Notes under the pieces: model-generated | The model's input: only the letters and a program-made list of their open reading frames with translations | Databases searched by the model: none | What the model was told of the DNA's origin: nothing | Part shown: piece by piece, positions 1 through 64,000 of the stretch | Layout of the letters: the number at the start of each line of letters is the position of its first letter | Position numbering within the stretch: the stretch's first letter is position 1 | Made by a program: the position numbers and the translations under genes | DNA from: Cyrtodaria siliqua | Lineage: Eukaryota > Mollusca > Bivalvia > Adapedonta > Hiatellidae | Direction of reading: 5' to 3' | Assembly: GCA_037043455.1 (NCBI GenBank) | Contig: JAWPHD010001353.1 | Span: 62,001 to 126,000 of the forward strand | DNA length: 64,000 nucleotides

Positions 1-554
1 GAGGTGGAGGGTGTATACTATCAAATAATTTCTGTATATCTATAAGTGCATTATTTGTTTCGTTACAGAACAAAATCAATCCTCATCGAGTTATTTCGAT
101 ATATGTCTGTGTTGTTAGTCCTACAACGTGATTGTGGTGCATACAAACTATTTCTGTGCTACACCACACATACTGCCATCCCACACTTTCGTGTTACAGT
201 ATGTTTCTATTTTTCTGGGTATATAAGTATACCGCAAATCTTCTCATTTATCATCGTCACCCATCCTACCATTCCATTTCCGTAGTTTTACCCACTCTTG
301 TCTTGTGTTGTTGATATTGTTCATTCGCACGGGGACATTGTGCATACCTCTGCATATCTCTATTATCACATGGTGCATACCTCTGCATATATCTATTATC
401 AATCCACTCTCCCTCGAAATTATACCTTGTGCATTTCACAAATTTCTTCTTTATTTGTTCATTTATATTGTTTAAGTGTACACAGGGCATACCTATTACC
501 ACGGCAATCAATCACCCCCACCACCCCCATCCCCCCACCCCCACCCCCACCGTC

Positions 555-558
555 CCGC

Positions 559-599
<41 letters not shown>

Positions 600-692
600 T
601 CTACATATCACACTAGCCCCCTGTCAGCCTCACCCTACCCCCCCCCCCCCCAACCCCCCCCCCCCGCCCCGAACACACACACACACACACAC
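555..692. repeat. AC microsatellite with adjoining C-rich tracts
   Basis: Two (AC)n runs, at about 560-600 and 673-692, flank poly-C stretches at 632-666. The mirror position in the right arm (27,985-28,020) has a TG run without the poly-C part, so the locus changed after the duplication. Proline/histidine-rich ORFs here come from simple sequence and are not genes. Confidence 0.9.
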
Positions 693-1461
693 CCTTCAAG
701 GCAACCCTCACCCGTAGTTATTTTACTTAAATATCGCCGTTTTAATTGTCTTTGTTTAAATATTGCTCATGAAATGGCTTGTAAGAAGAGCGATTCTGCT
801 TTCTCTGATTGTATATCAGGTGTATAATTTTGTATAATATAAGGTTATATACCGTTTGATTTCTCTGAACATTTCCCATACAATCATAGGTTGACTAAAA
901 CATGTTTAAGAATTTAAACCAGTTTTGTAAAAACGAGTAAATTTGAAGTGCAACAGCATAACGTCCAAACCACCAATATGTTGGTTATATAGCAAACCTA
1001 GGACCTGAATGTTTTTAGTTCAATTTCTCTACTTAAAACTTGATTATGTTGCGGTCAGGCCTGTATAACGTGCAATGATTTCATTTTAGCTATTACCGTG
1101 TTTTAACTGGTAGCAAAGTGTGATTATCACTTTTAATAAAAATACATGTATGTCATTTTACTTTTGATCAGCCGATTGCAATGAATGGATGAATGAATGA
1201 ATGAATGGTGTTTTACGGCACGTCGACACATAAATAGGTCATATTGTGCGCAAAAACTGATGAAAGATGAAGAAATGAAGTAGTAATTAAGACTTAATGT
1301 AAATATATAGAGATAAAACTATTTACAAATAAGGGATGATATGGTAGTAATATAAACTATATATGAATGAATAGATGACTATTACTCATACATCTATAGG
1401 TATATAAACATGAACAGTTACAAAATGTATTAATCTGATTATGAGTTTTATTTTGTTCCAG
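693..1461. other. AT-rich arm sequence without a gene
   Basis: I see no coding signal. The part from about 1,050 to 1,461 is shared with the right arm (27,390-27,960 reversed) and includes a short GAATGAATGAATGG run followed by a motif (TTTTACGGCACGTCGACACA) that I recognise as a dispersed bivalve repeat. The end, TTTTGTTCCAG at 1,451-1,461, reads as a pyrimidine-rich 3' splice site in front of the zinc-finger exon. Confidence 0.5.
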
Positions 1462-2185
1462 AAACCACACTAAGACGACGTTACATCATGCAACCGTTTT
1501 AATGCAGCATGTACAACAAAGGATTTACAAGGACAGATCATCTTAACAGACACATGTGCATGCAAACAGAGACACCACATACATGTATCGTGTGCAGAAA
1601 AGTATTTTCCGCTTCACATACATGCGAGACATCATTTAAGTGTAGTATTTCTAGTAAAGGATTTACCGAGTCAGGCAATCTTACAAAACACATGCACATA
1701 CATACAAATGAGACGCCATATAAATGTATCGCGTGCAGTAAAGGATTTATACAGTCAAGTGATCTTCAAAAACACATGCGCATACATACAGGTGAGACGC
1801 CATATAAGTGTAAATGATCAATCTAACAAAACACATGCGCATACATACAGGTGAGACGCCATATAAGTGTAGCGCGTGTAGTTAAGGATTTAGCCAGTCA
1901 GACAGTCTTACAAGACACATGCGCCTACATACAGGTGAGACACCATATAAGTGTAGCGCGTGCAAAAAATAATTTTCCAATTCATGCCATCTTCCAAAAC
2001 ACATGCGCATACATACAGGTGAAACACCGTATAAGTGTAGCATATGCAGTAAAGTATTTACCAGGTCAAGTAGTCTTAAAACACACATGTACATACATAC
2101 AGGCGAGATACCATTTAAGTGTAGTGTTTGCAGTAAAGGATTTACCAAATCGGGCAGTCTTACCATACACATGCGCATACATACA
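1462..2185 (+). pseudogene. C2H2 zinc-finger locus, 5' part, interrupted by the LINE
   Basis: The segment encodes a series of C2H2 fingers of 28 residues with linkers such as HTGETPYKC, split over several frames. Open pieces lie at 1,509-1,817 and 2,003-2,200. Stops and frameshifts occur near 1,815, 1,884 and 1,970, so it cannot make the long protein still encoded by the mirror copy at 26,417-27,493. A likely 3' splice site (TTTTGTTCCAG) lies directly before it, as in the right arm. The finger that ends at 2,185 is cut inside its linker after the residues MRIHT, and the frame continues into LINE sequence. The fingers would be expected to bind DNA, but this copy is inactive. Target and gene name are unknown. 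Confidence 0.85.
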
Positions 2186-2350
2186 ATTAAATATGGCTGA
2201 CAGCGAGACGTATATTTTAGCGGTCGTGTTTTAAAATTCCATTTCAAAGTTTTTCTACAAGTTATAGCTTTTAAAATAATACGTATAGTGACTTGAAAAT
2301 GTGATTATTCACTTGTCTGTGTTTGTGTGGATATCTGAGTTACAGAAAAG

Positions 2351-3784
2351 ATGGAAAACTCGTTTTCCGGCATTCAAACAAAGAACCGTTTCGAATTGTT
2401 TAGTGAAGGTGAAATGGCGGGACAGAACAATACACGGACAATAGGGCGCGAGATAAATGTGAGACATAATTTCATGGAAAGTTCAATGGACAATAAAATG
2501 CTGATGTTATTCGACGAGCTGAGATTTATCAGAGAGGAACAAGTCACCTGTAGTAAAGGTATGCTTAACTTCCAGCAATCACTGGTTAAAATGACGGACA
2601 AAGTTGGTCACGTGATCCAGGTAGTCAATACACAAACTGATATTATGAAAACTCTGGCATATAAGTCAATCGACCTGGAAGCAAGATCCAGAAGAAATAA
2701 TCTGATTTTTTGGGGTTTTATCGAAAGTTATGGAGAAAACTGCTTATTTAAGATCAGAGATTTTCTGGAAGATAGACTGGAATTGACATCAAGCGATATG
2801 TACATTACTAGAGCACACAGATTGGGCATGCGTTCCCCCAACAGAAATCATTTAAAGCGTCCTATTATTGTGAATTTTCGAGACTTTTGCGACGTCGAAA
2901 GTATTATGAGTAAGGTTTATAAATTGAAAAACACCCCATTCTCTGTGGATTATGACATGCCGAAAGAAATACAAGATGCTAGAAAAATATTGTGGCCTAA
3001 ATACAAACAGTTCAAGATTCAGAATCCAAGATCAAAAGTTCAAATCATGTATCCTGCAAAATTGATTGTTGACGGAAGATTGGTGCACGATGAACTACCT
3101 GAGTGGAGCAGGTATATTAGGGGAAATCGCTTGTCTGAGTTTCAGCATGTTACCCCACACCGTGATGGGAACATAGCCCACTACAGAGAAAACATTGCCC
3201 CTACGGTCGAATCACAGGACACATTTGCTTATATGCATGACAGGAGTGTTCGAAACGCAACGCATGGACACAACACAGAAAACATGGAGACGGCCTCAGT
3301 GCATATCAACACAGAAATCCCGGTAGTATTGCAGGTATCGCAATCCAGGCACTCAGTTGAAGACATTTTGTCATCTGAAAATGAATCGCGACAAGCAGAG
3401 CAGGTCCAAGAATCTACTGTACAACCACCACAACGATCCTTGTTTACATCCAGTGACCCTATTAACCTGACCTCAGAACAGAGTACACAACAGTGTATTG
3501 ATTTTACACGCAACAATAGCGAACAATTATCACCTGAAAGAGGGCGTTCACATGCATCCCGTGCATTAAACAAGGTCACTTCAAGATCAACAAGGCGGAC
3601 GCAGTCAGCTATGCCATACCTTCGGTTTAGTACAGGTGCTACACGTGATAAAGATGGAGATCCCCGGGAATCTATAATTACTCTAGCCGATGTCAGCTCG
3701 CGCGATCGAGACAATCATGGTACAATTGTTCCAGATACTATAAATAACTCGGAGAGTGCGACCCCGATAAATGACAGTTCATAG
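2351..3784 (+). CDS. LINE ORF1 protein (L1-like RNA-binding protein)
   Basis: This is 477 codons from ATG to TAG. Residues about 45-110 are hydrophilic and likely coiled coil. They are followed by RSRRNNLIFWGF (near 111-122), the start of the RRM-like domain of L1-type ORF1 proteins, with the usual later blocks RAHRLG, RPIIVNF and YPAKLIVDGR up to about residue 250. The remaining 225 residues are Ser/Thr/Gln-rich and low in complexity. Such proteins bind element RNA and form the retrotransposition particle with ORF2p. The stop at 3,782-3,784 is in the same frame as ORF2, which opens immediately after it. No zinc knuckle is visible. Family assignment is by motif only. Confidence 0.88.
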   Translation: MENSFSGIQTKNRFELFSEGEMAGQNNTRTIGREINVRHNFMESSMDNKMLMLFDELRFIREEQVTCSKGMLNFQQSLVKMTDKVGHVIQVVNTQTDIMKTLAYKSIDLEARSRRNNLIFWGFIESYGENCLFKIRDFLEDRLELTSSDMYITRAHRLGMRSPNRNHLKRPIIVNFRDFCDVESIMSKVYKLKNTPFSVDYDMPKEIQDARKILWPKYKQFKIQNPRSKVQIMYPAKLIVDGRLVHDELPEWSRYIRGNRLSEFQHVTPHRDGNIAHYRENIAPTVESQDTFAYMHDRSVRNATHGHNTENMETASVHINTEIPVVLQVSQSRHSVEDILSSENESRQAEQVQESTVQPPQRSLFTSSDPINLTSEQSTQQCIDFTRNNSEQLSPERGRSHASRALNKVTSRSTRRTQSAMPYLRFSTGATRDKDGDPRESIITLADVSSRDRDNHGTIVPDTINNSESATPINDSS

Positions 3785-6700
3785 ACGAACGCGGAGAAGG
3801 CTCACTTACGATGTGCCTTATTGAATATACAGGGTTTAGTGACAAAAAGAGTAAACAAATTAAAAACGAATGAATTAAAAGCTGTTTTTGATAATCATGA
3901 TATTGTTTTATTTACAGAAACGTGGACAAATGAATTTTCGGACCTATATGTTGATAATTTTGGATACTTTGTTTTGAATAGAACCGAAAATAAAAAATCG
4001 AGTAAACGAAACTCAGGTGGCATTATTGTGTATCTCAGAAACGAATATGTGACAGATGAATCTCTTATTTTTCAAAGCTATGATGATATTATATGCATTA
4101 AGATTGATGGTAACAAATTGTCTTTGCAAAATGATTTATTTGTATGCTTGTGTTATGTCGTTCCAGAGAGCAGTAGTAGACAAGCGTTGATTGAAACGAA
4201 TATTTTTGATAGAATTATTGATTTTATTACATCTGTAAATGTAAGATATGAAAAAGGTTTAAATTTTGTTTTATGCGGTGATATGAATAGCCGAACTGCT
4301 GGATTGGCCGATTACGTTATTGATGATAGCGATATACATATGCAGTTATTACCCGATGAGTACACATGTGATGATGAACTTAAACGATTTTCGCAGGATA
4401 ACGGTAGAATAAACGGTAATGGGCATTGTCTGTTAGATTTATGTAAACAGACTGGTTTACGTATTTTGAACGGGCGAGTGGGGAATGACAAAGGTATTGG
4501 AAGTAATACCTTTGTTGGTAATCGTGGAAGTAGTTTAGTTGATTATGTTATAAGTACCGACCATATTTTCCAAAGTGCATCGACGTTTAATGTTCTTGAA
4601 CCCAATATTTTAAGTGATCATTGTCTTATATCGTTTTCTTTTGAATTTTACAAACCAGTTAGCATAAGTGAGAATATAAATTGTAATGATAAGAGAGTAA
4701 CGTATAAGTGTGCATGGAAAAACGAGAAGAGATATGATTACGTTGAGAAACTTTCATCCCTTGATATCACACAAAAGTTGTATAGGTTTAATCAATCTGT
4801 AAATGAATGTTCAAATAGTGACGATGTTAATACTTGTATTGAAGGATTTTCTAACATTATTGATGAAGTTGTCTCTCCTTTATTTAAAAATAAGGTTATT
4901 TCTTCTGAAAACTATTCATCTAAAGATACAACGTTAGAGAGTCCTTGGTATACGGATGAATGCGTTAATAGTAAATCGAATTTTGTATATATGCTGAATA
5001 AATATCGGTTAGACAAGAGCGATGTTAACAGAGTAGATATGGTAAATGCTAGATCAAAATACAAGTCACTTATACGTAAATGTAGATACGAGTATGATAA
5101 AATTGAAACAAACAAACTAATACAGGCTAAACATAGAAATGCTAAGATGTACTGGAATATGCTAAAAAGGTGTGCTGGAATAAAGCAACCCAACATTCAG
5201 ATTAGTGCTTTTGAGCAATATTTTAAAGCTGTTAATAACCCAGAGAGTCAATTCTTTACACCTGATGAAGATGTATTATATTTTATTGATAGATATGAAA
5301 ATGATGAATTTAACATTATATTTAATGAATTAAATATTGAGATTACTGAACAAGAAATTATTAAAGGAATAAACCAACTTAAGTCAAACCGATCAGGAGG
5401 ACCGGACCTATTTTTAAATGAATTTTTTATACATGGTAAGCATATTTTATCTCCGGTATTACGTGAATTGTTCAATAAAATATTCGAATTAGGATATTTT
5501 CCTGACAGCTGGTCAGAGGGTCATGTTATACCTTTACACAAAAAGGGAAGCATTAACAATGTAGACAATTATCGTGGTATTACCTTATTAAGTACTTTGG
5601 GTAAATTGTTTTCAAGAATTTTGAATAACAGACTCACAAGCTGGGCTGAAAATTATGGTGTATACATTGAAGCGCAAGCTGGTTTTAGGTCAAACATGGG
5701 TACAGTGGATAATGTGTTTGTCTTACATGGATTAATCTCTCATTTTATAAATACAGGTAAAAAACTTTATTGTGCGTTTGTTGATTTTACAAAAGCTTTT
5801 GATTATGTAGTTCGAGAAAACCTATGGTTTAAAATGATTAAACTGGGAATTCGGGGTAAAATGTTTAATATTATTCATTCTATGTACCAATCTGTGAAAT
5901 CAAGAGTTAAGTATTGTAATTTGTTGAGTGAAGAGTACAGTTGTATGCTAGGGGTTAGACAAGGGGAATGTTTGTCTCCTTTCTTATTCTCAATGTTTTT
6001 GAATGATATTGAAGAAACATTTATGAATAATGGTATTGAAGGTATTGATGTTAACATGTTTAAAGTATTTCTTATATTATATGCTGATGATATTGTTATT
6101 TTTGCAAATAGTAGTGAAGAGTTACAAAATAGCTTAAACTTACTTTCAGAATACTGTGATAGATGGAAACTTGTTGTTAATGGTTCAAAAACAAAGATAA
6201 TGGTATTCAAAAAAGGTGGTTCATTACCGAGAGGTCTAATCTTTTATTATAAAGAAAATGCATTAGATATAGTAAACAGTTTTAGTTATCTAGGTATTGT
6301 ATTTACAACTGGTGGCTCTTTTTCTGATGCTCAGGCAACACTTGCAGGCCAAGCTTTGAAAGCAATTTTTAAAATGAATAAATGTCTTTACAAATTTACG
6401 GCGTTATCGGTTGAACATAGGCTAGATTTGTTTGATAAGCTGATAACACCCATTTTGAACTATGGATCTGAAGTTTGGGGGTTTCTACAGGCGAATGCCA
6501 TTGAAAGAGTACATATGCAATTTTGTAAAAGGTTATTGGGAGTAAAGAAGTCAACACAAAACGATTTTATATATGGAGAGCTGGGTAGAAAGTCTATGTT
6601 ATGTCATCGTCATTTTAATATTATAAAATACTGGGTTAAGATATTACAAAGTAATGAAAATAAATATGTAAAACAAATATATGTTTTGATGTTAAATGAT

Positions 6701-7288
6701 ATAAATGCTCAACCCAACATAAAAAATTGGGCATCTTTAATTAGAGATATATTAGGCATTATGGGTTTCAATGATGCGTGGTTAGCCCAAACGGTGGGTA
6801 ATCCTAAATTGTTTCTGTATGTTGTTAAACAGAGATTACATGACAACTTTAGCCAAAATTGGAATAGTAGACTAGCTGATTCAAGTAGAGCTCGCTTTTA
6901 TAACTGTATATGTGTTTTCAAGTTTCAACCTTATCTTAATATTTGTATTATATCAAAATTTAGAATTGCCATGACCAAATTAAGAGTATCCTCGCACAGA
7001 CTAGAAATAGAAGCAGGACGTTGGAATAAACCTAATAGAATTCCGGTAAATGAGAGAAAATGTAAATTTTGTAATATCCTAGAAGACGAGTTTCATTTTA
7101 TGTTAGAATGTCCTATATACTCGGAGTTCAGAAAACAATATATCAAAAAATATTATTGGGATAGGCCAAATATGCAGAAACTTATTTTGTTAATTAACAC
7201 AGAATGTCAAAAAGAAATTAGAAACGTGGCTATTTTTGTTTACAAATCTTTTAATAAACGAAATGAATGTTTGTTTGCAAATAATTGA
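3785..7288 (+). CDS. LINE ORF2: APE endonuclease and reverse transcriptase
   Basis: The open frame of 1,167 codons starts directly after the ORF1 TAG. An APE-type endonuclease fills codons about 12-290, with LNIQG, FTETW, GDMNSR and the catalytic SDH (codons 277-279, nt 4,613-4,621). The reverse transcriptase spans roughly 530-830 with NYRGITLLST, AGFR, FVDFTKAFD, GVRQGECLSPFLF and YADD at nt 6,080-6,091. A C-terminal CX2CX7HX4C knuckle starts at nt 7,061. No stop or frameshift is seen. The first in-frame ATG is the Met of GDMNSR, inside the nuclease, and the nearest upstream ATG (3,811) is out of frame and ends after 20 codons. Translation therefore probably needs readthrough of the UAG or non-AUG initiation. 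It is predicted to nick the target and prime reverse transcription there. Confidence 0.92.
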   Translation, partial: TNAEKAHLRCALLNIQGLVTKRVNKLKTNELKAVFDNHDIVLFTETWTNEFSDLYVDNFGYFVLNRTENKKSSKRNSGGIIVYLRNEYVTDESLIFQSYDDIICIKIDGNKLSLQNDLFVCLCYVVPESSSRQALIETNIFDRIIDFITSVNVRYEKGLNFVLCGDMNSRTAGLADYVIDDSDIHMQLLPDEYTCDDELKRFSQDNGRINGNGHCLLDLCKQTGLRILNGRVGNDKGIGSNTFVGNRGSSLVDYVISTDHIFQSASTFNVLEPNILSDHCLISFSFEFYKPVSISENINCNDKRVTYKCAWKNEKRYDYVEKLSSLDITQKLYRFNQSVNECSNSDDVNTCIEGFSNIIDEVVSPLFKNKVISSENYSSKDTTLESPWYTDECVNSKSNFVYMLNKYRLDKSDVNRVDMVNARSKYKSLIRKCRYEYDKIETNKLIQAKHRNAKMYWNMLKRCAGIKQPNIQISAFEQYFKAVNNPESQFFTPDEDVLYFIDRYENDEFNIIFNELNIEITEQEIIKGINQLKSNRSGGPDLFLNEFFIHGKHILSPVLRELFNKIFELGYFPDSWSEGHVIPLHKKGSINNVDNYRGITLLSTLGKLFSRILNNRLTSWAENYGVYIEAQAGFRSNMGTVDNVFVLHGLISHFINTGKKLYCAFVDFTKAFDYVVRENLWFKMIKLGIRGKMFNIIHSMYQSVKSRVKYCNLLSEEYSCMLGVRQGECLSPFLFSMFLNDIEETFMNNGIEGIDVNMFKVFLILYADDIVIFANSSEELQNSLNLLSEYCDRWKLVVNGSKTKIMVFKKGGSLPRGLIFYYKENALDIVNSFSYLGIVFTTGGSFSDAQATLAGQALKAIFKMNKCLYKFTALSVEHRLDLFDKLITPILNYGSEVWGFLQANAIERVHMQFCKRLLGVKKSTQNDFIYGELGRKSMLCHRHFNIIKYWVKILQSNENKYVKQIYVLMLNDINAQPNIKNWASLIRDILGIMGFNDAWLAQTVGNPKLFLYVVKQRLHDNFSQNWNSRLADSSRARFYNCICVFKFQPYLNICIISKFRIAMTKLRVSSHRLEIEAGRWNKPNRIPVNERKCKFCNILEDEFHFMLECPIYSEFRKQYIKKYYWDRPNMQKLILLINTECQKEIRNVAIFVYKSFNKRNECLFANN

Positions 7289-7582
7289 ATTAATTCACAA
7301 ACTTGTCTGTTGGTAGTAGCTACATGTTTTAAATTAAGCAAATCTGACCTGTATATTGTGTACAACTGTAATGGCTAAAAGCCTTCTCCACACAAATGAA
7401 AGGAATTATTATTAAAAAAATATATATATGATGTTATCATAACAAATAGTGCATTTTTAAAATTAATTAGTTGTGAATATTGTATATTTTGACTGTCAGT
7501 CATGTGTTGTAAAACAAAATGTATATCCTCATGGGCTATTTGCCTAATGGAATTTTGATAATAAACTTGTTCAAACTTGTTC

Positions 7583-8640
7583 ATACAGGCGAGACACCAT
7601 TTAAGTGTAGCGTGTGCAATAAAGAATGTATTCAGTGAAGTGATACAACACATGCGCAAACATACAGATGATACACTATATAAGTGTTGCACGTGCAGAA
7701 AAGGATTTACCGATTCAGGCAATCTTACAAAACACATGCGCATACATACAGGCGAGACACAATTTCAGTGTAACATGTGAAGTAAACAATTTACCGAGTC
7801 AAGCAGTTTTATACTACACATGCGCATACATACAGGCGAGACCCCTCATAATTATGCAGTAAAGGATTTACCCAGTCAGGCCATCTTAAAACACACATGT
7901 ACATTCATACAGGCGAGACAACATATGTGTGGTGTTTGCAGTAAAACATTTACTCATTCAGGCAGTCTTGCAAAACACACATGCACTCACACAGGCGAGA
8001 AACTATAAACATGTAGCATGTGCAGTAAAAAACCGAGTCAGGCAGTCTTTCAATACATATGCGCAAACATACAGGCGAGACTCCCTTTAAGTATAGTGTT
8101 TGCAGTAAAGGATTTGCCCATTGAGGCAACCTTACAAAACATATGCACATACATAAAGGCTAGACACCATATAAGTGTAGCGTGTGTAGTAAAAGATTTG
8201 CCAATTCAGGCAATCTTTAAAATACATACAGGCGAAACCCTTATTTAAGTGTAGCGTGTGCGATAAAAGATTTATGAAGTCACGTGATCTTATCATACAC
8301 AAGCACATACATACTGGTGAGGCTTCATATACGTGTAGTTTGTGCATTAAATAATTTACCGAGTCAGCCAGTCTTACAAAACACATGCGCATACATACAG
8401 GAGAGACCGCATATAAGTGTATTATTTGCAGTAAATGATTTGCCCATTCAAGCAATCTTACAAAACACATGCGCACACATACAGGCGAGACACCATACCA
8501 GTCGGTGTATCGTGTGGGTTTAAGCATTTACCGAGTTAGGCAGTATTAAAAGACACATGCGCATACATACATGTGAGACGCCTTGTGAAGTATAGGAAGT
8601 TCAGCATCAAGTGATCTAAAAGGACACATACGCATATATA
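7583..8640 (+). pseudogene. C2H2 zinc-finger locus, 3' part, decayed
   Basis: This continues the finger array after the LINE. Finger units of about 84 bp follow each other with linkers HTGE and partners such as CSVCSKTFTHSGSLAKH (near 7,930-7,985), but the frame changes every one or two units and several fingers carry stops. A TGA occupies the second Cys position of a finger at about 7,778. The mirror unit in the right arm also stops with a TGA here, so this end of the ORF predates the duplication. Only one or two units occur between about 8,160 and 8,240, where the right arm has about 28. It is not expected to encode a protein. Confidence 0.82.
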
Positions 8641-8884
8641 AAACGACTACTGAACCACTATATATGTGTAGCGTTCATAATAATGTAATCTAGCGAAACA
8701 ATTAAACAAATCACTGAAGTCACGGAAAGTTTGAAACAGCTTCATTCTGATTTCAAATTCAACACACTATCCACTGAGCTGCGCTGATTCTTGTATCCTA
8801 TTTGATCTGCATATCTACTCTCTGTGTATCTTCATTGTGAGGAAAGCCTATTATTTATTTATTTATTTATTTTATTTCTCTTAT

Positions 8885-9170
8885 GAACCGCGGCGGTGGT
8901 TTATTGGTTGAACGTCTGCTTCGCATGCGGGAGGTTGTGGGTTTACAAAATACTTCTAATAACTTGCTTGACGTTCAGCATATAAAGGCCAGTACTAAGA
9001 CTTGTCGGCCGGTGTCAGTATAATATGACTGCGTGTGTTCCATGGCATGTGTCTACGGCGTGGTATTCCAGTGTGGCAGAACTATAAAGTTGAGCATTGT
9101 GTAGGCACCGTCGTGAAATGACTGACCTATATGTAGTGTTGAAAGCGACCTTTAACCCCAATCATATATA
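8885..9170 (+). mobile_element. tRNA-derived SINE (left arm copy)
   Basis: The head resembles a degenerate tRNA, with an A-box-like stretch in GTGGTTTATTGGTTGAACG and a distal CATGCGGGAGGTTGTGGGTT close to a B-box context. The body includes GGCCGGTGTCAGTATAATAT, GTCTACGGCGTGGTATTCCA and an end TTGAAAGCGACCTTTAACCC. This is a SINE form I recognise as common in bivalves. The right arm carries the same insertion at the mirror position, so it predates the inverted duplication. Confidence 0.75.
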
Positions 9171-10366
9171 GTCATACTTTTTCTCATGGCAACCTTTCAG
9201 TGTTTGTTGAATAAGTAGCGAGTAAAATAAAAATGGGCGTTGCAATTGATAGCGGATGGTATATAAATGTATATATATCGAGACATTGTTAAACGTGTAC
9301 AACATGATGTCGATAGTTTTCTTAAATTTTCTAAGATTTGAATATATTTGAATAAATGTAATTATGCTAGATTAAAAAACAATGGTTCATTATAACCTTG
9401 GATAAATAATTATAAATATTTGAAAAATAACGAGACTTCATACATTACTTAAAGGGTTAATTAAGAGTTACTTTCTTATATAAGTATAAATAGGGCTAGG
9501 GGCGTAGCTAAATGTATGCAAAGTGCGCAGTTGCGTATACATTTCCCGGCAGCAAAAATAAGAAAATTCAGAGCAGGCATTAATCATATGCACCACAGAT
9601 TATCTACATCTAAAATATTTAGAACCCATACTCCCCTATACCCCTTCCTCCACCCCTCACACACACACGCACGCACCAACGCACAAACACACACACATGC
9701 ATGCATAATATGTTTCTTGTTTACTATTAAAACCGCTCTAGCTACGCCCCAGAGTGCTATATAACCCCACAGTGACAACGGAACATCACACGCAATCAGT
9801 GTGTTGCAACACGCTATGCCAATATCATTGTTAAAGACAGTTTGGACGATTCATGTATTATCTCTCGTATGTTCAAACACGTCCGGCTAGAACATCAATA
9901 TACCCGTACTGATGCTCACAATTCAGCTCAAACTAACCGTAATGAAAAACACTTACAACCAGTACAGTCAAATAAAGTTGATGCTCGGTACACTCGTAGC
10001 AAAAAATGTGAAGCTCCGGGTTTCGTGTGCTATACTGAGGTTTACAAAGTCGAGTTATAGCTCGCTTAGCAGGGCAGGCTGAATGTGTTATGAGTGATGT
10101 TGGAAATGTTCGTTAAAATGTTACTTCATAGTGAGCAATCGCATATTCACCAAGTACACGAAAGCTTGTAAGTGTTGATTTATATTTTCAGGATATGATC
10201 TTCAAACTGTTAAGTTATAAAATGTTCCTATTTTACTGACTGTTTGCAGCTTTGCAGTGTTGCATTAAATAGCCCGTTATGATAAAAAACAATTGGACAT
10301 TTACAAATGAAACAAAATTGATTTCGTCATGTTTGATCAAATTATCGGTTTCCACCGTACAGGCTG
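9171..10366. other. Inner part of left arm, no gene
   Basis: AT-rich sequence with an AC microsatellite at about 9,657-9,700 and short spurious ORFs. It matches the reverse complement of about 21,405-22,580. Similarity is moderate with many small differences, so the duplication is not very recent. Confidence 0.6.
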
Positions 10367-11344
10367 AAGTGTGACTATACGACATGATCTATGACGTCAT
10401 TATTGCTTATTCTTGAAGAAAAAAACTGTAAACATTCGCCCACATTGAAAGCTTCGGAGTGAGATAAGACTTTTATTTCTTAACCATTTTCTATCCAAAA
10501 AAAGGGCATTCGAACGCTAAATATGTACTCTACCCCCGACTGATATTATTTTTTTGTCAAAGTTGGTACTCTTGGAAAACATTTTGGAAAACTTCTGAAA
10601 ATGCACCAGAAATAATTTGCTAATCCTTGAAGCGTACTTTAATTTTGCACATATTATGAACAAGATCCATTCATATACCCCGTTTTTACCACGAAAACGT
10701 CCCCATTATTATTTCACATCAGGCAAGTGAAAAGGTTTTGGGTTAAAGAACCAGTTCGCAAAAATTAACGAATTTTTAAATTATGCTAATCCGTGAAGTT
10801 GATTTTTTATGCCAAATCGTGAAGTCATTCTTGTTGTCAATTATTTAAAACTTTATAAAACCCGAGATTTTATCGCTATTTTGTCCATCGTCAGACCGTC
10901 CGCCGTTGTTGTATTGCGTCGTCGTCGTAAACATTTTGCTTTAAACGACATCTTCTCTGAAACCACTGGGGAAAATTCCATAAGACTTCACGGGAACGAT
11001 TTTTGGTGGTTATCTCTCAAGGTTATTCAAAATCTGGCAATCCACCAACAGAACTCTGGATGTCATGCCAACAGAAGGAAAATATAGGAAGATAGGATAT
11101 AGTCCTGAAGTTTTATATTCCAGAAATGTCCGTTATAAACCCTTACTTAACATAATTATTCTTGGTGGTGCTTTAGTGACCATTTACCAAGATTGTTCAA
11201 ACCGGGTTGATTCACTAGAAACCATAACCGGAAGGGGCGGGGCTTATTGTTCCTATATGCTGGGATGATACTTGAAGGGATCGGTCTCTGACAGAAGTGT
11301 GCCAAACACGTGTCGTCCATTCATTCGGAACACTTCGGTCATTT
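10367..11344. other. Start of spacer between the duplication arms, no gene
   Basis: I see no credible coding region. A stretch near 10,905-11,070 (containing AACATTTTGCTTTAAACGAC) reads like a degenerate dispersed bivalve repeat. The short ORFs show no domain or motif. Confidence 0.4.
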
Positions 11345-12165
11345 AACTTTACCATTTTGAAAAACAAACATTTTCTTGAATCAACGTGTATGTTTTATGG
11401 AAGGGTAAACTTTTTTTCTCACTTACACAGTACCTGCTGATGACTGCAAGTAATAACATACATTTACTGACGAGATAAAGAAACGCCTCATCGGGAATTT
11501 CCGCTATATATTGTATATACCGCACACTTAATGCCACATAATATTCCAAAGAAATCCCAAGATGTTTTGTAAAACAAAGTTGCAGTTGGTTAGAGAAAGG
11601 ACACAACTGTGATGTTGTAGACGTTTTAATCACAGTACACTTTATAACAAGAAATTCATAAATATTGAAATTCCACTTTGAAAAATTGACTATTTTAGTA
11701 CTGTATTTAAAGTAAAGAGTTTGCAGAAATTTGCATCCTAAGTTTGCTCACATGCTTGAGCCAAACAGATACTCTGCCAATAATCAAACTTTGAAGAAAT
11801 ACTATTTGCTGTGTTTTGTGTTGTTTTAGTATTTTTTCCGAAAAGAAAGGTCTTACGTAGCCATGTACCATTCGATTAACAGCAGCATAGTGTACATACA
11901 ATATATAGCGGAAATTCCCGATGAGGCGTTTCTTTATCTCGTCAGTATATATTGAAATTGTGTTTAGGGTAGTTTTTAAGTGGATTATGATTTTGATTTT
12001 AGCAACAAACAAAAATTAACTTTGCCATTTTGAAAAAAATAAAAAATCTCTATGATCAACATGTATATTTTATGAATGGGTAAACTTTTTTTCTCACTGA
12101 CACAGTACCAATTGATGACTGCAAGTAATAACATACACATTTAAATTGTGTTTAGGGTAGTTTTT
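11345..12165. repeat. Complex direct and inverted duplication
   Basis: A block at about 11,345-11,470 recurs in direct orientation at about 12,018-12,140 (shared GATGACTGCAAGTAATAACA). Between them, a part near 11,463-11,520 recurs inverted at about 11,893-11,950 (shared GATAAAGAAACGCCTCATCG and its complement). The arrangement suggests repeated local rearrangement or an inactive foldback element. No gene is seen. Confidence 0.75.
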
Positions 12166-12934
12166 AAGCACGAACGTCGGTCATCTTTTTTTATCGCAAT
12201 TTCACACTTTTTGGTCTGAGAACAAAACACTAAAAAAGCAATTAAAATTTGTTTAAAAAAACACAAAAACACGCAAATCATGAAAAGAATACTTACAATT
12301 ACGTTTTGCAGCAACTAACTTGGAAATGAGAGAATTTTACAATCATTGCATTTCGATTTTGTCAACAATTTCAACTGATTTAAAGACTAAATCAGTCGAC
12401 CTTAAAACCGAGAGAAGAAAACAAACAAATATTAATAATGTCTTGTTCGAATTATCATTACCACGTTTGCCGGTGTTATTATTTCTTTTTAGTGAAACAA
12501 GCTTGTTTGTTAATAAATAAATCGATTGTTATGCCAATAGAATACTTTAAACACACGATTCATAATTGTTCACACAACGCAGTCGCGGTTTTACCAGTTG
12601 TTCTATAGAACAACAGAACAGAACAGAACAAACTTTTATTCAGACAAACTATACAGTTTCTCGTCTATAACATGTTTACAATATATAAATCTAGTCAGAA
12701 AAATAATAAACAATGCAAATATACAATTACACCAATGGATAAATAATCTATAGAAAATTTAAAAAGATAATTTAATTATGCTCACTTAATTAATCATTTA
12801 AATATACTGTAACGTTATCCTCACAAACCTTATCTAGACTGGAAAAAAATGAGCCGCTTGATGAGTGTGGCAACGCTTTTATTTTGTTCCTCCTCGTTCA
12901 TTTAACCTTTGAAGAAATTGTTCAAAATAACATC
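12166..12934. other. AT-rich spacer without a gene
   Basis: Nothing coding is evident. A short ACAGA-type run at 12,610-12,635 followed by AAACTTTTATTCAGACAAAC resembles the 3' tail of a retroposed repeat, but no body is recognisable. Confidence 0.4.
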
Positions 12935-14150
12935 AATCGATAGAAAGGTTATTTATTTGGCTTTCTAACCATGCATCTTAGGTAAATATTCATTAAACAA
13001 TATATGCAAGCCTGCCAAAACCTTTTAACACAAAATCCTGAGATTTTTAAAATTTTAAGATTTCAAATGCGTGAAGAACATTTTAAATGGAAATATGGAG
13101 CGCTCGCCTTGATTTTTGCACTATTTTTTTAAAGAGCAAATTTTAATTATTTATGCAATTAATACAAGTTGATGCATTGTTTGATAGTTAAAGAAAATAA
13201 TAAATTAGCATAGTAATTCGATTAGAAAGACTTGGTTTAGTTTCTACCACAACTGTTTTTTTATGAAACTGCACTTACTTTTCTACACAGATCCGAGCTA
13301 AATGCAAATACAACTCTTATACAAAGTATAATCATTGTACACAGCAGCAGCTGTTATAGTGGTACCACACACAATGAGTTGCTAAGTTCTTCACACTTGC
13401 TATTTTAGGTTGACCAATTAAAGAAATCACAGATATTGCTACATTACGCATGTCGTTATGCCACTGAAGGAACTCATTTTGTCCTTAGGTGTTAATTGTA
13501 TATTCAGTCAGTGCATTATACGGATGACCCCACTCATTCGACACTTGTATATAGTCCTCTGACTAGGGAGCGTAACAGGACCAATTCGGGAAATAGCTGA
13601 TAAACTGTGAAAGTATAGCTGTTAAATCACGAACGTTTTGTTTTGATGGAAAATCCGGAGATTGTAAACTTAAATCCGGAAAGCGACAGAAAAATCCTGA
13701 GAATCCGGATTTTATCCGGAGATTTGGCAGGCCTGTGTAACATGTATATGTTTGATGACCAAAACAATAAACACACGGTGATGTGCGTAAACGCTTTAAG
13801 AAGAGAAAAACTGAGTTAAATTTCCTTTCAAACTGGAGTTTTTACCTATGTATTTAACGTTATTTGGAATAAAATTACACCATTAGAAAGTTTATTCAAT
13901 TGGCTTTCTAACCATGCATCTTATTTAAATATTTATTAAACAATACAGTCATGTTTGATGACCAAAACAATAAATACATGGTGATGCGCGTACACGCTTT
14001 AAGAAAAGAAAAAATACTATACATTTCCGTTCCAACTCGAGATTTTGCCTATTTATTTAACCGTTATTTGGAATAAAATTACACCATTAGAAGGGTTATT
14101 TATTTGGCATTCTGGCAATGCAAAATATGTAAAAAAAAATCAGTAAAACA
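12935..14150. repeat. Tandem repeats of about 160 bp, first copy split by an insertion
   Basis: Three related units contain GGCTTTCTAACCATGCATCT or close variants, followed by GTTTGATGACCAAAACAATA. They lie at about 12,940-13,009 plus 13,733-13,850, at about 13,880-14,020, and at 14,080 onward (partial). The first is interrupted by the 723-bp element at 13,010, and the second gives the uninterrupted arrangement. Confidence 0.75.
13010..13732. mobile_element. Small non-autonomous element with GCCTGCCAAA termini
   Basis: The segment starts with GCCTGCCAAA and ends with its exact complement TTTGGCAGGC, and inner terminal parts are also loosely inverted. It is absent from the adjacent tandem copy, which gives an empty site. 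No ORF of note is present. I could not identify a clear target-site duplication, so the superfamily is open. Confidence 0.6.
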
Positions 14151-14344
14151 AGGATATATATTGTCTGTTTGCATTGTAGATGGGTGTGTCGTACATCGAT
14201 GCCTCTCGCATACCGACACGATAAGCGCAGTAAACATCGATAAATGCAGCGTATAATCGATAAACTTACCTGGATGACAAGTGTTTTCAGTTGAACACAG
14301 TGTTTTTATACTACCGTGTCATATCTCCGTCATATAAAACCCTG

Positions 14345-14855
14345 CTATATGGCTTTATAGAACTTTTTTTTTTACAAATTAATACATTTTCTCGTGTAAA
14401 GCCACTAGCCGGATTTCAAAATAATTTTATATAAATGGTGTTTTTGTGACACATCTACCAACATTTTTCAAACCGTTTCCTATATGGCTATTTAGAAAAA
14501 TCTTTAAATTTAAATATATATTTAAACTCTTCTCGTCTAAAATCATTAGCCAGATTTCAAAATAAATTCATATAAATGGTATCTGGGAGTCTATTATCCA
14601 GAAGTGCGATCACATGCCCTCTTGGGCCTTTTGTTTTAAAGGTTTACATAAGTAACGAGAAGATGGTTTATATTTTTAAAGAGTTTTCTAAATAGCCATA
14701 TAGGAAACGGTTTGAGCAATTTTTGTAGGTTCACAAAAACACCATTTACATAAAATTATTTTGAAATCTGGCTAGTGGCTTTACACGAGAAAATGTATTA
14801 ACTTTTAAAAGTTTTTTCTATATAGCCATATGGGAAAAAATGCCCCGTCCCTGGC
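14345..14855. repeat. Inverted repeat with arms of about 180 bp
   Basis: The left arm (about 14,345-14,525) and right arm (about 14,668-14,852) are complementary over most of their length, sharing TTAATACATTTTCTCGTGTA and AAACCGTTTCCTATATGGCT. A third, partial copy of the inner motif lies in the loop near 14,530-14,585. It is probably a small foldback element. No ORF is seen. Confidence 0.8.
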
Positions 14856-14888
14856 GGTCATGTTTTTAGCTCTACTGGCCAGCAGAGC

Positions 14889-15097
14889 TTATGCATGCCA
14901 TCTTTGGGATGGTTAAAATTATGTACTATTGATTTTGATGAATATTGAGTTCTGCTCAACCCGGGGCTAGAGGGCGTGAGCGGTAGCTAGCATATTTCAC
15001 TACCGTTCATGAACAGTCTCAATCAAACCGAGACTGCAATATTTTGTATGTGTCGTGTTCGGTCGTTTCCAAAAGTCCATTATCATACTCTTTTTTT
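14889..15097 (+). repeat. Short dispersed element, medium-length copy
   Basis: This is one of four copies in the window of a family sharing the end CCATTATCATACTCTTT, with different 5' lengths. It contains two predicted hairpins: CGGTAG paired with CTACCG (15,0xx region) and CAGTCTC paired with GAGACTG. Other copies lie at 33,262-33,825, 44,116-44,733 and 52,988-53,112. Confidence 0.75.
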
Positions 15098-15720
15098 ATG
15101 AGATGGCGAGTTGTCCGTGGTCTGTCGGTCCGTCCGTTAACGTTTACCTCGTTAAAACGATAGTGCCTTCATTTTTCGTCCGATCTTTACCGAACTTTAC
15201 CAGATTGTTAATATTAATGAAAGCTCGGAAAAGTAAAAAAAACTCAGCCAGATCGGACCAGTAACAGCGGAGTTATGGTCCTTGATTCAGTTAAAAATGC
15301 TATCTTGTGCCTCGTTAAGACGATAGGGCCTTCACTTTACGAAACTTTACTAGATTGTTAATATAAAAAAAAGCTCGGACAAGTTTCAAAACCAGCCAGA
15401 TAGAAATAGTAACAGCGGAGTTATGACCCTTGATTTAGTTAAAAATGCTATATTTTGCCTCGTTAGGACGATGGGGGCCTTCATTTTTCGTATGATCTTT
15501 ACCAAACTTGTCTTTTTGCGCGTTTGTTTTTGTGTTTTGTGGTTGACTGTCGTCCTTGTGTGCTGCTTTCTTTGTCCGAGATTTTTATTTCCTTTCTTTA
15601 CCAGATTGTTAATATCAATGAAAGCTCGGACAAGTTCGAAAACCAGCCAGATTGGACCATTTAGTTCGGAGTTATGGCCCCTTGATTTTCTGAAATATGC
15701 TATATTTTGGCCTCATTAAG
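15098..15720. repeat. Tandem repeats of about 165 bp, third unit with inserted PLE tail
   Basis: Units share CTTTACCAGATTGTTAATAT, AAAGCTCGGA and CAGCGGAGTTATG. The third unit is interrupted at about 15,508-15,600 by GTTTGTTTTTGTGTTTTGTG with GGTTGACTGTCGTCCTT, the same sequence as the tail region of the PLE copies at 32,820 and 56,620. ORFs here are spurious. Confidence 0.7.
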
Positions 15721-16300
15721 ACGAAAGGGCTTTAGGATTTAAACGAAACGTTTTAGGGATGATCAGTTCCAGGTCTAATTGTGCAAATCATTGCCGTGTT
15801 CCGGTTGAATGATTTTTGGCAGAATTATGGCATTTTACAGGTTTTAATACACATACTGTGTCTGGACTAGTTCTCCAGAAGCCCTCGCCAGATTTCAATG
15901 AGACTTTGCATGGACGATCAGCACCAAGCCTAGTTGTGCAATTTATCGTCGCGTTCCGGTTTACAGATTTTGTCGGAGTTATGGCCGTTTAAATGTTTTT
16001 TGATAAACAAGCTTTTTTCGGGGTGGTTCTTCTGAACCCCTGGCTGGATTTCAACGAAATTTGACAAGGATGATCAGTATCAAGCCTAGTTATGCACATC
16101 ATCGCCATATTCCGGTTGAATGTGATTTTTGGCAGAGTTATGGCCCTTGAAATGTTTTAACTCCTTGCCGGATTTCAGCGAATCATGGTGGGGATGATCA
16201 GTACCGAGCCTAGTTGCACCTGTCATTGCCGTGTTCTGGTTGAATGTATTTTGGCAGAGTTATGACCCCTTAAATGTTTTAATACACTTACTTTGTCCAG
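15721..16300. repeat. Degenerate tandem repeats of about 170 bp
   Basis: At least three units contain variants of GATGATCAGTACCAAGCCTA, followed by a CGTGTTCCGGTTGAATG-like segment and GGCAGAGTTATGGCCC. This is a pattern I recognise from other bivalve intergenic DNA. No gene is present. Confidence 0.7.
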
Positions 16301-16494
16301 ACTACTAAAATTTTCGAATATAACGGGCACTATTTCTGCCAAATAAATATTGTTTCTGATATTATGTTCACATCAAAAGTGTTGAATTACTGTCAACCAT
16401 TATATCATTGACATTGTTCATGCCTGGATGAAAATTTCAATTAACCATACGCCATCCATTTTGGATTTTCTTCAAAGATGACTGACCAATAGGG

Positions 16495-16690
16495 TGCAGC
16501 AAACCTCATTCTTACCCTACTACTGCCATTCCAATAAAACGGAACAGTGTAAATAAAGAAATCCCCGCCATGATCTATTCTCTGACCAACAATGCAGCAT
16601 TAATAGGCAATATAAGTAAAACACAAAGATGCTCGTGTATATGTATTAAAAAGAAACCTTTAGTTTATAAAACCGATATTTTATAATAAT
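16495..16690 (-). mobile_element. Fragment of PLE terminal region
   Basis: This closely matches 52,550-52,740, sharing GTGTAAATAAAGAAATCCCC and GCAGCATTAATAGGCAATAT. It is a non-coding terminal (pseudo-LTR) fragment of the same Penelope-like family as the longer copies. Confidence 0.75.
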
Positions 16691-18860
16691 GTATGAATGT
16701 ATTAGATGATGTGGAATAGTAGTGTATTCAGTACGTATTTGTAAAAGGCGAGACACACGTTAATCATTTAGTATTTCTCCATCAGAAGCAATCCACATCC
16801 CTTGTATAATTACACGGCAGCAAAATATATCTGCCAGACAGTACATGTTCGCCAAATTTAAGCAAAGATTATGCAGATGCACAATAGCTGGCACGAGATT
16901 ATATCAACATAATTAATTAGCCTTAATTACATGATGGGATAGTTTTCTATATCAACCGATACAACGGTGATAGTAAATAGATCGTTGTACGGGTTTGGAA
17001 AATATGTTCCTTCCTTTAATTCTAGGTAAGTTCAGTCTACTTTATATTTCTTGTTGTTTAATATTAGAAGACGAACGTATCTAAGTTTAAAGTTATAAAT
17101 AATATCGATGCTAAATTACTTTGAAATAAGTGTTATAAACAATATAAATATGTGAATTCAGTAATAATAAATGATAAGATGTATGATTGTTTTAACTAAA
17201 AGTATCTATATGTAATATTGTATGATTGTTTAATAAATAGATCTTTGTACGGTTTTGAAAAACATGTTTCATTTTACTTTTTACATTGCTTTCCTCTTAC
17301 GTTTGATTCCTTATTTTTGTTTCTCTTATCTTTTTATTTTAACTTTGGATTCTCTTGGGTTTCACTTAGCTTTGGCTTCTCTTATATTTGGTTTCTGCTT
17401 ATACATCTATGTTTACCTTGTGTTATTCTTGCTTTCTTTCTCCTTATTACTGGCACATGTTAACTTGTTGTTTTAGTTTATTATATTATATTAGTAATTA
17501 TCAAAGTATTGGGACCCATTATTAGTAAATGTAATACTCAAATCTCATAAACTAAATTCGTAAGGGTTTTTTATTACATTGTTTTACTTAAATCGCTATC
17601 GTTTTCACATACCGCTTCTCTTTATTACATATTTATAGTGCATAACGTATAAATATTGATTACCCAATACAGAAGAATTTTTTTTCGGTAATTCTCCTAT
17701 TTTAAGATAATTAACTAAAATTGTAACTAATTGTAACGAGGTTATTGTAAATTACTGAAACACGCATAAGCATAGCTTTTATCAATCATTTTCTATTTTC
17801 CTTATTTTCCTTATTTTCCCGTAATTTTGATTTGACTTTTAAAGTTTATAGATTACGTTCAACGTTACAGTCTAATTAGACAGGTTAAAACATTATTCTA
17901 TACAATTTAGAGATATTTGTTATCAAGTGAGTATTTGTCAAGAGCTTGGTTGAACCTACTGTCTAGCGACTGTTGAACCCTATTGCTAATGAACTGTTTT
18001 TACGGGTCGATAGAAAGGTGAAAATGTCTTTTTAGCTGGAGTTTTAAGTTGCTGTCACAGCTTGCTTCGTATAAGAAGCTGCAGCCTACTTTTAAACTTC
18101 TCTCTGGATTTCGTCGGACTGTTCTACACACCAATGTCCCAACCGCTTTTATTCACCTTGTATGGGAAACCTCAATGCTTCGGAGACCACACGGGATGGA
18201 ACCTCGCTGATGTGAAGTCTCGTCAGTTTATAGATACCAGTGTCCCAGCAAACTCACTCCCTGTCAGTGAAACGCAATGCTTCGAAAGACAACGCGAGAA
18301 ATAAGCCACTGAGACCTTAGTCTGGTACCCTTCCCCTACTGCGCTCGCTACTCTCTCTTCGTGGGGTCAGGCAATGGCTGGTGGCATTTTGAATGAGGCA
18401 TTATGGGTCCATGTGTCAACAAGGTGTTTTTAAATTCGAAAACGTCATTTGTTTAAAAAATAGTTTCACTCATAACTGACATACAAAAGTTGTGACCGAG
18501 GTGAGGGTTCGATGCAATGCGATCTTATTGATCTAAGTCATGTACATTTTGTTTGAAAAATGTTTTAATTAAGATTATTGAACTAATGTTATGATGGCTG
18601 GTCAAAATCATGGTGAGCGTCAACAACTCGCTTTTCGTCGATGGAAACTAAAATAGGCGTCTCCTTCTCCTACAATGTCGTTTGGTGAATAGCATATTGT
18701 CTGTTCTTTGATTTAAAACCGATTTCATGTCTATGGGCCTAATAGTAAGGAAGTTATGTCAGTTTTATGATTTGTCGTACCGCACCCACCTTCATTTTAC
18801 ATGGACTCTATTTGAAAACAGTTATATTAATGGTTAACTAACAAATAAATTAATTTTGTA
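16691..18860. other. AT-rich spacer, no gene recognised
   Basis: ORFs at 17,218-17,476 look hydrophobic, but the DNA is T-rich and the hydrophobicity follows from composition. A moderately GC-richer patch at 18,050-18,400 has one 80-codon frame without a recognisable domain. No promoter or RNA gene is supported. Confidence 0.4.
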
Positions 18861-18867
18861 AATGGAG

Positions 18868-18945
18868 TTACTGTGGTCGAGTGGATAGCATACTTTACTC
18901 TCGTCCTAGAAGTCATGGGTTAAATTTTTTATTCGCTTTGGGGTG
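18868..18945 (+). repeat. tRNA-like remnant (SINE head or tRNA pseudogene)
   Basis: TGGTCGAGTGGATAGCATAC matches a tRNA D-arm/A-box, and GTCATGGGTTAAATTTTTTA sits where the T-arm should be, but the B-box consensus is lost. It is not a functional tRNA gene. Confidence 0.5.
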
Positions 18946-19336
18946 CCACATCCAAGGTATATCAATCGCAGGGTCCATCGAATCACCGCAAAACACCGAT
19001 AACCAGCACAAAACGCAATTATGGGCCTATATGCATGAAATCTATTATCATTCTTTATGTCATGGCTTTATAATAATTAAGGTTGAACTGACACATTTAA
19101 TAAAATGTATTTAAAATCTACGATTTACTGTGCACCTTGTTAACAGTTCTGTGGTATATATCTAATATAGTGTGTTAAAATACACGTTTAATGCTCTTTT
19201 GACATTTTTTGAATAATAAAAAAAAATGCATAGGAGCCAATTTATTAGGCTAATATCTAATAATACTATTTATATTAATTAATATGAAATATATTTTAGA
19301 ACTATATGATTCTGAGTGTATCCTGTGTACATTAAA

Positions 19337-19690
19337 TACCTCTTGTACAATGGTTACTGCATATATGTATATGTACCTCTTGTACAATCGTTACTGCATA
19401 TATGTATACGTACCTCTTGTATAATGGTTACTGTATCTATGTATATGTACCTCTTGTACAATGGTTACTGCATATATGTATATGTACCTCTTGTACAAGC
19501 GTTACTGAATATAGGTATATGTACCTCTTGTACAATGGTTACTGCATCTATGTATATGTACCTCTTGTTCAATGGTTACTGCATATAATTATGTATATGT
19601 ACCTCTTCTACAATGGTTACTGCATCATATTTATATGTAACTTGTGTGCAATGGTTACTGCATTATATTTATATGTATCTTTATTATAAA
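19337..19690. repeat. 37-bp minisatellite
   Basis: TACCTCTTGTACAATGGTTA starts units at 19,337, 19,374, 19,411 and 19,448, exactly 37 bp apart. About nine units follow, and the last ones are longer by a few bases. Tyr/Val/Leu-rich ORFs here are products of the repeat. Confidence 0.92.
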
Positions 19691-21404
19691 TGGATTCTGC
19701 ATACTGTATAAGTCAGTTTGTATGAATGATTATAGGTGTATTTAAATGTGCCTTTATGGGACAATTACTTAATTTAAATTTTCAAATATTTTTTAATTAC
19801 ATAACAACGGTATTTATATAATCATCGTAATATATATCTAGCAATCTAAGGATTTGCGTAGTATTGCTTTATTAATTTATTAAAAGTCATTGTAATGGAA
19901 TATGATTTTGTTTCATGTTTTAATATTTATCGATTTCATTAATATTTGTTTATTACAAAATATTTCACGCCATGTTTTTATTTGTCTGATTAATATACAT
20001 TTTTTTAAATCTTTTTTCTCTATTGAAACCAAGTGATTCTCAAGTTATATTTATGTATCCAGATATAAGGGTGAAATTCCTATCCACTGACCATAGAATT
20101 GACCAGCTGGTGTCAGCTAACACATTGTGTGGCTGGCTATATCAGCTCCCATAATAATCACTGAAATGTGCTAAAGCGACAGGTTAATGGCTTGGAGACT
20201 GCCTCTCAATTTACGACCAAGTTAGCCCTTTAAATGCAATGCAGGGTTATGTAACATGTGTCTACCAGTGTTCTTGATGGTACTGATGATATATTTCAAA
20301 GTTCACTGACCAGTGGTTGCTGAAATAATTGGACTTGGCCAACGTACAACTGAAAACCAACGTCGACGCAGAAGTTGAGTAGAGCTACAACAGCTCTTCA
20401 ACAAATATTCTGGCTTTCAAGTTAATGATAAAAAAGAATCTGGCCAATGTACTAAGCGAAATAACAATCCCAGCTTTAAAGAAAATGATTTTTTTGTATC
20501 AGTCCGGATGAAAGGAAAATCCCCCCCCCCCACCCCCCGGAATCAAAATGGCCGGTCCCTAAGTATATATCCTATAAACGCATAAAACAATTGGCATATA
20601 AATTCAGGTTTTATATCATATATTTTAATATTATATAGACTAGTAAATAATTAAGAGCCTCTAAGTTTATCCACCTACCAACAAGTATTTACTGTTTAGA
20701 GTAAAATTTCAGGTACTATATAATTAAAAACTGTGCCATGGCGCCATCAAGCAATGGTTAGTTCAGTTAGTTTGCATGTACATACCCTCGTTGATTGCAT
20801 GGGTACACAGTTTGATGTAATCAATTTTCAATCCTGTTAAAAAGCTAGAATTTATACTAAGGGAGATAACTAACTATAAAGAATCACTAATAAGGGAGGT
20901 AAGACACACCGTTCATTTTAACATGATATTATGCACATGTAAAGCAAACATTAATCTTTCATAAACGAAGCGTTCCTTTTCGGCGAATTGGTTCATAACA
21001 ATACTATTTTACGTTATATATACAGGGACAAACAATCATGTAGTACGTTTATTTTTATTAACAAATATAATTTGAAAAAATAGTGTCATTTTGCGTAAAT
21101 TCGGTTTTCATGTGCATTATGAAAAAAAAACGATCGACAAATGATTTTTTACTGAAATATTTCTAGTTCTCCAAAATGGAGATTTAATGTTTTAATTTAA
21201 TAAACAAGACAACCTACTTTCTTGAACAGAACAGACATCGCAGGCATACATATATGCAGTAAGAGGAAATGTAACAAAATCACAAATAATATATTACAAT
21301 GTGTGACCAAAGACAAGAAAATTGTTCATTTAGTACATTTCTTGTTGGGGGAAACAAATGTTATATGTGTAAACTATTTTCCTATCGATATATTGCAGGA
21401 TATG
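19691..21404. other. AT-rich end of spacer with a dispersed duplicate
   Basis: No gene is seen. A poly-C run lies at 20,521-20,538. The part 20,560-20,905 is a direct duplicate of 34,568-34,690 joined to 36,758-36,945 (shared AGTTAGTTTGCATGTACATA), and here it lacks the minisatellite and other repeats found between those two pieces. Confidence 0.65.
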
Positions 21405-22579
21405 GTAACCTGTAAGGTGGAAACCGATAATTTGAGCAAACATGGCGGCGAAATTCAATTAATGTCCAATTTTTTTATTATCAAAACTGGCTATTTAATG
21501 CAACACTGCAAAGCTGCAAACAGCCAGTAAAATAGGAACATTTTATAACTTAACAGTGTGCAGATAACATCCTGAAAACATAAAACAACACTTACAAGCG
21601 TTCGTGTACTTGGTGAGTATGCGATTGCTCACTAGGAAGTAATTTTTTAAAGAACATTTCCATCTTCAGACATCACTTAAAAAAAATTCATTTTCTGTTA
21701 GGAATAGATTCAATTTAACGCATTAACACTTGCCTACTTTTCTAAGCGAGCTATATCTCGACTTTGTAAGCCTCAGTATAGCACACGAAACCCGGAGCTT
21801 CACTTTTTTTGCTACGAGTGTACCGAGCATCAACTTTATTTGACTGTACTGGTTGTAAGAGTTTTTCATTACGGTTAGTTTGAGCTGAATTGTGAGCATC
21901 ATTACGGGTATATTGATCAATGTTCTAGCGTATTTGAACATACGAGAGATAAAACACGCAACGTCCAAACTGGCATAGCGTGTTAAAACACATTGATTGC
22001 TCGTGATGTTCCGTTATCATGGTGGGATTATATAACACTCTGGAGCGTAGCTAGGGCGGTTTTAAACGTAGACAAGGAACATATTATGCATGTATGTGTG
22101 TGTGTGTGTGTGTGCGTGCGTGCGTGCGTGTGTGTGTGTGTGTGTTTGAGGGGTGGAGGAAGGGGTAGGAGGAAGTTGGGTTCTAAATATTTTAGATATT
22201 CTTAATTTTGCTTCAATGTATACGCAGCTGCGCACTCTGCATGCATTTAGCTACGCCCTGCCCTATTTATACTTACATAAGAAAGTAACTCTTAATTAAC
22301 CCTGTAAGTAATGTAAAACTGTAGTCTCGTTATTTTACTCCAAGGTTATAATGAACCATTGTTTTTCAATCTGGCATAATTACATTTATTCAAATATATT
22401 CAAATCAAGCAAATTTAAGAAAGCTATTGATATCATGTTATACACATTTAACAATGTCTCGATATATATATACATTTATATATTATCCTCTATCAATTGC
22501 AACACCCCTATTTCAGTTGTATTTTACTCGCTACCTATTCAACAAACACAGAAAGGTTGTCATGAGAGAAAGTATGTGC

Positions 22580-22850
22580 CTATATATGATTGGGGTTAAA
22601 GGTCGTTTTCAACACTACATGTAGGTCAGTCATATCATGATGGTGTCTACGCTATGCTCAACTTTATACTTCAGACACACTGGAATACCACGCCGTAGAC
22701 ACATGCCATGGAACACACGCAGTGACATTATACTGACCTTCATATGCTGAACGTCAAGCAAGTTATTAGAAGTAGCTTGTAAACCCATAACCTCCCACAT
22801 GCGAAGCAGACGTTCAATCAATAAACACCTCCGCAATTCATAAGAGAAAG
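22580..22850 (-). mobile_element. tRNA-derived SINE (right arm copy)
   Basis: This mirrors the SINE at 8,885-9,170, sharing TGGAATACCACGCCGTAGAC and its tRNA-like head near 22,800-22,850. Its presence at the equivalent place in both arms shows that it was inserted before the duplication. Confidence 0.75.
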
Positions 22851-23109
22851 AGATCAAGAAAGAAATAATCGGCTTTCCTCACAATGAAGATACACAGAGA
22901 GTAGATATGCAGATCAAATAGGATACAAGAATCAGCGCTGCCCAGTGGACAGTGTGTTGAATTTGAAATCCGAATGAAGCTGGTTCAAACTTTCCGGGAC
23001 TTCCGTGATTTGTTTAATTGTTTCGCTGCACACGCTACACATACTTTTAGATCACTTTATGCTGAACTTGCTATACTTAACATGGCGTCCCATATGTTTG
23101 TATCCCCGT

Positions 23110-23480
23110 GTGTCTTTTAATATTGCCTAACTCGGTAAACGATTAAACCCACACGCTACATTGACTGGTATGGTGTCTCGGCTGTATGTGTGCGCATGTG
23201 TTTTGTAAGATTGCTTGAATGGTCAAATCCTTTACTGCAAACACTACACTTATATGCGGTCTCTCCTGTATGTTTGCACATGTGTTTTGTAAGACTGGCT
23301 GACTCGGTAAATCTTTAAATGCACACACCACACGTACATGAGGCCTCACCAGTATGCATGTCCTTGTGTATTGTAAGATCACTTTACTTCATAAATATTT
23401 TATCGCACACTTAAATGGAGTTTCGCCTGTATGTATACGCATGTGTATCTTTACTGCACACGCTACACTTACATGGCGTC
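23110..23480 (-). pseudogene. Decayed C2H2 fingers, distal end of right-arm locus
   Basis: On the minus strand, finger-like units with linkers such as TGERPHI(S) appear in alternating frames, for example codons within 23,143-23,382. They match the left arm at about 8,240-8,560 unit for unit. Stops and frameshifts rule out a protein. Confidence 0.75.
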
Positions 23481-25870
23481 TCGACTGTAACCTACACTTA
23501 TATGGCGTCTCGACTTTATCTATGTACATGTGTTTTTTTAAGATCACTTGAGTGTATAAATACTTTACTTCACACGCTACACTTATATGGCGTCTCGACT
23601 GTATCTATGTACATGTGTTCTTTAAGATCACTTGAGTGTATAAATCCTTTACTACACACGCTACACTTATATGGCGTCCCGACTGTATCTATGTACATGT
23701 GTTCTTTTAAGATCACTGCAGTGTATACATCCGTTACTACACACGCTACACTTATATGGCGTCCAGACTGTATCTATGTACATGTGTTCTTTAAGATCAC
23801 TTGAGTGTATAAATCCTTTACTACACACGCTACACTTATATGGCGTCCCGACTGTATCTATGTACGTGTTCTTTTAAGATCACTGCAGTGTATACATCCG
23901 TTACTACACACGCTACACTTATATGGCGTCTCGACTGTATCTATGTACATGTGTTTTTTAAGATCACTTGAGTGTATAAATCCTTTACTACACACGCTAC
24001 ACTTATATGGCGTCCCGACTGTATCTATGTACATGTGTTCTTTAAAGATCACTGTAGTGTATACATCCGTTACTACAAACGCTACACTTATATGGCGTCT
24101 CGACTGTATCTATGTACATGTGTTTTTTAAGATCACTTGAGTGTATAAATCCTTTACTACACACGCTACACTTATATGGCGTCCCGACTGTATCTATGTA
24201 CATGTGTTCTTTTAAGATCACTGCAGTGTATACATCCGTTACTACACACGCTACACTTATATGGCGTCGCGACTGTATCTATGTACATGTGTTTTTTAAG
24301 ATCACTTGAGTGTATAAATCCTTTACTACACACGCTACACTTATATGGCGTCCCGACTGTATCTATGTACATGTGTTCTTTTAAGATCACTGCAGTGTAT
24401 ACATCCGTTACTACACACGCTACACTTATATGGCGTCTCGCCTGTATGTATGTACATGTGTTCTTTTATGATCACTGGAGTGTATAAATCCTTCTCTACA
24501 CACGCTACACTTATATGGCGTCTCGACTGTATCTATGTACATGTGTTTTTTTAAGATCACTGGAGTGTATAAGTCCTTTACTTCACAAACTACACTTATA
24601 TGGCGTCTCGACTGTATCTATGTATATGTGTTTTTTAAGATCACTGTAGTGTATAAATCCGTTACTGGACACGCTACACTTATATGGCGTCTCGACTGTA
24701 TCTATGTACATGTGTTCTTTTAAGATCACTGCAGTGTATACATCCGTTACTACACACGCTACACTTATATGGCGTCTCGCCTGTATGTATGTACATGTGT
24801 TTTTTTAAGATCACTGGAGTGTATAAATCCTTCTCTACACACGCTACACTTATATGGCGTCTCGACTGTATCTATTTACATGTGTTTTTTTAAGATCACT
24901 GGAGTGTATAAGTCCTTTACTTCACAAACTACACTTATATGGCGTCTCGACTGTATCTATGTATATGTGTTTTTTAAGATCACTGTAGTGTATAAATACA
25001 TTACTGGACACGCTACACTTATATGGCGTCTCGATGTATCTATGTACATATTTTTTTTTAAGATCACTGGCGTGTATAAATCCTTTACTACACACGCTAC
25101 ACTTATATGGCGTCTCGACTGTATCTATGTACATGTGTTCTTTTAAGATCACTGCAGTGTATACATCCGGTACTACACACGCTACACTTATATGGCGTCT
25201 CGCCTGTATGTATGTACATGTGTTTTTTTAAGATCACTGGAGTGTATAAATCCTTCTCTACACACGCTACACTTATATGGCGTCTCGACTGTATCTATTT
25301 ACATGTGTTTTATTAAGATCACTGGAGTGTATAAGTCCTTTACTTCACAAACTACACTTATATGGCGTCTCGACTGTATCTATGTATATGTGTTTTTTAA
25401 GATCACTGGAATGTATACATTCGTTATTACACATGCTACACTTATATGGCGTCTCGACTGTATCTATGTACATGTTTTTTTTTAAGATCACTGGAGTGTA
25501 TAAATCCTTTACTACACACGCTACACTTATATGGCGTCTCGACTGTATCTATGTCCATGTGTTTTTTAAGATCACAGGAGTGTATAAATCCGTTACTACA
25601 CACGCTACACTTATATGGTGTCTCGCCTGTATATATGCACATGTGTTTCTTAAAGATCACTGGAGTGTATACATCCGTTACTGCACACGCTACACTTATA
25701 TGGTGTCTCGCCTGTATGTATGTACATGTGGTTTTTTAAGATCACTGTAGTGTATAAATCTTTTACTACACACGCTACACTTGAATGGGGTCTCGACTGT
25801 ATCTATGTTCATGTGTTTTTTTAAAATCACTGGAGTGTATAAATCCGTTAAAGCACACGCTACGCTTGAA
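23480..25870 (-). repeat. Finger-derived higher-order tandem array, about 28 units of 84-85 bp
   Basis: Each unit is a recognisable C2H2 finger on the minus strand ([20 protein letters not shown]), but the expected HMRIHTGE reads HMYIDTVE in most units. The last zinc-binding His is Asp and the linker Gly is Val. Many units are 85 bp, so the frame shifts repeatedly and no long protein is possible. Two unit types alternate at 23,590-24,420, giving a 169-bp period. Blocks beginning near 24,439, 24,779 and 25,201 repeat the same unit order at spacings of about 340 and 422 bp. The left arm has only one or two units at this place. Confidence 0.9.
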
Positions 25871-26416
25871 TGGTGTGTATTCTGTATGCATGTGCATATG
25901 TTTTGTAAGGTTGCTTGAATGGGCAAATCCTTTACTGCGAACACTACACTTAAAAAGAGTTTCGCCCGTCTGATTGCGCATTTGTATTGAACACTGCCTG
26001 ACGGCCTGACTCGGTAAATTGTTTACTGCACATGCTACACGTATATAGTTTCTCGCCCGTGTGAGTGCGTGTGTGTTTTGTAAGACTGCCTGAATGGGTA
26101 AATGCTTTACTGCAAACACCACACTTATATGTTGTCTCACCTGTATGAATGTAGATTTGTGTTTTAAGATGGCATGATTGGGTAAATTATTTACTGCACT
26201 CGCTACACTTATTTGCTATATAAATGCACATGTGTGTTTTAAGATGGCCTGACGGTAAATCCTTTACTGCACACGCTACACTTATTTGGTTTCTCGTCTA
26301 TATGAATGCACATGTGAGTTTTAAGCTCGCCTGACTGGGTAAACTACACTTATAAGCTCGCCTGTATGTATGCGCATGTGTAGTGTCATACTGCGTGACT
26401 CGGTAAATTCTGTACT
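25871..26416 (-). pseudogene. Decayed C2H2 fingers downstream of the intact ORF
   Basis: Minus-strand finger units continue from the end of the 358-residue ORF but in broken frames: fragments at 25,775-26,140 and 26,298-26,498 show [20 protein letters not shown] and related strings. They correspond to 7,740-8,160 of the left arm. They are probably an old 3' part of the gene that is no longer translated. Confidence 0.75.
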
Positions 26417-27493
26417 TCACGTTACACTCTGTGTCTCGCCTGTATGTATGCGCATGTGTTTTGTAAGATTGCCTGAATCGGTAAATCCTTTTCTGCATGC
26501 GCTACACTTATATGGTTTCTCACCTGTATGTATGCGCATGTGCGGTTTAAGATCACTTGACCGTTTAAATTCTTTATTGCACACGCTACACTTAAATGGT
26601 TTCTCGCCTGTATGTATGCGCATGTGTATTGTAAGACTGCCCGACTTGGTAAATCTTTTACTGCAAACACTACACTTAAATGGTGTCTCGCCTGTATGAA
26701 TGTACATGTGTGTTTTAAGACTACTTGAGCGGGTAAATCCTTTACTGCATATGATACACTTATATGGTGTCTCACCAGTATGTATCCGCATGTGTTTTAT
26801 AAGATGGCCTGAATCGGAAAAAGATTTTCTGCACGAGCCACACTTATATGGTGTCTCACCTGTATGTATGCGCATGTGTCTTGTAAGACTGCCTGACTGG
26901 CTAAATCCTTTACTGCACGCGCTACACTTATATGGTGTCTCACCTGTATGTATGCGCATGTGTTTTGTAAGATTGCCTGAATCGGTAAATCCTTTACTGC
27001 ACATTCTACACTTATATGGCGTCTCACCTGTATGTATGCGCATGTGTTTTTGAAGATCACTTGACTGTATAAATCCTTTACTGCAGACGCTACACTTATA
27101 TGTTGTTTCACCTATATGTATGAGCATGTGTTTTTGAAGATCGCTTGCCTGTATAAATCCTTTACTGCACACGCTACACTTAAAAGATGTCTCGCCCAAG
27201 TGAGTGCGCATGTGTTGTGTAAGATTGCCTGACTCGGTAAATCCTTTACTGCAAATATTACACTTAAATGGTGTCTCGCATGTTTGTATGCGCAGATGTC
27301 TTCGAAGATGATCTGTCTTTGTAAATTCTTTGTTGTTCATGCTGCATTGAAACGGTTGCATGATGTAATGTCGTCTCAATGTGGTTTCTGGAACAAAATA
27401 AATCTCATAATCAGATTGATACGTTTTACAGTTCAGGTTTATATACCTAGAGATTCTCGCAGAATTATAGATGTACCAGTTATAGTCATCCAT
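26417..27493 (-). CDS. C2H2 zinc-finger protein, ten intact fingers
   Basis: A 358-codon ORF encodes one degenerate finger (QCSMNNKEF...HLRIQ, lacking the second Cys and last His), then ten complete CX2CX12HX3H fingers of 28 residues joined by TGETPYK/TGEKPFK linkers, ending ETQSVT. The classic linkers and finger spacing predict a nuclear DNA-binding protein, but its target is unknown and there is no KRAB, BTB or other effector domain. The ATG lies at 27,493, but TTTTGTTCCAG ending at 27,388 is a good 3' splice site, so the true coding exon probably starts at 27,387 and the first 35 codons may be intron. The TGA end has a counterpart in the left arm, so the length may be ancestral. Expression is unproven. 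Confidence 0.85.
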
Positions 27494-27758
27494 TCATTCA
27501 TATATATTTTACCATATCATCCCTTATTTGTAAATAGTTTTATCTCTATATATTTACATTAATTCTAAATTACTACTTCATTCCTTCATCTTTCGTCAGT
27601 TTTTGCGCACAGTATGACCTATTTATGTGTCGACCTGCCGTAAAACACCATTCATTCATTCATTCACCCATTCCAGGGAGTAAGTAAGTATCCCGTAAGT
27701 ATTCTTACTCCCTGCCCATTCATTGCCATCGGCTGATCAAAAGTAAAATGACATATAT
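27494..27758. other. Upstream (probably intronic) sequence of the finger gene
   Basis: This is shared with 1,160-1,430 of the left arm. A segment of about 45 bp near 27,676-27,720 (AGTAAGTAAGTATCCCGTAA) is absent from the left arm. No coding signal is seen. Confidence 0.5.
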
Positions 27759-27944
27759 GTATTTTTTATTAAAAGTGATAATCTCGCTTTGCTACCAGTT
27801 AAAACATGGTAATTGCTATAATGAAATCATTGCATGCTATACAGGCCTGATGTATTTTTTATTAAAAGTGATAATCTCGCTTTGCTACCAGTTAAAACAT
27901 GGTAATTGCTATAATGAAATCATTGCATGCTATACAGGCCTGAT
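27759..27944. repeat. Tandem duplication of 93 bp
   Basis: GTATTTTTTATTAAAAGTGA starts identical units at 27,759 and 27,852. The left arm has a single copy near 1,045-1,140, so the duplication arose in this arm. Confidence 0.92.
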
Positions 27945-27983
27945 GAGGTGAGACTGACAGGGGACTAGGGTGAGAGAGGTATA

Positions 27984-28020
<37 letters not shown>

Positions 28021-28600
28021 TGTTTGGCGTTATGATTGCCATGGTAATAGGTATTCCCTGTGTCCACTTACACAAAATAAATGAACAAACAAACAAAAAA
28101 GAAATTTGTGAAAAGCACAAGGTATAATTTCGAGGGAGATTGGATTGATAATAGATATATGCAGAGGTATGCACCATGTGATAATAGAGATATGCAGAGG
28201 TATGCACCATGACCCCGTGCGAATGAACAATATCAACAACACAAGACAAGAGTAGGTAAAACTACGGAAACGGAATGGTAGGATGGGTGACGATGATAAA
28301 TGAGATGATTTGCGGTATACTTATATACTCAGAAAAACAGAAACATACTGTAACACGAAAGTGTGGGATGGCAGTATGGGCAGTATGTATGGTGTAGCAT
28401 AGAAACTTTTTAAAAAAAACAGGGATGGGAGCTGGTTGATGGTGGTTGGGTTGGTGGATGGGTGGAAAAGGGGTGGCGATTAAAGTGGGCATGCACCACA
28501 ATCACGTTGTAGGACTAACAACACAGACATCTTTACCTTTTTAAATAATTGGATGACGATTGATTGTATCTTTTACGAAACAGATAATGTACTCCCGCAC

Positions 28601-29040
28601 CCGCCCTCACATACAACCATACTTGAAACGAAACCAAAAAAGAACTATTTACATATTTTCCCCACTCTCACGCCATCAACCCTATCCCGACAAAGATAAT
28701 GGATGGGGATTTGTTACTAATAAAGAAAGAAATTATTTGATAGTACACCCCTCCACCCCATTCACCCCTATGTGAGGGGTTCGTTTGAAGGTTGTTTAAC
28801 GTCATATTTAGCGCATGTTAGGCCATACATGATGGTGATTATTTTGTGGTTGACGCAGACTTCGCCCCCATTTTTCCAGGGTACATCAGCACTGTATACC
28901 TCTCGCCATCCGTCAGAATCGACCTTTCTCACCTGACATGTCGAGCTCCAAGTTGGATTCGAAAACCGCATGCGGTGAAAGGCGAGAAAATGACTTTATA
29001 TACTCATAGAGTCAATTAACAGTAAGAGCATAAAGAGAAA
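28601..29040. other. Unassigned sequence between duplication arm and tandem array
   Basis: I recognise no gene or repeat. Short ORFs on both strands lack motifs. Confidence 0.4.
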
Positions 29041-30602
29041 TAATCTCTTTCGTGTTATATCCGTCCCCACTCTCTGCATAAAGAGATCCCGTGGCTATAT
29101 ATCCGTCCCCACTCTCGTGTGTAACTTAATAATCCGAGAAAACGAGTTGATGGGGGATTATAAAGAGATCCTTTTGGCTATATATACGTCCCAACTCTCG
29201 TGTGTAACTTTTAATAATCCGAGAAAACGAATTGATGGGGGATTATAAAGAGATCCCCTTGGCAATATATCCGTCCCCACTCTCGTGTGTAACTTTTAAT
29301 AATCCGAGAAAACGAGTTGATGTGGGATTATAAAGAGATCCCCTTGGCTATATATCCGTCCCCACTCTCGTGTGTAACTTTTAATAATCCGAGAAAACGA
29401 ATTGATGGGGGATTTTAAAGAGATCCCCTTGGCTATATATCCGTCCCCACTCTCGTGTGTAACTCTTAATATTCCGAGAAAACGAGCTGATGGGGATTAT
29501 AAAGAGATCCCCGTGGCTATATATCCGTCCCCACTCTCGTGTGTAACTTTTAATAATCCGAGAAAACGAGTTGATGGGGGATTATAAAGAGATCCCCTTG
29601 GCTATATATCCGTCCCCACTCTCCTGTGTAACTCTTAATAATCCGAGAAAACGAGTTAATGAGGATTATAAAGAGATCCCAGTGGCTATATATCCGTCCC
29701 CACTCTCGTGTTTAACTCTTAATAATCCGAGAAAACGAGGTATGGGGGATTATAAAGAGATCCCCGTGGCTATATATCCGTCCCCACTCTCGTGTGTAAC
29801 TTTTAATAATCCGAGAAAACGAGTTGATGGGGGATTATAAAGATATCCCCGTGGCTATATATTCGTCCCCACTCTCGTGTGTAACTCTTAATAATCCGAG
29901 AAAACGAGTTGATGGGGATTATAAAGAGATCCCCGTGGTTATATATCCGTCCCAACTCTCGTGTGTAACTTTTAATAATCCGAGAAAACGAGTTGATGGG
30001 GGATTATAAAGAGATCCCCGTGGCTATATATCCGTCCCCACTCTCGTGTGTAACTCTTAATAATCCGAGAAAACGAGTTGATGGAGATTATAAAGAGATC
30101 CCCGTGGCTATATACCCGTCCCAACTCTCGTGTGTAACTTCTAATAATCCGAGATAACGAGTTGATGAGGGATTATAAAGAGATCCCCGTGGCTATATAT
30201 CCATCCCCACTCTCGTGTGTAACTCTAAATAATCCGATAAAACGAGTTGATGGGGGATTATAAAGAGATCCCCTAGGCTGTATATCCGTCCCCACTCTCG
30301 TGTGTAACTCTTAATAATCCGAAAAAACGAGTTGATGGGGGATTATAAAGAGATCCCCGTGGCTGTATATCCGTCCCCACTCTCGTGTGTAACTCTTAAT
30401 AATCCGAAAAAACGAGTTGATGGGGGATTATAAAGAGATCCCCGTGGCTATATACCCGTCCCCATTATCGTGTGTAACTATTAATACTCCTAGAAAACGA
30501 GCTGATGGGGGCTTATAAAGAGATCCCTTTGGCTATATATCCGTCCCCACTCTCGTAAGTAACTCTTAATAATCCGAGAAAACGAGCTGATGGGGGACTA
30601 TA
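29040..30602. repeat. 84-bp satellite-like array, about 18 copies
   Basis: Units contain GGGGATTATAAAGAGATCCC (able to form a GGGGAT/ATCCCC hairpin), TATATCCGTCCCCACTCTCG, and ATAATCCGAGAAAACGAG, which can pair with CTCGTGTG. Copies begin about every 84-85 bp from roughly 29,078 to 30,516. The array ends abruptly at the PLE fragment at 30,603. Unrelated to the finger-derived 84-bp block in sequence. Confidence 0.93.
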
Positions 30603-30986
30603 CTTTCCTCTTTAATTATGCGATGATCGGACAGGCTGTGGACCCATGATGACGTCTACCTAAAGCCCAAACGACGCTGACGTTTGATGTTTGTCTGCAA
30701 TATTGTCTTGTCGTGCCCTCAATGGTTGGTTTTCTTATTTTTTTTATTTATTTTTTTATATATATACACGAGCATTTTTGTGTTTTACCTGTATTGCCTA
30801 ATAGTTCATGACGGAAATATCGTTATTTACACTGTCCCGTTTTATTGGGATGACAGTAGGGTGTGTAAGGTTGGTTGCACCCTAAATCCTGCTTTAAACC
30901 CCAGCGACCTTTTTTGCACTGACCGTTTCAATGCGGTAGCCCTATTGTCAACCATTTTGTGTTTGTGATGTCTTATTTCTATACAC
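30603..30986 (+). mobile_element. PLE terminal region (3' tail or pseudo-LTR)
   Basis: The beginning (ACTTTCCTCTTTAATTATGC) matches the C-terminal coding end of the adjacent PLE copy near 32,250, and the rest matches the non-coding tail near 32,520-32,690 and 52,480-52,740 (shared TGCACTGACCG, GCGGTAGCCCTATTGTCAA). A truncated tail followed directly by another truncated copy is the head-to-tail arrangement usual for PLEs. It borders the 84-bp satellite. Confidence 0.75.
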
Positions 30987-32307
30987 CTAATCCATCATTA
31001 TTACCACCTAGACCTAGGTTTACGTTTCGTCATCTGAAGAAAGGCATCCAGGATTTTCATACTAAATATGTCTTAGTTCCGGCTGACAAAGACTCTAATA
31101 ATATTATGATTGTTTGACGGCTATATTATGTTAATGTTTTAAAAGAGGAACTCAGAAGCACCGACTCGTACAGTCTGATTAACACAAATGAGAGCGATAT
31201 TATTCGTGACCATAACGCACATATTTCCAAGTTCGGGATCAAGCTGGACGAGAAGCAAAATAAACTCCCTACAATTTAAAGCCCGCTTCATTGCAAACTC
31301 TAGCGCATGTACCACAACTAATGTCTCCAAACGTTTAACATCTTGCCTCACAGCAGTTAAAGAGCATGTGGAAAAGTATTGTGAGAAAGCCCATGATAAC
31401 TCCGGTATCAATTTATTCTGGTAAATAAAACATTCTGGCGAGGTTCTTAACAAACTACGTTATCTACCTCAAGTGTCATCATTACATACTGATGACTCTT
31501 CTACACGTTATACTAATTTACCGCATAACCTTATAAAAGAAAAGCTAATAGCTCTTATACAAAAAACTTTCGCCAGGGAACAAACTGCTTTTTTAGCCTG
31601 TAACAACACTAGGGCGATTTTTACCAACAGTGATCCCGACGGTTACTGTTGATGACTTGTCACCAAGTCTGTGAATCACTCATTCTTATTAGACAACATT
31701 TTTGTCAGGTTGGGACATACCGTTGATAGATAAACCGTTGGCATTCCTATGGGTACTAACTGTGCACCACTTGTCGCAGATTTGTTTTATATTGCTACGA
31801 ACGTGACTTTATGTTGGTGTTAGGACTTTCACCAGATACACAAGCTGATGTCATCGATGCTTTTAATAACACCTCACGCTATCTGGATGATATACTTAAT
31901 TTGGATAATCCTTTCTTTTCTTCTATGGTCCCCAACATTTATCTTCCAGAACTAAGGCTCAATAAAGCTAATGTTTTGGATTCTGTCTCTCCGTTTCTTG
32001 ATTACATCTTTCTATTGAAAATGGTGTAGTAATAACTAAAATAAAACCGAGTCTGCCACTGGTATCTCTTGTTTGTGTTTGTTGCTTCCAAAGGATCCCC
32101 TTTTCAGTATTTAGGAAGATTATCGGTCGTGATAATTTTCATGAGTTATTTAATAAAAGTATTAGAACATTTATAAACAGAGGGTACGACCGAAGAATTC
32201 TGCGGAGCACTGCATGCTTAGTTGTGGACCCTTCTACAGTTTGCAACTATGCTTTCCTCTTTGATTGTGCAACGACCGGACGGGCGGTGGAATCTATGAT
32301 AACGTGT
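30987..32307 (+). pseudogene. Penelope-like reverse transcriptase, 5'-truncated and decayed
   Basis: The reading begins with FRHLKKGIQDFHTKYVLVPA (31,030 onward), the start of the RT fingers in this PLE group. Later blocks are KARFIANSSACTTTNV, LIKEKLIALIQKTF, GIPMGTNCAPLVADL, and the catalytic YLDD in SRYLDDILNLDN (about 31,880). The end is FRKIIGRDNFHELF to STACLVVDPSTV (32,110-32,240). At least four frameshifts or deletions and a TAA in place of Gln (about 31,732) break it. One in-frame UGA (31,115-31,117) sits in an otherwise open run of about 80 codons, exactly where relatives have Cys. The GIY-YIG nuclease part is absent because the copy is truncated. PLE enzymes copy element RNA at chromosomal breaks. 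Confidence 0.88.
31115..31117 (+). other. In-frame UGA at a conserved Cys position of PLE RT
   Basis: The codons read NNIMIV-UGA-RLYYVNVL in one frame, open on both sides from about 30,987 to 31,280. From memory of the family, this position is Cys. Change of a Cys codon to TGA needs a transversion, so recoding as selenocysteine is a serious alternative to simple decay. Confidence 0.6.
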
Positions 32308-32890
32308 TCCTAAATCCTTTAAGGCGGGAACCGATTGAATTAATGTCCTTCACTCCGTTTTGTCGTGCCCTTAACGGTTTTCCGATTGATGCTCTGATTT
32401 CGGACAAGTCATCGCCTACATATGAGATTAACTTCTTAGGTTTAACTTAATTTTTTGATATATTACATACATGAACATCTCTGTGTTTTTTCTTATAACA
32501 CCTATCTACGCTTTCTCTATTGTAAGGGGTTAACTCGGTGGGGATGATGACAGGGTAAGAGTGAGGTTTGGTGCACCCTTAAACCGGTTTAAACTCCCCG
32601 GTGGTCCCTTTTGCAACTGACCGTTCCAAGGCAGTACCCCTGTTGTCAACCCTTATATGTTTGTGATGTGCTGTTTTACTGAATGTGTTTGTGATGTTCT
32701 TTTTGAATCACATTTGCTTTGTAATACTTGTTGGAGTGACTGTATTCTGTGAATGCTATTTTTCTTATTGGACCTTTATTTGGCCTTTTATTCACCTTTA
32801 AATTTGTTCTTTGTTTATGTGTGTGTTTGTGGTTGGCTGTCGTCCTTGAATGATACTTTTCCTGTTCGATTATTATATCTTCTTTCTAGG
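32308..32890 (+). mobile_element. PLE 3' non-coding region
   Basis: This contains the recurring tail blocks GGTGCACC, ACCGGTTTAAAC, CTGACCGTTCCAAGGC and GTTTGTGGTTGGCTGTCGTC that also occur in the other PLE copies (53,520-53,757, 56,478-56,710). A SECIS-like structure would be expected here if the family encodes selenoproteins, but I could not identify one by eye. Confidence 0.7.
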
Positions 32891-33261
32891 AAATGTCTAT
32901 AATTACCTAAAAAAAACAGCTTCCAAAAATGAGAAACTGTATGGTTCAGTTACATGTATATATTGTTTATTGTTTTAAGCCAAATATGACCCATGAACAT
33001 GTTTACATAATACATGTATATACAAATAATTGTAAGTGTTATTATATGGCATTTTGTTAGTACATGTACTTTGAATAGCAAAGAATTGCAATACCATATA
33101 ATACATTCGGTACTATTACGAGAATAATGAAACAAAAGATAAACGTACAAGGTCTTCCACAGAAATTATTTAAGGGATAGGGGAAATTAAATGCCACATG
33201 GCAACAGCAATATATCGTTACTATTGCATATATTGGATTCATGAATATATATTACATATCA
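32891..33261. other. AT-rich sequence, no gene
   Basis: Nothing recognisable; the short minus-strand ORFs reflect AT-rich composition. Confidence 0.4.
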
Positions 33262-33825
33262 TGTTGTTCGTGAATCAGGACTGTTATTCATTCGATCTTT
33301 GGAGATCGCGGAGCCCGATACTTATATTTAGTTATCGGTGGTACATTTTCAATTGCTTTTGTTTTCTTACTTAATTTTCGATTCGGTGGTTCCACTACTC
33401 CGGCCGATAAAAGGCTCTGGGTATTGTTTAACCACTCATAGGATATGTTGTCTGTTTTTTATTTTAGTCTTTTGGCTGTTACTTGTGATATGCAGGCTTC
33501 ATAACCGCTGCTCCCAACTAAATTCCATTTTGTTTTTTTCGCTCTTCGGGGCATAGTATTTTGTTAGATTCTTGGACCATACGCAGCTGGACATGGGGGA
33601 GGAAAATCTCTATGTCCACCGCCATATGCATGCCATCTTAGGGATGGTTAAAATTATGTACTATTGATTTCATGAATATTGAGTTCTGCTCAACCCGGGG
33701 CTAGAGGGCCTGAGCGGTAGCTAGCATATTTCACTACCGTTCATGACGTCCCAATCAAACCGACACTGCAATATTGTGTATGTGTCGTGTTCGGCAGTTT
33801 CCAAAGGTCCATTATCACACTCTTT
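33262..33825 (+). repeat. Short dispersed element, long copy
   Basis: About 560 bp, ending in the family's fixed end (CCATTATCACACTCTTT). It matches 44,116-44,672 on the opposite strand over most of its length, for example GGATATGTTGTCTG and CTCAACCCGGGGCTAGAGGG. The encoded 72-codon frame is present in both copies, but it has no recognisable domain. Confidence 0.8.
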
Positions 33826-34567
33826 GCTATTACGAATCAGCATATTGTATAGAAATGATTAATCATAGCAGAATCTGTCATAAAATGTCAAATTATTGTA
33901 TAAGCTTAACCGACAAAAAAGTAATTTAAAGGTTATATATTTTACAATAGTGACTTAAATTATGGAGAGCGAAACACTCGTACATGTAATTTCCTAATTT
34001 TTTAATAACATTTCGATTTCTCGACTGCATCAAAATAACAATTTATAGACACTAGGGTTATTGAAATAGAATGAGCTGATATATTTTCTACGAATGTGAT
34101 GGTAAAAAGGAGATTAAAATGATATTCGTCTTCAATATCTCTTGAATTGCACAAAGAACAGAAAAGCATCGCTCTGTCTATTCTATTTTGAGCATAAAAA
34201 AGTCTTAATCTGGCCAGTACTGTTCTATATTTACATGTTAACTCAAGTAATCTTTCAATTCAAATGATTGCTTAAAATGTTTCTATAAAAAAAGTGATCC
34301 ACTGTTTGCAATATCGCTTTACAAATTCTGCTTAAACGCATCAATTAATGCATACATGTTATTAATCAATGTATTTCCGGAGCATACACTTTCCCCCCAG
34401 TATTTAATAATACGAACATATCATTTTACATGTAGAGGATAGCTTCCTAATTCTCCATATACACCCATATTACATGTACTTGTTTTTAACGTTTAATAAT
34501 GATTTACAGAACCTAAGGTGAATCCTCTCGAACGCCTTTCATTTCCCGAAACCCCATATTTCATATG
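33826..34567. other. AT-rich sequence without a gene
   Basis: No coding region, RNA gene or repeat recognised. Confidence 0.4.
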
Positions 34568-34690
34568 AATAGCTAAGTATATATTCTACAAACGCATCAA
34601 ACAAGTGGCTTACACTTTTAGTATTTATATCATATCTTGTAATATTATATAGTAGACAATTAAGAACCTTTAACCCCTTACCGACAAGTT
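34568..34690. repeat. First part of a direct duplicate of 20,560-20,700
   Basis: Shares AGTATATAT, ATATCATAT, ATATTATATAG and AATTAAGA in the same order with 20,560-20,690. The second part of the duplicate resumes at 36,758, so about 2 kb of tandem repeats lie between. Confidence 0.65.
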
Positions 34691-36010
34691 GACAACGGGG
34701 GTGGGGTTGGGGGCGGGCGGGTATAGAAACTCGGGGGAGGGGGGCAACATAGCTATATGTGTAACCATTGATCAATAAAACACAAAAATATGTAAAAAAA
34801 AAAGAATTTAGAATGGGTGGGGAAAGGAGGGGGTGGGGGAGGCAACATAGCTATATGTGTAAGCATTGACCAATACAACACAGAAATATGTAAAAAAAAA
34901 GAAAAGAATTTAGAGTGGGTGGGGAAGGGAGGGGGTGGGGGGAGGGGGTGTGGTGGGCAACATAGCTATATGTGTAAGAATTGACCAATACAACACAGAA
35001 ATATGTAAAAAAAAGAAAAGAGTTTTGAGTGTGTGTGGGGAGGTGGGAGTGGGGGTGGGTTGGGGTGGGGTGGGGGGGGGGGGATTGGGCCAACATAGCT
35101 TTATGTGTAAGAATTGATCAAAACAACACAGAAATAATTATAAAAAAATCGAGTTTCGAGTGTGGGAGGGGAAGGTGGGAGTGGTGTTGGGGGACGTAGG
35201 GCCAACATAACTATATGTGTAAGAATTGACCAAAACAACACAGAAATATGTAAAAAAAAATATCGAGTTACGAGTGTGGGGTAGGGGGAGGTGGGAGTGG
35301 GGGTGGTGTTGGGGGAGGGTGGGTGGGGGTGGGGGGTTATTGCCAACATAGCTATATGTGTAAGAATTGACAACACAGAAATATGTAAAAAATATATTAA
35401 AAAAGGAGTTTCGAGTGTGGAGGGTGGGAGGGGAGTGGGGCGAGGTAGGGGATCGAAGGCGGGGTGGGCAACATCGCTATATGTGTAAGAATCGACCAAA
35501 ACAACACAGAAATGTGTGTCAAAAAATAATAATTAATCGAGTTTCGAGTGTGTGTGTGTGTGTGTGGTGTGGGTGGGGGTGAGAGAGGGTGATGGGAAGG
35601 TCGGGCGGGGTGGGTGGTGGTGGGGGGCAACATACATAACTATATGTGTAAGAATTGACAACACAGAAATATGTAAAAAAAATAACTACAGTTTCAAGTG
35701 GTGTGGGGTGTGTGGGGGCGAGGTAGGGATGGGAAGGCGGGGATGGGGGGATGGTGGTGAGCAACATCGCTATTGTGTAAGAATTGATAAAAACAACACA
35801 GAAATGTGTAAAAAAAAAATGGAGTTTCGAGTGGGTGGGGAGGGGGGGGTAAGTAAGTAAGTGGGGATGAGAAGGTGGGGCGGTGGGGGGATGGTAGGGG
35901 CAACATCGCTATTGTGTAAGAATTGACCAGAACAACACAGACATATATAAAAAAAATATGGGGTGGGGGTTTGGTGGTGGTGGGGGTGGGTGTGAGGGGG
36001 TGGGCCTGGG
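34691..36010. repeat. G-rich minisatellite, about ten units of 100-160 bp
   Basis: Each unit has a fixed half, CAACATAGCTATATGTGTAA followed by an A-rich stretch with ACAACACAGAAATATGTAAA, and a variable half that is nearly pure G/T with many GGG and GGGG runs on the plus strand. Units start near 34,744, 34,842, 34,960, 35,091, 35,203, 35,345, 35,469, 35,630, 35,761 and 35,900. The G runs could form quadruplexes. Proline-rich minus-strand ORFs are artefacts. Confidence 0.9.
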
Positions 36011-36089
36011 ACGGGGAGGAAGGAGCCACTGCCCCAATATGGGTGAAGTATGAATAAGATGCATCATGCATCTCAAACCAAAATTATAG

Positions 36090-36720
36090 ATATATACAAC
36101 AGCTTACACGCAAACCCAGATCTGCCTTTATTGCACACTGTATGGGCCATCACAATTTGGGTTCCATGGGAGCCCAGAATTTGCAGACAAATTTACTTAA
36201 GCAACCCTTTACAACACACTATAAGGAAACCTATTCCCAAGTTTAGTTGAGCTAGGACAAGAAATGTAAGAGATATAGACCTGTAAACACAGCTTACACG
36301 CAATATTTTATGTGAAATAGACACATTTTAAGGGCTACCAGAATTTGGGTTCCATGGGAGTCCAAGGGTTACAGGAACCAATATTACTTAAGCAGCCCTT
36401 AAGATAATGCAATAAGGAAGCTCATGGCCAAATTTGGTTGTGCTAGGATAAGAAATTGTAAGAGACATAGACTTGTAAACACAGCTTACACGCACAATTT
36501 GATGTGAAATGGGACACATTTTATTGGCCATCAGAATTTTGGTTCCATGGTAGCCCATGGGTTACAGGAACCAAAATTGCTTAAGCAGTGGTTAAGATAA
36601 TGCTATAAGGAAGTCCATAGCCAAATTTGGTTGTGCTAGGATAAGAAATGTAAGAGACATCTAGATAGATTTGTAAACACAGCTTTCACGCAAACATTGA
36701 AGTTGATGCCGACGCCGGTG
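36090..36720. repeat. Three tandem units of about 195 bp
   Basis: Units share AATTTGGGTTCCATGGGAG, a following TTACTTAAGCA-type block, GGTTGTGCTAGGATAAGAAA and GTAAACACAGCTTACACGCA. The last unit is diverged. No gene is present. Confidence 0.85.
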
Positions 36721-36757
36721 TGATTACATAAGCTCTCTTATTCTTCGAATAGTCGAG

Positions 36758-36945
36758 CTAAAAACTGTGCCATGATGCCATGAAGCAATAGTTAGTTCAG
36801 TTAGTTTGCATGTACATACCCTCGTCGTTGATTGTATGGGTATATAGTTTGATGTACTCAATTTTCAATCCTATATATTTTCTGTAGTTAAGTCATTTGC
36901 AAATGGAGTAATTTATACTAAGGGAGGTAACTAACTATAGAATAG
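36758..36945. repeat. Second part of the direct duplicate; insertion site of the MULE
   Basis: Matches 20,728-20,885 (AGTTAGTTTGCATGTACATA, TTTATACTAAGGGAGGTAAC). The Mutator-like element begins right after ATAGAATAG at 36,937-36,945. Confidence 0.75.
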
Positions 36946-37696
36946 CGGTATGACAGAAATGCGAAAAGGGCCCTTTTCGCGAAAAGGGCATTCAAGCTAC
37001 GAAAAGGGCCTGTTTTATGCAAAATGCATCAATATTGTTTGGTTTGGTGATTTAAATGTGAAGAATGTGTAATTATACTAAAAATATAATAAGAATATAC
37101 TAAATAAAATATTTTAGAAAGTCTTAATTCCTCAAAAATACGTATGTATAGCGACAATTATCAGCTACGAAAAGGGCCGGTCTGCGAAAAGGGCCCGTTT
37201 TATGCAAAGTGCATCAATATTGTTTTGTTTTGGTGATTTAAATGTGAAGAATGTGTAATTATACTAAGAATATAATAAGAATATACTAAATAAAAGATGA
37301 AAGAAAGACTTAATTCCTCAAAAATACGTATGTATAGCGACAATTATCAGCTAAGAAAAGGGCCGGTCTGCGAAAAGGGCCCGTTTTATGCAAAGTGCAT
37401 CAATATTATTTTGTTTTGGTGATTTAAATGTGAAGAATGTGTAAATATACTTAGATCTCATCAGTTCAGTACAGTTATTGTAATCAATGTTTCTTGTTTA
37501 TGGTTATCGTTATGTAGGTATTATTTATTTAGTATTTTGCATCATTTTCACGACGCCATTTTCACATTGAACTTCAATAGACACAACGAAACATAGAGTT
37601 TAATATATTTATTAGTTTAATGTATAATCACATAGTTGAGTTCGGAAAACACATGATAGAACAGTATCACAATCCTTGTACAATATACATAAGGTA

Positions 37697-38003
37697 TTAT
37701 TTTGGCATAACTACCACACTCTTGAGTAATGTCTTTGCAAAACTAGTGAGTATCGAACAACGAAGCTTCAACATCCCACCTTCCTTGTCGCCTGGGTGGA
37801 CTAGGTCCAGATCGTAGTGCTGTGGATATTTTAATCTCTTTCCCGTGTCTACGAAATCCTCTTTGAGGTATTTTCTGAGTTTCTGGTTCACTGATTTTCT
37901 AATGTTATTGAATTTTTGTTTTGTCATTCCAGTCCATTTCGGGAATTTATGGCCGACACAAACACTCTTTCCACACAACACATTTTCATTTCCTCGACCA
38001 TGC
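37697..38003 (-). CDS. Accessory ORF of the MULE, function unknown
   Basis: About 100 codons are open on the strand opposite to the transposase, ending TAA at 37,697. The readable protein runs from RSKAHGRGNENV through LCGKSVCVGHKFPKWTG and KYPQHYDLDLVHPGDKE to TLLKSVVVMPK. It begins without ATG after a TGA near 38,004, so a spliced or truncated 5' end is likely. I do not recognise the family. Its position between the terminal arrays and the lack of internal stops suggest an element-encoded second protein, comparable in arrangement (not in sequence) to the second gene of MuDR. It could also be a captured host exon. Confidence 0.45.
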
Positions 38004-38367
38004 GCTTTAGATCGTCAAATATTATATTATTTAGAAGTGACATTATATACACGGATTTTATTTAAATAAGCTCTTCATTATTCTACCGTAGGTTTAAATA
38101 TGTGCAACTTGATATAATAAAAATATAAAATCCAGAATGCCATGTGTCTCTTTGAATGAACAACAATGTTTCAAAATAAGATTTTATTTAAATAAGCTCT
38201 TCATTATTCTACCGTAGGTTTAAATATGTTAAATTATTGATGCAATATAATAAAAATATAAAATCCAGAATGCCATGTTATGTGATTGTGAAACTTCGAA
38301 TGTAATGTGATTGTGAAAATTCAAGCATGGAGATCATCAGTATAAAGTATAACGTTTTCTTCCGCAG

Positions 38368-39788
38368 ACCTGTAATACATGGGCGCACTTCAGATGTCAG
38401 AATGTATCAAAGTCGGATCGTAAACTCTGGGGCGACAAGTCATTGTCATATTATTGTGTGTCATGTCGCTCAACAGAAGAAGGTTCATTTGACTATGTTA
38501 AGGGCATTGAAAGACTTGAGCAGGACTCGCTTGCCAGTCTTGAACAACTCACAATCGGTGTTAGAAGAGAAATATTGCTCTTGAGAAATATCCGTTTCGA
38601 CAGTTCTGTGCACACAGATTTCAGTCACCAAGCTCAAGACAAAGTCGCCAATGCCGTCCTACATGAGTATTACAGTACAAAACTGATAGCTCTAACAAGT
38701 ACTGGCAACGGCGATTGTTTTTTTAACTCATTCCGCTTCATGAATCAAGTATTCCGACCTCCTTTTGTAGACCCTGACAAGTCGACTTTGACAATTATGT
38801 GGAGTAACCTTCGTCCTCCAAAAAAGAACGGACTCTTCTCGCGAAAACGCTTATCTTGGATACCAAAGCACTTTGTTCCGCTAGTCAGCACAAACCAAAA
38901 AATGCAGAAAGTTGATCTCCAGACAACAAAAGCATATCAATCATTCCTTCATGACATTGCTGACAATTTAACCGATAACCAAATATCAAACTTGACAGTT
39001 GGTAGTGACGCAGAACTGGCATTTAAAAACGCAATTAAACGCTGCTTTCATGGCTCTACACACGTCTTATGTATCCGACACATTAAAGAAAACACAAATA
39101 GACACATGGAAAATGTTGTTGGTTATCCAAAGACTGAACGGGACCAAATTCTCACCGCCATCTACGGAAAAGACGGACTTATTCAAAACACAGATATAGA
39201 CACTTTTAACTACCGACTGTCAAATATACAACAATTAATTACAGAGAAAGACAACACCGTTGGGGAAAAAAATGCATGCAATATTTTCAAAACAAGCTAT
39301 TACCACTCCTTAAAGAGCATGTAATTGAACCGGTAAAACAGGGGGAAATTCCACCCAATTGGACAAATAATAACTGCGAGAGTGCAAACCATATTCTGAA
39401 AACGGCCACCCAATGGAAAATGCAAGACCTTCCCAAATTTATTAATACACTGTACAACATCGTCACTAGTGAACAGGAGGGGCACTGTCGGGCAATTAGG
39501 GACACGGGCAATCATCGGCTAATTGACAGGTACACCCATCACCAAACTGACATAAGCTACTGGTCTACAATGACAGAAGAAAGCAGACAAAAACGACTAA
39601 AGCGATTTCTGACGGACTGCGGTAAAACTAATACCAACACAGTAAGTAGTATCGACAGACGGAATGAGGACAACTCAACGAACACCAACAGCTGGTCGCA
39701 AGCCCGAACAGAGAAAGAGGAAACGGGCCGAACGATCAAGAAACCCGATTTCAAAGAGGAGACTGTAGTCGGTAAGGGGGGTCTTTGA
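38368..39788 (+). pseudogene. MULE transposase with PHD finger and OTU remnant, one frameshift
   Basis: A pyrimidine-rich acceptor (GTTTTCTTCCGCAG, ending 38,367) precedes an exon that opens with the second half of a PHD finger: CNTWAHFRC followed by YYCVSC. Then comes an OTU-protease-like block with the Cys-box TGNGDCFFNSF (about 38,705) and a His-box-like PKHFVPLV (about 38,862), with much of the domain between them apparently missing. The MULE core follows: GSDAELAFKNAIKRCF (second catalytic Asp), CIRHIKEN (CX2H) and NNCESANHILK (third catalytic Glu). The first catalytic Asp region is not clear. The frame changes by one base around an A7 run at about 39,263-39,270, so the copy is probably non-functional unless this is slippage or an assembly error. 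Confidence 0.82.
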
Positions 39789-40365
39789 CCTCACCGGTTG
39801 TACAACACTCCGACTGTCCCATGTCCCGATGGGTTTTAAGGCGCACCAACACATGAAAGGTTATATGGCGCCTAAGGGAAAAGGGAAAGGGACGGGCCAT
39901 GATATATTACATAAACATATTTATAATAAATAAAACGGGCCCTTTTCGCAGACCGGCCCTTTTCGTAGCTGATAATTGTCGCTATACATACGTATTTTTG
40001 AGGAATTAAGACTTTCTAAAATATTTTATTTAGTATATTCTTATTTTATTCTTAGTATAATTACACATTCTTCACATTTAAATCACCATAACCAAACAAT
40101 ATTGATGCACTATGTATAAAACGGGCCCTTTTCGCAGACCGGCCCTTTTCGTAGCTGATAATTGTCGCTATACTTACGTATTTTTGAGAAATTAAGACTT
40201 TCTAAAATATTTTATTTAGTATATTCTTATTTTATTCTTAGTATAATTACACATTCTTCACATTTAAATCACCAAAACCAAACAATATTGATGCACTTTG
40301 CATAAAACAGGCCCTTTTCGTAGCGTGAATGCCCTTTTCGATTTTCAGTTATACCCATAGAATAG

Positions 40366-41088
40366 AATAGTGCTTTATAACCATAAAGGGGCGTAATACA
40401 GCATGTCAAACTTATCAATTAAACAATGTGAATACAATAATAATCATACAATAAGAACACAAACGGAAAGATATATGAAATATAGTTATATTCATTATAA
40501 TTATTGATATGCTAGATTTACTAGATTGCAAAAGGCAACATGATTAATAAGAGTGCATTCAGATAAAAGTCAGTCTGCCCAAGAATGTGTCCTCCTCGTG
40601 CACGATGCAGAAAAACAAGTACAGCTAGCAACGAGCACCAAGGGTAGATACTAAAAGGATACTAAAAGGACCAAGGGAGACAATTTTGGTTAAGTTGCAC
40701 TTAGAATAACAATACGATGTAATGTTGAAGCATCAGGATATAATAACCTGTTAGTAAATATAAATACTGCACTAGTAATAAGTAACATGTTTGAACAAGA
40801 GGAATACACTATGGAAACAATTTAAGACAGTATTCTTCTCACAGTATCCCTCCAAATCCAAAGTCCAAATCGTAGACACATTAGTTTATTTGCATTTTTA
40901 TAAATGTCAATTATAATTTAACGATAAGGATGCTAACTTACCGATTACAGTTGACATTCATTTCTATAATTTCCTTTCTGACTAGGTAAACATCCAAATG
41001 GGATACATATATTATGTAACCGAAAGTCTCTAGATAGTCCTATAATCACTTATAGCTAAATTAAAAGTCTGGACTTTTTGAAATAAAG
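40366..41088 (-). mobile_element. 3' non-coding tail of a LINE copy
   Basis: This directly follows the LINE coding end at 41,089 on the minus strand and finishes in an AGAAT-type tail (AATAGAATAGAATAG around 40,357-40,370). The MULE target site ATAGAATAG lies within this tail. I see no gene. Confidence 0.5.
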
Positions 41089-41420
41089 TTACAAACTGTT
41101 GTTAGTATTTGAGTCTCCTGTATTTAACAACAAGATCAGTTTGTTATGCATACTCAAATTTGTGAAGTTTGCACAATGTGATGATATTGTATCAAACATT
41201 TGAGATCTTTCGAGATCAAACCCAGTACAAAAAAACAAAAAGTGACTTTCATCCTCAATACTGAGGCTGCATTTTAAGCAAACTCTGTTACAACAAGGTA
41301 TGTTTTGGTATCTACCTAATTCTATTCGCAATCTGTGAGAAGATATGCGAAGCTTGGTCGTAGTTCTACTTTGTTTAAAACTAGGTAAAATTTTATAAAT
41401 ATTTTTCGAGGCCAAAGTTA
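41089..41420 (-). pseudogene. LINE ORF2 C-terminal fragment
   Basis: About 108 codons resemble the end of the intact LINE ORF2 at 6,960-7,288: TTKLRISSHRLRIELGR is equivalent to MTKLRVSSHRLEIEAGR there, followed by a CX2C...HX4C knuckle (CLKCSLSIEDESHFLFFC). Everything upstream of this is missing, so it is a strongly 5'-truncated copy of a related element. Confidence 0.82.
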
Positions 41421-41549
41421 GTTTTAACTAGCGCATAAGTTGTCAGCTTGCCGCTTGGCAGATTGCTTAAAGTAGATTGCCACTAGCAAATATTTGCATT
41501 GCTATTGCATACACATTCAATAAAGCATATTATTTCTCGATAAAGTGCA

Positions 41550-42755
41550 GCGGGAAAATGTATGTAGTTTTAAGGTGTTGGTGTTCATTGGTCTGACCTA
41601 CTTGTTTTGTTTGTATGACGTAACGTCGTCTTGACGTTCTCGCGCATAGTGGCATAAAACTGTCTTGAATCATTGGAAAAACCGCTTTACATTTTTAGTA
41701 AGATAGTGATACTAATTCTATTTTTAGTAGCATAGTGATAACCTGTAGTGTGATACAGGTTGTTGTATTCCATTGTAAGAAAATGAAGGTACTATGAATA
41801 TATTATTGATATGTATATAATAAATATATTTATTATTTACCTATCAATAATTATATACATAGTAATTCATTTCCTCACTTCTAGAGGTTTTCTGAATCTG
41901 CATCAGTATACTAAAAACAGATTCCGTATCACTATCCTACTTAAAATAGAACAGGGAAATTCCAAATAATGCTCGCATTTACATCAATTGGGGGCAGTCC
42001 TCAGTTTCGCATGAATGTCCATGGTGTAAATCAGAAAGAAATCAACTAAGCATCTTTTAGGTCCATGGATGGTCTTTATAATAATTATGAAGCACATGTT
42101 TGATGTTTTTTTTCAGTTTTGATTACTTCTAAGTTTATTTTGGTGTATTGGAATATGCATTCTTTGGGTTTTTTGGAGGCTATAAATAGAAAAATGTGAA
42201 CCAATCAAAAACTTCCTAGAAGTAGTTAAAATGGTTGATTTTCACTGACGAAGAGATCAGTGTGGAATAACTTTTTAAAATGCCGGACTAGGTATGTAAA
42301 ATTTAGCATTTCCTGATATGCAAGAGCATTATGAGTGATGACATGACCTTGATATGTGTAGGAAAATTTTTTATTTTCATTTATTGACATTTGAAATATT
42401 GCTAAAATTGCATTTTTAGCATGTTTTAAGGGGTGGGGTAATCTTAAAGAAATGGGACTTAAGTTGTACAGAAAATGCTTTTTGATACTTTTATTTGGTA
42501 TGGAAACATGGGTAATTTTATTGTCTTCTCAGAAATGTATGACACAATGATGATGTGATTTTTTTTTTGCTCAAGGATTCAGGCTAAGAGCTTGTCATGG
42601 GTTTGAAGATTGAGAAATGTACATTAAACTGTGGAGTGCCCCCAATTTGCACGAAAACGTCAAGACGCTTGACGACGTTACGTCAAACAAACAAAACAAG
42701 TACGTCTCACCCATGAACTTTAACTTGTAAACTTAACTACATCCCGAAATATATT
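41550..42755. repeat. 1.2-kb segment with inverted ends of about 100 bp
   Basis: ACTTGTTTTGTTTGTATGAC with GTAACGTCGTCTTGACGTTC near 41,600-41,640 is mirrored at 42,645-42,705. The arms also share an outer ATGTAGTT. The interior has no ORF but includes an AT-rich palindrome near 41,795-41,875. This is probably a non-autonomous DNA element; a target duplication was not identified. Confidence 0.65.
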
Positions 42756-42883
42756 AAAATACGCAGATTTCCCTTCTACTCTTTACTAGAAATAAGCCTA
42801 GAAACATTTAGAAACCTTCTTTACATATGCATACGTATGCAACAGAAATGTAAATATTTCTTATTTTTAATCATATGTAGGAG

Positions 42884-43034
42884 GTATATAATAAAAGGAT
42901 CATTACTAGAGTAGCGTGTTCTTGAAGGTTTGTATCACCTCTCGTAGGTAAATGCCTGATCAAGGATCTCACGAGAGGCGGAGTGATACAAACTTCCAGA
43001 ACACGTGACTCTAGTAATAATCCTATTATATACC
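42884..43034. repeat. 150-bp foldback element
   Basis: GGTATATAATA...GTTTGTATCACCTCTCGT at 42,884-42,945 pairs with 42,965-43,034 (TGATACAAACTTCCAGAACA...TTATATACC), leaving a short loop. It is a small miniature inverted-repeat structure just upstream of the LINE endonuclease fragment. Confidence 0.85.
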
Positions 43035-43079
43035 ACGTAATGTGTATGTGTTAGTTATATATATTAATTTATAAGATCC

Positions 43080-43615
43080 CTTACACAACGGAAAACAGCG
43101 AAGTATTCCATAAAGAGCTAGGTTACACTTCATTTAGGGCTGACCGTACCGGGTCAAAAGGGGGAGGCGTTTTTATCCTAGTTCGCAATGATATAATTGA
43201 AACAGAACAAAGCCAATTCAAGACAGACTGCGAAACGATCTGGGTAAAAATCGAATTAATTGGTACCAAACCACATTATATATCAGCCTACTATCTCCCC
43301 AAAGAACATGACGAACATAGCACAGCCGAGTTCAGAAAATCTCTTCAACTGGTATCTAAAATGAAGGGGAACATATGGGTCCTAGGCGACCTAATCTATC
43401 AAAAACTAACTAAGATAGTTTCCCATATATTAAACAAGGCTGCAGCCAACCACTTATCTATGAAGCTTTTATGGATTTGCTAAATGATTTTTGCCTCGTC
43501 CAAATGGTCAAAGAACCCACACGACATGACAACATCCTCGATCTATTTTTGACGACCAACCGGACACTAGTAAAACAAGACCTCTGTTTGAGGGTGTCTC
43601 GCCCACCGCGGCAAA
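43080..43615 (+). pseudogene. LINE endonuclease fragment (second LINE)
   Basis: The translation shows FRADRTGSKGGGVFILVRND, TIWVKIELIG and YISAYYLPKEHDE, hallmark blocks of an APE-type LINE endonuclease, then NIWVLGD. After frameshifts comes DNILDLFLTTNRTLV. The catalytic SDH that should follow is lost because sequence breaks at about 43,615. The rest of the same kind of element resumes at about 46,615, so this is one LINE split by nested repeats. CR1/L2/Jockey-type affinities are possible. Confidence 0.85.
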
Positions 43616-45020
43616 CGACATATGAAATATTTTATTAAATTTGTGCTTAAAGATGACCAAGTATCAAACAAATAAAAGCAATGTAATCATAAGAAGTTAT
43701 GTTACTGACGTTAAGTGGTTTAACCAGGGTGTAGTTTTGGGAAAATAACTCAACATATGTTGTGTCGTTCAGCGATGTCCACCAATGCCCACAAAATGAC
43801 CAACTATCAAAGACTTGAATTGAGGCAATCACATAAAGTTAACTGATGTTAAGTTACCTAACTAAGGTTAAGTTTGGGGAAAATAACACAAAATATGATC
43901 TTGGTATTTTTTGTCGTCCAGCGATGTCCACCAATGCCAACAATACATATGACCAAGTATCAGACATAAAGTGAGACAATCACATAAAGTTAACTGAGGT
44001 TAAGTTACCTAACCAAGGTTAAGTTTGGTTAAGTTTGGGGAAAATAACACAAAATATGACATTGACTTTGGTATTTTTTGTCGTTCAGTGATGTTCACCA
44101 ATGCCAGCTATACATAAAAGAGTATGATAATGGACCTTTGGAAACGGCCGAACACAACACATACAAAATATTGCAGTCTCGGTTTGATTGAGACTGTTCG
44201 TGAACGGTAGTGAAATATGCTAGCTACCATTCAAGCCCTCTAGCCCCGGGTTGAGCAGAACTCAGTATTCATAAAATCAATAGCACATAATTTTAACCAT
44301 CCAGAAGATGGCATGCATATGGCGGTGGACATAGAGATTTTCCTCCCCCATGTCCAGCAGCGTATGGTCCCAGTAGCTAACAAAATACTATGCCCCGAAG
44401 AGCGAAATTACAAAAATGGAATTTGGTTGGGAGCAGCGGTTATGAAGCCTGCATATCACAAGTAACAGCCCAAAGACTAAATTAAAAAGCAGACAACATA
44501 TCCTATGAGTGGTTAAACAATACCCAGAGCCTTTTATCGGCTGGAGTAGTGGAACCCCCAAATCGAAAATTAAGTAAGAAAACAAAAGCAATTGAACATG
44601 TACCACCGATAACTAAATATAAGTATCGGGCTCAGCGATCTCCAAAGATCGAATAAATAACATTCCTGATTGCGAGCGCGGGGAGACGTTTTACTGCCGC
44701 CACACTGCACAAGCAACGCCACTGTGCTATATAAAAGAGTATGATAATGGACCTATGTCAACGGCCGAAAGACCAAAGAAATTAAAGTTATCAGAAAAGG
44801 TTAACTGTGGTTAACTTATCTAACCTGATGTTTAGGGTAAATAACGCAAAATATGACCTTGACCTTGGTATTTTTTGTCATTTTTGTGACGTTCACCAAT
44901 GCCAACAATACATTTGACCAAGTAACAATCACATAAAGTTAACTGAGGTTAAGTTACCTAACCAAGGTTAAGTTACCTAACGGGAAAATAAGCAATATAT
45001 GACCTTGACCTTAAACAAAA
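43616..45020. repeat. Tandem units of about 125 bp, interrupted
   Basis: Units share AAGTTAACTGAGGTTAAGTT, a GGGGAAAATAACACAAAATA block and TTTTTGTCGTTCAGCGATGT with CACCAATGCCAACAATACAT. Three lie before 44,112 and two after 44,760, and the short dispersed element at 44,116-44,733 splits the array. Confidence 0.82.
44116..44733 (-). repeat. Short dispersed element, long copy inside the 125-bp array
   Basis: Reverse-complement counterpart of 33,262-33,825. Its fixed end (AAAGAGTATGATAATGGACC) lies at 44,118, and about 40 bp of the same end occurs again at 44,733-44,770. This suggests a head-to-tail pair in which the second copy is extremely truncated. Confidence 0.78.
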
Positions 45021-45129
45021 TCAAGACAGCACACTTACACTACATCGAGGACATACTAGATGTGAAGACTCAAGAAGAAAAATGACTCTTTAAAGACCAG
45101 TTTTGCTAGAAAAAAGTTATACTCCCTTC

Positions 45130-46570
45130 TCAACAAGATGCCAATGACCTTGAAGTTCTACCGATAGGTTTTTGATAGCTAGATCAGCATTCCTGTGAAG
45201 TTTCATGAAAATCCGTAAAGTAGTTTCAGAGGAGTAGTCGCTACAAGTTTTCATTATATAACTCTATGTAAACAAAGATGGCCACTGGCGGCCATGTTTA
45301 ACGTCAAATCATAACGATTTTCGACGAGGACCAACAACATGTCATGCTGATCATTTTAGAAAAAGTCCCATATTAATACCACTTATAGTTTTCAAGAAGT
45401 AGTCGCTACAAACTTGTTTTTTTGAAAATCTATTTTTAGCCATGGCGGCCATCTTGAATTTCCGGCCGATCTGAAGTTTTGCAAGGATCAATTAGACATC
45501 AAGAGCAACATTCCTGAGAAGTTTCATGAAAATTCGTCAAGTAGTTTCAGAGGAGTAGTCGCTACAAGTTTCATGATATAACTCTATGTAAACAAAGATG
45601 GCCGCTGGCAGCCATGTTTACCGTCGAATCAAAATAATTTTCGACAAGCCTTAGGATCAACATCATGTCATACTGACCATATTAGGAAAAGACGCATATC
45701 AATATCACTTATAGTTTTCAAGAAGTAGTCACTACAAAGTTGTTTTTTGAAAATTTATTTTTAGCCGTGGCGGCCATCTTGAATTTCCGGCTGATCTGAA
45801 ATTTTGCTAGGATCAATAAGAAATCATGAGCAACATTCCTTTGAAGTCTCATGAAAATCCGTCAAGTAGTTTCAAAGGAGTAGTCGTTAAAAATGTTCAT
45901 TATATAACTCTATGTAAACAAATATGGCCGCTGGCGGCCATGTTTAAAGTCGCATCAAAATAATTTCGACAAGGATCAACCTCATTCCATACTGATCATT
46001 TTAGAAAAAGTCCCATATCAATATCACTTATAGTTTTCAAGAAGTACTCGCTACAAACTTGTTTTTTTAAAATACATTTTTAGCTGTGGCGGCCATCTTG
46101 AATTTCCGACCAACCTGAAATGTTACTAGGATCATTTCGACATCAAGAGCAACATTCCTATGAAGTTTCATAGAAATCCGTCGAGTAGTTTCAGAGGAGA
46201 AGTCGCTACAAGTTTTTACCAAATAACTCTTTGTAAACAAAGATGGCCGCTGGCAACCATGTTTAACGTCGAATCAAAACGATTTTCCACATGGACCAAC
46301 ATCATGTCATGCTGATCATTTTAGAAAAAGTCCCATATCAATATCACTTCGAGTTTTCAGGAAGTAGTCGCTACAAACCTGTTTTTTAAAAATCTATTTT
46401 TAGATTTGGCGGCCATCCTGGATTTCACATCAACATAAATCTTTTCTAGGATCAACTAGACTTCATGGGCAACATTTCTGTAAAGTTTCATGAAAAATCA
46501 ATTCAGTAGTTTCAGAGGAGTAGGCGCTACATAAAGAGTTTACGGACGGACAGGCAGACGACGGACACCG
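45130..46570. repeat. Tandem repeat of about 318 bp, between four and five units
   Basis: Units contain GTTTCATGAAAATCCGTCAA, AGAGGAGTAGTCGCTACAAG, AACAAAGATGGCCGCTGGC and GGCGGCCATCTTGAATTTCC. The first motif recurs near 45,205, 45,520, 45,848, 46,165 and 46,487. The array ends with GACGGACAGGCAGACGACGG, a motif I associate with bivalve intergenic repeats. Confidence 0.88.
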
Positions 46571-46614
46571 CACCACGGCATAAACTCTGCTGATCTCTGA
46601 TTGGTAGAGCTAAA

Positions 46615-48180
46615 AATGCAAAACAAGATGCAGCGGCATTGCGCCTCTCGCCAAGTCCTCTATACTGATAACGTGGCTAGGGCAAATATTCTGAACTCTC
46701 AATTTCAATCTGTCTTTCCCCTACATCACCATGGCCGACTCTGACATACCAAAAGAAGCAAAACCCGAATTCCCAAACATGCCAAACATTGTCATCTCCT
46801 TAAATGGTCTCCTTAAACAGTTACACAATCTTAACCCAACCAAAGCATGTGGACTTGATCAAATTAAGCCACTTATTCTCAAGGAGTTGAGTGTGGAAAT
46901 TGCTCCAGTAGTACAGGCTATATTCCAAAAATTCCTGGACACAGGTACCATCCCATCTGACTGGTCTAAAGCGATGGTCACCCAACTTTTCAAAAAAGAT
47001 GATAAAAGCACAGCAGCTAATTATCGCCCGATTTCTCTTACATGTATATTGTTCAAGGTTATCATTATCGCCCCTAACCTGACAAGTCATTTCAATAAAC
47101 ACAATATACTCTACGACCTACAGCACGACTTCCGCGACAGGCGTTCTTGTGAGACCCAGTTTGTGCAACTCATGGAAGCTTGGCATCAGGTAAGCAAATC
47201 GACTTGATACTCGTCGGCTTCAGTAAGGCGTTTGATAAGGTAAAACATTTAAAATTACTTTTCACACTTCAACATCATGAGATCAAGGGATCAAGGGACC
47301 AACACTCACTTAAAGCATTCCTTATAGGTAGGTCTCAGAAAACCTCGTCCTTAGTCCCTGTTACTACTGGTGTTCCGCAGGGTTTAGTACTAGGACCAAT
47401 ATTGTTCCTTCTATATATAAATGACCTTCCAGAGTCCCTTTATTCACAAGTTCGACTTTTTACTGACAACGCAGCTGTAAAGTTGACTATGGACAACCCA
47501 ACACACAGCACTAGACTTCAAGACGACCTCGACAGTCTACAGAATTGGGAACGACAATGGGATATGGAATGTAATCCCAGTAAATGCCAGGTTATACACA
47601 TCACTAGGTCAAAGAAATACATGAAAAACAACTACACCCTCCTTGGTCACATCCTCGAATCAGTTGAGTACTTGGGCAATGATATCTCATCAAACCTTAA
47701 CCATCACATTCAACGAGTCACATCCAATGCAAACGATACCCTTGGCTTCATTAAAAGAAATATCCCGTTTAAACATCATGGCATCCGTGAGGCAGCATAC
47801 AAGACACTAGTTAGACTTCATCTCGAGTATGCGTCCACAGTATGGAGCCCCCACACACAACATAACATCCATCAAATAGAAATGGTCCGACGCAGGGCCA
47901 TCAGATGGACTACAAATAACTACTCAACATATGAAAGTGTTACAGCCATGCAGGAAAAACTTGGATGGTGTACCCTGGAGCAGAGGAAGGCTGATGCCAG
48001 GTTAACCCTTTTATGCAAAATTGTTCATGGTTAAGTAGCAATTCCAATGCTCACATACTTTCAGCAGCCCGTGAAAACGACTCGGCATGGCCACCCCCTG
48101 TCCTTAGCCCAACTACACACTAATTTGAATTATGCACAGACGCGCGCCTCCACAGCTTCCTCGCAAGAGGGTGAGTGATG
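46615..48180 (+). pseudogene. LINE reverse transcriptase, inactive (second LINE)
   Basis: Blocks in order are NPTKACGLDQIKPLILKEL, ANYRPISLTCILFKVI, a damaged AGFR region (QHDFRDRRSCETQ), FSKAFDKVKH, TGVPQGLVLGPILFLLYIND, then LFTDNAAVKL where a functional enzyme has LFADDTA. The second catalytic Asp is Asn, so the enzyme would be dead. The thumb and C-terminal part continue to about 48,034 (LVRLHLEYASTVWSPHTQHN), then decay. Frameshifts lie near 46,728 and about 47,190. It belongs with the endonuclease piece at 43,080. Confidence 0.9.
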
Positions 48181-49434
48181 GAGTATATGAAGGAAGAAAG
48201 AATGGAAAATCTCAATTTACCTATTGTCTAATAACCTCTGGTCTTACTGTTTATAAATAATAAATTGCCGACGCGTACATTTTCTTCCAGGGTACAATCC
48301 TTGTATTGTCCTCCTGAACTATCTCAAACTTACTCCATTAATTTCTTATTTCGACTCCCGAATTATGAAAGACTTACCTACTGGTGTCAGGTTGCACCCT
48401 CCCTTTCCAATGTGCTTGTGTCGTCTCGAACCTGCTTGATTGATGTTACGGGATTGTCGTCCTTTCTGTTGATCAATGCTTTTATCAGTCAGTCTCAAAA
48501 AGTCATCCCAATAGTCAAACCTTACCCCAACAAAAAAAAACAGTAAAAAACAACAACAACAGACAAACTATCCTCTGCCACAGTATAACTGTAGGGCAGT
48601 TTTGTTTTTAAGGTAAACCTGTGATTATTATGATTCAAAATACCTCAAAGCATTCATTCGTACAAACTCGGTAAATTGAGATTTCGTTTTAAATAACACC
48701 TCGTATGTGTTTCGAATGGATTACTATGTTTAAAATCTAACATGTTGTTAGCCGGAAGTCAACGGGACAGACAATAGTGCAGTGTTGCTATATAACGTCC
48801 TGATGTTTGATTTGCGTTGTATATTTGATCAGCACTTACTATGTATACATCAATAGATAAAACCAATCGTCTAAGTAACACTGCAAAACTTGGATGATAA
48901 GATTGCTTTTGAATGCCAATGCCTTATAGCGGGAATTTACTGGGATCCACGAAGTATGCCTTAACCGATATGCCCTTAGTTCAGAATTCCACAATTTAAT
49001 GCGGAAAAAATGCGGAGTATTGGCGGAGGGTCTTTCCGTATTTCGGGAATGCAAACAAAAAATGCGGAAAAACAAGAAAATCCGGAATTTCTCTCTGCGG
49101 ATACTCTGCAAATGCGGAAAATGTGCCAAATTCCGCATTTACAAAATGGGGAAATATTTCCGAATTTGAGGAAATATAAATAATAAATCCGCATTTTAGG
49201 AAATATTTCCTTAAACAAGGGATGTGTCCATGGGACACAAATGCCCCGTCTGAAAACACTCCTCGGAAAATTTAAAGGAAAAAGGGCCGTAATACAAGGT
49301 CGATTTTGACACCGAATCGATATGCACGTCTTGGCATCTTAGGTTACTTAAAAGCATCATGTAAAGATTTAAAACGAACGGTTTAAAACTGTGATATCAT
49401 GAGACACACACTTTTTTCACCATTAAGTAGTGGG
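48181..49434. other. Non-coding stretch with a repeated ATGCGGAAA motif
   Basis: No gene recognised. Between about 48,995 and 49,215 the motifs ATGCGGAAA, TTCCGCATTT and AAATATTTCC recur in both orientations, a locally self-complementary patch. The 93-codon frame at 48,265 has no known motif. Confidence 0.45.
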
Positions 49435-50564
49435 CACAGGGGGTCGGCACGGAGTTGGGATGGTGTTTAAATGGTTTGGTATAGAGTCCTAAAACCCCAA
49501 ATATCGAAAACCCATATTACTAAGTATACATATTAACAAGGGGTCCGGCTCCCAAAATGCCATTCTGTGCAGAGAACATGTATAACTGGCCAGAAAATAA
49601 AGGATTAACATGATAATCCATTCACATAGGGCTCTATTTCAAGCTATAAAACGTGTGTATCTAAAAATCATATTCATTTATTCATAACATGTACCACCTT
49701 TTGACACCAGACAACCGAAACGACTAATTTACACCAACATATCTAAGTAGGAAGAGATCGCGTAACACCACGCCACCTCATTAAAACGAGCTTCCCGAGA
49801 AGGCAGCATGCAAAAACGCTTCAGCCGATTGAAAACAAACATGAAATGTTTCACAAACCTTTGTGCTTCAACTCGTGAAAGTCCAACTGTTCTATAGCGA
49901 GTCATTTTTTTATTTTACCGAACGAAATCCCAAGGCCACTGCCATATTGTTGTTGTTGTTATTTAGACTAGATCATCTAGACGTTTATTCATTTTCTTCA
50001 CAAATGAACAAACGTCTAGATGATACAGTATAGAAAACAACAACAACAGCAATATGGAAGTCACCGTAGAAATTCGTTTGTGACAATCAAAAAATGTCTC
50101 GCTATAGAGCAGTTGGACTTTCACGAGTTGAAGCACAAAGGTTTGTGAAACATTTTATGTTTGTTTTCAATCGGCTAAAGCGTTTTTGCATGCTGCCTTC
50201 TCGGGAAGCTCGTTTTAGTGAGGTGGCGTGGTGTTACGCGATCTCTTCCTACTTAGATATTTTGGTGTAAACTAGTCGTTTCGGTTGTCTGGTGTCAAAA
50301 GGTGGGACATGTTATGAACAAATGAATATGATTTTTAGATACACATGTCTTATAGCTTGAAATAGAGCCCTATGTAAATGGATTATCATGTTAATCCTTT
50401 ATTTTCTGGTCAGTTATACATGTTCTCTGCACAGAATGGCATTTTGGGAGCCGGACCCCTTGTTAATATGTATACTTAGTAATATGGGTTTTCGATATTT
50501 GGGATTTTAGGACTCTATACAAAACCATTTAAACACCATCCCAACTCCGTGCCGACCCCCTGTG
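49435..50564. mobile_element. Near-perfect hairpin element, hAT-like target duplication
   Basis: The two halves of this 1,130-bp element are reverse complements of one another almost throughout. The ends are CACAGGGGGTCGGCACGGAG and its complement. The centre is CATTT-TCTTCAC-AAATG at 49,990-50,006, so the loop is only 7 nt and sits at the geometric middle. It is flanked by GTAGTGGG at 49,427-49,434 and 50,565-50,572, an 8-bp duplication. An 8-bp duplication and a CA(C)AGGGG terminus fit the hAT superfamily. There is no ORF, so mobility would need a transposase supplied elsewhere. Transcripts would fold into long double-stranded RNA. Confidence 0.93.
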
Positions 50565-50572
50565 GTAGTGGG

Positions 50573-51284
50573 GGCATACAAACCCGCATCAGTGGAAATA
50601 TTTCCAATAAAACAACAACGAGGAATCAGTATGGATAAAAAAAATGTTATTTAACAATGCGAAGTAATGTAAGTTTGTATGTATACATCATAGCAACATT
50701 GTGTTAAATAGTTTAGGTATGTCTTCAAAATGTTTCTTTAGTATAATTAATGCAGACAGATTAGTGTAACTTACAGTGAAATACAAGCAACAGCACAATT
50801 CAGAGTTTAAAATGAGATCTGCCCGGTTATTGATTACAATGTTTTATCACCTAATTTATGGTGTGGGAGTTTAATAAAGTCATGATATATTTATCATATT
50901 ACACTAATAAATACACAAATAAAAGCCCGGAATCATTGTTTGGTCTTTTCCATTCAGCTAGAAGTACATGAACATCGGAATTGGCATGTCAATTTCTGTA
51001 ACTGTTCAAAAATACAGATTAAGGAAATCAATGAGGTATATTTCGTTGTTCGGTGTCGTACGTCGAAAAAGATGCGAGTCAACGTACGTTGTCATTCAAA
51101 CGTACACCGTCAGCAAACAATATATATTGGCAGCTACAGTAATAGATGTTCCTTTTAAGGCTTTTTTTCGCAGATATGTGATAAACAGAATCTCACATTC
51201 TTGCCTACTTAATATTGAATTTATAAAACTCGTTGGATAACAAATACTTGTATCCAACTCCTTAAACAACTGCGGTATAAATAA
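50573..51284. other. AT-rich sequence, no gene
   Basis: Overlapping short ORFs at 50,940-51,293 lack motifs on either strand. Confidence 0.4.
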
Positions 51285-51935
51285 GAGGGCCACGATGGCC
51301 CTGAATCGAACACCTTAGGTTCTTTGCAATGATGAAAATATTGTCCTCTCGCAAATGCTGATTGAAGATGTTTTTGTCTTTCCTTATGTAAGACTATGTA
51401 TAAAACATGCAAAACCTCTACATACAAACTTTGGACCCAGTGGTTGCAGCCATCGTTGACCACAGGGACTTCAAATGAGCAAACTTGATAGAGCAGGACT
51501 TAGCAAGGTTAGCAATCATTAATAATAATAAAGAACAAGAGGGCCTGTGGATGCTCTAAAAGTTAAAATTACTCTTATCAAGGGGTTTCATCATTCATTT
51601 CAATACCATTTTATAAATGTAAAAACACAACAACACCCTCAACAGAGATTTAAACCCGCAACTACATGCTAACAATTTAAAACAAGATTTTTTAAGATTT
51701 CCCTATATAAGTCTAGGTAAATTATGGAAAATCTTTATATACCAAAGGTATGTGAGGAAGCTATCCAGCTGGCTTGCGGAACGTCGGTGGTACTACCCAG
51801 GTGCCCGCCCGTGCACGAAAATTGCCCGGAGGGGCACCTGGGGTCTTCCTCCACCAGTGGAAGCTGGAAAGTCGCCATATGACCTTAGCTGTTGGTGCGA
51901 CTATAAAATCCAATTCAATTCAATTCAATACAAAA
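51285..51935 (+). mobile_element. SINE-like bivalve repeats
   Basis: GAGGGCCACGATGGCCCTGA (51,281-51,300) opens a stretch I recognise as a common bivalve dispersed repeat. At 51,751-51,935 a second one reads GAGGAAGCTATCCAGCTGGC, ACCCAGGTGCCCGC, GGCACCTGGGGTCTTCCTCC and AAAGTCGCCATATGACCT, and ends in a CAATT-type short tandem tail, as retroposed SINEs do. No coding function. Confidence 0.65.
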
Positions 51936-52389
51936 TTTGGAAAAAATAACAAACAAAAAAAACGCATCCAAACTGAATACAATAATAAAAAAGAAAAAGA
52001 AAAGTTTACCTCCAGCGGGATTTTAACTCACGGCCGTACCTTCGCAGCATACAAGAAGTAATTCAAATACTTTTCTATGGTGGCCATCTTGGATGTCACG
52101 TATAACTTATTTTAAAAAATTTGAAAAACATTTATCTAAGGATCATTCATGTGAAGTTTGGTCAAAATTGACCAAGCTGTTTCTGAGAAGACGATTTTTT
52201 GAAGATTATCCCTATATAAGTCTATGTAAAACATGTGACCCCTGGGGCGGGGCCAAATGTGACCCCAGAATCACCATTTGAACAAGCTTGGTAGAGGACC
52301 ATAAGCTTATAGTAAATGCAAAATATTAAACATCTGGCTCTTGTAGTTTCTTCAGATTTTTTTTTAAGTATTTCCCAATACAAAATAGA
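51936..52389. other. Unassigned repeat-derived sequence
   Basis: Phrases such as GTGAAGTTTGGTCAAAATTG and CCTATATAAGTCTATGTAAA recur in bivalve intergenic DNA. No gene is supported. Confidence 0.4.
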
Positions 52390-52740
52390 TATGTAGCATT
52401 CAAGGACGACAGTCAACCACAAACACACGCAGAAACAACGACTTTAAAGATGAATAAAATGCCAAATAAGACATCGCGAACACAAAAGGGTTGACAATAG
52501 GGCTACCGCCTTGGAACGGTCAGTTCGGGGGGTTAAACCAGGTTTTCTATGGTGCACCAAACTTCACACTTACCCTACTGTCATCCCAATAAAACGGGAC
52601 AGTGTAAATAAAGAAATCCCCGCCATGAACTATTCTCTAACCAACAAGGCAGCATTAATAGGCAATATAAGTAAAACACAAAGATGCTCGTGTATATATA
52701 AATACAAAAAAAACACAATAGCCTAGAAAGCCACAAAGAA
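52390..52740 (-). mobile_element. PLE terminal region of the minus-strand copy
   Basis: Contains on the minus strand GTTGACTGTCGTCCTTGAAT, CCGTTCCAAGGCGGTAGCCC and GGGATGACAGTAGGGTAAGT, the recurring pseudo-LTR blocks. It lies 3' of the coding remnant, as expected for a PLE read on the minus strand. Confidence 0.75.
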
Positions 52741-52987
52741 GGTACTCAAAGATTTGGCAGATGCCAGATGCCAGAATAACAAGAAAACAAACCACTGAGG
52801 GCATAAGACAATACTGCAGGCAAACATCAAACGTCACCGTCCTTTTGGCGAACTGTAAATGGGTCCACCACCAAGCAAGCAGTGCGATGCAAAATGATAG
52901 GGCCATAACCTCTTTTAGTAAACCTTTTAACAAATTTAACAAAGATAGTATGAAAGTGATCATTACCAAGGATCTTATCAAAAAAAA

Positions 52988-53112
52988 AAAGAGTATGAGA
53001 TTGGACCTTTGGTAACGGCCGAACACGACATATACGAAATATTGCAGTCTCGGTTTGATTGAGACTGTTCATGAACGGTAGTGAAATATGCTAGCTACCG
53101 CTCACTCCCTCT
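52988..53112 (-). repeat. Short dispersed element, shortest copy, inside the PLE
   Basis: Only the last 125 bp of the family, including both hairpins, is present. It interrupts the PLE frame between VIYKLRG and DKILGNDHFHTIF, so its insertion postdates the PLE. Confidence 0.82.
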
Positions 53113-53519
53113 AAGTTTGTAAATTACGTCAACACAGAAGTCAGGTTGTGATAGTCCTTGTCGCAGAAGAGTTCTTAAATTACTTTTATATTTGGAAAGA
53201 AGATCAGGGTTACGATAATACAATTTTGCAAAAGTTTTACGAAGTTTATGGTAACGGTAGCCCTGATGGAGTAGCTTTTTAGTTATACAAAGATTAAGAA
53301 TATTGAAGTCTTCAACTGGAGTACAAGCTCTAGAAAAAAGAATAAGTTCAGACACATATACCCCATAAGAAGTTGCTCGGGAACATCCCCATCGAAATAG
53401 GGATAAGTAGCAATATCAAAATTAAAATCATCTCACTTGTCATATATTTTGCTAATTATTTCACAATTTCCGATGGAGAGATGTAAATCGAGAAAAGCAG
53501 CGTTAGTATCAAAATTAAA

Positions 53520-53757
53520 GAAATATAAGAAGATCGGACAGGGAAAGTAGCATTCAAGGAGGACAGTCAACCACAAAACACAGAAACAAACATGGAAACA
53601 GACAAACAAGAAGGCAAAAGTAATAATAAAAGTAAACGACATCACAAACACAAAAGGGTTGACAATAGGGCTACCGCCTTGGAACGGTCAGTAGCAAAGT
53701 AGGCCACTGGGGGTTTAAACCGGTTATAGGGTGCACCAAACCTCACACTTACGTTGA
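53520..53757 (-). mobile_element. PLE terminal segment inserted within PLE coding sequence
   Basis: A pseudo-LTR-like block (TTGACAATAGGGCTACCGCC, GGTTTAAACCGGTTATAGGG on the plus strand) separates the YLDD region from the LDLHLSI block of the RT. It matches 56,478-56,710 in inverted orientation. Confidence 0.75.
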
Positions 53758-56269
53758 AGTTCTTTAGGGTATATATTATTAGTAGAAAAGACAAGGTTGT
53801 CAATGTTCAATATGTCATCCAGATACCGAGAGAAAGGCGTCAATGGCATATGCCTGGGTATCTGGTGAAAGACAACATGACATTTCTTTTATAGCAATAT
53901 AAAAACAAATCTGCGACAAGGGTTCACAGTTCGTACCCATATGGATACCAACAATTTGTCTGTAAACGGTCGTTCCATACCTGAGGCTGAACCCCACCCC
54001 ACCCCCTTTTTGGTACGGAGTATTCAGGGCGTTTTAGGCGGTATTCAGTACGCACGAGCCTGGTACGCAGTAGTCGCACAACACACTATTTAGTATTTAG
54101 TACTCATAAAATGCATTTTTAAAACCAAATATGTACAAAAATATCATAAAATGTAAATAAAGGTCTAATTTTGATAATCGGGCCTTCATTCATCTAGCAG
54201 ATACCGGCTCTTAGGTGTTTAAATAGGTCATCATTCAAATTAGGGTTATTGCCCTTTGTAATTTTATACTTAGAGTTTATGTCCGGTACTCGGTCTCTAA
54301 AATGAGGAGTATTCAGTACTCGTGGGAGAGGGGGTTACATCCTCATACCTGACGAAAATATTATCTAATAGGAAGTTGAGTGCTTCACAAACTTCTTGGC
54401 AAGTCCACATAGTGTAATTGACATGTCGCCAGTTCTTAGATATCTCCGCCCTATTGTTGATGTGGGAGTATATTGACAATAGTTTATATAACATAGTTGC
54501 ACGTGCTTTATATACGTGCTATTGTTTGTCGGAGGTATCGTTCTGGTTTGCTTGGTGGAAATTAATAAATGATTGACAACTGGCGACATGTTGTCTAAAC
54601 TGCCGTCAGTAAAAAAACGCTTCAATATTATAACAAGCCAAAAATGTAGTATTTCCCCTAGCGAATGATTTTTGAATAAGAGCAAATGAATCAGCTTTCT
54701 TTGATTAGGTGATGTGGTAAGGTTGTATATAGAGGTCATAAGTGCTTATACATGAAACTTAACGTTTATTGCAAATTTTATCAAGAACGTCTGCTAAATT
54801 TTTAATAGACCAAAACAAATTAATCCCAGAGTTTTCATAAGGTTAAGCACAATATCGTTTAACGTGATCTTTAACGGCAGTAAGACAAGAAGTTAATAGT
54901 TTGGAGATGTTGGTGGTTGTGCAGGTACTAGAATTCGAAATAAAGCGGGCCTTATAAGGATTTTTTTTTATGAAATTTAGGAATCCAGTACTTAGTTGGC
55001 AGTTTGTTCTGCTTTTCGTCTACCCCAGCCTTGAAAGTAGTGCCCCGAGTGATATGTGTGGAAACAACATCATACTGGAGTATACGAATTAGTGCTACCG
55101 AGTTCCAGAGATAAAACATTGACGTAATGTAGGCGTAAAACAATAATTACATTATTAACTCCTTTATCAGCAGGAACTAAAACAAATTTATTATGAAATT
55201 TTTGAATTCCCGATTTTAAATTAAAACCTAGGTCTCGGAGGACATAAAGAGGAGTTAGCATTATAAAAGTTAATACGTGCATCTATAATTTAAAAAATTG
55301 ACTTTTTTCAAGTAGAATGGCATTAAAATCCATAGTTGAAGGTAATCTATACTTAGGACCTTTTGAAAACAGATGCCGAATACGTTTATCAACAATATCA
55401 AAATTACCAGTGATGACATGACCTGCTGGAGCATAGCACAATTCTGATGTGTTTACTATATCAAGGTCAGAAACTATTTTGTTGTATTTTAAAATAATAT
55501 TTCTAATAGGTTTGTTATACTTATAACAAATTACAGGACTTTCGGAATTTTTGAAATATTTAGGGATAGAATCAACTACATGATTATCTCGAAATGAAAG
55601 CCAATACCTTTATTAAGATACAGTATTTTAAAACAAAACTGGCGTGATCAGACTCCTTGTCAATATGCGGTCGGAGAACATGTTGTGTGTAGCTTTGAAT
55701 TATGGAAGCAGTGTTATACAAGGGATCTGTACCAATGAAAATGTTGTCTGCTTCCTCGTCGACCAACTTAAGTGAAGAAATGGACAAAGAGGTAAGTCGT
55801 GAAAGCATAGAGTGCTTTCCAGACTGTTTAAAAATAGTAGGTAAATCAGCGACTGAAATAATTACACGCGATTTACGTTTGATGTTACCATAACGCTTAC
55901 GACTATGAGACCTAGAGTTTAGATTTCGAATAGAAAATATGTCAATATTAGGATCTTTTGAAATATTTCCTTGTTGATAGATATTGTCATTAAGGCCGAG
56001 TGGATACGGTGTCTGCAAGTTTTTCATCTACTTAAGTTCTGCAATATGTCTAGCTTTTATTTTAAAGCTTTTAGTAGCATCATTATCATACATTATATAT
56101 TCAACCGAACAGTAACGTTACTAAAAGTATGACCTGACTGATGAAAGTGTTGGTACAAGTATTTTTTTTTAACTTTTAGGATTACCTGCATTATATTTAT
56201 GTTCACGAAATCGAACTTTTAAAGATCGACCTTTTTTCCAACATATTGTATACCGCAACGTGGTGCATT

Positions 56270-56305
56270 TCAAGTCAAAACGTAAATGACGTGTGATGAA
56301 CGTCA
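56270..56305 (-). other. Two in-frame UGA codons at conserved Cys positions of the GIY-YIG domain
   Basis: UGA occurs at 56,303-56,305 and 56,270-56,272, eleven codons apart in one open frame: VD-UGA-RSSHVIYVLT-UGA-NAPRCGIQYVG. In PLE nucleases the usual pattern here is C-x-S-x-x-VIY-x-(I/L)-x-C with a following Cys, and only the last Cys is a normal codon. Selenocysteine is the best single explanation, and decay remains possible. Confidence 0.65.
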
Positions 56306-56477
56306 ATCAACATTTGAAGCTAGACATACATTAAACATTCTACCATTAACAGCTGATTTAATGGTGGACTTGCAAGATAAATAATTGCAACAACTGCACC
56401 TCTTAGCATTGCACTTATTACTAGAGGCAAACACCCTGCGTCTTGAATGAACTAAACGATTCCTGAAAGGAGACTTT

Positions 56478-56710
56478 TGCACCCTAGAACCGGTTTAAAC
56501 CCCCAGTGGCCTACTTTGCCACTGACCGTTCCAAGGCGGTAGCCCTATTGTCAACCCATTTGTGTTTGTGATGTCGTTTGCTTTTATTATTACTTTTGCC
56601 TTCTTGTTTGTCTGTTTGCGTGTTTGTTTCTGTGTTTTGTGGTTGACTGTCCTCCTTAAATGCTACTTTCCCTGTCCGATCTTTTTATATTTCTTTATAT
56701 GGTATTTCCC
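56478..56710 (+). mobile_element. PLE terminal region in inverted orientation
   Basis: ACCGGTTTAAACCCCCAGTG, CTGACCGTTCCAAGGCGGTA and GTGGTTGACTGTCCTCCTTA read on the plus strand just outside the 5' end of the minus-strand PLE. Inverted partial copies next to a PLE are typical of this group's integration. Confidence 0.8.
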
Positions 56711-57621
56711 CAAAACAGGTGATTCTAGAAGAGTACCTGAAACTTTTGAGCCGTTATTGAAAATCTGGGTAATATTATTAGAAGGAATACACACCATTTA
56801 GTTATGTGCAAAATTATGGAAAAATGAGTGTAATTGAATTTTTAGTGTAACTGACCTTTTGACCACCACCCCGAGGGCCCCTGAGTGTCCCCGACCCCGA
56901 GGAGCGTGGAGCCATCATCATAATGTTTCACTCGAGACATAATTACACAATTTTTTTTTTAATCCACCACCCCACCCCCACTGGGCCCACGCGGGCAGAC
57001 GTCAAGGTTCGAAATAATAGAATCGTTTGATATGTTGTTTATCTTTCATAGACGATTACATTCACCAAGTTCTGTGCAAAAATGACAAAGTGAATTTTTA
57101 GTGAAATTTACCTTTTCAGCCCCAACCACCCCCCCCCCCCTCCCCCACCCCCGACCTGAGGGCCCCTGGGTTCTGAGACAAACATACTGTTGCTCTTGCA
57201 CGCCGTCAACATATGGTGAAGTAATACCCTAAGTTTGGTTGAATTCCGTCGACCGGTTTAGGAGGAGGTGCGGTAACGGGCGGACGGACGGACGGACGAA
57301 TGGAGGCGATTTTAATATACCTTGTTTTTTTCAAAAACGTGGGTATAATTATTAAAAAATAAACTTTAACTATATAGGTGAAATTTACAAATAAGGTATA
57401 TGATAATGATATTACCTTTTTTTGGTGCAATTTTGACATATATTTCGGGGGTGGAAAAATGGACACAAACTTTCCAGTTTCCAAATAAACACAGTCACGT
57501 ACGTCAATTCTTTTTTAACAAGTTACACATTCTTTAGTCTGAAAATTTGGATACGTGAGTGACTTCTGTCAATAGCAATTAAATAAGTCATACGCGATTT
57601 CCGGCGATTAAGTATATTTGC
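56711..57621. other. Non-coding stretch with C-rich repeats
   Basis: Two related segments (near 56,845-57,000 and 57,085-57,260) contain CCCGAGGGCCCCTGAGT or CCTGAGGGCCCCTGGGT and end with a GGACGGACGGACG run at 57,281-57,296. These are dispersed bivalve repeat features. No gene is seen. Confidence 0.5.
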
Positions 57622-57625
57622 TTAA

Positions 57626-58929
57626 GGGTGCCCTCTGGTGAATATCAGTATAACAAGAATTTTTAATTTCCCTGTTTTTTATGAATAACATATTACTAGT
57701 TAGTTTCTGGAAAAATAATGATATGCTGGTGATTTAACTTTTTAGCAATACTAATCTTTAGTAATACACACCCAAAGCCCAAAGTGGGGTTTTAAATTCA
57801 GAATCAGCTGAAAATTGGGTATGGCTTTAGAAATCACCCAATATTTTAGATAAAAGAAAGAAGCAAATGAAAACTAAGTCATGAGAAGCTAAACAGGTAT
57901 CAGTAAAAAAGTAAGAAAACCCTTAAAATAATAAAAATAGGAGAAATCTTTGAAGTTTTCAATTTCAGCACACTTTCTAATAAAAAACACACACACACAG
58001 AAAATTGCATTTTTGGGCAAATTTTGGGCAAGGCAAACTTATAGAAATAATAATAAGAAATTTGTAATAAACTGATATATAATAGAGAATTATAAGGTTA
58101 TCAAATAAATGTGATAAAAAGCATATGTCGGTATTCATCTAAAAGAGATAACAATTAAAAATGTTAAAGACCCATCATTTTATTACAGAAAAAGATAGAT
58201 ATATGTGCTTTGGTTTTATTTATTATATCAAAAGTTATTTACATGACTGGCATATATACACCTGATAAACAAACATCACATCTAATTTAATTACAAACAG
58301 TGTATCAGTATATAATATACACAATATGATCAAAATACGTTAAAAGTATGTTGATTTACCCAACCCACTTCATTTTGTATGGTATATTTTACCAGACTGT
58401 TGTATTTGCTTGTATATACTAGAAATAGCATCTGCCATGTTAGAATTAAAATTACCGTTAACACAATGTTATATCAAATTCAAATAATCTATCTCCAAGT
58501 GTGATACATCATACAATATACAATAGTTTTTACAGACTTCACGATATAATTCCTGCCCCTATGGTCTCAAAACTGTGGAAGCGTGTGCGATATACCATTA
58601 TTATGAATAAATCAAACCCTAAGCCTGGTATGTGGCACAATATACCAAAGTTTAGAGATCAGATGTGTAGGAATTATATCTCGAGGCTAAAGCCCTCGGG
58701 CACATATAGGGTTTCAGGGATGACAGAGTTGCTAATATGAAAACTGACATATAATGATCTATAATTATCGAACCTATATCAATGGGGTTCATGATTGTGA
58801 ACATGTATACTAAGTATCAAGGATGTATGACTAATGATTTTGGAACATCTTCCCACTTTTTACAACATCCGCATATGCGTTGCCCGAAAATATGCGCAGA
58901 TCACGCTAATTCGTCACTAGAGGGCACCC
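57626..58929. mobile_element. 1.3-kb element flanked by TTAA
   Basis: The element begins GGGTGCCCTCTGGTGA and ends TCACTAGAGGGCACCC, 16-bp inverted repeats with one mismatch. TTAA flanks both ends (57,622-57,625 and 58,930-58,933). TTAA duplication with GGG/CCC ends is known from piggyBac-type elements, and Kolobok also targets TTAA. The interior is AT-rich. The single 79-codon frame at 58,501 has no recognisable transposase motif, so the copy appears non-autonomous. Confidence 0.85.
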
Positions 58930-58933
58930 TTAA

Positions 58934-60053
58934 TATAGTATTCTCAATAATACGCAGTGATTCATGCATTTACTTCCTCTTTGAAATGCAAGACTATTTG
59001 ATTGTTGGTTTTATATTTCAATAGGATCATGGAGTAACCTTAAGGGAGCAACCATGATATTCTCGTGGGAGAGGTCCGGGCCATTTAAGTGTATGGCAAA
59101 CCTCGTGACATATTTTTTAGGAATTTGTTTTTAGTTGATAAAGTGTGTCAGTTGTATCATAATATTGTTTGGTATGGTCATGCATGTTTTTATGGGAGTA
59201 ATATTCTAGTCACTTAAGATATTGCTTTTGTATGGACAATTATGACTAGAGTCATTTAATTGGATCCCCATCCTGTTTTGAAATCCACCCACCACCTCAA
59301 TTATTAGAGCCACCTATTGTATTTATTGTTTCAAACTGACCCCTTTCCAAATGTTTGCCCCCTAAACTGAGGAAGTATTGTGCTCAGCAATCCCTTCCAT
59401 CAACTAAATTATTAGAGACAACTATTTTTTTTTTAAATTGTTCCCTTCCCCACGCTCAATAAAATAAATGTTTGCTCCCTAAACTGGCGAAGTGGTGTTC
59501 ATACGCGAGACGAAATGTGTTCATTGTGTGGGCACTGATCAAATGCAAACCGATATCATGTGAAGTTATTCATGATAACAAATACAACCTCAAAATCACA
59601 AACTATATAGTGTGTTGACTGAAAGTTTCAAAGATTGTGGAATATCTTGTGGATTAGGATACGATTAAAACTATATAAAGGTGGGTTTAAGTTATATTTA
59701 TAGTTTAAGAAATGTTAATGCAATTTGTTGTTAGTCGCCTTCTACTATGCTCCACTTACAGGATGTAGTTAATACTGTCACAAAATGTCACGGGTAGAGC
59801 GTACTGGTCGTATATAGCTCTTGTATCGGTTACACCCAAAATCTATTGTTCGAGTTGAAACAATTTCACAATATTCATGATCTATTCATGTAACACGTAA
59901 AAGCGTGCACATTTTAAGTGGCCGCCAGAGAGGCCGTGTCATAAGTTTAGTTTTGTGCTAATGCATGTAAACGTATAGGTATATTTTCCTTAAACGGCAA
60001 AATTGTATAAGGGGCCTGTCGTGTAGATTCAATACTGTAGATTTAGCCACGTT
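58934..60053. other. Non-coding sequence with a short tandem duplicate
   Basis: A segment with ATGTTTGCCCCCTAAACTG (about 59,350) recurs near 59,470 (ATGTTTGCTCCCTAAACTGG), a two-unit tandem of about 120 bp. No gene recognised. Confidence 0.5.
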
Positions 60054-61307
60054 TGTCACGGACTGAACGGGGGAAATAATGATTTGGGCGTAATGTTTGC
60101 TATAAAACCCATTGTCTTCTAGCTATCGCCGGGATCGTCGAAAGTACTTTGTTGTAACAGAGATTGGACGGCAAATTTCACAGGCAACATGTGGTTAGTA
60201 ATTTTATTAAACTTTTATCGTATATTTGTATTCAGTGGGCGGCGCCATCTTGTTTGGCGGTTACGACATCCGGTTAGCATTGATGTTTCTCAAACATAAC
60301 TTTAGACTAGCATATGATTTTGAAGTTACTTTATTAGATGTAATTATTGTAATTGATCATTAATTGTAAAACAATATTAATTTGATAACAGTGGATAATA
60401 GGTGCATTAGTTAACGTTGGCGTATAACTCAGTGATTGTAATACACGATTGTTAACATTGCGTGCAAACATAACTCAGTGAGTGTAATATATGAGTTATT
60501 TGATCATGTTTATATTACATGTATTAGGGGCATTGATTAACAGCGACGTACATAGCGTATACATGGCGTTGTAGAATATGTATACATTGCTACTCATCAT
60601 TAGTACAGCTTACATATATTGATTGAATAATGATTTGTTTGGGTAATGATAATTATGCAAGATTGTTATGTTTGTAAACCGACAGCTAAAACGTATGTAT
60701 AATTACAGCCTAAGCCATCCAGGATCTAAGCCATCCAGGATATAAGCCATCCAGGGTTGGAGTAAGCCATCTAGGTTTGGATATCCAGGAGTGGAGCTAA
60801 GCTTCCACGAATAACGTTACAAGCGGTGGAGACGGTCCCCGTACCTGCGCAGCCAGGTTTTACTAACGATAACCCCCGGGACACAAGGTGGGCCCGTTAC
60901 CAGTCCTCACTGGAGGAATATCATTCACAATCTCAGTGGAGATTAACTGTCATTGCATCGCGTCATCAACCCTTACAGAAGGCATTTGATGACAATCATC
61001 CATTGAATTCGCGCATCATCATCTTCATGAGCTCTCGCGCATCACAGTTATCGCGCTAGATCAACATTGTTATAGCTTTAACAACACTTCAGTGTCTTAG
61101 ACATTCAGTATTTATAACAATACTAAGAACGTCTTAAACGTTCAGGAGAACATTCTTTTCATAGTTCATTTGTGTATTCGCTTGTTTTTTTAGATAATTG
61201 TATATATATTAAACATATTTTAAAAGTTGCATTAAACTTATGTAAATGCATTCACCGTCATTGATTCTTTCCTGAGTTAGCCCAACCACTAAGGTCATCC
61301 TGTGACA
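60054..61307 (+). repeat. Probable 5' LTR of the Ty3/gypsy element
   Basis: The end is fixed by a primer-binding-site-like sequence two bases downstream. The segment would start TGTCACGG and end CTGTGACA, giving six-base inverted ends TGTCAC/GTGACA. A TATA-like TATAAAA lies at 60,101. Four short repeats of TAAGCCATCCAGGAT type occur at 60,710-60,790. An alternative start with the same TGTCACGG lies at 59,786. Without the 3' LTR, which is outside the window, the start cannot be decided. Confidence 0.45.
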
Positions 61308-61309
61308 AC

Positions 61310-61328
61310 TGGTTTTCAGAGTAGTGGG
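61310..61328 (+). promoter_or_regulatory. Candidate primer-binding site
   Basis: TGGTTTTCAGAGTAGTGGG follows the LTR end CTGTGACA by two bases. It resembles, with small gaps, the complement of a tRNA-Leu 3' end (TGGTGTCAGGAGTGGGA), the primer of many Ty3/gypsy elements. Confidence 0.5.
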
Positions 61329-61976
61329 ATTTTGGGCGAAAACTGAAGGGAAAGAATCAATAAGTGATCTTTATTATGATATACTAAATCTCTACTTATT
61401 ATTTTAGAATTGTGTACCACCCTCTGATCCATCAGGGCGACTGTCGACGATCACGGCCACAGCTTGGAAGACAGGTCAAGACACGACAAGGGTAGGGTGA
61501 GTCCAAACTGTTGTTTTGTCCGTTCTTTCCTTGGCGCGAGGTCGCAGTGGTCTACACGAGTGGGTCTCAGGCACTTTTGCTCAATAATTTGGGTGTTTGT
61601 TTTACCTCCCTTGATTTACACATAGTATCCAATTAGGCTGGCGAACAAGACGTTCTACTCATGTTGTGACACTCGAGTATACTTATATTGATGGGAGAAG
61701 TAAATATACATGTACATGTTATGCACATTTCTATGATTGTTTAAGGTTATGTCCAATATCAAATATAGATATTTTATGTAGTGTATATGTTTTGTGGAAG
61801 CTAGATACTATCTACACATAATCGTTAGTAGTTAGCGCTAGTACAAATGTGTATGTAACTTGTCCTATGATGATGCCCAGGTATTTACTGAGGACACAGT
61901 GACTTACCATTAGTAGTTAGGTGAGTAGAATTATTAGTGACGTGTGTATTGTAATTATTGTAGTTAGTAGTCCACA
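61329..61976 (+). other. Untranslated leader of the Ty3/gypsy element
   Basis: About 650 bp without a long ORF between the primer-binding site and the gag start. It probably contains packaging or splice signals, but none can be identified with confidence. Confidence 0.5.
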
Positions 61977-64000
61977 ATGTCCATAGACATGACGTCCATA
62001 AAGGATCTTACGGAAATGGGAAAGGAGTTAGGGTATGCTGGAGAGGAGCTTAGAACCTTTGTTAAAGACGAACAGGCTAGGGAAAGGGAATTTAGACTTA
62101 AGGAAAGAGAATTAGCAAAGCGGGAAAGGGATGAAGAGAAAGATAGGTTAGAATTCGAAAGTAGATTAGCGAAAGAGAAGCTAGAATTAGAAAGTAGATT
62201 AGCTAAAGAGAAGCGAGATGATGATAAAGAGAAGGTAGAATTAGAAAGTAGAATAGTAAAGGAGAAGCAAGAGTTAGAACATGAGAGGTTCGAAACAGAT
62301 GGTAGACTAGCTAAGGCTAAGATGATAATGGAAAGGGAGCAAAAAGAGTTTGATCATAAGTTAGCTTTAGAGTTGGAAGCAGCTAAGACACATAGTAAGG
62401 AAAGTAAAACTGAAGGGAAAGATAGTTATTCTGGGAAGTTAAAAGGTTCGAAGTTACCATACTTTGATGCTGACAAAGATAACATGGACAGTTACTTGTT
62501 ACGGTTCGAACGTTATGCTGAGTTACAGGAATGGACCAAAGATAAGTGGGCAGTTCATTTAAGTGCGTTATTGAGAGGCAAGGCCTTAGATGTATTTTCT
62601 AGATTACCTAGTTTAGATGCTCTTGACTATGACAAGTTAAAGGATGCTCTTTTAAAGAGATTTGAGTTAACTGAAGAAGGTTTTAGAAAGCGGTTTAGAG
62701 CTTGCTTGCCTGAGAAAGGCGAGTCATTTATTCAGTTCATTAGTAGATCTAGAAATTACTTAGATAGGTGGTTAGAGTTAGGGAAGGTAGCGCAGACTTA
62801 TCAGGGCCTCATAGATTTCTTGTTGCGTGACCAGCTATTCAATGTTTGTAGTAGAGATCTGTTCTTATTTCTTAAAGAAAGAAAACTTACTAGTGTAGGA
62901 GAAATGGCAACACAAGCAGATCAGTTTGCCGAGGCTAGAGGTGGAGCTCATAATGTAGTGTCGAAAGACAGAACTTTTAGAGATAGGCAAGGGGACGATC
63001 ATAAACAGAAAGGCCAGAGTGGAAACTATAGAGGTGGTGGTAGTTCGATGGGTGCTAGAGGAGGTAGCAATAGTGGTAACATAGGTAGACCTTTTATTCG
63101 TTGTCGTCACTGTAATGGGAATCATGCTTCACATGAGTGTAGGAAAGCGGTGAAAGTGTCCGCTGTCGTAGACAACTTTAGTGACAATAGTAGAGTGGAC
63201 AACAATGTAGGGAATCAGAACCAAGGTTTTAACAACCCATGGAATTTCGGTAGAGGTAGAGGTGGTCAAAACCGAGGTAGAGGTAAAGGCAGAGGTAGTA
63301 ATAGTCCGGTTATTAAAACCGAGAGTAGTAGCTGTTGTGTTAAAGCGGATGGTGTAATGACGAAGATCGGAACATGTCTCTTTCCGTATGCAAATCTTCC
63401 AACGGCAGATGGTAGAGTGAACGGCACGGACGTAATTGTAATGAGGGATACAGGTTGTACAGGTGTGGTAGTTAGGCGTAGTTTAGTTACGGATGACCAG
63501 TTGGTAGGTAAACAGTCACCGTGTATGTTGTTAAATAAGTCGGTAGAGCACGTGCCAATAGCGAGAATAGATGTAGATACACCTTTCTTTAAAGGGACTA
63601 CAGAGGCACTATGTATGGATGACCCGATGTATGATTTAACGATAGGGAACATAGATGGTTCAGCACTTCCGGTAATGTCCGATTTTAGAAGTAGCATAAG
63701 TAATGCCGTAGAGACTAGAGCGCAGGTTCAGAAGCAAGCTCAGGCTTATAGAAAATTAAAGGTTCCTGCAGCCGTAGGTGACATATCTAAAGCGGAGTTT
63801 ATAGAAGCACAAACTCAAGACGAGTCATTAGGTCCTTGTAAAGTGAAGGCCAAGGACGGTGTAGTGAAGAAGTGTAAAGGGTCCGGTAGTTGTAAGTTTG
63901 TACATAAGAATAGGTTATTGTACAGAGAATTTGAAGATAGTGGTAGTAGACAGTTTCACCAATTAGTGGTACCTACCCAGTATAGAACGACAGTGCTTAA
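61977..64000 (+). CDS. Ty3/gypsy gag-protease-integrase polyprotein, 5' part (runs off window)
   Basis: An ATG at 61,977 opens 674 codons without a stop to the window edge. Residues about 25-155 are Glu/Lys/Arg-rich and coiled coil, with LESRLAKEK repeated. A gag capsid-like part follows at about 160-310 (KLPYFDADKDNMDSYLLRFE). Next are a zinc knuckle CRHCNGNHASHEC (one residue shorter than CX2CX4HX4C) and RGG-type repeats. The retropepsin part has RDTGCTGVVVR (DTG active site, about residue 492) and YDLTIGNI. The frame then continues through AVETRAQ and SKAEFIEAQTQDESLG into NRLLYREFEDSG and FHQLVVPTQYRTTVL, which resembles the zinc-binding start of integrase. No RT lies between protease and this segment, as in Gmr1-like elements. 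The open frame suggests a young copy. Confidence 0.88.
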   Translation, partial: MSIDMTSIKDLTEMGKELGYAGEELRTFVKDEQAREREFRLKERELAKRERDEEKDRLEFESRLAKEKLELESRLAKEKRDDDKEKVELESRIVKEKQELEHERFETDGRLAKAKMIMEREQKEFDHKLALELEAAKTHSKESKTEGKDSYSGKLKGSKLPYFDADKDNMDSYLLRFERYAELQEWTKDKWAVHLSALLRGKALDVFSRLPSLDALDYDKLKDALLKRFELTEEGFRKRFRACLPEKGESFIQFISRSRNYLDRWLELGKVAQTYQGLIDFLLRDQLFNVCSRDLFLFLKERKLTSVGEMATQADQFAEARGGAHNVVSKDRTFRDRQGDDHKQKGQSGNYRGGGSSMGARGGSNSGNIGRPFIRCRHCNGNHASHECRKAVKVSAVVDNFSDNSRVDNNVGNQNQGFNNPWNFGRGRGGQNRGRGKGRGSNSPVIKTESSSCCVKADGVMTKIGTCLFPYANLPTADGRVNGTDVIVMRDTGCTGVVVRRSLVTDDQLVGKQSPCMLLNKSVEHVPIARIDVDTPFFKGTTEALCMDDPMYDLTIGNIDGSALPVMSDFRSSISNAVETRAQVQKQAQAYRKLKVPAAVGDISKAEFIEAQTQDESLGPCKVKAKDGVVKKCKGSGSCKFVHKNRLLYREFEDSGSRQFHQLVVPTQYRTTVL

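Follow-up and report, generated by a model that had tools for sequence, protein, structure and literature searches.

Naiads are Penelope-like elements (PLEs) in which a GIY-YIG endonuclease stands N-terminal to the reverse transcriptase (RT), with a CxC motif in the linker between them; they carry several in-frame UGA codons for selenocysteine (Sec) and occur in many copies per genome. They are further marked by a CCHH motif, the absence of a hammerhead ribozyme, a pseudo-LTR or tandem arrangement, an insertion-in-fingers domain, and a bias toward insertion into microsatellites. Selenoprotein-encoding Naiads of clams and spiders have reportedly been described by Craig, Yushenova, Rodriguez, and Arkhipova (Mol Biol Evol 2021). 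Canonical PLEs of the Penelope/Poseidon type combine a telomerase-like RT with a C-terminal GIY-YIG domain in one ORF and have a hammerhead ribozyme, according to PMC11167929. Cellular SECIS elements of the kind treated below all lie in the 3'UTR, with a fowlpox SECIS in coding sequence as the exception, as stated in a review (PMC8310308).

The window analyzed here, a 64-kb stretch of DNA from Cyrtodaria siliqua, contains a copy of a Naiad-type element on the reverse strand. The preliminary description had pointed to an endonuclease frame with two UGA codons, and both the frame and the codons were confirmed: TGA is found in frame at 56305-56303 (site 1) and at 56272-56270 (site 2). With TGA taken as a residue, the frame is open from 56494 to 56222 and reads VD-U-RSSHVIYVLT-U-NAPRCGIQYVG, where both U are TGA. 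The two TGAs occupy Cys positions of a GIY-YIG domain that lies N-terminal to a Penelope-type RT. The frame breaks after YVG; homology resumes in another frame (GRSLKVRFREHKYN, from about 56231) and later shifts again. The parts of the copy are as follows.

56711..56788, reverse strand: upstream fragment of the same ORF (IPSNNITQIFNNGSKVSG...), cut from the endonuclease by an insert
56478..56697, forward strand: 220-base repeated insert in the Naiad copy; a 96% identical copy at 53516-53735, on the other strand, is also inside the element
56219..56494, reverse strand: decayed Naiad-type copy, GIY-YIG endonuclease portion, by homology; last codon TAA at 56221-56219, element start at about 56477
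56303..56305, reverse strand: UGA site 1 (TGA), at a Cys position ahead of HVIYVLT
56270..56272, reverse strand: UGA site 2 (TGA), first Cys of the presumed CCHH motif
55593..56237, reverse strand: remaining endonuclease and linker sequence, split over two frames and with stops, by homology
55319..55594, reverse strand: linker part without the CxC stretch (PKECECN in other copies; a 9-residue gap here)
55136..55138, reverse strand: codon of a third site, in the RT (site 3), TTA here and TGA in 17 of 23 copies
53110..55316, reverse strand: RT pieces broken by frameshifts, stops, and inserts, by homology
52848..52937, reverse strand: C-terminal RT piece (KFVKRFTKRGYGPIILHRTACLVVDPFTVR), by homology
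52765..52842, reverse strand: 3' remnant of a SECIS and 3'UTR, with neither stop codon nor SECIS 5' arm, by blastn match

The window element is a dead fossil copy that is unable to make the protein. Its damage comprises frameshifts, stops, inserts, loss of the CxC linker, and deletion of the SECIS 5' arm, so that at 52842 the remaining 3' arm directly adjoins RT sequence. On the reverse strand, the endonuclease continues in pieces from 56237 (KKGRSLKVRFREHKYN...) and at 56176-56105 (KVKKKYLYQHFHQSGHTFSNVTVR), and the linker is split between 56105-55593 and 55594-55319. The TTA codon at RT site 3 is shared with a near-duplicate copy, L002. The preliminary description did not include the RT site or the loss of the CxC stretch and SECIS 5' arm. 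A SECIS scan of window positions 50000-64000 gave no match, and a Pfam search of the window pieces found nothing. Because this copy is dead, the earlier label of probable selenoprotein can apply only to the element family, for which the reading of the UGAs as selenocysteine codons is upheld below; for the window copy itself, the label does not stand. Shorter matches to the 220-base repeat occur in the window at 30875-30972, 32572-32669, 52393-52524, and 15508-15595, and the repeat is perhaps a short non-autonomous element.

The order of the GIY-YIG domain N-terminal to the RT, on the same strand, is shared by the window and the genomic copies, and both domains lie in one ORF in L047, a Naiad-type homolog on contig NYSS01000008.1 of a bacterial metagenome-assembled genome. 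Site 2 (U or C) and the C of PRCG, together with H135 and H158, which are invariant in an alignment of 15 sequences (A4), are the presumed CCHH residues. Pfam searches with two genomic copies (L016 and L014) returned nothing above cut-off, leaving both domains of the family unrecognised, and the domains were assigned via L047 and a protein relative, P0095. In L047, Pfam placed GIY-YIG at residues 303-334 (17 bits) and RVT_1 at 822-1013 (16.1 bits), both below cut-off, while the GIY-YIG match of P0095 was above it (24.5 bits). No relative was found among PDB sequence profiles or in IMG/VR and plasmid searches. A bacterial genome collection yielded L047 and a 32-residue match, L048, which was not used. 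The Naiad assignment was made from shared features, which leaves a little room for a different PLE group whose genes are ordered alike. We consider such a group very improbable given the N-terminal GIY-YIG domain, the CxC linker, the CCHH-type residues, the multiple UGAs, and the lack of any hammerhead ribozyme match at E values up to 10 in 16 loci. We refer to the element as Naiad-type.

The assembly (2.88 Gb, 26,948 contigs) yielded 13,331 first-look candidates, 40 of them scored, and UGA usage was assessed in 40 endonuclease copies. These were the window copy (L001), L002, 20 longer stretches (L009 to L028), and 18 short ones (L029 to L046); L003 to L008 were left out, being the same copies as those contained in the longer stretches L009 to L014. 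Site 1 was TGA in 39 of 40 copies (TGT in one), and site 2 was TGA in 36 of 39, with TGT, TAA, and TTG once each. The third site, in the RT after NNVIIV (PADKAANNVIIV-U-RLHYVNVL), was TGA in 17 of 23 copies, TTA in four, and CGA in two. Since the copies share ancestry, 39 of 40 does not amount to 39 independent events; when copies at least 97% identical were merged, TGA was found in 29 of 30, 28 of 29, and 15 of 18 groups at sites 1, 2, and 3, respectively.

Sites 1 to 3 were the only majority-TGA columns among 751 in-frame columns, 234 in the endonuclease and 517 in the RT (endonuclease reference positions 1 to 235 and RT reference positions 60 to 576, with at least 10 copies per column). At all other in-frame columns, TGA made up 33 of 18,360 codons (9 of 7,351 in the endonuclease and 24 of 11,009 in the RT), and the next highest columns were an RT Gly codon (6 of 25) and an endonuclease Cys codon (3 of 36). 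The linker was counted apart and had no column with more than two TGAs among about 20 copies; in its CxC stretch (ECECN), the first Cys was TGT in 19 of 20 copies and the second TGT or TGC in 18 of 20. Majority-TGA columns at endonuclease codon 261 and RT codon 583, together with stop-rich codons 259 and 56, were rejected as artefacts because the references L017 and L014 are themselves frame-shifted there, as judged by eye from their translations. The proposed comparison of genomic copies thus showed UGA dominating at these columns only, and the alternative pattern, UGA equally frequent at non-Cys columns, was absent. With only two majority-TGA columns among 234 in the endonuclease, the two UGAs of the window are beyond chance. 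Every copy that was read through was damaged somewhere, and a fully intact single ORF of the family was not seen.

Ninety-five protein relatives were retrieved with the L016 endonuclease as query, and 87 of them align only past site 2. Four (P0001, P0004, P0008, and P0020; 42-55% identity) have W at sites 1 and 2, which probably represents TGA under gene calling with translation table 4. P0095 (36% identity) has Cys at both sites, P0046 and P0048 have Cys at site 2, and P0091 terminates one residue short of site 1. When the 95 relatives were compared with P0106, 42 ended at the first Cys of the CxC stretch (within 3 residues) and 35 at RT site 3 (within 2 residues), while 13 ended elsewhere and 5 were unaligned. 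The ends at these two sites probably reflect ORFs called as terminating at UGA. As 77 of the 95 relatives end at RT site 3 or the CxC Cys, four positions behave as UGA sites across the wider family. Retroelement fragments of this kind occur in metagenome and assembly protein sets (P0001, P0004, P0008, P0020, P0102, P0104, P0105, P0106, and P0115), some of them seemingly translated with table 4, with UGA shown as Trp.

With the L014 RT as query, 2,076 relatives were found among 8,000 candidates scored, and 120 were listed. RT site 3 is covered by 25 of the 120 listed, with Cys in 19, W (taken as TGA) in five, and Arg in one; of the other 95 listed, 87 begin past site 3 and eight have a longer, unaligned N terminus. 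On a midpoint-rooted tree of 36 rows, eight of them unlabelled, the Cys, UGA, and Arg labels need three changes, the minimum being two. L047 has Cys at all four positions, and its residues at sites 1, 2, and 3 align directly with those of the family, with 32% identity in the RT and 26% in the endonuclease. The view that the two UGAs of the window stand at Cys sites was borne out: where more distant relatives have a sense codon, it mostly encodes Cys (both sites in L047 and P0095, site 2 in P0046 and P0048).

A SECIS would be expected at the 3' end of an element that recodes UGA, and the Rfam model SECIS_1 was scanned at E values up to 10 against 16 of the 20 longer loci (all but L020, L024, L025, and L026). 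Sixteen matches were found in 13 of the 16 loci (none in L015, L019, and L028), the best at 39.4 bits. The pattern that would have counted against recoding, intact full-length relatives all with UGC or UGU and no SECIS, was not observed. Five of the 16 matches reached the gathering score of 35 bits (L014 at 39.4 and 38.9, L010 at 38.0, L009 at 35.9, and L021 at 35.2), and seven had E values above 0.1. All 16 lie within same-strand blastn matches to the L014 3' end, one being the query. Eight mark the 3' end of the very copy that was retrieved (L009, L011, L013, L014, L016, L017, L018, and L021), three (in L014, L023, and L027, of 16 loci) mark a SECIS-bearing 3' end upstream of the copy in the same orientation, which may bear on a pseudo-LTR or tandem arrangement, and five matches (three in L010, one each in L012 and L022) are in other fragments or could not be placed.

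The SECIS stretch had 36 blastn matches, and 23 of these ends were aligned (A3); the 13 dropped were near-duplicates (L011 twice and L024), cut or short matches, and divergent fragments, including those at window positions 32288 and 52842. The conserved cores were kept: AUGA in 21 of 23, the loop TAAAG in 17 of 23, and UGAU in 21 of 23. Paired cells made up 91.3% of the alignment, versus 25-47% when the pairing was slid, and pair 21-48 is U-A in 11 sequences and C-G in 10. In shuffles of the SECIS pairing, two of five measures were weak (29/500 and 182/500).

The ORF ends within the SECIS, of which the 5' arm encodes the last residues (VDPMMTPT), the 3' arm is 3'UTR, and the UAA stop with the next A forms the AA(A) motif (UAAA) of the apical loop. 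In L009, L011, L013, L017, and L018, the open frame ends VDPM-M/L-x-PT and then stops; in L017, the SECIS spans 5906-5966, with the final sense codon ending at 5928, both on the reverse strand. TAA is at the apical-loop position in 20 of the 23 aligned ends. A C-terminal MMxxT is found in 23 of the 120 listed RT relatives, some with Cys and some with probable UGA at site 3, and this spread may point to an arrangement that is old and under selection and that is not known from cellular selenoprotein genes. One tentative reading, to which we give somewhat less than even odds, is that fusion of the SECIS to the gene end would oblige terminating ribosomes to unfold it, coupling termination to recoding, with MM-x-P-T fixed by RNA structure. 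In the literature searched, with the main Naiad paper lying outside it, we found no description of a SECIS overlapping a stop codon and none of Penelope-like elements joined with a SECIS or selenocysteine. As selenoprotein-encoding Naiads have reportedly been described already, the stop within the SECIS is the part that may be new.

Sequence related to the element recurs elsewhere in the window.

30977..32304, forward strand: second, more distant Naiad-type copy (RT part), whose two best pieces match the L014 RT at 54-64% amino acid identity
31115..31117, forward strand: TGA at RT site 3 of the second copy (NNIMIV-U-RLYYVNVL)
32287..32350, forward strand: weak match to SECIS_1 (19.6 bits, E 4.1; under the gathering score), 3' end of the second copy
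30637..30699, forward strand: SECIS_1-like match (22.9 bits, E 0.5; under the gathering score) within a further 3'-end fragment of the element

This further Naiad 3'-end fragment (30597 on) directly follows an 85-base tandem array of 18 copies at 29078-30602. Among the remaining contents of the window, two long adjacent open frames of 481 and 1167 amino acids lie on the forward strand at 2339-7288, the longer resembling, by eye, the protein of a non-LTR retrotransposon that has both an endonuclease and a reverse transcriptase. Also by eye, a 358-amino-acid open frame with C2H2 zinc-finger repeats (HTGETPYKC type) was seen on the reverse strand at 26417-27493, and further zinc-finger-like frames at about 23400-25750. 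Tandem repeats that are G-rich and have a period of about 112-139 bases occupy 34739-36004, and two overlapping frames at 38353-39788 on the forward strand resemble, by eye, a PHD/OTU/transposase-type protein.

Coding constraint was compared on both sides of the UGAs. Median pairwise dN/dS in frame was 0.67 upstream of site 1, 0.64 downstream of site 2, 0.77 upstream of site 3, and 0.41 and 0.49 in two stretches downstream of site 3. With the frame shifted by one, the same stretches in order gave 0.85, 0.94, 0.62, 1.16, and 0.94, so that excess constraint is absent immediately upstream of RT site 3 (0.77 versus 0.62 shifted). The values past the UGAs support translation beyond them. Because copies mutate after insertion, the constraint on active elements is likely stronger than these figures.

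Translation past the UGAs could in principle mean that UGA is read as another amino acid, such as Trp, or by plain readthrough to give several products, with the hairpin serving some other purpose. Some sources do translate the sites as W, as table 4 would, but the other sense residues at site 3 are Cys (19) and Arg (1), L047 has Cys at all four positions, and the hairpin fits SECIS_1 with its AUGA, AA, and UGA cores; we regard this explanation as very improbable. Decay alone, in which nonsense mutations of a pseudogene are spread by in-trans copying of a dead or truncated master, is hardly credible and was rejected, for although the window and other copies are damaged and the family copies share ancestry, relatives at 42-55% identity show W, taken as TGA, at the same Cys columns, 77 of 95 relatives stop at RT site 3 or the CxC site, and the frame past the UGAs is constrained, so that decay is contradicted by the presence of the SECIS and by conservation across families.

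The best explanation, with a probability of about 0.93, is that the window holds a dead copy of a Naiad-type Penelope-like retrotransposon whose family inserts Sec at in-frame UGAs under the direction of a SECIS. The sequence-based support comprises UGA conservation, Cys in homologs, the SECIS, and constraint past the UGAs. In living copies, one ORF would encode the N-terminal GIY-YIG endonuclease, the CxC linker, and the RT, and host ribosomes would insert selenocysteine at the three in-frame UGAs, directed by the 3'-end SECIS. The GIY-YIG domain would nick DNA and the RT would be primed at the nick, the mechanism proposed for other endonuclease-bearing PLEs. At site 2, Sec would act as a ligand in the CCHH site, with the site 1 Sec a few residues ahead of it, and Sec at site 3 would lie in the N-terminal part of the RT. 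We infer Sec insertion, metal-binding or redox roles for the residue, and a dependence of transposition on Sec.

By all sequence signs, a many-copy transposable element family depends on the host selenocysteine machinery, and UGA and Cys appear to exchange at four positions of the Naiad-type family. This makes it possible to ask why a retroelement uses a costly residue at metal-ligand and RT positions and whether host selenium status limits transposition. A stop codon built into the SECIS would provide a compact natural experiment on termination meeting recoding. Gene finders cut such proteins at UGA; in the protein collection, 77 of the 95 relatives look like fragments of this sort.

The Cyrtodaria siliqua family shares its domain order, CxC linker, several UGAs, and many copies with the Naiads reported from clams and spiders. 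It has three UGA sites and its first CxC Cys is mostly TGT, whereas many relatives apparently have UGA at that Cys. L047 has the same domain order in one ORF but, unlike the Cyrtodaria siliqua family, has Cys and no UGA at the sites. Like the Penelope/Poseidon elements, as these are presented in PMC11167929, the family combines an RT with a GIY-YIG domain, but its endonuclease is N-terminal and no hammerhead match was found in 16 loci. The fowlpox selenoprotein has a SECIS that overlaps coding sequence, as in the Naiad-type family; according to PMC8310308, the fowlpox SECIS lies within the coding sequence, whereas that of the Naiad-type family spans the stop codon and is part coding and part 3'UTR.
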